A DNA stretch of 46,068 nt from Psittacicella hinzii (GTDB taxonomy: Bacteria; Pseudomonadota; Gammaproteobacteria; Enterobacterales; Psittacicellaceae), in assembly GCF_003585935.1 (NCBI RefSeq), contig NZ_NRJG01000005.1, positions 1-46,068 of the forward strand, in the 5' to 3' direction. The notes under the pieces were generated by a model. It ran no database searches, had not been told where the DNA came from, and saw only the letters and a program-made list of their open reading frames with translations. Positions 1 through 46,068 of the stretch are shown here, piece after piece. Within the stretch, counting starts at the first letter, position 1, and every line of letters starts with the position of its first letter. The translations under genes and the position numbers were made by a program.

Positions 1-1
1 G

Positions 2-7
2 TATAAT
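2..7 (+). promoter_or_regulatory. Possible -10 element upstream of grxA
   Basis: TATAAT lies at the extreme left edge and no ORF separates it from grxA. The -35 region would be outside the window, so this is only a candidate. A transcript from here would carry a leader of about 135 nt. Confidence 0.3.
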
Positions 8-148
8 AGTGCCAAAATAATTAAAAACTTGGAATCTCTAAATTCGTACTTATAAATTAAATAGCTAAATACTCATATACGTATTTAACTACCAGCTTAT
101 ATCTAGAATTTAAAGATTGCTTAACCGGTCTTAGACAAGGAGAAAGAA

Positions 149-421
149 ATGGTTAAATATCAAGTAGAAATTTTTGGTCGTGAAAGTTGTCCTTACTGCC
201 AAAGAGCAAAAAACATTCTTGAAGAATTAAAAGTAGCAGGCATTGCTGATGGTGTATACCACGATATGATCGTTGAAGGTATCACTAAAGAAGATATCGC
301 AGCACGTATTGGTAAAGAAGTACGTACCGTACCACAAGTGTTTGTAAATGGTAATCACGTTGGTGGTTGCGATAACTTCGTAGCATTCTTAACTGCTGAA
401 GGTGTGAAATTTTCACACTAA
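149..421 (+). CDS. grxA: Glutaredoxin 1 (GrxA)
   Basis: Small cytoplasmic glutathione-dependent disulfide reductase that supplies electrons to ribonucleotide reductase and reduces protein disulfides. The 90-aa protein has the redox motif CPYC at residues 14-17 and the TVPQVF segment whose cis-proline faces the active site, followed by the GG-C glutathione-binding region. Length matches E. coli GrxA (85 aa). An AAGGAG ribosome site about 8 bases upstream supports this ATG. It is monocistronic, with an intrinsic terminator directly after the stop. An ACCGGTCT element sits just upstream of the ribosome site and recalls the half-sites before nemR and ohr, so shared control is possible but unproven. 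Confidence 0.93.
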   Translation: MVKYQVEIFGRESCPYCQRAKNILEELKVAGIADGVYHDMIVEGITKEDIAARIGKEVRTVPQVFVNGNHVGGCDNFVAFLTAEGVKFSH

Positions 422-432
422 TTAGTTTATAA

Positions 433-457
433 CCTCTGGTTTTGTTCCAGAGGTTTT
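433..457 (+). terminator. Intrinsic terminator of grxA
   Basis: A perfect 7-bp stem (CCTCTGG/CCAGAGG) with a 7-nt loop is followed by TTTT, 12 bases after the grxA stop. Confidence 0.8.
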
Positions 458-655
458 CCTATATCTTAATGTTTGGTAAACAGCTCTTGATTTCAGTTAA
501 GCATAATGAGAATAAAATTAAACATTGCATTTAAGAGACAAGTTCTATTTTAGTTGAGGTGTACCTCAAAACCAATTTGGTCGTCTTATACTTGCATTTA
601 ATTTTTAACTTTTTTCTTCTGTTTATCAAAACCTAAGGTTAAAACTTGTAAAATT

Positions 656-685
656 TAGACCGATAGGTCTAGACCTATCAGTCTA
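656..685 (+). promoter_or_regulatory. Double NemR-type operator
   Basis: Two 16-bp palindromes share the two bases TA: TAGACCGATAGGTCTA (656-671, perfect arms) and TAGACCTATCAGTCTA (670-685, one mismatch). Together they form a nearly perfect 30-bp palindrome. The TAGACC-N4-GGTCTA arrangement is like the NemR box as I recall it from E. coli, and the gene downstream is a NemR homologue, so autorepression is the likely use. The -35 region of the nemR promoter falls in the second box. Confidence 0.75.
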
Positions 686-698
686 GTCATGCTATTAT
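670..698 (+). promoter_or_regulatory. nemR promoter, apparently leaderless
   Basis: TATTAT (693-698) is the -10 and TAGACC (670-675) the -35, with 17-bp spacing. The nemR ATG is at 705, which is where transcription should begin, and no Shine-Dalgarno sequence precedes it. Bound repressor would cover the -35. Confidence 0.5.
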
Positions 699-704
699 AG
701 ATAT

Positions 705-1301
705 ATGAAGAGTACACAAGACACTGCACAAAAATTATTAGATGCAGGACTTTTTCTCTTATCCCAAAAAGGTTTTACGGCTGTTGGGCTGACTAAAATC
801 TTGGAAACAGCTCAAGTACCTAAAGGTTCGTTTTATCACTACTTTTCTTCTAAAGAAGAGTTTGGACAAAGAATTATCGAACAATATATCACCAATTATA
901 AACAGCAATTATCTGACTTATTTGCAACTTATCCAGAATCAGGCACGCGTGCCATGTATGAGTTTTGGCAAGCTTGGAGCAAACAAGAACAAGATGGTAA
1001 TGGATGTCTGGTAGTAAAACTTGCTGCTGAAGTTGCTGATTTATCAGAAAACATGCGTCAAGCTTTACATCAAGGCTGTGAAGAGATAATAGAATTAGTC
1101 GCTCATCGCTTAGCGCAAGCACAAGCTGCTGGTGAATTTAAACCAGAAGTAGATATGAATGCTTTTGCGCAACATTTATATTTTTTATGGTTAGGGGCAT
1201 GTACAACCTATCGTCTCTACCGTCCAGTTACTAGTTGTCTTGAAGCGACAACGCAACAAACTTCATGGTTACTTGCGCAAGTAACAATGAACAAAGAATA
1301 A
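705..1301 (+). CDS. nemR: TetR-family repressor NemR
   Basis: Electrophile- and hypochlorite-responsive transcriptional repressor. The N-terminal helix-turn-helix (about residues 25-50, including VPKGSFYHYF) and the central GCLVVKLAAEV segment match E. coli NemR closely. Cys101 occupies the place of E. coli Cys106, the residue whose oxidation or alkylation releases DNA. The 198-aa length is the same as the family. It lies just behind a double palindromic operator and appears leaderless. In E. coli nemR precedes nemA and gloA. Here it precedes an Ohr-type peroxide reductase and an MDR oxidoreductase, so the regulon looks rebuilt around different detoxification enzymes. The identification as NemR is from sequence; regulation of the neighbours is inference. 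Confidence 0.85.
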   Translation: MKSTQDTAQKLLDAGLFLLSQKGFTAVGLTKILETAQVPKGSFYHYFSSKEEFGQRIIEQYITNYKQQLSDLFATYPESGTRAMYEFWQAWSKQEQDGNGCLVVKLAAEVADLSENMRQALHQGCEEIIELVAHRLAQAQAAGEFKPEVDMNAFAQHLYFLWLGACTTYRLYRPVTSCLEATTQQTSWLLAQVTMNKE

Positions 1302-1303
1302 AG

Positions 1304-1320
1304 AAGCCTCTGGCTTTTTT
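1304..1320 (+). terminator. Short terminator after nemR
   Basis: AAGCC-TCT-GGCTT stem-loop (5 bp) followed by TTTT, three bases after the nemR stop. It is weak, so read-through into ohr is possible. Confidence 0.5.
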
Positions 1321-1339
1321 ATTTACATGGTTACTAATT

Positions 1340-1347
1340 GACCGGTC
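1340..1347 (+). promoter_or_regulatory. GACCGGTC palindrome upstream of ohr
   Basis: The 8-bp palindrome lies about 40 bases before the ohr ATG. It contains NemR-type half-sites (GACC and GGTC) but without the 4-bp spacer found before nemR. ACCGGTCT also occurs before grxA at 124-131. It is a candidate site only. Confidence 0.35.
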
Positions 1348-1387
1348 TATTTTTTTAACAAACTAAAACACAAACAAGGAAAACAAC

Positions 1388-1798
1388 ATGAAAGTATTCT
1401 ATCAAACATCTGCAACTTCAGTTGGTGGTCGTAGTGGTGTAGTTAAAACTGATGATGGTTCATTAGAGTTTGAACTAACTGCTTTTAACTCAGGTCACGA
1501 AGGAGTAAACCCTGAAAAATTATTTGCTATGGGTTATGCAGCATGTTTTGATTCAGCTGCGAATTTAGTAGCCCAACAAATGGAATTACCAGTAACAAGT
1601 ATTAAAACTAATGTGCATGTAGGTATTGGTCAAGTTCTAGGTGGTGCTTTTGCTCTTGAAGTTGCAATTAAACTTTATACTCAAGGTTTAACTCAAGAAC
1701 AAGCGCAAGCTTTAGTTGAACGTGCGCACCAAGTATGTCCGTACTCAAATGCTACACGTAACAATATCCAAATTACGGTAGAAGCAATCGCGGAATAA
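1388..1798 (+). CDS. ohr: Organic hydroperoxide resistance protein (Ohr/OsmC family)
   Basis: Thiol peroxidase that reduces organic hydroperoxides through a reactive cysteine pair. The 136-aa protein contains the Ohr subfamily signatures NPEKLFAMGYAACFDSA (Cys53, peroxidatic) and VCPYSNATR (Cys117, resolving). The 64-residue separation is the one seen in Ohr enzymes. Arg15 is a plausible catalytic arginine. AAGGAAAACAAC before the ATG supplies a ribosome site. In other bacteria ohr is usually controlled by the MarR-type OhrR, and none is visible here. The gene follows nemR by 86 bases, so NemR control of an Ohr is an attractive but untested possibility. Confidence 0.88.
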   Translation: MKVFYQTSATSVGGRSGVVKTDDGSLEFELTAFNSGHEGVNPEKLFAMGYAACFDSAANLVAQQMELPVTSIKTNVHVGIGQVLGGAFALEVAIKLYTQGLTQEQAQALVERAHQVCPYSNATRNNIQITVEAIAE

Positions 1799-1861
1799 AA
1801 TCAACGGCAGTTTTTAACGCAAATCATAGATAACTCACTTTAGGCTCATAAGCACTAGACT

Positions 1862-1888
1862 GCAGAGCAAAACCTAGTTTTGCTCTGC
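1862..1888 (+). terminator. Strong hairpin after ohr
   Basis: Twelve-bp perfect arms (GCAGAGCAAAAC and its complement) with a 3-nt loop, 64 bases past the ohr stop. The following bases (CACTTTCTTATTTTT) are only moderately T-rich. It probably terminates ohr. Confidence 0.6.
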
Positions 1889-1935
1889 CACTTTCTTATT
1901 TTTATTTCGACGACAATTTTCTTACGACGAATTAT

Positions 1936-2010
1936 GTTTACTTAACAATTTGCTTAAGCGCTTCGAATATCTTTAGGCTTACTTAAGCAAATTCTTACGT
2001 AAACTATAAT
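1936..2010 (+). promoter_or_regulatory. Inverted repeat at the promoter of the MDR oxidoreductase gene
   Basis: AATTTGCTTAAG (1947-1958) and CTTAAGCAAATT (1982-1993) are perfect 12-bp inverted copies. Outer GTTTAC (1936-1941) and GTAAAC (1999-2004) also pair. TATAAT follows at 2005-2010, so the right arm sits over the -35 region. It looks like a transcription-factor operator distinct from the NemR box. Confidence 0.5.
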
Positions 2011-2051
2011 TAAATACATCTTTACTTTTAACAACAAATAAACACAGAATT

Positions 2052-3053
2052 ATGACAAACAACCAAATGATGCAAGCAGCAATTCACCGTAGTTTTGGTG
2101 AGCCAGCTGAAGTAATTGAAACCGTAAACTTAGCAATCCCAGAACCAAAAGCCGATGAAGTACAAATCAAAATGATTTACTCACCTATCCATAATCACGA
2201 TTTATGGACTATTCGCGGTACTTATGGTTATAAACCAGAGTTACCTGAAGCAGGTGGTTCAGAAGCTGTAGGAATTGTTACTAAATTAGGTGCTGATGTT
2301 ACAAACCTACAAGTAGGTCAACGTGTTGCTATTGCGGCTACGCATGGAACTTGGGGTGAGTATTTTACAGGTCCGGCTGCTAGTTGTGTACCAATTCCAG
2401 AGCAAATGTCGGACGAAGATGCTGCGCAACTAATTGCAATGCCATTTAGTAGTATTACCCTTTTAGATTCATTAAACGTTACAGCTGGTGATTGGATTAT
2501 CCTCAATGCTGCAAGTGGTATGATTGGTAAAACTACGGCTATGTTAGGTAAAGCACGTGGCATTAATGTTATTAATGTAGTGCGTCGTAATGCCGCTGTT
2601 GAAGAATTAAAAGCTCTTGGTTTAGACTATGTTGTATTTACAGAAAATAGCGATTGGATGGATCAAGTTCGTGCTATAGTAAAAGATCAACCAATTAAAG
2701 CAGCTGTAGATTCAATTAGTGGTCAAGCTAGTTATGATCTTGCTGAACTCTTAGCTTATAAAGGAACTTTAGTAAGCTTTGGTACTTTAGAGCAAGAACC
2801 AGTAAAAGTTTCAGTGGGTGCTTTAATTTTTAAACAAATTAATGTGCGTGGATTCTGGGGTTTAATCGAAATCCGTGAAATGCCAGCCGAGAAGCGTGCT
2901 GCATTAATGCAAGAATTAATGCAACATATTATTGCTAAACGTATCGTTTTACCTGTAGCTGGGATCTATCCTTTAGAGCAAGCTGCACAAGCTTGTGCAG
3001 CCAGCCTTGCTCCTGGTAAAAATGGTAAAGTTTTAATTGCAGGAAGTAAATAG
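2052..3053 (+). CDS. MDR-family NAD(P)H-dependent oxidoreductase (zinc-type ADH / quinone or enoyl reductase-like)
   Basis: Medium-chain dehydrogenase/reductase of 333 aa. The N-terminal GroES-like half carries HNHDLWTIRGTYGYKPELP (from residue 47) and GGSEAVGIV. The Rossmann half begins at about residue 148 with the cofactor loop AASGMIG (153-159). The catalytic and structural zinc cysteines of true alcohol dehydrogenases are absent, so a zinc-independent reductase acting on quinones, 2-enals or enoyl thioesters is more likely (MECR/quinone reductase branch). It lies in a nemR-ohr neighbourhood and overlaps no other gene. A membrane-protein gene begins 4 bases after its stop. Substrate is not determinable from sequence. 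There is no clear Shine-Dalgarno sequence before the ATG. Confidence 0.75.
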   Translation: MTNNQMMQAAIHRSFGEPAEVIETVNLAIPEPKADEVQIKMIYSPIHNHDLWTIRGTYGYKPELPEAGGSEAVGIVTKLGADVTNLQVGQRVAIAATHGTWGEYFTGPAASCVPIPEQMSDEDAAQLIAMPFSSITLLDSLNVTAGDWIILNAASGMIGKTTAMLGKARGINVINVVRRNAAVEELKALGLDYVVFTENSDWMDQVRAIVKDQPIKAAVDSISGQASYDLAELLAYKGTLVSFGTLEQEPVKVSVGALIFKQINVRGFWGLIEIREMPAEKRAALMQELMQHIIAKRIVLPVAGIYPLEQAAQACAASLAPGKNGKVLIAGSK

Positions 3054-3057
3054 TTTT

Positions 3058-3438
3058 ATGTTTTTGTCCCATACGTACTTTTGGCTAGTGATCATTTTGC
3101 TTACGGCTACGGTGTTGGAGTTTGTTTTTATCTTTGTCATTGAAACAGTCATCCCACGTAGTGCTTTGACGCGTAGAGTATTTAATCTTGATCCAGAATT
3201 ACAAGCACAACCTTTAGTGCAGAACCTGTTAAAGAACCAAGGAGTTTATAATTTAGTCCTTGCGGTATTTCTTATAATTAGTGTTTGGTCAATGAGTGTA
3301 TTGTTTACTGTTTTAAGCTTAGGTGTAATGATCGCCGTAGCTATCTATGGGGCTCTAACAGTAAATAAGCATATTCTCTGGAAACAAGGTTTGTTACCGG
3401 CTTTAAGCTTAAGTGTCCTAATCCTAGGTGCTTTATAA
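3058..3438 (+). CDS. DUF1304-type small membrane protein
   Basis: 126-aa protein with about four hydrophobic segments (residues 5-30, 60-80, 82-102, 108-126) and the features of the DUF1304 family: NQGVYNLVLA, then IYGALTVNKHILWKQGLLPAL. Function is unknown. An AGGAAG ribosome site inside the 3' end of the preceding gene favours ATG 3058 over a TTG at 3037 that would overlap that gene. The 4-base spacing indicates co-transcription with the MDR oxidoreductase, placing it in the same stress cluster. A bidirectional terminator follows. Confidence 0.7.
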   Translation: MFLSHTYFWLVIILLTATVLEFVFIFVIETVIPRSALTRRVFNLDPELQAQPLVQNLLKNQGVYNLVLAVFLIISVWSMSVLFTVLSLGVMIAVAIYGALTVNKHILWKQGLLPALSLSVLILGAL

Positions 3439-3525
3439 GATCGAGCAATTTTCAGCTTCTTATCCTAAGATTTAAGATCTAAGACTTGAGAGCTAAAAAC
3501 TTAAAACTTTAAACCTTTCAAACTT

Positions 3526-3557
3526 AAATCCCCGTGAAGTAAGCTTCACGGGGATTT
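3526..3557. terminator. Bidirectional terminator between the DUF1304 gene and the GT6 gene
   Basis: Perfect 14-bp stem (AAATCCCCGTGAAG and complement) with a 4-nt loop between convergent genes. It can serve both strands. Confidence 0.85.
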
Positions 3558-3586
3558 AGGTTTATGAGTTTTGTGTAATATTTACT

Positions 3587-4516
3587 CTACTGTTCAACCT
3601 GATTATAAATCAGACCAACAAAGCCTAGATTTTGTTGCCAATAAGGTTCAAACTCGGCGCGTTGTTCGCGCCAAATGGCATCCAGATCTTTTTCATGCTC
3701 GAGTAATTGTTGGATTTGTTCTAAACTAAAACCAACTTGCTTATTACGCAGTGCGTTTAAATCTTGCACAAGTAGATTTTTATTCAGACAAACACCTAAC
3801 CACTCTGGACGTTCACCAATATACGAAGAAATCGGATGATATTCTTGAGGCACCATAAAGATTGGGGGCATAATATGTGCTTGATAACCTGTGGTATATA
3901 AATAGTGGTTAAGATGACTTTCATCATGCCAAAGAGCAATAATCCCTTTAGCTAAATCAAAATCAATATTTCGCTCAAGTGTGGCTATCATGTGCATAAA
4001 TGCTGCACTAGTGCCGCCAAAGAAACCACCTGCAACATATGTAGTTGTGGCATTCTCTGGAATATAGGCTAAAGACTGAGGATTGCGTTCGTAGGACTTA
4101 GCTGCTTCAGGTACAGCATTTTGCCCGTAGTGATAAACCAAGTATAAATCTTTAGATGCATCTCCGGTTGCTGGTTGCAGAAAGTTTTTACCGAGTATGG
4201 GATTCTTAGCGTACCAGTTAGCATTAGCAAAGAACACATAGTCGTATTCGCTTAAGAGTTCACGCACTTCTGGACGATTAAACATTTTAAAACGATGTAA
4301 AGTCGCTCCAGGCCATGCTAAGTGTTCTTGGGGAATTAGAGTTACATTCTCAGTATTAGCATAGGTAGTGGCTAGATCTTCGCTATCAGTAAAGACAAAA
4401 TATTGCACTTGGCAATCAGGTAAGAAGTTTTGTTGATTATGCGCAAATACGGCTTTAAAGAAAGTATCGTAAGATCCGGTATTAATACTTAAGAATGCTA
4501 CTTTAGGTTGTTGCAT
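3587..4516 (-). CDS. Glycosyltransferase family 6 (bacterial ABO/alpha-1,3-Gal(NAc) transferase-like)
   Basis: 309-aa cytoplasmic GT-A enzyme of the family that includes the mammalian ABO and alpha-galactosyltransferases. It has VAFLSINTG at the start, LHRFKMFN (about 73-80), FFANANW (95-101), VAGGFFGG (161-168) and HDESHLN (197-203). The metal-binding DXD of vertebrate enzymes is replaced by NAN (98-100). This is the NXN form known in bacterial GT6, which works without a divalent metal. No membrane anchor is visible. In host-associated bacteria such enzymes decorate LPS or capsule with host-like glycans; the acceptor here is unknown. It has no partner glycosyltransferase nearby. The upstream region carries three direct repeats. 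No ribosome site is evident. Confidence 0.8.
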   Translation of the reverse strand: MQQPKVAFLSINTGSYDTFFKAVFAHNQQNFLPDCQVQYFVFTDSEDLATTYANTENVTLIPQEHLAWPGATLHRFKMFNRPEVRELLSEYDYVFFANANWYAKNPILGKNFLQPATGDASKDLYLVYHYGQNAVPEAAKSYERNPQSLAYIPENATTTYVAGGFFGGTSAAFMHMIATLERNIDFDLAKGIIALWHDESHLNHYLYTTGYQAHIMPPIFMVPQEYHPISSYIGERPEWLGVCLNKNLLVQDLNALRNKQVGFSLEQIQQLLEHEKDLDAIWREQRAEFEPYWQQNLGFVGLIYNQVEQ

Positions 4517-4619
4517 AGAAAATATAGGAAAAATTTTACTCTAGAGGGAGTATGTAAAAAAGTACATACTGCTACACCATACATCACTTAATAGAGACTT
4601 ATTGCTTGATTTGTCTTTC

Positions 4620-4681
4620 TTGAAATAATTCTTAAACTTAGTTGAAATTAGTCTTAAGATTATTCTTGAAATTAGTCTTAA
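4620..4681 (+). repeat. Three direct repeats upstream of the GT6 gene
   Basis: TTGAAATTAGTCTTAA occurs at 4642-4657 and 4666-4681 (identical, 24-bp period). A related copy, TTGAAATAATTCTTAA, is at 4620-4635 (22-bp period). Spacing near two helical turns suits a regulator binding one face of the DNA upstream of the minus-strand GT6 gene. Confidence 0.65.
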
Positions 4682-4712
4682 TATCAGTGGTGAGTCTAAG
4701 TGAGGTAACCTA

Positions 4713-5795
4713 TTAGAGTTGCGTAATATTAATACTTGGAGCTGCGCTCTTAATTCGCATATAAGTCTGATATGCAACTTGATCGGCTAGTTGATTAAAT
4801 ACTTGTCCAATGCTGCTTTCTGGTTGCGAAGCAGTGGTAATAACCCCTAAATCAAGATCATGTCCAACTTGCGGATCTAAAGGAATGCTCGCAAGCAATG
4901 GTGTTTCCATAATTTGTGACATTTCTTTAACGCCATCTTTACCAAAGATATGCGCTTGGAAACCACAATTAGGACAAGTATACATGCTCATATTTTCTAC
5001 AATCCCTAATACCGGAATTGTTAGTTTACGGAACATGTTAACTCCCTTATATACATCTAAAAGAGCAATCTCTTGCGGCGTAGAGACGATTACGGCTGCA
5101 GTTACCGCAAGGTTTTGCGCCACTGTTAGTTGAATATCACCAGTACCTGGTGGCATATCAATCACTAAATAGTCTAAGTTAGGCCAATTAGTTTCTACCA
5201 TTAATTGTTTAAGCATCGAAGAAGCAACAGGTCCGCGCCAAATAGTTGCATCAGTTTCTCCCACTAAAAAACCAATTGAATTAGCAACAAGATTACCTAC
5301 TTGCACTGGGTTCATGGTTTTCTGATCATCTGATGTAGGTTGTTGATCTCCAGCACCAAGCATGTGCGGAATAGATGGACCATATACATCGGCATCAAGT
5401 AAACCAACTTTAGCTCCACCATTAGCTAGAGCTGCGGCTAAGTTAACTGCTACTGATGATTTACCCACACCTCCTTTACATGAAGATACGGCAATAATAT
5501 TTTTAACTCCTTTAACCGTCTCTTGTCCATTAGCTGCTGCACGCTGGCTAATGTTATATTGCAACTTAAGGTTAAGCATAGTTACCTCAGGTTGTTTACT
5601 TTGCACAAAGGTCAGTAACTCTTGTTGCAGATCTTGTATTTGCGTAAAAGCAAAAGGTAAGGTTAAAGTTAGGGCTAGAGTTTGTTTTTGGGGATTATAG
5701 AGAAAATCTTGAGGATTAAAAGCTTTTAACTCTTGTAAGCTTTTACCCCATTGTGAATATGAGAAATCTTGAATAAAAGTAAAGTCGCAACTCAT
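4713..5795 (-). CDS. mrp: Mrp/ApbC iron-sulfur cluster carrier ATPase
   Basis: Cytoplasmic P-loop ATPase that binds and transfers [4Fe-4S] clusters to apoproteins. The 360-aa protein starts with a MIP18-like domain (about 1-80). Then come the deviant Walker A CKGGVGKSS (106-114), LLDADVYGPSIP (132-143), the VIDMPPGTGD Walker B (211-220) and the C-terminal CPNC pair (Cys274, Cys277) that holds the bridging cluster. Length is close to E. coli Mrp (369). An AAGGAG ribosome site lies 8 bases before the ATG. E. coli mrp lies next to metG; here it is alone, divergent from guaC. Confidence 0.93.
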   Translation of the reverse strand: MSCDFTFIQDFSYSQWGKSLQELKAFNPQDFLYNPQKQTLALTLTLPFAFTQIQDLQQELLTFVQSKQPEVTMLNLKLQYNISQRAAANGQETVKGVKNIIAVSSCKGGVGKSSVAVNLAAALANGGAKVGLLDADVYGPSIPHMLGAGDQQPTSDDQKTMNPVQVGNLVANSIGFLVGETDATIWRGPVASSMLKQLMVETNWPNLDYLVIDMPPGTGDIQLTVAQNLAVTAAVIVSTPQEIALLDVYKGVNMFRKLTIPVLGIVENMSMYTCPNCGFQAHIFGKDGVKEMSQIMETPLLASIPLDPQVGHDLDLGVITTASQPESSIGQVFNQLADQVAYQTYMRIKSAAPSINITQL

Positions 5796-5967
5796 GCAAC
5801 ATACTCCTTATCGATAGTGAATATAATTAGCTTTTGCTATTAGTGCAACAAAGACTAAAAGCAATCTTCTATTTTACTCCAAATTGCCGTCTCTTGCGGA
5901 TAATTCTATGTTGCGCTTTAATCTCTATTTAGAAAGCACATTTAATTTTGGATACAAATTACAATCC

Positions 5968-6011
5968 TTGGTTATTTTTTTACCTATTCTTGGTTATTTT
6001 TTTACCTATTC
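5968..6011 (+). repeat. 22-bp perfect tandem duplication
   Basis: Two consecutive identical copies of a 22-bp unit beginning TTGGTTATTTTTTTACC (5968-5989 and 5990-6011). Each carries a run of seven T. It lies between divergent genes, about 70 bases before the guaC -10. Confidence 0.85.
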
Positions 6012-6077
6012 TATACAAGTTGTTTTTAACTCTAAGAAAAACCGTACTAAATACTTCTTAGCAGCGTAATAGGTTTA

Positions 6078-6125
6078 TGATAATATATATAAAACTGGGC
6101 AGCAAAAATGCCCAGTTGTTTTTTT
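6078..6125 (+). promoter_or_regulatory. guaC extended -10 and 5'-terminal hairpin with U-tract
   Basis: TGATAATAT (6078-6086) is an extended -10, placing the transcript start near 6093. The hairpin AACTGGGCA / TGCCCAGTT (6093-6101 and 6109-6117) begins at that point and is followed by GTTTTTTTG. The shape is that of an intrinsic terminator located between promoter and gene. It may act as an attenuator, a 5' stabiliser, or end an upstream transcript. Confidence 0.55.
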
Positions 6126-6148
6126 GTTTAAAAAAAGGAAAATTTTCC

Positions 6149-7135
6149 ATGATAAATGATATGAGAATCTTCGACTACGAAGATATTCAGTTAATTCCTA
6201 ACAAATGTATTGTTGAAAGTCGTTCAGAATGTAATACTCATGCACGTTTAGGTAAAATGGAGTTTAAAATTCCGGTAGTACCTTCAAACATGCAAACTAT
6301 TATTGATGAACCTTTAGCTGAAGAATTAGCACGTCGGGGTTACTTTTATATCATGCACCGTTTCAATCCAGAAACGCGTGAAGCTTTTATTCGCCATATG
6401 AAAGAGCAAGGTTTATACTCTTCAATTTCTATTGGGGTAAAAGCTGATGAATTTGATTTTGTGCGTCATTTAGCTGCGCAAAATTTAGTGCCAGAATATA
6501 TTACGATCGATATTGCCCATGGTCATTCAGAAAAAGTTATCGAAATGATTAAGTTCATTAAACAAATTTTACCTGAAACTTTTGTGATTGCGGGTAACGT
6601 AGGTACACCAGAGGCAGTACGTGAATTAGAAAATGCTGGAGCTGATGCTACTAAAGTAGGTATTGGTCCAGGTAAAGTATGTATCACTAAGTTAAAAACT
6701 GGTTTTGGTACAGGTGGTTGGCAATTAGCTGCTTTACGTTGGTGTGCTAAAGCTGCAACTAAACCAATTATTGCTGATGGTGGTATTCGTGATCACGGTG
6801 ATGTAGCTAAGTCTATGCGTTTTGGTGCGACTTTTGTAATGATTGGTTCGTTATTCTCAGGACACGAACAAAGTCCAGGTGAAACAATTGAGATCGACGG
6901 TAAACTTTACAAAGAATACTTTGGTTCAGCTTCAGAGTTCCAAAAAGGTGAACGTAAAAACGTGGAGGGCAAGAAAATCCTTACTCCATATAAAGGAGAC
7001 CTTTTTGCTACCCTAACCGAAATGGAACAAGACTTACAAAGTTCAATTTCGTACGCAGGTGGTAAGGACTTACGTGCCTTACGTAAAGTTGATTATGTAA
7101 TCGTGAAGAACTCTATTTTTAACGGTGACCGTTAA
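6149..7135 (+). CDS. guaC: GMP reductase, 325-330-aa class
   Basis: Converts GMP to IMP with NADPH, part of purine salvage. The 328-aa protein is an IMPDH/GMPR-type TIM barrel. It has [18 protein letters not shown] near the start, [11 protein letters not shown] (147-157), and the catalytic loop [11 protein letters not shown] with Cys178, followed by the flexible GFGTGG segment. The start matches the shorter class seen for example in Firmicutes rather than the 346-aa E. coli type, so it may have been acquired. ATG 6149 is chosen because AGGA lies 9 bases upstream. A longer frame opening at 6077 would run through the leader hairpin. The bases GGAAAATTTTCC (6137-6148) can partly mask the ribosome site. 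Confidence 0.9.
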
Positions 7136-7153
7136 TTTAAATTATAGTTAGCA

Positions 7154-7188
7154 TTAAGCCCCTGAAAGGTTTCCTTTCAGGGGCTTAA
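7154..7188. terminator. Bidirectional terminator between guaC and prfC
   Basis: 16-bp perfect stem (TTAAGCCCCTGAAAGG and complement) with a 3-nt TTT loop, between convergent genes and 18 bases past the guaC stop. Confidence 0.8.
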
Positions 7189-7299
7189 AATATGTTACTG
7201 TTTTTCTAAACGTGTAAGCACAATTAGAGTCTTAACTTCAATCTTGTTATTTACTAATTAGCAATTTAAGTGCTAACTAATTAAGAATAGTTAAAACTA

Positions 7300-8892
7300 T
7301 TAGTGCTCACGAGTAGAGAAGAAGCGTACTTCTGGGTATTTTTCTTGCGTTAGGTTTAAATTAACCATATTTGGTGCAATGTAAGTTAAGTTATCAGCAC
7401 CATCTAAAGCTAAGTTACCTTCACAACGACGTTTAAATTCGTCGAATTTTTTCGGATCTGCGCAATCTACCCAACGAGCGGTAGCAACGTTTACTGATTC
7501 GTAAATAGCTTCTACGTTATATTCGTTTTGTAGACGGTTCACTACTACGTCAAATTGTAGTACCCCGATAGCACCAACAATTAAGTCATTGTTCGTAAGT
7601 GGACGGAATACTTGTACCGAACCTTCTTCTGATAATTGGATTAGACCTTTAAGTAGTTGTTTTTGTTTTAAAGGATCTTTTAAACGAATACGTTTAAAGA
7701 GTTCTGGAGCAAAGTTAGGAATACCCGTAAACTTAACTGGTTCTTTAAATGTACTGAAAGCATCACCAATTTGGATTGTTCCATGGTTGTGAATACCGAT
7801 AATATCACCAGCATAAGCTTCTTCGGCATTAGTACGATCCCCTGCTTCAAAAGTTAAAGCATCGTTTAAAGTAACTTCTTTACCAATACGGTGGTGATTA
7901 ACTTTTAGACCTTTTTCGTATTTCCCAGACACAATGCGCATGAAAGCAACACGGTCACGGTGTTTAGGATCCATGTTTGCTTGGATTTTGAAGATAAAGC
8001 CTGAAAATTCTGGAGCAGTAGCTTCAACTTCACCATCCAGCGTTGGACGTGGTAATGGAGAAGGAGCATATTTGGTTAGATAATCTAACATATGATCCAC
8101 ACCGAAGTTACCTAAAGCTGTCCCGAAGAAAACCGGAGTTAATTTCCCAGCTAAAAATTCTTCAGCATCAAACTCGTTACTTGCACCTTGTACTAATTCA
8201 AGTTCTTCAACAAAAGCTGCATGCGTATCTTCACCAATCGCTGCAATTAGTTCTGGGCTATGTAAACCGTCAATGCGTACAACTTCTTGAATGCGACTAC
8301 CTTGACCAGATTTATACATAATCGTATAGTCACCAGCTAAGTTATAAACGCCTTTAAAGAACTTGCCTGAACCAATAGGCCAAGTAATTGGAGCACATTT
8401 GATTTTAAGAATATCTTCTACTTCATCAAGTAGACTTAATGGATCACGAATATCACGGTCTAACTTGTTCATAAAAGTTAGAATTGGTGTGCTACGTAGA
8501 CGTGTAACTTCCATTAATTTAATTGTACGTTCCTCTACCCCTTTAGTAGCATCGATTACCATTAGTGCCGAGTCTACAGCGGTTAAAGTACGATAAGTAT
8601 CTTCCGAGAAGTCTTCGTGTCCAGGAGTATCTAAGAGGTTAACCATACAGTCATTGTATGGGAATTGCATAGCTGATGTTGTAACCGAAATACCACGTTG
8701 TTTTTCGATTTCCATCCAGTCAGATTTAGCTTTTTGTTGGTTGCCTTTACCTTTAACTGCACCAGCAGATTGAATAACTTTACCTACAAGGAGAAGTTTT
8801 TCGGTAATGGTTGTTTTACCGGCGTCCGGGTGAGAGATAATCGCAAAGGTACGACGTTTTTGAATTTGCTCTAAAGTTTGATTTGTAGCCAT
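7300..8892 (-). CDS. prfC: Peptide chain release factor 3
   Basis: Translational GTPase that removes RF1/RF2 from the ribosome after termination. The 530-aa protein, the same size as E. coli RF3 (529), carries the P-loop HPDAGKTT (21-28), the switch II motif DTPGHEDF (88-95) and the guanine-binding MNKLDRD. The C-terminal domains follow in the usual order, with [15 protein letters not shown] typical of RF3. There is no obvious ribosome site before the ATG. The genes on either side are unrelated. Confidence 0.96.
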
Positions 8893-9013
8893 AAATAAAA
8901 ACTTAAGTTTGTACTACGTAAATACGCATAAACTAAGCTCCATTATGGAGCTTAGTTGTAAGTACATCATAGGTTGTAGTTTTTAAAGCCTAGTCAGAGT
9001 AAGATGATTACTC

Positions 9014-10171
9014 TTATTTACTAGGTTTAAAAAAGTGTAATCCTTGAGTGCTATCTAAATAATCAGGTAAAGTTAATGGAGCAATATACGGCTCGAAAGT
9101 TAAGATTAACTTAGCCGCTGGTAAGGTAGCAGTTTTACGCACATAATCGTTATATGTCGTATTGATTTTTGCTCCCTCTTTCATGCTTACATTAATTAAA
9201 GCACTATTTAATTTGTCACCAGCAAAAGCTTGTTCTACTTGCGTGCCAAAGCGATAGTGGTTTAATTGTTCGACAATACTTTGCGCTGCATATTCAGTAG
9301 CAATGGTATTAACTGCTTTAGCAAAGTCAGGATAATTATCTAAAGCCGTTAATTGTAAGAAAATGTTTACCATTTGGCAAGTTTGGCGTAAATTAGTATT
9401 AAATTTAGCCAGTTCACCTTGGTAGTAGTCATTTAAAGATCCAACACCACGTTGTACAAAGCCTACATCAAGGTTAAACGCGCCAACTTGACAAAGAGTA
9501 TTATATTGTTGAAGATATTCAGGAAAATTGGCAGTGGTAAAATTAATTTCTACCCGATTTTGATCAAAAAGACCTTGCCAATTGTAATTTATATTTGACT
9601 GTAAAAAGCGATATTCTGCCATTACATAGTCAAAATAAAGATTTATTGCACGGAAAATACGTAAACGTTGAGCATTATCTCCGTGAAAAAAGTTGTATGT
9701 GTTGCGCATTAATACGCTTTCGACATCTCTTAAACCGATTAGGGTGTAATGGGATAGATAAGATGCTCGGCGTAAACTGGCGAGAAAATCGTCATAATTG
9801 GGATCAAGGTCATTAGAATCGTTTAGAAGATCCTCGCCTTTATCTGCTTGCTGGAATAAGGTAGTTATTGGATCGAGTTGAATACTGCTTGGTAAGCGGT
9901 TTACATGTCCATAACGTTGATCAGCAGCTAAACGTAATAAAGATTCAATAGTTACTTTACTAATGTTAAAGTCATTACTAAAGTAATAATTGCCTTGATT
10001 AAAATTATTATTAAAAATCACCGATGGATATAGGGGGTGATGTAAATCGAGATTTTCAATATAAGGGTTAGTTTGGGCGACGTTTTCTTCAGTCGACTTA
10101 CCACAACTAACTAACGCCAGAGCCATACTTAGACAAGCGCAAAAATATAATAGGGCTCTAGATACATTCAT
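9014..10171 (-). CDS. Unrecognised lipoprotein
   Basis: 385 aa with a type II signal peptide: hydrophobic residues 6-21 and lipobox LVSC with Cys23 as the predicted lipidated residue. The following residue is Gly, so outer-membrane sorting is plausible. The mature part is rich in Asn, Tyr, Phe and Leu and mostly helical in appearance, with two internal cysteines. I recognise no domain. The next gene, 10494-11399, encodes another exported protein of similar composition. Both have an N-terminal segment of the pattern N-x-NQ-x(3)-YF-x(2)-D, so they may be distant paralogues. The upstream region has a TATAAT on the minus strand, but no ribosome site precedes the ATG. Confidence 0.7.
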   Translation of the reverse strand: MNVSRALLYFCACLSMALALVSCGKSTEENVAQTNPYIENLDLHHPLYPSVIFNNNFNQGNYYFSNDFNISKVTIESLLRLAADQRYGHVNRLPSSIQLDPITTLFQQADKGEDLLNDSNDLDPNYDDFLASLRRASYLSHYTLIGLRDVESVLMRNTYNFFHGDNAQRLRIFRAINLYFDYVMAEYRFLQSNINYNWQGLFDQNRVEINFTTANFPEYLQQYNTLCQVGAFNLDVGFVQRGVGSLNDYYQGELAKFNTNLRQTCQMVNIFLQLTALDNYPDFAKAVNTIATEYAAQSIVEQLNHYRFGTQVEQAFAGDKLNSALINVSMKEGAKINTTYNDYVRKTATLPAAKLILTFEPYIAPLTLPDYLDSTQGLHFFKPSK

Positions 10172-10493
10172 GGAATTCTGTTACAGGTTACATGAGCTAG
10201 TTAATCCTAACTCAAGTTCGGGACTATTATAGCAATAATTAAGCTTTTTCGTCGATCAAAAAAGTGAAAATTCAGCTTTATTTGCCACCGAGGCTTAATA
10301 AAGGTGGTCTGGAAAGATTGTTGGAAAATTAACAGTCATTATTTCTGAAAAATAAGCGGTTAATAAATTTCAAATCTAACTTTTTAGAGCTGAATTGTTT
10401 CTATATTATAACAGAAAGCGCTAGGTAAAAATCCCTAGCGCATGCAAAGAAAAGAAATTTTAGTACTAGTTTGAGTGCTAGAAGCATAGTAGT
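10172..10493. other. Gap between two exported-protein genes
   Basis: 322 bases. It holds the terminator hairpin of the upstream gene (10418-10441) and minus-strand TATAAT motifs near 10410 and 10228. There is also a 5-bp CCACC/GGTGG stem (10285-10307). No ORF is supported. Confidence 0.5.
10418..10441 (-). terminator. Terminator of the secreted-protein gene
   Basis: GCGCTAGG/CCTAGCGC 8-bp stem. On the minus strand it is followed by TTTCTGTTATAAT. It ends the gene at 10494-11399. Confidence 0.65.
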
Positions 10494-11399
10494 TTACTCA
10501 CTACTAGGAATACTATAATGACGCGTTAAGTTCTGATATAACGAACGTGTAGTTGCAGCATAGGTTGCAAATTCAGAAAGCATTTTCCAACCTGCTGCAT
10601 CACGTGCAATATAGAGTTGACGTACTTTACGATTAATTTCAGGATTGAAAACTGTTTCTAAGGTTAAGCCGTAGCTACTTGGATACTTAGCAGCAGTTTG
10701 GCGGTACACTTGATAGAACAGATTAGCATAACGTTGGAATAGATCTACGTACTTCTGAAATTCTATGTCTTGCATCATTCCTATATATTGCCAAGCCAGT
10801 ACACATACATTGTTATAAGTGCGTTTAAAGGCATTAGCAATTTGCGTTTGGTTATAATTTAATGCACCACCAAGTAATTCACCTACTGTATAAGGCTCTA
10901 AGTAAAACTGTTGTTTATCACAAGCGCTTTTAATGTTTTTCAGCATATCGCTGAGTTTTGCTTTACTTGGATCGAACTCAATATTAAAGTCACTTAAAAA
11001 CTGCGGATTGTTTTTACTGCGGTTCTGATAAATGCGAGAAATTAAATGAAACATAGTGTTTACTACTAAAAAAGCTTGCGCTTTTTCACTAACTAAACGC
11101 ATGTCATTCATATTATCAGCAATCATAAACAGGGCTCGTGTTACTTGTTGATAATCACCAACACCCGCCCACTGAATAGCTAGGTTATCTCCACGAAAAT
11201 AAGCGGCGGCTTGCTGATTGATATTGTAATTGCCAATAAAGTGATTATGTTGGTAAGAAGGAGGACTAACTAAAGTTGTTTTGTCCTCGCTTGGTTCTTG
11301 GGCTTGTCCGATTAGGCTACATAAACCTAAAGAAAGAATGGTAGTTGCTTTAAGAGTTAAAGCTGACAAACTATAGGCAGAAAATTTGCGTTTAAACAT
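10494..11399 (-). CDS. Unrecognised periplasmic or secreted protein
   Basis: 301 aa with a Sec signal peptide: basic start MFKRKFSAYS, hydrophobic core to about residue 30, and likely cleavage after GQA (residues 31-33). There is no lipobox. The mature protein is helical-looking and rich in Asn, Tyr, Gln and Phe, with two cysteines (in KSACDKQQ and NNVCVLAW) that could form a disulfide. I know no family with these features. An AGGA site 6 bases before the ATG supports the start. A 19-bp palindrome resembling a Fur box lies about 95 bases upstream, which would make an iron-related surface or periplasmic role worth testing. A helical-repeat neighbour of similar make-up lies downstream. Confidence 0.7.
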   Translation of the reverse strand: MFKRKFSAYSLSALTLKATTILSLGLCSLIGQAQEPSEDKTTLVSPPSYQHNHFIGNYNINQQAAAYFRGDNLAIQWAGVGDYQQVTRALFMIADNMNDMRLVSEKAQAFLVVNTMFHLISRIYQNRSKNNPQFLSDFNIEFDPSKAKLSDMLKNIKSACDKQQFYLEPYTVGELLGGALNYNQTQIANAFKRTYNNVCVLAWQYIGMMQDIEFQKYVDLFQRYANLFYQVYRQTAAKYPSSYGLTLETVFNPEINRKVRQLYIARDAAGWKMLSEFATYAATTRSLYQNLTRHYSIPSSE

Positions 11400-11468
11400 T
11401 AGGATTCCTAAAGATAGCTAATGATTTGTACCTTATTATAAAGCAACAAAAGCTTATCTGCTCTAGTT

Positions 11469-11481
11469 CCTAAATTTTAGG
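11469..11481 (-). promoter_or_regulatory. CCTAAATTTTAGG palindrome
   Basis: A 13-bp perfect inverted repeat about 70 bases upstream of the minus-strand gene starting at 11399. It may be a second operator beside the Fur-like box. Confidence 0.3.
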
Positions 11482-11492
11482 TACAGTTAAAA

Positions 11493-11511
11493 TATGATGA
11501 TTATCATCATA
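11493..11511 (-). promoter_or_regulatory. Fur-box-like 19-bp palindrome
   Basis: TATGATGATTATCATCATA has 9-bp perfect arms around a central T. It matches the classical 19-bp Fur consensus at 15 positions by hand count. The gene starting at 11399 is the only candidate target. Confidence 0.4.
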
Positions 11512-11612
11512 AAGCAAGCAGGTAAGACAAAAAACAAACAAGCTGATAAGACAAAGAATAAAGCAAACAAGTAAGTACGACAAAGAATAAAGTGAGTAAG
11601 CAAGACAAAGAA
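11512..11612 (-). repeat. Imperfect A-rich direct repeats
   Basis: About four degenerate copies of a roughly 29-bp unit containing GACAAAGAATAAAG, which occurs exactly twice (near 11550 and 11580). They lie between the ftsH terminator and the Fur-like palindrome. No function is evident. Confidence 0.45.
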
Positions 11613-11640
11613 AAGGGCAGTTAGATTTCTAACTGCCCTT
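11613..11640 (-). terminator. ftsH terminator
   Basis: 13-bp perfect stem (AAGGGCAGTTAGA and complement) with a 2-nt central gap. On the minus strand it is followed by TTCTTTG, 20 bases past the ftsH stop. Confidence 0.75.
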
Positions 11641-11659
11641 AAAAAATTTTAACTAAAAA

Positions 11660-13519
11660 TTAGTTATTATCTTCTTTTAAATGCTCAAAGTTACGTTCAT
11701 CTGAATCATCGTCCCAGTCACGTGGTTTACCTGCTGGTTGACGATTCATAATACGTTCAACTTGCCATTTATCGATAGTTTCATATTCCATTAAAGCATC
11801 TTTCATTGCTTCAAGAATATCGCGGTTTTGTTGTAACACTAAACGAGCTTTATCGTAGTTACGTTTAATGATTTCAAGCACGGCTTTATCGATACGTTCA
11901 GCAAAAGCATCTGAAGCTTGTGGACGACCGTATGGATCGTTAGCATTAGGTGCATAGTCAATCGGACCTAAATCATCATCGAAACCATAGTTAGTCACCA
12001 TTGCACGAGCATAGCGGCTAGCTACTTGGATATCAGATGAAGCACCTGTAGAGATGTAATCCTTACCAAAGATTAACTCTTCAGCTAAACGACCACCGTA
12101 AGTCATTTGTAGTTTAGCTTCGTAAATTGAATAGCTGTAGTACACTTGGTCTTCTGTAGGTAAGAAGTGAGTTACACCTAAAGCACGACCGCGTGGGATA
12201 ATAGTAACTTTGTGTACTGGATCATTACCTTCAACTAAGTAACCAACAATTGCATGACCTGCTTCATGGTAAGCAGTACGTAATTTATCAGCTTCTTTCA
12301 TGGTTAATGAAGGACGTTCAGTACCCAGAGTAATTTTATCTTGAGCTAATTCAAAGTACTTCATGGTAATTTCTTTGCTACCATTACGTGCAGACATAAG
12401 TGCCGCTTCGTTAATGAGGTTAGCAAGTTCAGCACCAGAGAAACCTGGAGTACCACGAGCAACTGTTTTTAAGTTTACGTCACGCGCTAAGCGTACTTTT
12501 TTCGCGTGTACGTTTAAGATTTGTAAACGACCTTTTAGATCTGGAAGATCTAAAGTTACTTGACGGTCAAAACGACCTGGACGAATTAAGGCGTTATCTA
12601 ATACATCAGCACGGTTAGTAGCTGCGATTACGATAATGCTTGTTTTGTCATCGAAACCGTCCATTTCAACTAGTAACTGGTTTAGCGTTTGTTCACGTTC
12701 GTCGTGACCACCACCAAAACCTTGTCCACGTTTACGACCTACAGCATCGATCTCGTCGATAAAGATAATCGCTTTACCTAGTTTTTTCGCCTGATTGAAT
12801 AATGTACGTACACGTTGTGCACCCACACCAGCAAACATTTCTACGAAATCAGAACCGGCAATCGTAATAAATGGTACACCAGCTTCACCAGCAACAGCAC
12901 GCGCTAATAAAGTTTTACCTGTACCTGGAGGACCTACCATTAGTACACCTTTAGGAATACGTGCACCAATGTCGGTAAATTTTTGTGGATCACGTAAGAA
13001 GTCAACGATTTCAGCAACTTCACGTTTGGCTTCTTCACAGCCAGCAACGTCTGTTAAACGAGTGCGAATGTCTTTAGGCTCATAGATGCGACCGATTTGT
13101 TTGTCGCCACCCATAGCCGTAGCCATACCACCAGTCATACGTCTCATTGCCCAGAGATATAATCCCAGAAACAGTAAAAGTGGAATCATATTAATTAAGA
13201 TTTCCACTAAAGCGTTTGGACGTTCTGGTAATTTACCGTATACAGTTACGTTTTTGCTTAGTAATTGATCTAGTAGTTTATCATCGCGCAGAGGTAAAAT
13301 TGTCGTATATACCGTACCATCGGTACGTGTAACACGAATTTGCCCTGTTTGATTAATTTGTACCGAACTTAGTTTGTTTTGGTCAATATCAGCTACAAAT
13401 GCCGAATAGGCTTGATTGTTTCTATCGCTACTACTGCTCGAGAAATAGCTAAATAGACTAACTGAAGCTAGAATAACCATTAAAACTAAAAAAGCGTTCT
13501 TTTTTAAAAAAGGTTTCAC
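11660..13519 (-). CDS. ftsH: ATP-dependent zinc metalloprotease FtsH
   Basis: Inner-membrane AAA+ protease that degrades membrane proteins and regulators such as LpxC. The 619-aa protein has two transmembrane segments (about 8-27 and 107-125) around a periplasmic loop. It also has Walker A GPPGTGKT (196-203), pore loop FVEMFAGVG (225-233), Walker B IIFIDEID (251-258), the second region of homology near RPGRFDRQ (313-320) and the zinc site HEAGH (418-422). The start is GTG with AAGGAG 5 bases upstream. It is slightly shorter than E. coli FtsH (644), mainly at the C terminus. rlmE, its usual upstream partner, is absent. The LapA/LapB homologues that control FtsH action on LpxC lie in the same window. 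Confidence 0.96.
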
Positions 13520-13702
13520 TTATACTCCTTTACTCATGAGGCTGTCATGAGCTAAAGTTAAACTAGTCGTTAAGGGTTAAATTTTCACATGATATATTCT
13601 ACCATAGTCTCAAAATAGCAGCTAGCGCTGATTTTAGAAAAGTAGTAAATATCTAGGTTAATTAGGCTATTAAGGCGAATATCATAAAGCTTGATTAAAT
13701 GA

Positions 13703-13744
13703 AAACTCTAGTTTGCTATCGTTTGATAGGAAAAACTAAAGTTT
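13703..13744. other. Long imperfect hairpin, unassigned
   Basis: AAACT/AGTTT and TAGTTT/AAACTA stems, separated by one mismatch, lead to CTATC-GTTT-GATAG at the tip. It lies about 185 bases upstream of the ftsH start. No U-tract follows, so it is not a normal terminator. Confidence 0.4.
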
Positions 13745-14302
13745 AAAAGAAGCTTAATTGTTGAAGTTAATTGGCGATAAAAAAGACTTATCACCTTGAA
13801 CTTTGCACCTTAAGTTGCGAATGAGCTCCCTAAAAGAACTTTTGCAATAACAAGTAATAAACGAAAGTTACATAACTTGCTTATCTATTTGCCTAGATCT
13901 TTACAAGCTCGATATTCTGGTAAAGAAATATAAAATGCGAAAGTTTGTTGTTTTAAATTTTTTACACTTCTAATATATAGCTTTTTTAAATTTTTGCAAG
14001 CGCTAAACCTCGTTTTTAGATAAAAAGTTTCCAATATACTGCCATATAGATAACGAGATATGTCGAGGTGTAAATTTTGGGATTATTATTCAATAAATTT
14101 CGTGGTTATTATTCAAGTGTTTAGCTGAACTAGTTGAGGGGGAGATTTAAATAAATTTAGTGAAGATGAACGGGGATTTTGGAGATTATTTTTGAGTACA
14201 GCTAGAAATCTAAAAACAGATACATCTTATTGTGTCAGCTCTAGTAAAGTTGGTTAGATAGTTCTAGGAGAAATTGTTCGTTACAATTGTATTACTTGGT
14301 GC

Positions 14303-14338
14303 GGTTGTGGTTATGGTCGTGGGAGTAGGGGAAGTGGG
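14303..14338 (+). other. Periodic G-run motif (possible G-quadruplex)
   Basis: Six runs of two to four G (14303, 14309, 14315, 14321, 14328, 14336) are separated by exactly four bases each. The composition stands out in this AT-rich DNA. It lies about 60 bases upstream of the tRNA -35 box. Confidence 0.5.
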
Positions 14339-14399
14339 AGTATGTAAAACAAAATATAATTATTTTTAACAAGGTTAAAGTTAAGTCGCTACAAATATC

Positions 14400-14428
14400 T
14401 TGCATTTTAAGAAAAAATTGGCTATAAT
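14400..14428 (+). promoter_or_regulatory. tRNA-Arg operon promoter
   Basis: TTGCAT (14400-14405) and TATAAT (14423-14428) with 17-bp spacing lie 34 bases before the first tRNA. The discriminator region contains AGCCG. Confidence 0.8.
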
Positions 14429-14462
14429 GATAGCCGTTCTTTTTAAGAAGATTTTTTTGCGT

Positions 14463-14539
14463 GCACCCATAGCTCAGTTGGATAGAGCATTCGCCTTCTA
14501 AGCGAACGGTCACTGGTTCGAATCCAGTTGGGTGCGCCA
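14463..14539 (+). tRNA. tRNA-Arg (UCU)
   Basis: 77-nt cloverleaf. Acceptor stem is GCACCCA/TGGGTGC, D-arm contains AGTTGGATA, the anticodon loop CTTCTAA carries TCT, and the T-arm contains TTCGAAT. CCA is encoded (14537-14539). It reads AGA/AGG codons. It forms a two-gene transcript with the next tRNA. Confidence 0.95.
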
Positions 14540-14562
14540 TTTTTTTGTATCTAAAGAATCTT

Positions 14563-14639
14563 GCGCTTGTAGCTCAGTTGGATAGAGCAGTTGTTTCCGG
14601 GGCAACGGGTCGCAGGTTCGACTCCTGTCAAGCGCGCCA
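14563..14639 (+). tRNA. tRNA-Arg (CCG)
   Basis: 77-nt cloverleaf. Acceptor stem is GCGCTTG/CAAGCGC, the anticodon loop TTCCGGG carries CCG, the T-arm contains TTCGACT, and CCA is encoded. It reads CGG, a rare codon in this AT-rich genome. It lies 23 bases after the first tRNA-Arg. Confidence 0.93.
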
Positions 14640-14682
14640 TGTCAGACCTAGCCTAGAAGCTAGGTTTTAAATTTTTCTGACA
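14640..14682 (+). terminator. tRNA operon terminator
   Basis: The inner stem ACCTAGC/GCTAGGT (14646-14652, 14659-14665) is followed by TTTTAAATTTTT. An outer TGTCAGA/TCTGACA pair encloses the whole element. Confidence 0.65.
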
Positions 14683-14686
14683 TCTA

Positions 14687-14730
14687 AAAAAGCCTTAACT
14701 TCTAGTGATCGCTAGAAGTTAAGGCTTTTT
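14687..14730. terminator. Strong bidirectional terminator at the cvpA end
   Basis: 19-bp perfect stem (AAAAAGCCTTAACTTCTAG and complement) with a 6-nt loop, carrying A- and T-runs on both sides. It separates the tRNA transcript from convergent cvpA. Confidence 0.85.
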
Positions 14731-14755
14731 GCGTTGCTAAAATTTAGCAAAACTA

Positions 14756-15280
14756 TTACTGCATAGTAGCTGCTCGTTGTTTAAAGCTTTCTACTAATTC
14801 ATGTAAATAAGTGTGGAATTGTAAACCATTGTTTATGTAATCGATTACTTGTTTAGTGTACGATTCATCGTAACGTGGTACTAATTCACTAATATTAATA
14901 TTGTTCTCTTGAAGAAGCGAGTACACAGCCGTTACCGCAACTACAAAGATCATTACCATTAAGACACCCCCAAGAAGGCGTAGAAGAATATTATTAAATA
15001 ATGGTAAAGATGAAAGCGCACTGCCAATTAAGCCAGCGGCAAAGTTAAGAATTAAAAACGAAACGATAATAACAATCGCAAAACCAATTAAAGGATAGCT
15101 ACCCACAAATGGGATCTTACTTAAAAGACCACCTAAATCTTGGGTATAGTACATACTAATAATAATTGATCCGACAATTGAGAAAAGAGATAACAAGGCA
15201 CCAATAAAGCCACGGAATACCCCGCGAGCAAAAACAGCTAGTGCCATAATGCCTAAGAAAATATCAATTAAAGGAAGCAT
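14756..15280 (-). CDS. cvpA: CvpA family membrane protein
   Basis: 174-aa inner-membrane protein with four hydrophobic helices (about 5-25, 30-50, 60-85, 100-125) and a polar C terminus. The pattern IDIFLGIMALAVFARGVFRGF at the N terminus is that of CvpA, first described for colicin V production and in other bacteria linked to envelope stress and bile tolerance. Elsewhere it usually precedes purF; here it is monocistronic with a strong terminator. No ribosome site is seen. A TAATAT element ends about 5 bases before the ATG, which could mean a very short leader. Confidence 0.85.
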   Translation of the reverse strand: MLPLIDIFLGIMALAVFARGVFRGFIGALLSLFSIVGSIIISMYYTQDLGGLLSKIPFVGSYPLIGFAIVIIVSFLILNFAAGLIGSALSSLPLFNNILLRLLGGVLMVMIFVVAVTAVYSLLQENNINISELVPRYDESYTKQVIDYINNGLQFHTYLHELVESFKQRAATMQ

Positions 15281-15419
15281 AATATATTATTCACAAATTA
15301 CTGTAGGCTATTAGGGTTTTAGCCTTAGGTTTTATCATTATACCCAAAAATCCCAGTTTAACCTTGGTTAATTTTAGCGATTTAGTTTTATTGCGCTATA
15401 GATTCTTTGTAATTAGTTA

Positions 15420-16325
15420 CTAGTTAGTCTGAAAGAGACCACCTAAGTGTAACAAAATCAGAGCGGCAATCACACTAAGAATTAAAGGTTCTACAATCGC
15501 AGAAATAGTACGTAGTACATAAGGAATAATGGTACTAAAACTAATTTCTTTACTACGATTGCGATAGAAGAACTTACGACTAATTTTGAGAGCTAAGGTT
15601 AAACTTAAAAGCGCTATTGCAGGTATATAAGGAAGTATAGCGGCAAATAACCAGTGTGGTAACCCGATATTCGCGATAGTTAGACTTTCATAGGTATTGT
15701 TAGTTGGTTGAACTAATACTTGCTCTTGTAAGCTATAAATCAGACCGCCAGTTAAAGCACTAAAAACTGCAAAATATAACAAGAAACTTAGCCAGAAAAT
15801 AATTAAGGCATAAGAATCACGAATAAAAATAGAGAAGAAACGTCCAGCAATACAAGCTAGAATAATCCACCAAGTCATACTTGAGTCATTACCTGCAACA
15901 AAAGTATTAGCTAATTGCTCGAGACCGGTATAAATTGCCGTGGGCATTTTCATATAGGTCGCAAAAGCAAAAAACGTAATAATTGCTTCGAGCGCGGCGG
16001 TGCTAATAACTTGGCGTTTGTTTGCTAGGATTTGATTACTCGCCATGTAGTCGATTAGACGTTGGCTATTAATCGTATAGAGATAAACCGCATGAGCTAA
16101 GGTAACGCTTACCACAATTACTAAGAGATAGCTTAGAGGATCATGAGCCATATGAAACACGTTAATCGCTAAACCGCAGCCAATTAAAGCTAGTGCTGTA
16201 GTTAAGGTTGCCATATAAGGCTCATAGCGATATCTATCTTGCTTAATATTGCTAATAAAACGCCAAAGCAAAACCGCAATAAAAGCAAGCGTGGCTGGAT
16301 AATAATGTAAAAGATTATCTAACAT
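15420..16325 (-). CDS. Unknown multi-pass membrane protein, paralogue A
   Basis: 301-aa protein with about seven hydrophobic segments and no signal peptide or recognised domain. It shares layout and sequence with the next gene upstream (16390-17208). Both start with a helix ending in LLWR/LLRC, have a DP-x(3)-LLVV segment about 60 residues in, and a central IAG-x(2)-F/V-x-R-F segment. Both then have SYxxxxFWL-x-F near residue 195 and a final helix preceded by an A-x-x-E motif. Despite the tandem position the two are transcribed separately, because a terminator lies between them. It is probably an inner-membrane protein of unknown role. No ribosome site is visible. Confidence 0.65.
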   Translation of the reverse strand: MLDNLLHYYPATLAFIAVLLWRFISNIKQDRYRYEPYMATLTTALALIGCGLAINVFHMAHDPLSYLLVIVVSVTLAHAVYLYTINSQRLIDYMASNQILANKRQVISTAALEAIITFFAFATYMKMPTAIYTGLEQLANTFVAGNDSSMTWWIILACIAGRFFSIFIRDSYALIIFWLSFLLYFAVFSALTGGLIYSLQEQVLVQPTNNTYESLTIANIGLPHWLFAAILPYIPAIALLSLTLALKISRKFFYRNRSKEISFSTIIPYVLRTISAIVEPLILSVIAALILLHLGGLFQTN

Positions 16326-16331
16326 AACAAG

Positions 16332-16356
16332 AAAAAGACTAGGCTATTGCCTAGTC
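16332..16356 (-). terminator. Terminator between the two membrane-protein paralogues
   Basis: GACTAGGC/GCCTAGTC 8-bp stem with a TATT loop. On the minus strand it is followed directly by TTTTT. It lies only 7 bases before the ATG of the downstream paralogue. Confidence 0.8.
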
Positions 16357-16389
16357 AAAAATATAGGATATTTTGCTAGGGCTAATGCT

Positions 16390-17208
16390 CTAATAAAATA
16401 CCGATTTTAAGACAGCTAGATCAGCGTATGAGTTAACAAACGCCCAGATAACCATTAGTGAACCAATGAGTTCGGCTAAGGCTGTAGCTCCATGCACTAA
16501 CATGGCAAAGCGTGATTCTGATAATTTAGAACGCGCAAAGATTAAGTAAAAGTTTTCTTCGGTGCAAACATAACGGAAGGCAAACATCATAATGTACACA
16601 CTTAAGAAGATATTTGCAGCAAAGTACTCACGATGACCTACAATTGACAGCACAAATAGAAGCGCACTAAAAATTAACCAGAAGCACAGGGTTTTATAGC
16701 TACCTAGCAGAATATTCCAAATAAAACGCACAACCATAAGACCGGCGATTATCCCAAAACAAGTACGAGAGTAATCGTAATTAACCGTCATGGTTGAGGT
16801 TAAGAGCCAAGATTTAAATTGCGGAAAATCAGCCAAAGAAATATAAGCTAAGAATGAAGCAACTACTTCAGTAAAAATTAAGATTTCTTTGCTGTAAATG
16901 GTTGCCAAAATGGTAAAGTTGTGATAATTTCGGCGAATCCGCGTATGTAAAAATTGGCTACAAATAAAGCGATAGATGAGCAGAAAAGCCAAGAAAAATA
17001 GCGTTACTACTAATAAAGGCTTATAAGGATCGAGATATAAAAAGCTCGAATAGAAAAACTTAGGTGAAATTAATGAAGTGATTAATTGCAGAATAATAAA
17101 AGTTAAACTAAACGCAAAGGCTTCAAAATGTGGATCTCGATAGTTATAAATACAGCGTAATAACACTAGCACTGCTACAATAATAAAACTAGGACTAGCA
17201 AAATCCAT
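16390..17208 (-). CDS. Unknown multi-pass membrane protein, paralogue B
   Basis: 272-aa protein with about seven to eight hydrophobic helices. It is similar in order and motif spacing to the product of 15420-16325: LLRCIYNYRDPHFE near residue 20, DPYKPLLVV near 61, IAGLMVVRF near 154 and SYKTLCFWLIF near 169. No catalytic motif or known family is recognised. Local duplication followed by divergence is the simplest origin. The minus-strand bases AGGAAGCTCTTC before the ATG provide a ribosome site. Confidence 0.65.
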   Translation of the reverse strand: MDFASPSFIIVAVLVLLRCIYNYRDPHFEAFAFSLTFIILQLITSLISPKFFYSSFLYLDPYKPLLVVTLFFLAFLLIYRFICSQFLHTRIRRNYHNFTILATIYSKEILIFTEVVASFLAYISLADFPQFKSWLLTSTMTVNYDYSRTCFGIIAGLMVVRFIWNILLGSYKTLCFWLIFSALLFVLSIVGHREYFAANIFLSVYIMMFAFRYVCTEENFYLIFARSKLSESRFAMLVHGATALAELIGSLMVIWAFVNSYADLAVLKSVFY

Positions 17209-17260
17209 GAAGAGCTTCCTAAAGTTTATTGTAAAACTAATTGATGAGTGCTAAAAATTA

Positions 17261-17300
17261 ACCCTTAAAGTTCGTTAATTGCTTAACAAACTTTAAGGGT
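17261..17300 (-). terminator. asnS terminator
   Basis: Outer 12-bp perfect stem ACCCTTAAAGTT and its complement, with an inner GTTAA/TTAAC pair. It lies 40 bases past the asnS stop, with TAATTTTTAG following on the minus strand. Confidence 0.75.
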
Positions 17301-17339
17301 GGTTAAGCAAGGTAACAAGTTTAGGTTGTTACTTTAAGC

Positions 17340-18743
17340 TTAGAATGCGGCGTTGTTTGGAGTACGTGGGAATGGGATTGCATCACGTACGTTTGAAATA
17401 CCTGTTACGTAAGTAACTAGACGTTCAAAACCTAAACCAAAACCTGAGTGTGGTACTGAACCATAACGACGTAAGTCTAAGTACCAGCTGTATGCTTCAG
17501 GATCTAAACCAACTTCTTTCATACGTGCAGTTAACACATCTAAACGCTCTTCACGTTGTGAACCACCGATGATTTCACCAATTCCTGGAGCTAATACGTC
17601 CATTGCAGCTACAGTTTTACCATCTGGGTTTTGACGCATGTAGAATGCTTTGATTTCTTTAGGGTAGTTTTTCACGATTACAGGTGCTTTGAAGTGTTCT
17701 TCAGCTAAATAACGTTCGTGTTCTGAAGACATGTCAATACCCCAGTAAACAGGGAATTCGAATTTTTTCCCACAGTTTTCAAGGATTTTAATAGCATCAG
17801 TATAGTCAACTTGTACGAAGTCTGAATTTGCTAGGTTTTCTAGACGTTCAATAATACCTGGTTGTACGTGTTGGTTAAAGAACTCTAAATCGTCACGGTT
17901 TTTTTCAAGCACAGCTTTGAAAGTGTAACGTAACATGTCTTCGGCTAGTTTTGCGTTGTCTTCTAAGTCGTAGAATGCAACTTCAGGCTCAACCATCCAG
18001 AATTCAGCAAGGTGACGGGTGGTGTTAGAGTTTTCCGCTCGGAAAGTCGGACCGAAAGTATACACTTTAGAAAGAGCACTTGCGTAAGTTTCACCGTTTA
18101 ATTGACCTGATACGGTTAAGAATGCTTCTTTACCAAAGAAGTCTTGTTTCCAGTCAATTTTACCGTCAGCGGTTTTTGGTGGGTTCATCATATCTAACGT
18201 AGATACGCGGAACATTTCACCAGCACCTTCACAGTCTGAAGCTGTAATTAATGGCGTAGCCACCCAGTAGAAACCACGTGATTGGAAGAACTCATGAATA
18301 GCAAAAGCTAAAGTGTTACGTACACGAGCTACAGCACCAATTAGGTTAGTACGTGGACGTAAGTGAGCGATTTCACGTAGAGTTTCGATTGAAACACGCT
18401 TGTTTGATAGTGGGTATTGATCTGGGTTTTCTACTAGACCAACAACTTCTACGTTTTCAGCTGCGATTTCAACCGCTTGACCTTGACCTGCAGAAGCTAC
18501 TAGTTTACCAGTAACAATAACTGAACTACCTGTTGTTAAGCTTAATACTTCGTTTTCATAGTTAGCTAAAGTATTTGGCACAACTGCTTGTACAGCGTTA
18601 AAGCCAGAACCGTCGTATACAGCTAAGAATGAAAAACCGGCTTTTGAGTCACGACGTGTACGTACCCAGCCGCGTACGGTAACTTCACTGCCAACGGCAA
18701 CTTTACCGCTTAGAATATCTTGGGTAGAAGCAATGGTTGTCAT
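17340..18743 (-). CDS. asnS: Asparaginyl-tRNA synthetase
   Basis: Class IIb aminoacyl-tRNA synthetase that charges tRNA-Asn. The 467-aa protein is nearly the length of E. coli AsnS (466). It has the N-terminal OB-fold ([19 protein letters not shown]), motif 2 around [15 protein letters not shown], and motif 3 GFGLGFERL before the terminal FPRTP. The start at 18743 is chosen because AGGAG lies 7 bases upstream and the protein then aligns from its first residues. The frame remains open a further 31 codons upstream, but that extension covers the leader. The leader contains a long imperfect hairpin. Confidence 0.95.
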
Positions 18744-18797
18744 TGCAAAACTCCTAATAATATAAGTATTTATTAATAATAATTGAATAGAGGAAAA

Positions 18798-18845
18798 GTT
18801 AGCAGACTTCTTTAGAGCTAAGTTAACGCTAAACAAGTCTCTAAC
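18798..18845 (-). promoter_or_regulatory. Structured asnS leader hairpin
   Basis: Three 5-bp helices stack with single small interruptions: GTTAG/CTAAC, GACTT/AAGTC and TTTAG/CTAAA. They lie about 55 bases before the asnS ATG. It is possibly a translational or transcript-stability element. Confidence 0.4.
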
Positions 18846-19037
18846 TCAACTAAAAACTTAAAGCTTAGTGTAATTTTTTACAGTTACTATTTACCTACTT
18901 ATAATTGTCTACTAATATTTGCCTACTTGGAATTACAAAACCAAGAAAGACAAAGTAAAAGCCGTAACAAGTATCTGTAATGAGGATTAATCTACAGGTT
19001 TAAGCTATTTTTTAGTGGTAAAGAATAAGAGAATAAG

Positions 19038-19070
19038 TTTAAGATTAAAGATCTAAGGTTTAATCTTAAA
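19038..19070. other. Perfect 12-bp inverted repeat in the asnS-infA gap
   Basis: TTTAAGATTAAA and TTTAATCTTAAA flank a 9-nt loop. It sits between divergent genes, where no terminator is expected, and lacks a U-tract. Confidence 0.45.
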
Positions 19071-19346
19071 TTTAGTCACTTTATGGTTTAACCATTTTAG
19101 CATATAGCGAGTAATTTCGTGTTAAAACTAGCAGATAAATTTAACTTAGGCTTGGTTATCTATCTAAAGGTAATTTTGCGCTTAAGTTTGAGAAACTAAC
19201 TGTACCTAAATGTTTACGCTAACTAAGTAAAAACTGCGGTTTACGTCTAATTTAAAGCACAGATAGTTATAAATATATCGCTAATTTACATTAAAACTAG
19301 CCGCTTGATAGTTAAGAAGAAAATTGTCTTTAGCTTTGGTTCTTTG

Positions 19347-19355
19347 TGTTATAAT
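19347..19355 (+). promoter_or_regulatory. infA extended -10 promoter
   Basis: TGTTATAAT forms an extended -10 with a GC-rich stretch (GCCGCG) just downstream near the start point, as seen at growth-rate-controlled promoters. TTGTCT at 19324-19329 would be a -35 with a long 20-bp spacing. Confidence 0.6.
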
Positions 19356-19392
19356 ATGCCGCGTTATTTATTTTTATTACAAACGAGGTCTC

Positions 19393-19611
19393 ATGGCAAA
19401 AGAAGCTGTAATTGAGTTTCAAGGTACTGTAATTGAAACATTACCTAATACTATGTTCCGTGTTGAATTAGAAAACGGTCACAAAATTATCGCTCACATT
19501 AGCGGTAAAATGCGTAAAAACTATATCCGCATTTTAACGGGTGATAAAGTTACTGTAGAAATTACGCCTTATGATATTACTAAAGGTCGTATCGTTTTCC
19601 GTTCAAGATAG
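19393..19611 (+). CDS. infA: Translation initiation factor IF-1
   Basis: Small OB-fold protein that occupies the ribosomal A site during initiation. At 72 aa it has the standard length. It has the conserved [19 protein letters not shown] start, [13 protein letters not shown] centre and a basic C terminus ending RIVFRSR. ATG 19393 is preceded by GAGG, 5-6 bases away. The frame extends upstream to 19324, but that part includes the promoter. It is monocistronic. Confidence 0.97.
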
Positions 19612-19770
19612 AACAAACTACAAACTCAGTAATTTTAAGTTTAATTCAACTGAAAAGTGGACAGGAATTACCTCAAACTTTTTGGCAAGTATTAGCGTCT
19701 GTTTACAGCCGCATGCAATACCTCTAGTAGCATAGCTCTAATGTTACTTCAAAGGTTTGAAATATTTATA

Positions 19771-19809
19771 AAAACCGTAGCTAACGAGCTATGGTTTTTC
19801 TTTTTTCTC
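19771..19809 (+). terminator. Terminator-like hairpin immediately before ttcA
   Basis: A 12-bp stem with one G-T wobble (AAAACCGTAGCT / AGCTATGGTTTT), loop AACG, is followed by TCTTTTTTC. It ends about 6 bases before the ttcA ATG. It can end the infA transcript. However, TATTTATA at 19763-19770 suggests that the ttcA transcript itself starts at this hairpin. Confidence 0.6.
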
Positions 19810-19815
19810 AAAATT

Positions 19816-20955
19816 ATGCAAGAAACGAAATTATTATCTGACGCCAAACAGGATCATCGCCTTAATAAACTAGCTAAGCGTCTTCGTAGTGAAGTAGGTA
19901 AAGCTATTGCCGACTTTAATATGATTGAAGAAGGCGATAAGATTATGGTGTGTTTATCTGGTGGTAAAGACTCTTATGCTTTACTCGATATTTTAAGATC
20001 TTTACAAAAATACGCACCAGTGAACTTTGAGTTACTCGCAGTAAATTTAGATCAACAACAACCAGGCTTTCCTAAAGAAGTATTACCTAACTATTTAGAA
20101 TCGATTGGTGTACCTTATCGCATTGTCAACGAAGATACTTACAGTGTGGTAAAACGTATTATTGAAGAAGGTAAAACTACTTGTTCATTATGCTCGCGCT
20201 TACGTCGTGGTATTTTATATCGCGTAGCGCAAGAAGAAAAATGTACCAAAATAGCTTTAGGTCACCACCGTGATGATATGGTGGAAACGCTATTTTTAAA
20301 CATGTTCTTTGCCGGCAAAATGAAATCTATGCCACCAAAACTTGTAAGTGATAATGGCTTACATACAGTGATTCGTCCTTTAGCTTATTGTCGTGAAAAA
20401 GACTTAGCTAAGTACGCACAATTAAAAGAATTCCCAATTATTCCATGTAACCTTTGTGGTTCACAACCTAATTTACAGCGTAAAGCAGTAAAAGAAATGT
20501 TAAATACATGGGATAAACAATATCCAGGTCGTATTGAAACTATTTTCCGTGCAATGCAAGATATTTCTACTTCGCATATGCTGGATCATGGTTTATACGA
20601 TTTTAAAACCTTAAGTTCTTTAAGTCAACAGCAGTTCAATCCGCATCATAATGCGCAAGGTACTCCTGTAAACTTACTTGCTTCACGTACTGAAGAAGCT
20701 AACGCCAAAACGACGAGCCAAGAAGTACAAGCGCAACAAGCAAGTTCTCAAGCAACTACTAACAAAGCTGTAAATGCGGCAGCTGTTGCGCATGAAGCTA
20801 ATTTATTAGTTAATGACGAAGAGCTTGACCAAATGGCGCAAGAAGAACTGTTTGGTAGTGTAAACTACGACGCTCTTGCTAAATCTCTTGAAAAAGAGTA
20901 TGGACAAGAAAAAGAAGAATTAAAAATCCAAGGTCTAAAAATTAAACAACTTTAG
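19816..20955 (+). CDS. ttcA: tRNA 2-thiocytidine synthetase TtcA
   Basis: ATP- and [4Fe-4S]-dependent enzyme that thiolates C32 in tRNAs, including arginine tRNAs. It has the PP-loop SGGKDS (48-53), the cluster cysteine pair CSLC (Cys123, Cys126) and CNLC (Cys211, Cys214), and ALGHHRDD. Residues 1-290 match E. coli TtcA (311 aa) closely. The C-terminal approximately 85 residues are an unusual low-complexity then acidic/basic tail ([10 protein letters not shown] region, ending [12 protein letters not shown]). ATG 19816 gives the normal N terminus but has no ribosome site. An upstream ATG at 19741 would translate the leader hairpin. Confidence 0.93.
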
Positions 20956-20960
20956 TAGAT

Positions 20961-20981
20961 AAGCTAACCTAAGGTTAGCTT
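20961..20981 (+). terminator. Possible weak terminator after ttcA
   Basis: AAGCTAACC/GGTTAGCTT stem with a 3-nt loop, 5 bases past the ttcA stop. No U-tract follows. Confidence 0.4.
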
Positions 20982-21148
20982 AAAAGCTAGTAAAGTTAAA
21001 TCATCTTTTATTTATATTTTGTAATCACACACCTAATTGGGATTATTTGTGGTTGGATGCAAAACTACCTTACTATCTTGATCCAATTTAGTCTTGTAAA
21101 CTGCTAGGGTAAGCTAGACAAATAATTAAACTATCTTTTGGGGTAACA

Positions 21149-22636
21149 ATGACAACTTTTGCTAAACCGGAATTACTAAGTCCAGCTGGTTCTTTAAAGA
21201 ACATGCGTTATGCTTTTGCTTATGGTGCAGATGCTGTATATGCAGGACAACCTCGTTATTCATTACGTGTGCGTAATAACGAATTTAACTGGGAAAACCT
21301 AGAAATAGGGATCAACGAAGCTCACGCGCTAGGGAAAAAATTCTATATCGTAGTTAACATCGCTCCACACAATGCGAAGTTAAAAACGTTTATTAAAGAT
21401 ATGGAACGTGTAGTAGCAATGAAGCCGGATGCTTTTATTCTTTCTGATCCAGGCTTAATTATGCTTATGCACCAATACTTCCCAGAAGCAGTACTTCACT
21501 TATCAGTACAAGCAAATGCAGTTAACTGGGCGGCATGTAAATTCTGGTACGACTATGGTGTAAGTCGTGTAATCTTATCACGTGAGTTAAGCTTAGACGA
21601 AATCGAAGAGATTCGTCAACATGTACCTGAGTTAGAATTAGAAGTATTCGTACATGGTGCTTTATGTATGGCTTACTCTGGTCGTTGCTTATTATCTGGT
21701 TACATTAATAAACGTGACCCGAACCAAGGTACTTGTACGAACGCTTGTCGTTGGCAATATGATTTACAAGAAGGTCAAGAAGACGAACTTGGACAAATCG
21801 TTGAGCGCGTAGCAGCAGGTGAAACAGTTGATGGTCGTGAAGAAGATCCAAACGCTAAATTATTAAATTCTAGTGCCGATGATCTAAAAATTGCCGTGAA
21901 TAATGTTGAACCGACATTAGGCATTGGGCAACCAACCAATAAAACCTTCTTAATCACAGAGCCTCGTCGCCCAGATGAAAAAATGACGGCTTTTGAGGAT
22001 GAACACGGTACATATATTATGAATAGCCGTGACTTACGTGCGATCCAACACATTCCACGTTTAACGCAAATGGGTGTGCATTCAGTAAAAATTGAAGGTC
22101 GTACTAAATCATTCTTCTACTGTGCACGTACTGCACAAATCTACCGTCAAGCAATTGATGACGCAGCTGCGGGTAAAGAGTTAGATCCGTCATTAATTCG
22201 TCAACTAGATTCTCTAGCGCACCGTGGTTATACTGATGGTTTCTTACAACGTCACACTCACGATCAATACCAACACTACGTATCTGGTAACTCTACTTCA
22301 GATTTCCAACAATTTGTAGGGGCATTTACTGGTGAGCGTCAAGGTAACCTAGCTTTAGTAGAGGTGAAAAACAAATTTAAAGTTGGTGACTTTATCGAGA
22401 TCATGACACCAAAAGGTAATAAGTCTTACCGTTTAGAGAAAATGTTTAACCGTAAAATGGAACCAACAGATGTTGCTCCAGGTGACGGTCACAAAGTGTG
22501 GTTAGAAGTAGATCCGGAAATGGAACTAGAATACGCTTTAGTGTTACGTTATTTAGAAGACGGCTTAGACACTACAGATCCACATGGTCGTAAAGCTGCT
22601 GCTAATGCGAATATTAACATTAAAGAATTAAACTAA
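21149..22636 (+). CDS. trhP: tRNA hydroxylation protein TrhP (YegQ, U32 peptidase family)
   Basis: Prephenate-dependent enzyme system that makes 5-hydroxyuridine at wobble position 34 of tRNAs. The 495-aa protein starts PELLSPAGSLKNMRYAFAYGADAVY, as in YegQ. It has the U32 signature EVFVHGALCMAYSGRC (165-180), then GTCTNACRW with further conserved cysteines (Cys196, Cys200). The cysteines probably bind an iron-sulfur cluster. It is longer than E. coli YegQ (453), mainly from a charged insertion around residues 205-245. A weak GGGG ribosome site precedes the ATG. With ttcA and the two tRNA-Arg genes, this is the third tRNA-related locus in 9 kb. Confidence 0.9.
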   Translation: MTTFAKPELLSPAGSLKNMRYAFAYGADAVYAGQPRYSLRVRNNEFNWENLEIGINEAHALGKKFYIVVNIAPHNAKLKTFIKDMERVVAMKPDAFILSDPGLIMLMHQYFPEAVLHLSVQANAVNWAACKFWYDYGVSRVILSRELSLDEIEEIRQHVPELELEVFVHGALCMAYSGRCLLSGYINKRDPNQGTCTNACRWQYDLQEGQEDELGQIVERVAAGETVDGREEDPNAKLLNSSADDLKIAVNNVEPTLGIGQPTNKTFLITEPRRPDEKMTAFEDEHGTYIMNSRDLRAIQHIPRLTQMGVHSVKIEGRTKSFFYCARTAQIYRQAIDDAAAGKELDPSLIRQLDSLAHRGYTDGFLQRHTHDQYQHYVSGNSTSDFQQFVGAFTGERQGNLALVEVKNKFKVGDFIEIMTPKGNKSYRLEKMFNRKMEPTDVAPGDGHKVWLEVDPEMELEYALVLRYLEDGLDTTDPHGRKAAANANINIKELN

Positions 22637-22715
22637 TTGTTTGCAACGCTTAGGCAAAAGAAGATTAGTTGTTAGTCTTAGAAGTATTAGCACTAAACTT
22701 GTAAAATCCAAACAT

Positions 22716-22748
22716 GCAAAAAGCACCTCGTAATGAGGTGCTTTTTGC
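22716..22748. terminator. Bidirectional terminator trhP/uraA
   Basis: 14-bp perfect stem GCAAAAAGCACCTC with complement, 5-nt loop, A- and T-runs on both strands, between convergent genes. Confidence 0.85.
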
Positions 22749-22775
22749 GTGTGTATGTTTTTACATCTTCAAGCT

Positions 22776-24167
22776 TTAAGCTTTTTTATTACCAAAGTCA
22801 TCTTCCTGATCTTCAGTAGCCTCTTTAGGATGTAAACCTTCATATGTTGAATCGGTAGCCGAAAGAGTAAGAGCTTTACCGTATTCTTGTGGATCTTGTA
22901 CACTAAAGCGGTAGTCGTTACCAGGAAGAATTGCATTTAAAACAATTCCTGAAATAGCCGCAATCGCAATGCCCGAAAGTGATACATGCGCTCCGAACAG
23001 ACTAAATTCTACAGGACGAGTTGCAAAACCTAAACCTGTAACTAAGATCACCGCTCCGATAATTAAATTACGTGATTTAGTTAAGTCTACTTGGTTTTCT
23101 GCTACGTTACGAATACCGATAGCTGAAATCATGCCGTAAAGAATTAATGATACTCCACCAATAATTGCGGTTGGAATAGAGTTAATTACATCTGAAACAA
23201 ATGGCACAAAAGCAAAACAGATCGCGAACATTGCTGCATAGCGCGTTACACGTGGATCATATACTTTAGTTAGAGCAAGTACACCTGTGTTTTCTCCATA
23301 GGTTGTACAAGCCGGACCACCTAAGTATGAACCTAACATAGTTGCAACCCCATCACCGAACAGAGTGCGGTGTAAACCAGGTTTCACAATAAAGTTACGT
23401 TGCGTTGTTGCTGATACAGCCGATACGTCACCAATGTGCTCCATAGTTGTCGCTAGTACAATAGGAACAATTGTAATAATAGCCGAAAGATTAAAGGTTG
23501 CAAAATATTCCGTTTTTAATGGCATAGCCACAAGGGTTAAGTTGTGGAAATGTGATTTATCAACTAAACCAAAACATAAAGCTACAATGTATGAACCAAA
23601 AATCCCGAATAATAACGGCACAATTTTCATCATGCCACGACCCCAAATATTTGTGATGATAATAATTGCAATCGCAAGTAAAGCTAATCCCCAATGACTT
23701 GAAGCCATATTAATTGCTGATGGAGCTAAGGTTAAACCGATACAAATAATAATTGGACCAGTAACAATTGGTGGGAAGAAACGCATAATACGTTTAACAC
23801 CAAAGACATAAATTAGCGCTGCAAAGATCATATAAACAATCCCCGCAACAAACACTCCACCGAGAGCCATAGATAGATGCTCTGGATCTTTATTAGGAGC
23901 TACTGCCGCATAACCGGCTAAAAAGGCAAAAGAAGAACCTAAGAAAATAGGTACTTGACCTTTAGTAATTAAATGGAAAGCTAAAGTTCCTAGACCTGCA
24001 GTTAAAAGTGTAGTTGAAACATCTAGACCTGTAAGAATTGGAACTAATACCGTTGCCCCGAACATGGCAAAAGTATGTTGTAAGCCTAATAAGAATTTTT
24101 TACCTATAGACAATTCTTTAATGTCATAAATAGGGTTTTGTCCTAATTTAATTTTCGATTTTGACAT
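22776..24167 (-). CDS. uraA: NCS2-family nucleobase transporter, uracil permease type
   Basis: Proton-coupled uracil uptake in the inner membrane. The 463-aa protein has 12-14 hydrophobic segments. It carries the UraA-type signatures LLGLQHTFAMFGATVLVP near residue 27, GSSFAFLAGY near 77 and GGPACTTYGENTGVLALTKVYDP near 278, including the substrate-site glutamate. The C terminus has a 35-residue charged tail absent from E. coli UraA (429). AGAGG lies 10 bases before the ATG. It is monocistronic here and upp is not adjacent. Specificity for uracil rather than xanthine is based on the TYGENTGV motif. Confidence 0.88.
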   Translation of the reverse strand: MSKSKIKLGQNPIYDIKELSIGKKFLLGLQHTFAMFGATVLVPILTGLDVSTTLLTAGLGTLAFHLITKGQVPIFLGSSFAFLAGYAAVAPNKDPEHLSMALGGVFVAGIVYMIFAALIYVFGVKRIMRFFPPIVTGPIIICIGLTLAPSAINMASSHWGLALLAIAIIIITNIWGRGMMKIVPLLFGIFGSYIVALCFGLVDKSHFHNLTLVAMPLKTEYFATFNLSAIITIVPIVLATTMEHIGDVSAVSATTQRNFIVKPGLHRTLFGDGVATMLGSYLGGPACTTYGENTGVLALTKVYDPRVTRYAAMFAICFAFVPFVSDVINSIPTAIIGGVSLILYGMISAIGIRNVAENQVDLTKSRNLIIGAVILVTGLGFATRPVEFSLFGAHVSLSGIAIAAISGIVLNAILPGNDYRFSVQDPQEYGKALTLSATDSTYEGLHPKEATEDQEDDFGNKKA

Positions 24168-24301
24168 GAACTAAGATCCTCTATGCAAATTGTCAATATT
24201 TTACTAAAAAAATCCGATCTTATAGCTAGGCTTTTTTATAAAAAGACAGGTGTTTGCTTTAAAATGTTGATAATCAAAGCTATTTAGTTGTTTTTAGGGC
24301 A

Positions 24302-24332
24302 TAAAAAAGCTCAATGTAAATTACATTGAGCT
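24302..24332 (-). terminator. Terminator of the solute-binding-protein gene
   Basis: AGCTCAATGTAA and its complement pair (12 bp, the central bases being unpaired in practice). On the minus strand TTTTTTAT follows. It lies 100 bases past the stop at 24434. Confidence 0.8.
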
Positions 24333-24365
24333 CATTAAAATCACGTTCACAATCTTTAATCTCGC

Positions 24366-24400
24366 AAAAATTAAAAATTAAAAATTAAAAATAAAAATTA
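24366..24400 (+). repeat. AT-rich 7-bp tandem repeat
   Basis: About three to four copies of TTAAAAA in the 3' untranslated region of the solute-binding-protein gene. It is a simple sequence with no clear role. Confidence 0.6.
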
Positions 24401-24433
24401 ATTTAAAACTTTTACGTTATTAATAGATCTTAT

Positions 24434-26143
24434 TTATTTTTTCACGCTTAAACCATCAATTAAGTAGTAATCTTGGAAATAACGTTCATCGTTTTTCTCA
24501 TTATAACCACCTAAAGCTGGTGATACTAAAGCGAAAACTTCTGCCCAGTTGAATGGGATAACCGCTTGTTTATCTTGCAGTAATTTATTAGCTTGCGCGT
24601 ATAGTTCAGCACGTTTTTCAGCGTCTTGTTCACTATTAGCGCGGTTAATTAAATCATCGTATTCTTTATCACAGAAATTCGAGTAGTTAGCCGCATTACC
24701 ACAAGTGTATACGTTATAGAAAGTTGAAGCTTGGTCGTAGTCAGCACCCCAACCACCAAAACGGATTTGGTAGCTACCATTCTTGATTTCGTCAAGGAAT
24801 GATTTCCATTCTGACATAGAACCAGTTAATTGGATTAAGCCGCCAGACTCTTTACCCCATTGTTGTTGTAAAGCCACGAATACTTTTTGTACAGTTTTAC
24901 CTGATGAGTATTTTAACTCTACTTTTAATGGGTTTTGTGCTGAATAGCCAGCTTCTTTTAATAATTCAACCGCTTCTTTACGGCGCTCAGTCATATCTTT
25001 ATCCCAGTAATCAGCTTTAGTAGCTAATTGACCGTCTTGTACATAAGTAGGAGTAAAGATCGAAGTTGGTTGACCTGCTGCGTAAATGTTTTTCACGATA
25101 AATTTATTATCGGTTAACAGAGCAAGAGCACGACGTACTTTTGGATTTTGGAATGGTTCATATTTGTGTTGGAAATCCATATAACCTGTTAAGAGTGCTG
25201 GTGAAGTACGTACTTCTTCTGTACGCTCTTTTAAGATGTTTTCTTTTAATTGAGGTGGGATAGCTGTAAAGGCTAACTCACCTGCTAAGTATTTGTAGTA
25301 AGCTGTATTCGGATCTTTAATGAACACAAAACGCACATCAGTTAAAGCGATGTTATCTGCATTCCAGTAGTCATTAAATTTCTCTAACACGATTTCATCA
25401 TTAACTATATATTTAGTTAAACGGTATGGACCATTACCAACGATATTTTCAGGACGTGTCCAAGCATCACCAAATTTTTCAACTACGTCTTGACGTACAG
25501 GTGCTAATACCCCGTAAGATAATACTTGTACTAACCAAGGGGTAGGACGAGTTAATTTAATTTCTAAAGTGTAATCGTCAACTGCTTTAACGCCTAATTC
25601 TGAAGTTGGTAATTTACCACTATATACTTCTTGCGCGTTAACTACATTAGCATTGTTTGCTAAGTAGTCACCATATGATGAACCGTTTTTAGGATCTGAA
25701 AGACGTTGCCATGAGTACACAAAGTCTTGAGCCGTAACTGGTTTACCATCGTGCCATTTAGCATTTGGACGTAATTTAAAAGTCCAAGTTAAACCATCTT
25801 CAGAAACGCTATAGCTTTCTGCAGCTTGGGGCACATATTCACCACTTACGCCTTGACGGTATAGAGTTTCGAATACACCTTTAGCGATTTGTCCAGAGCT
25901 AGCGTCAGAGAATTTACCAGGGTCAACTGTATCAGGGAACGAACCTAAGTTGATAGTTAATTTTTGTACAGCGGCTAATTTTTTACCGTCACGCTCTTTT
26001 ACAGCAGTGTTTTCAGCCGGAGCGCTAGCTGCAGCAGGAGTATTAGCTGCGCTTGCGTTGTTGTCTGATTCTTTATTACATGCTCCCAATACTAGGGCAG
26101 CTGCTAGTGTTAAACCTGTGAAGCAATAATTGCGTAATTTCAT
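24434..26143 (-). CDS. Oligopeptide-type solute-binding lipoprotein (SBP family 5, OppA/MppA-like)
   Basis: 569-aa peptide-binding protein of an ABC importer. The signal peptide ends in lipobox LGAC with Cys22, so it is predicted to be lipidated, unlike E. coli OppA. Family 5 motifs include ETLYRQGVSGEYVPQAAESYSVS, LTWTFKLRPNAKWHDGKPVTAQDFVYSWQRL and FGGWGADYDQAS. No oppBCDF genes lie near, so it must share a transporter encoded elsewhere. A second, similar protein is encoded directly upstream (26504-28333), indicating a tandem duplication. Ligand cannot be told from sequence, though peptides are likely. Confidence 0.88.
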   Translation of the reverse strand: MKLRNYCFTGLTLAAALVLGACNKESDNNASAANTPAAASAPAENTAVKERDGKKLAAVQKLTINLGSFPDTVDPGKFSDASSGQIAKGVFETLYRQGVSGEYVPQAAESYSVSEDGLTWTFKLRPNAKWHDGKPVTAQDFVYSWQRLSDPKNGSSYGDYLANNANVVNAQEVYSGKLPTSELGVKAVDDYTLEIKLTRPTPWLVQVLSYGVLAPVRQDVVEKFGDAWTRPENIVGNGPYRLTKYIVNDEIVLEKFNDYWNADNIALTDVRFVFIKDPNTAYYKYLAGELAFTAIPPQLKENILKERTEEVRTSPALLTGYMDFQHKYEPFQNPKVRRALALLTDNKFIVKNIYAAGQPTSIFTPTYVQDGQLATKADYWDKDMTERRKEAVELLKEAGYSAQNPLKVELKYSSGKTVQKVFVALQQQWGKESGGLIQLTGSMSEWKSFLDEIKNGSYQIRFGGWGADYDQASTFYNVYTCGNAANYSNFCDKEYDDLINRANSEQDAEKRAELYAQANKLLQDKQAVIPFNWAEVFALVSPALGGYNEKNDERYFQDYYLIDGLSVKK

Positions 26144-26503
26144 GTATCTATCCTAATCTCGTATATTTAATCAAGATGTAATTTTATGTTCTATATTTAG
26201 CTTAAAGTTAAATAAGATCCATATAAATTACGTGAGCATTTTTATAACTTAACCAGAGAGAAGCCTAAGGCTTCTATTAAAAAAAGGGGGTAGGTAAATT
26301 TAAAATAAATTTATCACCTATAATTTAATTCTAGTATATTTTGCAGAACAAAAACAACTATTTTTATAAAAGTGTGTCACCAGTTGCACTTTTTTCATGA
26401 GTAATAAAAGAAAAAAGTTTATTCTTAAGCTAAAATCACGGACAATGAGAGAACATTCGTCCTAGATTTCATATATATAATCGTATAACTTCGATTAAAA
26501 GAC
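26144..26503. other. Gap between the two solute-binding-protein genes
   Basis: 360 bases. An AGAAGCC/GGCTTCT hairpin (26259-26275) sits next to a run of seven A and five G. A candidate minus-strand -10 (TATACT) lies near 26335. There is no convincing terminator for the upstream gene and no ORF. Confidence 0.45.
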
Positions 26504-28333
26504 TTAAGGTAAAGGATCTAAGGAAGTTGGTAAATTTTTACCTTGCGGTAAAAAATAAAAATCACGAATATATGGTTCAGCATTTTGTGAATTAAAGCCC
26601 CCTAAGAATGGTGATTTTAAATACAGAGCTGTAATCCAATATAAAGGAGTGATCGCTGCTTTTTCTTGTAAGAGCTTATTAGCGTCGGCATAAATATTAG
26701 CTCGCATTTCAGGATCTTTGGTTAAAGATGCTAGTTCTAATAGTGCATCGTAGTTTTGATCACAAAAACCCGAATAATTATTCGGCGAGTTACAAGTACG
26801 TAAAGCTAAGAAATTAGACACTTGATTAAAATCAGCGCCCCAACCATTAAGAGAAGCCTCAAAATTACCATTGCGTACATCGTTAATGTAAGTTTTCCAC
26901 TCACTTAATTTTCCGGTTACTTGAATTAAGCCTTGAGAATTACGTTGCCACATTTGTTGCAACGCAACAAATAAAGCACGTTCATTACGACTATTGGAAT
27001 AACTTAAGGTGAAAGTTAAAGGTTTTTCTTGACTATAACCGGCGGCTTTGAGCAGGGTAATAGCTTGTTGATTACGCTCATTGCGACTTAAGCTTTCATA
27101 TGCCGCTGGAGTTTGCGCTTGTCCATCTTGTAACCAAGTAGGGGCAAAAATACTCGTAGCAGTCCCAGCTGGAACTATATAAGTAGCTAAGTAGTGGTTA
27201 TCGATTAGTAAATTTAGCGCTAGGCGTACCTCGGTATTTGTAAATGGTCCTTTCTTCTGCTGTAAATTCAGATAGTAGGTAGCATTTAACGGTGTTGAAA
27301 ATACTTCATGCGCACGCTCTTGCATTACCCCTTTCTTAATGCCATTGTAAATAAGAGTGAGCGGATACTCTCCTGTTAAATATTTGTAGTAGGCAATATT
27401 CTCTTCTACAAATTCAGCCTTAATATCTGTGATCGAAATATGTAATGCATCCCAATAGTCATGCCATTTAACATAATGGATCAACTCTTGTGGCTTATAG
27501 CTTACAAGTTTGTACGAACCGTTGCCAATAAAATGTTCAGGTTGCGTCCACTTATTACCATATTTAGCAATTAAATCTTGACGCACAGGTGATAAAGCTG
27601 CATGCGACACCATTTGAATTAACCATGGAGTTGGTTGATACAATTTAATTTCAAGAGTGTAAGCATCAAGAGCTTTAACTCCTAGTTCTGAGGGAGATAA
27701 GACTCCCTCTTGAATACCTTGAGCATTAACCACGTGCATCAGATCTAAGAAATCAGCATAAGGTGATGAGGTTTGCGGATCAACTAAGCGTTGCCATGCA
27801 TAGACAAAATCCTCGGCCGTTACTTTTTTGTCATCCCACCAACTAGCGTCTGGACGTAAATGAAACGTCCATGTAAGTTGATCTTCACTTACTTCATAAG
27901 ATTGTGCTGCCAGAGGCACATAATCTCCATGTGCACCTAAACGATATAGACCATCTAATAAAGGTCGAATAGCTTTAATCGAGTAAACATCATTGACGAT
28001 TGCCGGATCTAAAGATTCTGGAAAACGACGTAAATTATATTTAAATACTTGCGCAACTTTATCCACTTGGGGATTTAGTAACGTTAGATTGTGACGCAGA
28101 TGAAAAGGTGTAACTATTAGCTGTTGTAAATAAGCTGCTGATAGGCTATGAGCTTGGGTATTTGTTTGTGCTTGAGCATTAGTTTGGGTTTGAACATTAG
28201 TTTGTGCTTGAGGATTATTAGCTTGGGCATGATTCATGCCACAAAGGCTTAAAACACCAAGAGAAGCAAGCCAAAAACGAAAGCTATTTTTGCTCACACG
28301 TGAAGATAAACGATTAATTGCGAAAAATTGCAT
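26504..28333 (-). CDS. Second family-5 solute-binding protein, non-lipidated
   Basis: 609-aa paralogue of the neighbouring protein, with the same core order: PLLDGLYRLGAHGDYVPLAAQSYEVS, LTWTFHLRPDASWWDDKKVTAEDFVYAWQRL and LNGWGADFNQVS. The N terminus differs. A signal peptide is followed by AQA near residues 36-38 and no valid lipobox, so the product should be soluble in the periplasm. A Gln/Thr/Asn/Ala-rich stretch of short repeats (about 39-62) comes next. The duplicated pair would therefore give one anchored and one free binding protein. No permease genes are adjacent. Divergence suggests a different ligand range. Confidence 0.85.
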   Translation of the reverse strand: MQFFAINRLSSRVSKNSFRFWLASLGVLSLCGMNHAQANNPQAQTNVQTQTNAQAQTNTQAHSLSAAYLQQLIVTPFHLRHNLTLLNPQVDKVAQVFKYNLRRFPESLDPAIVNDVYSIKAIRPLLDGLYRLGAHGDYVPLAAQSYEVSEDQLTWTFHLRPDASWWDDKKVTAEDFVYAWQRLVDPQTSSPYADFLDLMHVVNAQGIQEGVLSPSELGVKALDAYTLEIKLYQPTPWLIQMVSHAALSPVRQDLIAKYGNKWTQPEHFIGNGSYKLVSYKPQELIHYVKWHDYWDALHISITDIKAEFVEENIAYYKYLTGEYPLTLIYNGIKKGVMQERAHEVFSTPLNATYYLNLQQKKGPFTNTEVRLALNLLIDNHYLATYIVPAGTATSIFAPTWLQDGQAQTPAAYESLSRNERNQQAITLLKAAGYSQEKPLTFTLSYSNSRNERALFVALQQMWQRNSQGLIQVTGKLSEWKTYINDVRNGNFEASLNGWGADFNQVSNFLALRTCNSPNNYSGFCDQNYDALLELASLTKDPEMRANIYADANKLLQEKAAITPLYWITALYLKSPFLGGFNSQNAEPYIRDFYFLPQGKNLPTSLDPLP

Positions 28334-28890
28334 ATAAATTAGGGAATAAAAGTATTAAAAGCTGGGCTAGTACTAAGAACTAAGAAGAATAGCAATGAAG
28401 CAACTAGTACAGAAGCTAAGCAACAGACATGTAGTTAGCAGTTAAGCAACTAGTAAAGAGGTATTACTTAATTCTACTATATTTTCTAAGTTAAAGATAA
28501 AACTCTGTAAGGCAGAAATGGCATTAGCGAAATAAATTACATAAAAGCTGCCTTTTCTCTAGCAATCAGTAATTAAATACAGTAAAATTAAATTAATCAG
28601 CACATATAAATAGTGCCTAAAATGTACAACTTCTTTGCTCGCGCTATTTAAAATAGTCCATAACAGAGAAGTAAGTCACAACCTAATGGTAATTCTTTTA
28701 CATACTCAATACTCTTGATTCTCTCTACTCTTGATTCTTCTATGGAAGCGAGTGTTGTAGTGTGAGATTTGGGATTAAAGATTAGTAAGTGACTATCCCA
28801 GAATATTTGTATTTTTTCTTTTACCTGTATTTATTAGCAACGGCTATAGCGAGAAATCTGCCTATAGCTGAATACGGAGATTTAGTTATC
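28334..28890. other. Divergent region before dld
   Basis: 557 bases. It contains AAGCAACTAGTA twice on the side of the binding-protein gene (about 28396-28460), and ACTCTTGATTCT twice on the dld side (28711-28722 and 28727-28738, 16-bp period). The latter may be an activator site for dld. The dld frame is open upstream to 28789 but lacks a ribosome site there. Confidence 0.5.
28711..28738 (+). promoter_or_regulatory. 12-bp direct repeat upstream of dld
   Basis: Two identical ACTCTTGATTCT copies 16 bp apart, 150 bases before the dld ATG. It is a candidate regulator-binding site. Confidence 0.3.
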
Positions 28891-30654
28891 ATGGCAGATT
28901 TAGAAAGCCTACAACAGCAATATAAAAAGTTAATTGCCACATTTACACAAATTGTAGGTGAGAAATATGTATTAACCGATCCTGCAGCAACTCAAAGATA
29001 CCGTAAAGGTTTCTTTTTTGGTAATGGTGATGCTTTAGCAGTAGTACGTCCAGGTTCACTAGTGGAATACTACAAAGTAGTAAAAACTTGTGTAGAAAAC
29101 GACATTATTGTTTTAAACCAAGCACAAAATACCGGTGTAACTGGTGGCTCTACTCCTTGGGGTAATGATTATGATCGTCCGATTGTAATTATTAATACCT
29201 TACGTATTGATGGTATCCAACTAATTAAAACTGATACCGATGAACCACAAGCTGTATGTTTAGCAGGTTCAACCTTATATGATCTTGAACAAAAATTACA
29301 AGATATTAATCGTGAACCTCACTCGGTAATTGGTTCTTCATGTATTGGTGCTTCGGTAGTAGGTGGAGTTTGTAACAACTCGGGTGGTACGCTTGTACAA
29401 CGCGGTCCGGCATATACCGAATTAGCTTGTTATGCACGCGTAAATGAACAAGGTGAATTTGAGTTTGTAAATAATTTAGGCATCGATTTAGGAAATGGTA
29501 CTCCTGAACAACAATTAGCTAAATTAGAAGCGAGTGCCTATAGCAAAGATGATATTAAAGATCCTGAAGGCAAATTAGCTTCTTCACGTGACTATAAAGA
29601 AAAAGTAGTACAGGTCGATGCAGATACTCCATCACGTTTTAACGCCGATCCATCGCGCTTAAAAGAAGCTTCTGGTTCGGCTGGTCACTTAGCGGTATTT
29701 GCCGTACGTGTTGATACGTTCGCTAAACCAAAACGCACTCAATTATTCTTCATTGGTACTAACGATCCAAAAGATTTAAATGAAATTCGTCGTGCAGCTT
29801 TAACTGCTTTCCCTACTTTACCGATGCAAGGTGAGTATATGAGCCGTTCGAGCTTTGATGATGCGGTGAAATATGGTAAAGATATTTTCTTTGTCCTTGA
29901 TCGTTTTGGAACCAAAAAATTACCTAAACTCTACGCTTTAAAAGATTTATACGATCGCACAGTAGGTAAATATTTACCAAGTTCAGATACACTCATGCAA
30001 TTCTTTGCTGACTGTCTACCAAACTTATTACCACCGCGTATAACTGATTTCCGTGATCGTTTTGAGCACATGTTAATCTTAACCGCAGCTGATGATTTAA
30101 TTAATCCATTAAACGCTTGGTTAGAAGAGTACTTTAAAGAAAGCAAAACCGGTGCTTACTTCTCAGCAACTCCAAAAGAAGCGAAAAAAGCATTACTTTT
30201 ACGTTTCTCAGTTGGTGGTTCATTAGCGCGTTCAATGCATGTGTTAAAAAATGAAACTGCAGGTATGATCGCTCTGGACGTAGCTTTAAGACGTAATGAT
30301 GACAATTGGGCAGATCCAATTCCAGCTCACATTGCTGAAAAATGTACGCATATTAATTCTTGTGGTCACTTCTTATGTCACGTTTTCCACTTAGACTATC
30401 TAGTGAAAAAAGGTGAAGACGTAGAAAAAATTAAGCAAGAGCTTTTAGATTACTTTGCTTCACGTGGAGCAGAATATCCAGCCGAGCACAACGTAGGTCA
30501 CTTATATCACGCTAAACCAGCTTTAGAAAAACACTACCGTGAATTAGATCCAACTAACCAATTTAATCCAGGTGTAGGTAAACTTTCTAAATATAAAAAC
30601 TGGGCTGATACTCCAAGTTGTGGCTGCGGTTGTCATGCTACTACAGATAAATAA
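28891..30654 (+). CDS. dld: Quinone-dependent D-lactate dehydrogenase
   Basis: Peripheral membrane flavoenzyme that oxidises D-lactate to pyruvate and feeds electrons to the quinone pool. The 587-aa protein aligns with E. coli Dld (571): LTDPAATQRYRKGFFFGNGDALAVVRPGS, the FAD-binding NTGVTGGSTPWGNDYDR and EPHSVIGSSCIGASVVGGVCNNSGG, and RGAEYPAEHNVGHLYHA near the C terminus. ATG 28891 is chosen: GGAG lies about 11 bases upstream and the protein then starts like Dld. The C terminus has an extra SCGCGCHATTDK tail with a CxCxCH pattern that E. coli Dld lacks. The gene is monocistronic. Confidence 0.95.
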   Translation: MADLESLQQQYKKLIATFTQIVGEKYVLTDPAATQRYRKGFFFGNGDALAVVRPGSLVEYYKVVKTCVENDIIVLNQAQNTGVTGGSTPWGNDYDRPIVIINTLRIDGIQLIKTDTDEPQAVCLAGSTLYDLEQKLQDINREPHSVIGSSCIGASVVGGVCNNSGGTLVQRGPAYTELACYARVNEQGEFEFVNNLGIDLGNGTPEQQLAKLEASAYSKDDIKDPEGKLASSRDYKEKVVQVDADTPSRFNADPSRLKEASGSAGHLAVFAVRVDTFAKPKRTQLFFIGTNDPKDLNEIRRAALTAFPTLPMQGEYMSRSSFDDAVKYGKDIFFVLDRFGTKKLPKLYALKDLYDRTVGKYLPSSDTLMQFFADCLPNLLPPRITDFRDRFEHMLILTAADDLINPLNAWLEEYFKESKTGAYFSATPKEAKKALLLRFSVGGSLARSMHVLKNETAGMIALDVALRRNDDNWADPIPAHIAEKCTHINSCGHFLCHVFHLDYLVKKGEDVEKIKQELLDYFASRGAEYPAEHNVGHLYHAKPALEKHYRELDPTNQFNPGVGKLSKYKNWADTPSCGCGCHATTDK

Positions 30655-30696
30655 TTTTGTAGTTATCTCTTAAAATATTCAGAACTTATTTAGAAG

Positions 30697-30781
30697 CACG
30701 AGCAAAATCCTTGCTAAAAAGGCTAGCAATTATCCCTAGAAAATGCTAAGATATTATTGTTAGGATGAGATTTTGCTCGTG
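30697..30781 (+). ncRNA. Candidate structured RNA element
   Basis: A perfect 13-bp stem, CACGAGCAAAATC with GATTTTGCTCGTG (30697-30709, 30769-30781), encloses two smaller hairpins: TTGCTA/TAGCAA (30711-30729) and CTAA/TTAG (about 30745-30764). A further GAAAG/CTTTC hairpin follows at 30781-30799. Such a closed multi-branch fold is typical of riboswitches and small RNAs, but I recognise no known family. Confidence 0.35.
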
Positions 30782-30996
30782 AAAGTTTTTATGACTTTCG
30801 GAAATGAACCTAAAAAATTATTCCTTAATTATTAACAACTTAAGGATAAAAATAAAAATTTTTGGCAAATTTCTGGATTTTAATGAAACTTTTAGAAAAA
30901 TTTCTTGTCATAATAAATGAATATTGAGGGATTAATAGATGCTTTCGGGTATTTATTAATTCGGATATAGTCGTTTGACAAAAATAGTAGACTGTG

Positions 30997-31032
30997 GCAA
31001 TGAAAATACAGAGTGTTTTCATTGCTTTTTTT
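30997..31032 (+). terminator. Strong plus-strand terminator in the dld-lapA gap
   Basis: GCAATGAAAA/TTTTCATTGC, a 10-bp perfect stem with a 9-nt loop, is followed by seven T. It ends either a very long dld 3' UTR or an independent small RNA. Confidence 0.85.
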
Positions 31033-31070
31033 GGCTTTAAATTCGGGCATAAGCCCACACAAAACAGATT

Positions 31071-31087
31071 TATAGTGTTATACTATA
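31071..31087 (+). promoter_or_regulatory. Palindrome over the lapA -10
   Basis: TATAGT and ACTATA flank 5 bases. TATACT (31079-31084) inside the palindrome is a candidate -10 for lapA. The overlap suggests an operator. Confidence 0.4.
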
Positions 31088-31192
31088 GAAAAAGTAGCAT
31101 TTTCTAAGTTTATCTTAGATACTTTGCCAGAATTTTTATAGATGTTTATTGGTCTAGAGCTGACCCAGCTCTACAAAAAGAAAGTTTAGAGC

Positions 31193-31573
31193 ATGAAAGT
31201 TATTAAATATCTTTGTTATGTACTATTTCTTTGTGTGCTTGCAGTCGTAACACTTCTATTTACTTCTGCAAATGATACACAAGTAACAGTGAATTACTTT
31301 GCTGGTGAATTTACTGGAGCTTTATCTTTTATTTTAGGTGTAGCTTTTATTTTTGGTTTTATTTGTGCGCTAATTGTCCTTTTACTTCTATGGTTAGTAA
31401 ATAAATCGAAGACTGGTTTATTACGCATGAAAGTTAGCCGTTTAGAAGCCGAAAATAAAAAATTACGTGTAGCTCTAGAAGTAAAATCTCTCGATAGCAA
31501 TAAACAGCGTAAAACAACACAGGTAACTCATGTGCCTGAAAATAAAAGCATGACGCAATATCCAGTTAAATAA
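31193..31573 (+). CDS. lapA: LapA, LPS assembly protein A
   Basis: 126-aa inner-membrane protein with two transmembrane helices (about 5-22 and 42-70), joined by the short NDTQVTVNYFAGEFTG periplasmic loop of the DUF1049/LapA family. A cytoplasmic coiled coil with a leucine heptad pattern follows (about 80-105). LapA works with LapB in adjusting FtsH-dependent degradation of LpxC and so the amount of LPS. It is the first gene of the conserved lapA-lapB-yciH block. A terminator separates it from lapB, unlike the tight operon in E. coli. Its ribosome site is weak. Confidence 0.9.
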   Translation: MKVIKYLCYVLFLCVLAVVTLLFTSANDTQVTVNYFAGEFTGALSFILGVAFIFGFICALIVLLLLWLVNKSKTGLLRMKVSRLEAENKKLRVALEVKSLDSNKQRKTTQVTHVPENKSMTQYPVK

Positions 31574-31580
31574 TTATTAC

Positions 31581-31608
31581 AAAGCCTAAGACATTTGTCT
31601 TAGGCTTT
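31581..31608 (+). terminator. lapA terminator
   Basis: 13-bp perfect stem AAAGCCTAAGACA and complement, 2-nt central gap, 7 bases past the lapA stop. The tail is GTGCGTTTT. Confidence 0.65.
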
Positions 31609-31700
31609 GTGCGTTTTGCTAAAATTGCGTATATAATAAGAGAAAACGATTATTTAAGAACTAAGAACTTAGTTTTTGGTTATTACTTCCCAGAATTTTT

Positions 31701-34139
31701 ATGTTTGAATTGTTATTTCTTTTTATTCCATTAATTGCGATTTTATCGTTTTTACTGGGATGCCTGTTTAAAGGAAGCTTTTCAGCATGGTTATTAAAAC
31801 GTCGCACTAAAAGTTCGTATCTCGACGAAGTTCCGATAGTGATTAAAGATAATAACCCCCAAGCTAATGAAGTAGTTGAACGCTTAATTAGTACTGTCGA
31901 ATATATTGTCGACGGTAACTTGATTGCTGAAGTACCCCAAGTACATAAAATGCCACAAGAGAAAAAACCTTTGGCATTTGATAAAGCTCCTAAAAGTACA
32001 ACGATTAGTAAAACAAAACAAAAATCAACGCAAGAATTTGCACAACAAGCTAAAGAGCTTGAACAAAACTATGCTGCACGTCCGACGATAAATTTAACGC
32101 AAGATGATTTTTATCAACAAATGCAAAGTGCAGGTCAGAATAAAGAAACAACTGCACATGTTGAAAATAGTGTAAATTCGCAGACGGTTGCAGAAAAATC
32201 GGCGCAAGCGACAAAAGATAAGATAAAAGCTCAAGAAGCAACTACTACAGCTCAAGTACAAACTCTTAATAATGAAGCTGCTTCTAATTCAGATTTTATG
32301 CAGAGCTCTGATTCTAGTTCAGAACAAGATTCAGATATTACTAAAGATGAGCTGCAAAATAGGGTTAACACTAATAGCCAAAATAGTGCCAAATCAGAAA
32401 TAAATAGCAAAAGTGATGAAGTATTAGCTCGTAACGAAAACGATTTAACCTCTGCCGCAGCCGCCTCAAGCAACTCAAAAAATGCTAGTGAATCTCCAAG
32501 CGCTAATGAACACCTTAATGCGGATAGCTCTTTAGCGGTAAATGATTTAGATCAAGCTTTATTTAGTAATCCTAACGATGAAGCTGTGCGTATTACCGCT
32601 AATTTACAAGCAGCACAAGATAAAAAAGCCCAAGCTAGTACAAAAGAGACTAAGCAGACTACGACAAATTTACGTTTAGATTTTGCTCTTAATCCACAAA
32701 ATATAAGTCAACAGGATTTACTTGCTGCCCGTTCTTTACAAGATTTACAACGTCCGTACGGAGTAATTGCTAGTGACGTAGGTCATTTACTAGAATTACA
32801 AATGCTCGGTGGTGTTCTTTGCATGCAAAGAGGTGATTATTTACGTGCGATTAAGATCTTCCGTCACATTATTGCTATTCCATCTTGGAAACAAGAAGGA
32901 CATAAACTGGCACAAATAAATTTAGCTCGCTGCTATCTTAATGCGGGAATGTTCTCACGGGCTTTAGAAAATCTTTTACCTTTAATTGGAGATGAGCGTT
33001 ATGAAAGTGAAGTAATTGAACTTTTACTCTATATCTACCAATTAAATCAAGATTGGCAACCAGCTCTAGCCGTAGCTAAAGAGATCTATGCTTTAAATAA
33101 AACTAAAGCCAACCTAGATCAATTGTGTCACTTTTATCTGTTCCGCTTGCTTGATTGTTACCTAGATATCGGACACCGTCGTACCATGTTCTCGTTCCAA
33201 CGCATTATTGCCCTAGCGGCTTCAAGTGTACGACCATTGGTAACCAGAGGTAATTATCATTTTGCCTTAGGTGATTATCACAATGCCTTAAGTGATTATC
33301 GTCAAGCAATTAAGCAAAACTTTATGCTCTTACCAGCTTTAATTGCTAACATTGCTTATTGCTATGCTTCGATTAAGCCGATTGGTGAAGATTTAGGGAC
33401 TTATTTACAAAGTATAAAAGTTCCAGCAAACTATCAGTATGTAATAGATCTATACTACGACTTATATTTAAGTAAGTATGATTTCTTACCTTATGCGCAT
33501 AGTTTTGAGTTTCAAGATAAAGCCAAAAGTTCTGCCGAAGTATTTAGAGATCTGGTTTTAGGTAATAGTCCACTTGATGCTCGAGATTTCGAAATAGAGT
33601 TAGCCCAACGGGAAAAACTCTATCGTAAATCAACTACAGCTGGCAGCATTTTAGAAAATATTGCTGGTTTAGTGCAAACTGAAGATAAAGAACAATTAAG
33701 TGATGCTGAACTAATGCAACAACGTTTAGAACATTTAATGCATCTTTATCAAGAGCACGGACATAATGTACTGTTACAACGCATTTTTGATTTAACTTCT
33801 AATCTTCTTTTAGAAAACAATCAAGAAGAGCTTAAACATACTAGTGAGAATGCAGGTCTGGTAAGTACTTGGTTTGGGCGTAAAAAGCGTAAAGTTGAAG
33901 AAGCAACTTCAGACCAAGTTTTATCACCTAAACAGCAACAAATGCAGTTGTTTATGCAAAAGCTAGCGGCCATGTTAGAACAAGATGAGAAAAAAGCTTT
34001 AAGTGCTACTTACGTTTGTAAGAATTGTGGTTATCAACAGCCAGATTTATTTTGGAGCTGTCCATCTTGTCACAAACTAGAAACCTTTACCTTAAGTAAA
34101 TTAAAATTTGCCAAGGGTAAAGTTTCAAAAGCTAACTAG
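31701..34139 (+). CDS. lapB: LapB-like LPS assembly protein, enlarged
   Basis: LapB (YciM) is a membrane-anchored TPR protein that binds FtsH and delivers LpxC for degradation. This 812-aa protein starts FELLFLFIPLIAI (anchor helix). It has TPR-like repeats from about residue 365 (GDYLRAIKIFRHIIAIP, AGMFSRALENLLPLI, GDYHNALSDYRQAI). It ends with the rubredoxin-type zinc domain CKNC-x10-CPSC (Cys773, 776, 787, 790), as in E. coli LapB. E. coli LapB has 389 residues. Here about 280 disordered residues rich in Ser, Asn, Gln, Lys and Glu separate anchor and TPRs (about 60-340), and a second helical insertion lies before the zinc domain. TATAAT at 31632-31637 gives it its own promoter. No ribosome site is visible. 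Confidence 0.85.
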   Translation: MFELLFLFIPLIAILSFLLGCLFKGSFSAWLLKRRTKSSYLDEVPIVIKDNNPQANEVVERLISTVEYIVDGNLIAEVPQVHKMPQEKKPLAFDKAPKSTTISKTKQKSTQEFAQQAKELEQNYAARPTINLTQDDFYQQMQSAGQNKETTAHVENSVNSQTVAEKSAQATKDKIKAQEATTTAQVQTLNNEAASNSDFMQSSDSSSEQDSDITKDELQNRVNTNSQNSAKSEINSKSDEVLARNENDLTSAAAASSNSKNASESPSANEHLNADSSLAVNDLDQALFSNPNDEAVRITANLQAAQDKKAQASTKETKQTTTNLRLDFALNPQNISQQDLLAARSLQDLQRPYGVIASDVGHLLELQMLGGVLCMQRGDYLRAIKIFRHIIAIPSWKQEGHKLAQINLARCYLNAGMFSRALENLLPLIGDERYESEVIELLLYIYQLNQDWQPALAVAKEIYALNKTKANLDQLCHFYLFRLLDCYLDIGHRRTMFSFQRIIALAASSVRPLVTRGNYHFALGDYHNALSDYRQAIKQNFMLLPALIANIAYCYASIKPIGEDLGTYLQSIKVPANYQYVIDLYYDLYLSKYDFLPYAHSFEFQDKAKSSAEVFRDLVLGNSPLDARDFEIELAQREKLYRKSTTAGSILENIAGLVQTEDKEQLSDAELMQQRLEHLMHLYQEHGHNVLLQRIFDLTSNLLLENNQEELKHTSENAGLVSTWFGRKKRKVEEATSDQVLSPKQQQMQLFMQKLAAMLEQDEKKALSATYVCKNCGYQQPDLFWSCPSCHKLETFTLSKLKFAKGKVSKAN

Positions 34140-34222
34140 AGATATTTAACCGCAATAACTTAAAGAGTGAAAGATATATTCCTTAAGTTTATGGTTATAA
34201 ATGTCTAAGATATATCCATGAT

Positions 34223-34252
34223 AAGAGTACGATTAATTTCGTACTCTTTTTT
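34223..34252 (+). terminator. lapB terminator
   Basis: AAGAGTACGA/TCGTACTCTT 10-bp stem with a 6-nt loop, followed by TTTT. Confidence 0.85.
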
Positions 34253-34340
34253 ATTTCTCGTTTCATGAGTTGCGTTGCATTCTGTTACTTATCAGTTGAG
34301 CTGTATTCTGGTACTAGCGATAGTCATAAACTACAGATAT

Positions 34341-34369
34341 TTGGTAAAAATCGCTAACTCCGGTATAAT
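34341..34369 (+). promoter_or_regulatory. yciH-smr operon promoter
   Basis: TTGGTA (34341-34346) and TATAAT (34364-34369) with 17-bp spacing. The predicted start is near 34376, giving a leader of about 170 nt. Confidence 0.7.
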
Positions 34370-34396
34370 AAAAGTGAAGAGGTCTAGTTAATAATC

Positions 34397-34525
34397 CCTT
34401 TTTTAAGAGTTAAAGCAAGCTAATAGTTAGAGATTAAGTTAAAGGTTTTATCACTATCTAAGTCTTAGATAAGTTGTATAAAGTCTGAAGAACACTATTA
34501 TCTTGCTTTAACTAATTAAGAAAAA
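34397..34525 (+). promoter_or_regulatory. Structured leader RNA of yciH
   Basis: AGTTAAAGCAAG (34408-34419) pairs perfectly with CTTGCTTTAACT (34502-34513). Flanking TTTTTTAA and TTAAGAAAAA prolong the stem with a few mismatches. Inside are the hairpins CTAA-TAG-TTAG (34420-34430) and TATCTAA-GTC-TTAGATA (34455-34471). The closing stem ends shortly before the AAGGA ribosome site of yciH. Confidence 0.45.
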
Positions 34526-34544
34526 TTTAAACAAGGAAAGAATT

Positions 34545-34859
34545 ATGGCATTAGTTTATAGCACTGATGTAGGTCGCATTAAAGAAGAACCTGAACAAGA
34601 ATTACCACCTGAAGGTGATGGTATTGTTCGTCTTTATAAAGAAACTAAAGGTCGTAAAGGGGCTGGAGTAGTACTAGTTACAGGTACAGGTCTTGATAAA
34701 GACGGCTTAAAAGAACTTTGTAGTTTTTTAAAGAAAAAACTCGGAGTTGGTGGTAGTGTTGAGGATTGGGATGTAGTAATCCAAGGGGGTGACAAACGTC
34801 CGCAAATCCAAGCTTTATTAGAGCAAAAAGGCTTTAAAGTAAAAATTGCAGGAGGTTAG
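34545..34859 (+). CDS. yciH: YciH, SUI1/eIF1-like translation factor
   Basis: 104-aa SUI1-domain protein related to eukaryotic eIF1. The conserved core is VRLYKETKGRKGAGVVLVTGTGL (about 28-50), then LKELCSFLKKKLGVGGSVEDWDVVIQGG. Bacterial YciH binds the 30S subunit and affects initiation fidelity, and has been reported as a stress-linked inhibitor of translation. AAGGAAAG lies 7 bases before the ATG. The stop is followed within 2 bases by the next ATG, so it is translationally coupled to the SmrB-like protein. This pairs an initiation-related factor with a collision-rescue nuclease. The leader is long and structured. Confidence 0.92.
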   Translation: MALVYSTDVGRIKEEPEQELPPEGDGIVRLYKETKGRKGAGVVLVTGTGLDKDGLKELCSFLKKKLGVGGSVEDWDVVIQGGDKRPQIQALLEQKGFKVKIAGG

Positions 34860-34860
34860 G

Positions 34861-37044
34861 ATGGGAATAAAAGACGCAATAATTCGAGCTTTTATTAATC
34901 GTAAAGCCGGTGACCCAGATTTTGCAGAAGTAACTGAACCAAATACCACAGAACTTGATGCATTAAAAGAACGCCTGTCACAAGTTATCGATAAAGGTTT
35001 ACAGGAAAATATTTTTGACGATCATCGTGAAGATATCGGACAAAGAGATATGGATCAAACCTTACATAGTTTATTCGATGATTCGGGCAAAGATTTAGAA
35101 GCGAATAAAGGTAAGAGTATTTACAATACTGGACAGTTCCAAGTGCTTGATAGTCCTGCGGTATATCAAAACGTAGAATTTAACGAGCAAGACTACGAAG
35201 ATCATCGTGGAGCTGTTATCGGCAACTTAAGTTTTGCAGCTCAAGCTAATCAAGCTGCTCCTGACTATAATCCAGATGCAATTCTCGGTTCAACGCCTCG
35301 TAAACTACAATCACGTGCGATGCTTACTAATCGTGGAGCTACTTCTAATGATGGTCTCATGGCATTACACCAAAACCGTCTAGATGGTACAAGTTTACAA
35401 GCGCGTAATTTACCTGGTAATGTAAAAACAGAACAGCAAGAAAGTTCAGACGTAGAAACTCGTGTAACCGAGTATGCACAAAACCCTCAAGGTATTGTTA
35501 AGTCATTTGTGCAACGTACTTCACATACGCGTACAATTACGCAATACCATAAACTTGATGGTAGTGTTGAACAGATTATTGAAGATAAAAATATTTCAGA
35601 AGATGTTGAGCGTAATCTACTTGACAATGGTAATGTACAAGAAACCGTTACAACCAATACCCAACATAAAACAACTAAGCATAGCACTCAAGCTCTAATT
35701 GGAGCTCCGAGCAATATGAATGCAAGTGTGGTTGAGCATGTAGACGTTGAGCCTGTTTCTAAACTAGCTTTAACTACTCCTCAAGTAACACGTGCTTTAG
35801 CTGCTCCAGCTCCACAAGAGCAACAAACTCCAGTCTCAAAATCAACAGCTAATGAAGATTCGTTTGCTGCTTTATTTGAAAAAGAAGAATACTTTAAACC
35901 TTCATTTGCACATGAAGCTGAAATCATTGATCATTATCAGCCAGTGAGTAGCTATGCTCTAATCGAATCTCCGCATGCGACTATGGATACGCAAAATCGA
36001 GAAAAATTAGCACAATATAAACAGGCGGTAAAAAATAGCTTACCACCTGTAAGTAAAAAAGAAGACTTTGCAAGTTTACTAGATCGTCATCCAAGTCAAT
36101 TTAATGACAAGGATCAACAACTTGAACGTCAGAATTTAGCTTCGAAACGCAAAAAAGCTAAAATGTTTGCTCCAGGAAGTGGATCTAATCTACGTCCACA
36201 AAAAACTAATTTTAGTCATGGACGTGATTTAGCGCACGAGCATGAAGAAGCTGTTAAAAGAGTTGTAGCTGGTAAATTTGCTGATCTAGTTGATAGCGAA
36301 ATTCAAGAAGTTGCTTATGAAGTAGATCGTTCAAATGAACAGCAACAACGTTTCAATCAAAGCAATAGTTTTGCTCAGCTCTTTGAAGCAAAAAATTCAC
36401 AGCAAAAACAAACTTCAAAGTTTGTAGCTAAAGATGATTCTTTTGCTCAAGCTTTTGCGGATATAAATCCTTACGATAATAACTCTACTCGTGCAACTTC
36501 TTTACAGCAACAAAGAAGACAAGCTGAACTTGAACGTAAAGCACGGGCAGGAATTAAATCTGGTAAAGAAATTATCGAGCAACAGTTAGCACAAGAAAAA
36601 TATGATGCTTTACAAAATACACCAGATGTAGTCTTCTCTGATATTCACATGCGTTTTAATGCTCATAATTATGAGCATGCGCGTTTTGCGGCCGAAGACT
36701 TAGATCCTGATGTATTACATGCGTTTATGAATAATTTATTACCTATCCAACGTGAAGTTGATTTACATGGTGTGACGGTAGAAGAACTAAAAAACATTCT
36801 GCCAAATATCGTAAAACAATGTTGGAGACATAATGAATTTGTTCTGCGTTTTATTACAGGACATGGGAAAGACGTTATTAAACAAAGTCTTCCTAACTAC
36901 TTAATTCAGTATGAACGTATAGCTGCTTTCTATCCAAACCGTGAAAATAACGGTAAAGGTAGAACTAATGGTTTTGTAGTGTTACTACGTAACTATGATA
37001 AAGAAATTGCAGCTAATGCGTCATTACTTGTAAACAAAGCATAA
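34861..37044 (+). CDS. Very large SmrB/SmrA-like Smr-domain protein
   Basis: 727 aa. The last approximately 110 residues are an Smr nuclease domain: DLHGVTVEEL (634-643), GHGKDVIKQSLP (667-678) and a final NGFVVLLRN strand, in the order of E. coli SmrB, which cleaves mRNA between collided ribosomes. E. coli SmrB has only 183 aa. Here about 600 mostly disordered residues precede it. They include four copies of a short helix-like motif: EDSFAALFE (332-340), EDFASLLD (401-408), NSFAQLFEA (502-510) and DDSFAQAFADINP (525-537). The last resembles the N-terminal element of E. coli SmrA (FLDAMEDVQP). AGGAGG overlaps the yciH end, 5 bases before ATG 34861; a TTG at 34846 is rejected. Nuclease activity is inferred. 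Confidence 0.8.
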   Translation: MGIKDAIIRAFINRKAGDPDFAEVTEPNTTELDALKERLSQVIDKGLQENIFDDHREDIGQRDMDQTLHSLFDDSGKDLEANKGKSIYNTGQFQVLDSPAVYQNVEFNEQDYEDHRGAVIGNLSFAAQANQAAPDYNPDAILGSTPRKLQSRAMLTNRGATSNDGLMALHQNRLDGTSLQARNLPGNVKTEQQESSDVETRVTEYAQNPQGIVKSFVQRTSHTRTITQYHKLDGSVEQIIEDKNISEDVERNLLDNGNVQETVTTNTQHKTTKHSTQALIGAPSNMNASVVEHVDVEPVSKLALTTPQVTRALAAPAPQEQQTPVSKSTANEDSFAALFEKEEYFKPSFAHEAEIIDHYQPVSSYALIESPHATMDTQNREKLAQYKQAVKNSLPPVSKKEDFASLLDRHPSQFNDKDQQLERQNLASKRKKAKMFAPGSGSNLRPQKTNFSHGRDLAHEHEEAVKRVVAGKFADLVDSEIQEVAYEVDRSNEQQQRFNQSNSFAQLFEAKNSQQKQTSKFVAKDDSFAQAFADINPYDNNSTRATSLQQQRRQAELERKARAGIKSGKEIIEQQLAQEKYDALQNTPDVVFSDIHMRFNAHNYEHARFAAEDLDPDVLHAFMNNLLPIQREVDLHGVTVEELKNILPNIVKQCWRHNEFVLRFITGHGKDVIKQSLPNYLIQYERIAAFYPNRENNGKGRTNGFVVLLRNYDKEIAANASLLVNKA

Positions 37045-37621
37045 TTTTAAATCTCATGGTAACCCCATGAGATTTTTTTTGTGCAAGGTAACCGCATAGC
37101 ACACAGCTCTACAAACACTTTCAAAAAGTGAGGCAGCACATAGCTTCCATATAGGCAAAAAAAGATCTATAGAGAAGCAAAATTTATATTTTTAATGCTA
37201 ATTTTGGATAAGTCTAGCTAGGAAGAGGCAAAAATTTACAAATTTTTTTCGGGACTTGTTTATCTTATCATCGCTATAAATGGATATTTGTTTTAAGGTG
37301 AATTCTCTATTTAGGGTTAAAATATAAAATTTATCTATAGTTTTAGCCTATTGATATATTGATGATTGTTGGTGGTGTTTTTGTTGAAATAAAAAATATC
37401 CATACCTATAAATTAGTTGTAAGAAGCAGCTGATGATCCTGATGATTATTCTCCGCAACTCTTGATAAGAGGATTCTTAACAAGCTTATGGAGTATGCAA
37501 ATACCCAACTTTAAAAGTTGTAATGATGGTTATGCATATGGATCTCATAGCTCAATACTAAATTCAAAACACACAAGATTAAAACAAACAGATTTAAAAC
37601 AACACACTAAGGATAAAAATT
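37045..37621. other. Gap between the smr gene and the repeat-protein gene
   Basis: 577 bases. It contains the smr terminator at 37049-37080. The rest is AT-rich DNA with no strong palindrome. A 61-codon frame at 37462-37647 lacks a ribosome site and overlaps the next gene, so it is not called. The repeat-protein ribosome site is AAGGAT at 37609-37614. Confidence 0.5.
37049..37080 (+). terminator. yciH-smr operon terminator
   Basis: AAATCTCATGG/CCATGAGATTT 11-bp stem followed by a run of T to 37080. Confidence 0.88.
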
Positions 37622-39634
37622 ATGGCAATGTCACCAAAATTAGTTAAAACTGCTGCTGTAGCAGCTCTCGTAAGTTTAGTAACTACTACAGCGTTAGCTA
37701 CTGGTGTTCCAACGAACAATCAAAACAACCAAGCTCCTCAGCAGTTCAATACTATGCCTTATCCTCCGCAGGGACAGCCGATGCAGCTTGATGTTAGGAA
37801 TGATAATTCTCTAGCTAAGCTACGATTACCACAAGGGGTAACAGTAAAAGCTCCTGCGAATTTTGTGGTGACTCCTACGGATAACGCTTTATTACGTGCT
37901 GTAGGTACTAACGCACAAGTGTACGTAATGTTAGTACCAAAAAATCAATCTACTGACTTTAGTTCACTATTACAGTCACAAAGAACTGCGGACAATAATC
38001 AACAAAGATTCTACGTAGATAATAATTATCAACGTAATATGGCTCAACAAGGTGCACAAGGTCAACAACCGAATCAACCACAAGGTCAGTTCGCACCTCA
38101 AGGTCAGCAACCTAATCAGCCACAAGGTCAATTTGCCCCTCAAGGTCAACAGCCTAATCAACCACAAGGTCAGTTAGCACCTCAAGGTCAACAACCTAGC
38201 CAAGTTCAAGGTCAGTTCGCTCCGCAAGGTCAGCAGCCTAACCAAGCTCAAGGTCAATTTGCACCACAAGGTCAGCAACCTAACCAAGCTCAAGGTCAAT
38301 TTGCACCACAAGGTCAACAACCTAATCAAGCTCAAGGTCAATTTGCACCACAAGGTCAACAACCTAATCAACCACAAGGTCAGTTTGCACCTCAAGGTAA
38401 ACAACCTAACCAAGAGCAAGGTGGTAACCCAGATCGTCAACAATTTAAAGGTTCTTCGCCATATGGTTTAACTGTTGGTGAATTATCTCGTATGCAACGT
38501 ATGCACGATCATCACAAAGGTATGAAAGGTGGTGAACGTCGTGAAGCTAGAGATGACATGAAAGCTGAAGGTAGACCTCAAAATAATGATAATGGTTTTG
38601 CTAAACAACCTGGAATGGGTCAACCAGCTGGTATGAATCAACAATCAGGTGTGAACCAACAGCCAGGAGCGAACCAACAGCCAGGTGCAAATCAACAACC
38701 AGGTATGAACCAACAACCTGGTATGAATCAACAACCTGGTATGAATCAACAACCTAGTATGAATCAACAACTAGGTATGAATCAACAACTAGGTATGAAT
38801 CAACAACTAGGTATGAATCAACAACCAGGTATGAATCAACAACCAGGTATGAATCAACAACCTAGTATGGGTCAACAACCTGGTATGGGTCAACAACCTA
38901 GTATGGGTCAACAACCTGGTATGGGTCAACAACCTAGTATGATGCCGCAATTTGGCATGATGAATGGTCAACCAAGTCCTAATGATTTAACTTTAGCTCC
39001 TAGTCGTATGCTAAATGGTAAATTATTAGATCGTTTACCACAAGATGCTAATGCTCAACAACCAGCTCAAGCTACTTTAAATGTTGATCAACAAAATGCG
39101 GTAGCTAATTTAGTATTAAATGCAACTACCGAGAAGTTAGCTGTTTCACAAGATAATGAATTTGCTAATGGTCAAACTAAAGTTGTAATGGCTGATGGTA
39201 AAGGATCAATTCGTTTTGACGCTCGTGTTTATTCACAAAATGGTAACATTCGTGACGCTTATCAATACGTGCATGCTGTAACTATGGATTACAATAAAGA
39301 TTACAACCTAGTTGCTGTATATTACTATTTTGGTGATAAACCAGAATCACGTCAAACTATCGCTCAAGTTGAAGGTTTCTTAGAATCAGTACGTACGTTT
39401 AAACCTCACTTTAAACATATGCCATTCCAAGGTAACCGTGCTGATAATGCACAGGCTCCAGCACAACCTGCGCCAAATATGCCAAATAATACGCAAAACA
39501 ATGGCAATAACCAAGGTAATGCTTTTGTGAATCGTGGTTCTCAAGCTCCAGTAGCACCAAATAATGGTACACCTGCAGCTCCAAACGCTACACCTGCAGT
39601 ACCTAATGCTTCCTGTAGCTCCAAACAATGGTAA
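37622..39634 (+). CDS. Secreted low-complexity repeat protein, frameshifted near its 3' end
   Basis: 670 aa as read. A signal peptide (residues 1-26, cleavage near ALA-TG) is followed by a short folded segment (LRLPQGVTVKAPANFVVTPTDNALLRAV, about 60-105). Next come eight tandem 14-residue repeats GQQPNQPQGQFAPQ (from residue 147) and a charged spacer. Then about 17 six-residue repeats of the GMNQQP type follow (from residue 337), and a second folded segment (about 490-600) including DAYQYVHAVTMDYNKDY. The Pro/Asn/Ala-rich tail stops at 39634, but the same composition continues in another frame to 39731, so the reading frame is broken at about 39611. It is likely exported and surface-exposed or periplasmic. 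The function is unknown. The ribosome site is AAGGAT, 8 bases upstream. Confidence 0.75.
   Translation: MAMSPKLVKTAAVAALVSLVTTTALATGVPTNNQNNQAPQQFNTMPYPPQGQPMQLDVRNDNSLAKLRLPQGVTVKAPANFVVTPTDNALLRAVGTNAQVYVMLVPKNQSTDFSSLLQSQRTADNNQQRFYVDNNYQRNMAQQGAQGQQPNQPQGQFAPQGQQPNQPQGQFAPQGQQPNQPQGQLAPQGQQPSQVQGQFAPQGQQPNQAQGQFAPQGQQPNQAQGQFAPQGQQPNQAQGQFAPQGQQPNQPQGQFAPQGKQPNQEQGGNPDRQQFKGSSPYGLTVGELSRMQRMHDHHKGMKGGERREARDDMKAEGRPQNNDNGFAKQPGMGQPAGMNQQSGVNQQPGANQQPGANQQPGMNQQPGMNQQPGMNQQPSMNQQLGMNQQLGMNQQLGMNQQPGMNQQPGMNQQPSMGQQPGMGQQPSMGQQPGMGQQPSMMPQFGMMNGQPSPNDLTLAPSRMLNGKLLDRLPQDANAQQPAQATLNVDQQNAVANLVLNATTEKLAVSQDNEFANGQTKVVMADGKGSIRFDARVYSQNGNIRDAYQYVHAVTMDYNKDYNLVAVYYYFGDKPESRQTIAQVEGFLESVRTFKPHFKHMPFQGNRADNAQAPAQPAPNMPNNTQNNGNNQGNAFVNRGSQAPVAPNNGTPAAPNATPAVPNASCSSKQW
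38060..38425 (+). repeat. 42-bp tandem repeat in the repeat-protein gene
   Basis: Eight complete 42-bp units from 38060 to 38395, each encoding a variant of GQQPNQPQGQFAPQ. A partial ninth unit (GKQPNQEQGG) follows. Copy-number change keeps the reading frame. Confidence 0.9.
38630..38935 (+). repeat. 18-bp tandem repeat in the repeat-protein gene
   Basis: About 17 units of 18 bp encoding GMNQQP and variants (GANQQP, SMNQQL, GMGQQP). Clusters of identical variants suggest recent unit duplication. The reading frame is preserved. Confidence 0.9.
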
Positions 39635-39731
39635 TCCGGTTAACTCAAATAATAATCAGGTAAACAATAACCAACCAGCTACAGTGCCACAAGTACCTCA
39701 AGTACCACAAACAGCTCCTGCAAATAACTAA
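39612..39731 (+). pseudogene. Out-of-frame C-terminal tail of the repeat protein
   Basis: From 39612 the shifted frame reads PVAPNNGNPVNSNNNQ and continues Pro/Gln/Val/Asn-rich to a TAA at 39729-39731. It matches the composition of the preceding in-frame tail (PAAPNATPAVPNA). One extra T, or two lost bases, around 39608-39614 explains the break. A sequencing error, a real mutation, or a phase-variable state are all possible. Confidence 0.7.
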
Positions 39732-39752
39732 TATAGAAAAATTAGTAAAATT

Positions 39753-39783
39753 AAAACCGAGAGGATAATTTCTTCTCGGTTTT
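39753..39783 (+). terminator. Repeat-protein terminator
   Basis: AAAACCGAGA/TCTCGGTTTT 10-bp stem with an 11-nt loop, followed by CTTAT. It lies 22 bases past the out-of-frame stop at 39731, consistent with the longer frame being the original gene end. Confidence 0.8.
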
Positions 39784-39858
39784 CTTATATGTAAAGAATG
39801 CTATTAAAAGTAGGTAATTCTGTATAGCTATAGTTTGGTTATACGTCGATTTTGCTTA

Positions 39859-39885
39859 GCATAAATTTATGCATAAGCGTATAAT
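39859..39885 (+). promoter_or_regulatory. Promoter of the GT9 gene with palindrome
   Basis: TATAAT at 39880-39885 is preceded by a perfect 14-bp palindrome GCATAAATTTATGC (39859-39872) that covers the -35 position. It may be an operator. Confidence 0.45.
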
Positions 39886-39924
39886 AAGCTAACTATTGCA
39901 AACTTTAACTCTTCTAACGCAAAC

Positions 39925-41361
39925 ATGTTTAGTAATAAGCAATATTTTACGAGTTTTAATCAAATAAAAAGCTTATGCTTATTTCGCCTTTCTGCCATTG
40001 GAGATATTTTAAATTTAATTCCAAGTTTAGAATTAGTTTTAAAGAACTATCCACATGTAGAAGTAACTTGGATCATTGGTAGTGGCGAGTATAATCTTTT
40101 TAAACATTTAAGTAATAGATACCCCCAATTAAAATTTGTTGTCTTTAATAAGAAGAAAACTTCTTATTTTCAAGCATTCAAACTATTACGCAATATTCAA
40201 GCAACACCGTTTGATTTATTAATTCACGCGCAAACTTCAATGCGTGCAAATGTTTTAGCTTCTTTTATTCGTGCCAAAGAAAAAGTAGGCTTTAGTTGGG
40301 AAAGAAGTTTTGAAGGGCATTCATTAGTTATAAATCATCGCATTCCTAAGCAAACGTCAATGCATGTAATGGTTGATTATTTTGACTTATTTAAGCCTTA
40401 TTTAAGTCAAGCTGATATCCAAGAGTTTGAGAACTTAGTAACAGATACGGCTTTACTTTATAGTGGAAACTATCCGCAAAGACTTCTAGCGCAAGAACAT
40501 TTAAAACCGCTTTTTGATTTAGGTTTAGGTGAACCTAATTCCGAACAAGCAATTGAGAATATTAGTAAACATAATATTTCGCTTTATCGTTTACTAGTTA
40601 GTGTAAGTAAATATGCTGCTCCGGACAAAAATCAACGTGATGGACGTTTAATTTTTGTCAATCCAGCCTCTTCGGCAATGAAGAAAAACTGGACGGAAAA
40701 AGGGTACGTAGATTTAATTATTTATCTAATTGAAGCTGGGCACCGAGTTGTAGTTACCGGCGGTAAGAATACCCAAGAATTAAATTTAGTTAATGCGGTT
40801 GCTAAACGTATTGATGATTTAATTTATACTTCACATCATAATCTAACAACTAAAAGTCTAGATCGTGCAGGGAAACAAGTATTTTTTAATTTAGCTGGTA
40901 AAACTAATTTAAGTGAGCTCTATTTATTTATGAGTCTTGCTGACTTAGTGATTTCTCCTGATTCAGGTCCTATGCATTTAGCTTCATGTATTGGTATCCC
41001 AACCATTGGTTTATTTGCTTACATTAATCCTTTACGTTCGGGTCCAATTCAAGGGGTGGGAGACGTAATTAGCGTATTCCATAAAAATATGTATGGACAT
41101 GATATTGAGTTTACGCAAGAACAATACGAACAAGACTTAGTAAATTGGCGTAAAAAACCACATAATAGCGATGATAAGCTAATGAGACAAATCAATAGCT
41201 TACAAGTGGTAGAAAAAGTCCAAGAAGTTTTAGATCGTATGGATCAACAAGAAAATGTTCCTGCAGGTACTTATCATGAACATTTTAAAACTTGGCCAAA
41301 AAGACAAAAAAAGATCATAACCATGCTCAATAAAACTCAAGATGGTGAAGTTATTGAGTAG
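39925..41361 (+). CDS. Heptosyltransferase-like glycosyltransferase (GT9, OpsX/WaaC-type)
   Basis: GT-B enzyme that probably adds a sugar, typically heptose, to the LPS inner core from an ADP-sugar on the cytoplasmic side. Family features are FRLSAIGDILNLIPSL (20-35, binding-loop region), VTWIIGSGEYNLF, and the C-terminal donor-site stretch ISPDSGPMHLASCIGIPTIGLF (343 onward). The 478-aa length exceeds the usual approximately 350, with an insertion around residues 175-225 and a charged C-terminal extension. The best resemblance is to the OpsX type of Haemophilus. Donor and acceptor are inferred. No other LPS core gene is adjacent, but lapA and lapB lie 6-8 kb upstream. No ribosome site is visible. 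Confidence 0.78.
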   Translation: MFSNKQYFTSFNQIKSLCLFRLSAIGDILNLIPSLELVLKNYPHVEVTWIIGSGEYNLFKHLSNRYPQLKFVVFNKKKTSYFQAFKLLRNIQATPFDLLIHAQTSMRANVLASFIRAKEKVGFSWERSFEGHSLVINHRIPKQTSMHVMVDYFDLFKPYLSQADIQEFENLVTDTALLYSGNYPQRLLAQEHLKPLFDLGLGEPNSEQAIENISKHNISLYRLLVSVSKYAAPDKNQRDGRLIFVNPASSAMKKNWTEKGYVDLIIYLIEAGHRVVVTGGKNTQELNLVNAVAKRIDDLIYTSHHNLTTKSLDRAGKQVFFNLAGKTNLSELYLFMSLADLVISPDSGPMHLASCIGIPTIGLFAYINPLRSGPIQGVGDVISVFHKNMYGHDIEFTQEQYEQDLVNWRKKPHNSDDKLMRQINSLQVVEKVQEVLDRMDQQENVPAGTYHEHFKTWPKRQKKIITMLNKTQDGEVIE

Positions 41362-41415
41362 TGATAGTCTTTGCTTATAAGAAGTTACCTAGGCTAACAG
41401 ATAAGTTAGAAAAAA

Positions 41416-41451
41416 TAGATAATCTAGATAATCTAGATAAGCTAGATAAGA
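41416..41451 (+). repeat. 9-bp tandem repeat
   Basis: Four consecutive units: TAGATAATC twice, then TAGATAAGC and TAGATAAGA. They lie in the 3' region of the GT9 gene. Confidence 0.8.
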
Positions 41452-41577
41452 TAGGTCTATCTTGAACAATCTTTGTGGTACAGCTCACTTGCAAAATATT
41501 GAGCAGCTAAGTTAAACTAAGATAAATCGTTTTGAGCATAGTACAAAGCTACGTTCAATTCTACGTCCAATTACAAT

Positions 41578-41623
41578 AATCCCCCTAAAAGATAATCGCA
41601 TAAGATAATCTTTTGGGGGGATT
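41578..41623. terminator. Bidirectional terminator with a long stem
   Basis: AATCCCCC/GGGGGGATT plus an inner AAAAGATAATC/GATAATCTTTT region with few mismatches forms a stem of about 20 bp between convergent genes. Confidence 0.7.
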
Positions 41624-41746
41624 AAGTTTATAATTTTTTGACAGACTTACCGACTTAATGACTTACAGACTAACTTAAGTAAGGGGACTATTTAATTTAG
41701 GAGTTTTATTAAAGATTTGGTCTGTTGTCTGACAAGATTTAGCAGA

Positions 41747-42868
41747 TTAATGCCAAAATATAGGCGCTTGTAAATCAGTCATTTTATAACTCGAACGAAA
41801 ACTATACATAGATAACACTGTTGCGACCTGATTAATTTCTCCAAAATCAGCAGTTGTTGCTTGTGTCATTTCAGGATAAATCATTAGTATGTTAGCAAGA
41901 GTAAAGAATAAATCTTTATGTTGCTTATTATGATTTAGTTCTTCTTGCTTTAGCCTACTCCATAATGAGATATCTGACATTACATCTTTGTATTTATGAG
42001 CTTGTGAATATAAGGTGCTTGTGCGTTCTTTAAATGTATATTGCTTCACTTCTTCTTCAATCAGTTCAAAGGCAAGAGTACTGCTATCTTTGATGGTATA
42101 TAAAGAAGTTTCTGGGTTATATTCACCCCATATAGTGCTAAATTCCATAGCAAAATAACTAGGATCACATTGCCAGAGGTAATTACCTAAGGGCAGAGCT
42201 AAAAGTTTATACAGATTGTATAAACGAAAAGTAGCAGTTAACTCTTTACGCCAAATTAAATTAGCTTGCCAACTTAGCAGTCTTAATTGAGCTACATGTT
42301 CTTGCGCGCTTGAGAGAGCGGTATAGCAAAATTGTTGCAATAAGAATGGATAGGCTTGTTCAGCTGCATATACTTCTTGATAATGCAATTCAAGCACCAT
42401 TGGTTCAAATAACGCTTGTAGAGTAGTTAATACACTATAGTCGTTTTTGAAGATTAGTTGCCAATGCTCAATGATAGGTTTGGTAAGGCTGATGAATTTA
42501 GTGTCTAACTTTTTTAACTGTTCTTTAGTAAAAAAGACTTTATATTCAAGTTTAAGTCCTTTTATAAAGGTCTTAGCATCATAATGAGCTTGTAATTGTG
42601 CCCAAGTAAAAAGGTAGCCTAATACATGAGCATAACTTGGAGTATCCGCACTAAAGGGAAAGTGCTTTTGCCAATATTTATATAGTGGTAAAGAGGCTTG
42701 TAAAAAATTTACAATAGCGGTTATTTCAGCTTGATTTTTAGGTTGATCTTCAGCTTGTAAGCTTTTTATTTTATTGAGCAGAGCATCTAATTCAGGATTA
42801 GTTGTCACCTCGGGATGTTGCAGCGACAATCCAAGATCTCTTGCTAATTGTGATGTAATTTTACGCAT
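41747..42868 (-). CDS. Hypothetical cytoplasmic protein
   Basis: 373 aa with no signal peptide or transmembrane segment. It is predicted mostly helical and rich in Leu, Gln, Tyr and Lys, with many Trp (for example KYWQKHFPF, SWQANLIWRKEL, DISLWSRL). I recognise no domain or catalytic motif. Codon use and composition are like the neighbours, so there is no sign of recent transfer. The upstream 200 bases contain a cluster of hairpin-forming repeats (43062-43160). The gene is monocistronic. The large partial ORF at the right edge has a similar helical, Leu/Asn/Gln-rich character, but no shared motif is evident. Confidence 0.6.
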   Translation of the reverse strand: MRKITSQLARDLGLSLQHPEVTTNPELDALLNKIKSLQAEDQPKNQAEITAIVNFLQASLPLYKYWQKHFPFSADTPSYAHVLGYLFTWAQLQAHYDAKTFIKGLKLEYKVFFTKEQLKKLDTKFISLTKPIIEHWQLIFKNDYSVLTTLQALFEPMVLELHYQEVYAAEQAYPFLLQQFCYTALSSAQEHVAQLRLLSWQANLIWRKELTATFRLYNLYKLLALPLGNYLWQCDPSYFAMEFSTIWGEYNPETSLYTIKDSSTLAFELIEEEVKQYTFKERTSTLYSQAHKYKDVMSDISLWSRLKQEELNHNKQHKDLFFTLANILMIYPEMTQATTADFGEINQVATVLSMYSFRSSYKMTDLQAPIFWH

Positions 42869-43061
42869 AAACTTATTATTTGGTTATGGGACAGACGAAA
42901 AAGTTTTACGAAAGCAATTTGCACAAAGGAAAAATTGATCTCGCAATAGAGGGTCTTTTATTATCTTAACCAAAAATTTTTCTGCGTAAGTGAAAAATCT
43001 TGCGATTTGCCAAGTAGATCACACTTTTGGCTTTTAGACAACGTAACAAAGTTAAAATATT

Positions 43062-43160
43062 AAATATGGATTCACCATATTTCTCTATATAGGGATATTC
43101 CATCTATCTATATAGCGATATTGCATCTATGTAGTGATACGCTATATACGACACACCATA
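43062..43160. repeat. Cluster of short hairpin-forming repeats
   Basis: AAATATGG/CCATATTT (43062-43082) is followed by two 23-bp tandem units (43085-43107 and 43108-43130) and a degenerate third. The units differ by paired changes: AGGGATATTCC in one, AGCGATATTGC in the other. Confidence 0.6.
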
Positions 43161-43185
43161 TTGTGAAAAGTACAAATAAAAGAAA

Positions 43186-43219
43186 CCACCTAGCTAAAGT
43201 TGAGGCTTTCGCTAGGTGG
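43186..43219 (-). terminator. dgkA terminator
   Basis: CCACCTAGC/GCTAGGTGG 9-bp stem extended inside by AAAG/CTTT. On the minus strand TTTCTTTTATTTG follows. It lies about 137 bases past the dgkA stop. Confidence 0.75.
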
Positions 43220-43355
43220 ATTGAGAATTGGTATTTATCATTTAGGGATTATGTAAAAATATTAATGTATAGCTTATCAAAAATAAGTAGTACATCTAAA
43301 TTTAAAGGTGGATCTATAAATATTGCTCGTCTAGGACTAAGCTTTTAGGTAATTG

Positions 43356-43724
43356 CTAACTAAACAATTTCGGTAAAAGAATACTAGCCCAAATGAGACC
43401 TGCAATAATAGCAGCTATTAATACGGCTGCTGAACCTAGATCTTTAGCGCGACCAGATAATTCGTGAATTTCTCCACCAAAGCGATCTACTACGGCTTCA
43501 ATTGCACTATTAATTAGCTCAACCATAATGATTAAAAGTACGGCAGCGATTAATAAAGCTACTTCTAAAAAAGAATCACCTAAAATAATAGCTAAAGGTG
43601 TGGTAATAATTAAGAGAACAACTTCTTGACGAAAAGCAGCCTCGTTTTTAAATGCAGCTTTCAGTCCTTTCCAAGAATAACCAGCTGCTTTAATAAAATG
43701 GGTAAAACCTGTATATTTTTGCAT
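43356..43724 (-). CDS. dgkA: Diacylglycerol kinase DgkA
   Basis: Small trimeric inner-membrane kinase that recycles diacylglycerol from membrane-derived glycan or LPS modification to phosphatidic acid. It has an N-terminal amphipathic TGFTHFIKAAGYSWKGLKAA, three transmembrane helices and the catalytic stretch EAAFRQE ... VELINSAIEAVVDRFGGEIHELSGRAKDLGSAAV. Starting at 43724 gives 122 aa, exactly the E. coli length, with residues aligned from the first. An ATG at 43760 adds 12 residues, but lies only about 7 bases after a TATAAT on the minus strand (43768-43773), so it would be leaderless. Both are possible. It is monocistronic. Confidence 0.9.
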   Translation of the reverse strand: MQKYTGFTHFIKAAGYSWKGLKAAFKNEAAFRQEVVLLIITTPLAIILGDSFLEVALLIAAVLLIIMVELINSAIEAVVDRFGGEIHELSGRAKDLGSAAVLIAAIIAGLIWASILLPKLFS

Positions 43725-43935
43725 AATATCTAAGCAAGATTTAATAAAATGTCTAAACATTATCTAAATTATAAAGGTCAGTCTTTTTAAAAAGATAATG
43801 AAGATTTCCTAGATTATAACACGAGCAAAGCTCAAACCTATATTTAGGCTATGAGATAGGATATAGATGAATACTCATGCTTAATTAAATGCTTAACAAA
43901 TACTTTCCGCAAGTTTAAATTTGGTAATAAATTTT

Positions 43936-46068
43936 ATGCTTAATCTCCAATTAAATCATGATTTTTGGCAACAAATTTTAGAACAAACTAAAGTGGCTGG
44001 TAACGAACATTTAGTTAAAAATTTAAATGCTGAGTTACTAACTAAATTTTGGCAATATCATGTATATCAAAATCTAGATACACTAAAAAAACAACAAGTA
44101 GTAAATGTTAACTACTTTGTGGTGCTGGAAAAATCAATCCTAGGTTTACAACTGAGCATTCCTCATGCCAAATTTAAAGTGCTTATGCCTCATCAAGTTA
44201 ATGTTTGGGAGCATAAAGTAAAAACCAGTCTTGAAGAGGTAGTTAAGCAACAAGTGCTAGGAGAAGTAAAGCAGCAAGCATTGACTAAAGCTCTAGCGAG
44301 ACAATTTTTAAGAGAGAAGTATATAAATGCGCTATTACCAAGACTCTGGGAACATGGTATAGATAGTACTTGGATAAAAGAGTTTTATGCATGGCATGTA
44401 GGAGATAAGGATACTAACTTATTTCTAAGTAGTATTGAAAGCGAACAAGAATTAGAGATAACAAGTTTATTACCTAAGATTATTCTTGATCCTTATCGCA
44501 TTTATAAAGCCCAAGTAATTAACTTAGATCTAGAAAATAATTTAGCTTTTGTCAAATTGCAGCTAGGAGCACTGGCAGAAAATGTAGCTCAAGCTAACCA
44601 AATTGCAATCTTAAAACTAAGTGATTGTTTTGAAGCATATGCTAATAATAAAAAAGCGTATAAATCTATAAAAGATCTTATTAGTAATAAGCAACATTTA
44701 AATGTACGCTTAAAATCTTTAGCCTATGCTGATAAATATGCACGGGTTACACTAGCCGAACCTAAAGACTTTGCTCAAAGTCCCTTAGCCCAATTAGAAC
44801 TCTTAAATAATAATCTTTGGGATAAAAATAGTTCAGATGAACAGGTTGTAAATTTAGACAAAATAACTAATGTTTGTCGTAATTTAGATCTAGAATTTTT
44901 GTTTAAGTACCTATTAGGTGAAGCTGCATATACTTATTACTTATGGCAAACACAAAGCAATTTAAATGTGAGTAATGTTCCAGTTGCCCAAGCAGAGTTA
45001 CTTACACCATTGACTACATGGCAAAGTGGTGTATTAGATAAAGTAATTAACTTTGCTGGTAATCCAATTAGTTTAAAGAGCTTAAAAGATAAGTTTGTTA
45101 TAAGTGGTATTGGCACTAAAACTAAAGACTCATTACTTGTCAGCGGTAATAACTTCGAGAAAAAAGAAGCGGCTTATAAATTTTTAGGTACTTCTATTAG
45201 TTCAAAGTGGGGAATTAATTTAGACCTTGATTATGTATATTTAGGTGTAACTATAGATATTAATGCTGGACAAGCTAAAACATCAGATCTTTTAAATGCA
45301 ATTAATGAAGATGAATTGTATAAAAGATATAATTTGCAAAATTCTAAACGAGAAATCTGTAAATATATAAACGGTAATATGGATTATCGTTTAGCAATTA
45401 ATCTTTTAGCATTGCCTCTAGTGTTTAACACGATTAAGCAATTAAAATTAGTAGGACAAATACTTGTTGATTTTTTACCTTTAGCGAAAAAATCAGCAAC
45501 TGTATTTAATAATGAATTAGCATTATTAGCCAAAGAATATGGCTTAGAAGCTGATATTGTTTTACAAAGTTCTAATCCGAAAAATTACTTAACTAGTAAT
45601 GCCATTTTAGAGTTAGCTAAAGAACGTGAATATATTCCTCTTGCTTACCAACTAACTGAAAGCTCTAATAACCAAGAACAAGACAACATATATAGTCAAT
45701 GGTTAAACTTTAGAGACTTTATGCTCGACTTAATTAAACAACAAGCTATTAAAGTTAGTAAAAAGTCGAAATCAAGCTTCTACCAGAACTTCAGTACATA
45801 TGCTATAAGCGATGAGCAAAATCATCTTCAAGAAAATACACCATTAAATAATTGGTTAAAGAGCAAGAATGCTAAAGAAGTAATAGACATTAATAAAAAC
45901 TTAGAGCAAGAAGTTTATAAAGCAGAAGGATTAGATTGGCAACTTATAACCCAAGCTATAGTCGAAGAATATAGTACTTATTATCATAAGTATGAATTAG
46001 CATTAATTAATGCATTAGCAAAATTGCCAGCGTATGAAACTAGACAGCAATATTTAAGTGCTTACAGT
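43936..46068 (+). CDS. Large uncharacterised protein, open at the right edge
   Basis: An ATG-started frame of 711 codons runs without a stop to the window end, so the C terminus is missing. There is no signal peptide or transmembrane helix. The protein is rich in Leu, Asn, Lys and Gln, and largely helical. Residues about 186-276 (PYRIYKAQVINLDLENN to YARVTLAEP) alternate as beta strands in the order of an S1/OB-fold RNA-binding domain, with FVKLQLGALAEN matching the central loop. This is weak but suggestive. The first 130 residues look helical, with KKQQ and Glu-rich segments. The whole is not recognisable as a known enzyme. Length without a stop and uniform codon use make it a real gene. No ribosome site is clear. 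Confidence 0.7.
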   Translation, partial: MLNLQLNHDFWQQILEQTKVAGNEHLVKNLNAELLTKFWQYHVYQNLDTLKKQQVVNVNYFVVLEKSILGLQLSIPHAKFKVLMPHQVNVWEHKVKTSLEEVVKQQVLGEVKQQALTKALARQFLREKYINALLPRLWEHGIDSTWIKEFYAWHVGDKDTNLFLSSIESEQELEITSLLPKIILDPYRIYKAQVINLDLENNLAFVKLQLGALAENVAQANQIAILKLSDCFEAYANNKKAYKSIKDLISNKQHLNVRLKSLAYADKYARVTLAEPKDFAQSPLAQLELLNNNLWDKNSSDEQVVNLDKITNVCRNLDLEFLFKYLLGEAAYTYYLWQTQSNLNVSNVPVAQAELLTPLTTWQSGVLDKVINFAGNPISLKSLKDKFVISGIGTKTKDSLLVSGNNFEKKEAAYKFLGTSISSKWGINLDLDYVYLGVTIDINAGQAKTSDLLNAINEDELYKRYNLQNSKREICKYINGNMDYRLAINLLALPLVFNTIKQLKLVGQILVDFLPLAKKSATVFNNELALLAKEYGLEADIVLQSSNPKNYLTSNAILELAKEREYIPLAYQLTESSNNQEQDNIYSQWLNFRDFMLDLIKQQAIKVSKKSKSSFYQNFSTYAISDEQNHLQENTPLNNWLKSKNAKEVIDINKNLEQEVYKAEGLDWQLITQAIVEEYSTYYHKYELALINALAKLPAYETRQQYLSAYS

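Follow-up and report, generated by a model that had tools for sequence, protein, structure and literature searches.

A SmrB-type protein of Psittacicella with one ribosome hook and three putative bS1-type anchors

The endonuclease SmrB cleaves mRNA between ribosomes that have collided. The E. coli protein (YfcN), of about 180 amino acids, carries a single N-terminal hook, in which a phenylalanine is followed by [GD]-h-K, and a Smr domain with the motifs DLH and GHGK. By binding uS2, the hook brings SmrB to the ribosome (PMC10897456). In ribosome queues, the uS2 proteins of the leading and queued ribosomes touch, the proposed hook site on the queued ribosome is overlapped by the bS1 helix, and bS1 was resolved only on the last ribosome of the queue, not on the leading and middle ones; in paused disomes, bS1 is found on the SmrB site, and SmrB binding may need something more (PMC10897467). 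In E. coli bS1, Phe5 and Phe9 of this helix stack on uS2 Phe32, Gln7 and Glu10 contact uS2 Met6 and Arg7, and the protein is further anchored by its OB1 domain through Lys43 and Phe79 (PMC10123108). A second point of comparison is MutS2 of B. subtilis, another Smr protein that recognises collisions and has additional parts for ribosome binding; it reportedly lacks nuclease activity (PMC10897456).

The window analysed here is the whole of a 46,068-nucleotide stretch of Psittacicella DNA (contig NZ_NRJG01000005.1). Psittacicella (family Psittacicellaceae) are gut and crop bacteria of birds. On the plus strand, at 34861..37044, the window contains a gene for a 727-amino-acid Smr protein, which we assign as smrB-type from the Pfam Smr match and from ORF and start-site evidence, the ATG at 34861 having GGAGG close in front of it, a good ribosome-binding site. 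The Smr domain lies at the C-terminus (36757..36987, plus strand; residues 633-709; E 7e-11, 42.5 bits against a cut-off of 25.7), and a Pfam search found no other domain in the protein. DLHG stands at residues 634-637 and TGHGK at 666-670. DLH and GHGK are invariant in four species, one of which reads DLHK; both the D and the H of DLH are replaced by A in the PDB chains of SmrB, which fits a construct made catalytically dead. An ordinary C-terminal Smr domain with these motifs, and an enlargement of about fourfold, had been claimed in the preliminary description, and both hold: the motif positions are confirmed, and SmrB of Pasteurellaceae measures about 170-180 amino acids. In the tree, a branch of 2.47 (support 100/100) sets the SmrA side apart, and the 727-amino-acid protein does not fall within that side. 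The protein belongs to the SmrB lineage, like E. coli SmrB, and not to SmrA. The branch of the Psittacicella Smr proteins is itself very long, with 4.8 changes per site, and for a domain this divergent nuclease activity is not assured. The NCBIfam equivalog PRK04946 gives 43.3 bits, which is below its cut-off of 128, and since this model was built on the short form, the cut-off serves for naming and does not reflect a biological feature. The protein is best read as the Psittacicella version of SmrB, with hook and Smr core (approximately residues 520-727) apparently intact and with about 520 extra residues preceding the SmrB-type C-terminus.

It is the sole Smr protein found in the genome under study, which is about 87% complete, and the known carriers of the gene are only four species. 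For comparison we aligned it with orthologues from P. gerlachiana, P. hinzii and P. melopsittaci, which have 602-633 residues and 52-54% overall identity. The C-terminus alone, used as a query for close relatives in genome contigs, gave no match; a search of viral contigs returned no relative of the Smr protein, and plasmids and phages gave only weak matches confined to the Smr end. AlphaFold runs with the four sequences were poor overall (mean pLDDT 47), and a Foldseek search with this low-confidence model returned Smr-domain matches and otherwise uninformative beta-sheet matches. The extra parts of MutS2 comprise an ATPase and a uS10-binding KOW domain. A MutS2-like architecture was considered for the Psittacicella protein and rejected: core/lever, clamp, ATPase and KOW were not found, and Pfam gives Smr alone.

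The extra residues fall into two parts. Residues 1-275 (34861..35685, plus strand) are conserved in Psittacicella and, as judged from conservation, modelling and a search of other genomes, were found in this genus only, with 0 of 368 other gammaproteobacterial genomes carrying them. They include the invariant stretch TLHSLFDDSGKD, and a four-strand beta meander is predicted for residues 188-276, with a pLDDT mostly of 70-88 in this block. Conservation is 0.73 for residues 49-142 and 0.58 for residues 191-275, as compared to 0.81 for the Smr domain. The second part, residues 276-545, consists of linkers that have diverged with many gaps in the four-species alignment and of four short motifs with key phenylalanines at 335, 403, 504 and 528. 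These four motifs were present as previously described, their coordinates lying within 1-3 residues of the key phenylalanines. They are conserved well above the linker, with a mean pairwise identity across the four species of 0.71 in the motif columns versus 0.19 in the rest of residues 276-545. A further conserved island surrounds RKKAKMFAP (RKKAKMFAPxS, approximately residues 429-440; 36145..36180, plus strand; from four-species conservation). In the AlphaFold output, short helices of low confidence appear at 335-338, 403-408, 506-509 and 527-533, and there is little order in the sequence around them.

Motif 1, DSFAALFE (residues 333-340; 35857..35880, plus strand), is the most conserved 8-mer within residues 276-545, and conservation, a bS1 matrix and the helix in the model mark it as a putative bS1-type anchor for uS2. 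The same kinds of evidence identify motif 2, EDFASLLD (residues 401-408; 36061..36084, plus strand), as a weaker candidate anchor, which reads ESFADLIE, ESFAALVD and ESFASLLD in the congeners. For motif 3, NSFAQLFE (residues 502-509; 36364..36387, plus strand), the evidence comes from shuffles, conservation, the bS1 matrix, PDB letters and the model: its SFAQLFE is, letter for letter, residues 4-10 of E. coli bS1, whose letters we confirmed in PDB chains. Motif 4, DSFAQAFADINPY (residues 526-538; 36436..36474, plus strand), corresponds by conservation, alignment, hook matrix and model to the N-terminal hook of the Smr family. It reads DDSFRKAFQDIKPLK in P. hinzii and has drifted in the window's own species, with INPYD for IKPLK. 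The distance from the hook to DLH is constant in all four species, at 104-106 residues, and motif 3 precedes motif 4 by 22-24 residues; the two longer spacings vary, at 53-68 and 66-101 residues.

The preliminary description had taken all four motifs for copies of the hook, and this survives for motif 4 only. A weight matrix built from 56 SmrA/SmrB hooks placed its top site on motif 4 in 4/4 orthologues; in three of them none of 30,870 background windows scored as high, and one did for the window's own motif 4. Motifs 1-3 were not recognised by this matrix, with 730 to 10,206 background windows scoring as high. Aligned locally by profile, the protein matched Pasteurellaceae SmrB over no more than the Smr domain and the residues immediately in front of it, while the global profile alignment, in which end-to-end pairing is forced, paired motif 4 with the Pasteurellaceae hook; the hook assignment thus rests mainly on the matrix. 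A second matrix, built from 34 bS1 N-termini, gave the opposite picture. No window out of a background of 31,494 scored higher than motif 1 in any of the four species, motifs 1 and 3 had background ranks of 0-1, and motif 2, the weakest match of motifs 1-3, was beaten by 0-14 windows. That the four motifs are copies of one hook is therefore ruled out by the two matrices, a recent DNA duplication is ruled out by the absence of long direct repeats, and chance motifs are ruled out by conservation, by the matrix ranks and by shuffles of residues 276-560, which gave a mean of 0.02 windows scoring at least 11, versus 2 observed. Across the genome, the DNA pattern for FAx[hydrophobic]FE was matched 7 times, including 2 matches in the smr gene, and the reversed control pattern 10 times; the pattern is thus not enriched genome-wide.

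The likeness to bS1 extends to the residues that touch uS2. With [ED][SN]FAQLFE taken as the bS1-type sequence, all four contact residues of bS1 (Phe, Gln, Phe and Glu) recur in motif 3; motif 1 has Ala for Gln, and motif 2 lacks both the contact Gln and the second Phe. Gammaproteobacterial bS1 starts with MTESFAQLFE, and three Psittacicella bS1 sequences start with MENFAQLFEAQ; these congener proteins stand in for the organism's own bS1, whose gene the incomplete assembly does not contain. In two congeners, motif 3 reads SFAQMFEAQ, which is similar to this same-genus start, NFAQLFEAQ. On the other side of the contact, Psittacicella uS2 keeps Arg7 and has Tyr at 32 for Phe32 and Val at 6 for Met6. 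Judged by sequence, motifs 1-3 are bS1 N-terminal-helix motifs and motif 4 is an ordinary SmrA/SmrB hook. In bS1 itself the helix occurs once, at the extreme N-terminus, and is followed by OB domains, whereas the Psittacicella protein has three internal copies on linkers and no OB domain. What is new is a SmrB variant with one predicted hook and three predicted bS1-type anchors; E. coli SmrB, in contrast, has neither bS1-type motifs nor the 275-residue N-terminal region.

The explanation that we favour, and regard as rather likely, is that of a collision endonuclease which would use its three bS1-type uS2 anchors and its one hook to grip queued ribosomes by avidity. In this mechanism, a new arm of about 520 residues would have been added ahead of the hook and the Smr core, and three short linear motifs on its flexible linkers would copy the first helix of bS1. 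Each motif would dock on uS2, the platform site common to the SmrB hook and bS1. Since bS1 is reported absent from leading and middle ribosomes, a queue would expose several bS1-free uS2 sites side by side, and three weak bS1-type anchors plus the hook could bind such a queue by avidity. The nuclease would thereby be delivered to the mRNA between ribosomes, where the Smr domain with its DLH and GHGK motifs would cut, and the ribosomes upstream would afterwards be rescued by tmRNA, which all four genomes contain. By analogy with SmrB, the Psittacicella protein probably does cut mRNA. Judged from their sequence, motifs 1-3 most likely dock on uS2; that several queued ribosomes may be gripped at once reaches further. 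The shared uS2 site, the touching uS2 proteins and the loss of bS1 make it plausible that motifs 1-3, though of a sequence family other than the hook's, would reach a site of the same kind. As bS1 is also anchored by OB1, which is absent from the motifs, a lone helix may bind weakly, and the short distance between motifs 3 and 4 limits the placement of both. A ribosome-docking arm, as had been suggested earlier, is still the best reading, though in detail it would carry one hook and three bS1-type anchors.

The same features could serve a simpler end, an unlikely but serious alternative, in which the bS1-type motifs raise the local concentration of the protein on any ribosome, as a general tether with neither multi-ribosome contact nor added collision sensing, or else bind again and again to a single uS2 site. 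On each ribosome the four motifs would share a single target, the last two stand close together, and in bS1 anchors of this type work on single ribosomes (PMC10123108). However, the two longer spacings could reach neighbouring ribosomes and the uS2 sites touch in disomes, though neither point is decisive.

A similar motif is seen in a group of SmrA-type proteins. Among proteins of probable Succinivibrionaceae, a family assigned from genome traits and bS1, 25 of 30 have F-x-x-L-[LIM] ahead of the hook and close to the N-terminus (TFADLIDLPEENAQEIDFAKAVGKVDKLKQD is an example), while it was found before the hook in 0/30 presumed Pasteurellaceae proteins and 0/25 other Smr proteins. With F-x-x-L-[LI] some 16-22 residues ahead of the hook, the arrangement resembles Psittacicella motifs 2-3 plus motif 4, but the Succinivibrionaceae proteins have a SmrA-type domain, only about 205-260 amino acids, a single extra motif and a short linker, and their motifs match the bS1 matrix more weakly than those of Psittacicella. 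Here, too, a Smr protein may have acquired a bS1-type anchor, which would make a second case. Were the motifs instead to serve a different partner, the likeness to bS1 would be convergence on a generic F-A-x-L-F-E amphipathic helix. The motifs are short, at eight residues, and the internal TFAELFE of an unrelated 1006-amino-acid protein of the same genome, which has no Pfam family and may be a chance match, would fit such a convergence. We nevertheless consider it improbable: it would be a strange coincidence if three such motifs stood ahead of a hook directed at the same uS2 site, and the bS1-matrix ranks of motifs 1 and 3 as well as the similar motif beside the hook in Succinivibrionaceae also argue against it.

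The gene is the second of a two-gene unit. The first, yciH (34545..34859, plus strand), encodes a SUI1-family factor, identified by a match to NCBIfam PRK09019 (E 2.6e-37, below the curated cut-off), and its stop codon lies 1 bp ahead of the smr start. The coupling to YciH noted in the preliminary description was borne out, as the order yciH-smr is kept in 4/4 Psittacicella species. The SmrB relatives tested differ in this respect, and at 87 Smr loci of other families no yciH was present within 1.5 kb. The pair sits between two terminator-like hairpins, both found by consensus scan only, one before yciH (34223-34248) and one with a T run just 3' of smr (37049..37075, plus strand), and the best reading is that smr is transcribed together with yciH. 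This linkage to an initiation factor in all four species, together with motif letters that match bS1, would also suit a protein that drives bS1 off uS2 when ribosomes are stalled or idle and so lowers initiation jointly with YciH. We judge this highly improbable, since the conserved hook and the DLH/GHGK Smr domain point to a nuclease, and short motifs would have to out-compete a bS1 that is additionally held by OB1.

Observations were also made on other proteins of the window. Directly 3' of smr, at a place where it was not seen in congeners, lies a gene for a 670-amino-acid protein rich in Q, N, P and G (37622-39634), with no Pfam family over the cut-off and with two arrays, a 42-bp unit repeated 8.7 times (38057-38422) and an 18-bp unit repeated 18.8 times (38604-38942, MNQQPG repeats). 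A 373-amino-acid protein on the minus strand (41747-42868) had no Pfam match at E 0.01. The LapB homologue at 31701-34139 has 812 amino acids, and a long stretch of low complexity separates its N-terminus from its TPR part; the congeners' versions have 620-653. This points to a tendency of the genus to inflate disordered linkers. That the smr arm reflects such inflation only, with long disordered stretches inserted in many proteins (LapB of the window and the congeners far exceeding the roughly 390 residues of the NCBIfam LapB models) and with motifs that are chance or remnants, is scarcely credible and was already disfavoured by the motif identity relative to the linker and by the matrix ranks.

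The avidity mechanism might be taken one step further. With three bS1 anchors and a hook, the protein could read the row of uS2 sites vacated by bS1, such that recruitment would rise steeply with the number of queued ribosomes, and the protein would be a sensor of queue length. We propose this tentatively, as a reading that may well turn out to be too ambitious. If it is true, this would be, to our knowledge, the first known case of a factor in which the bS1 anchor has been taken over and repeated for docking; our targeted searches of the open-licence literature found no paper on such an architecture.

It is an open question by what means bacteria distinguish damaging pile-ups of ribosomes from short pauses, and the Psittacicella protein bears on it. 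A natural SmrB with copies of the bS1 anchor suggests that competition for uS2 sites, or their counting, belongs to the answer. If the Succinivibrionaceae motifs are bS1-type anchors as well, anchor addition arose at least twice. Psittacicella SmrB offers a system in which the number of hooks can be varied.
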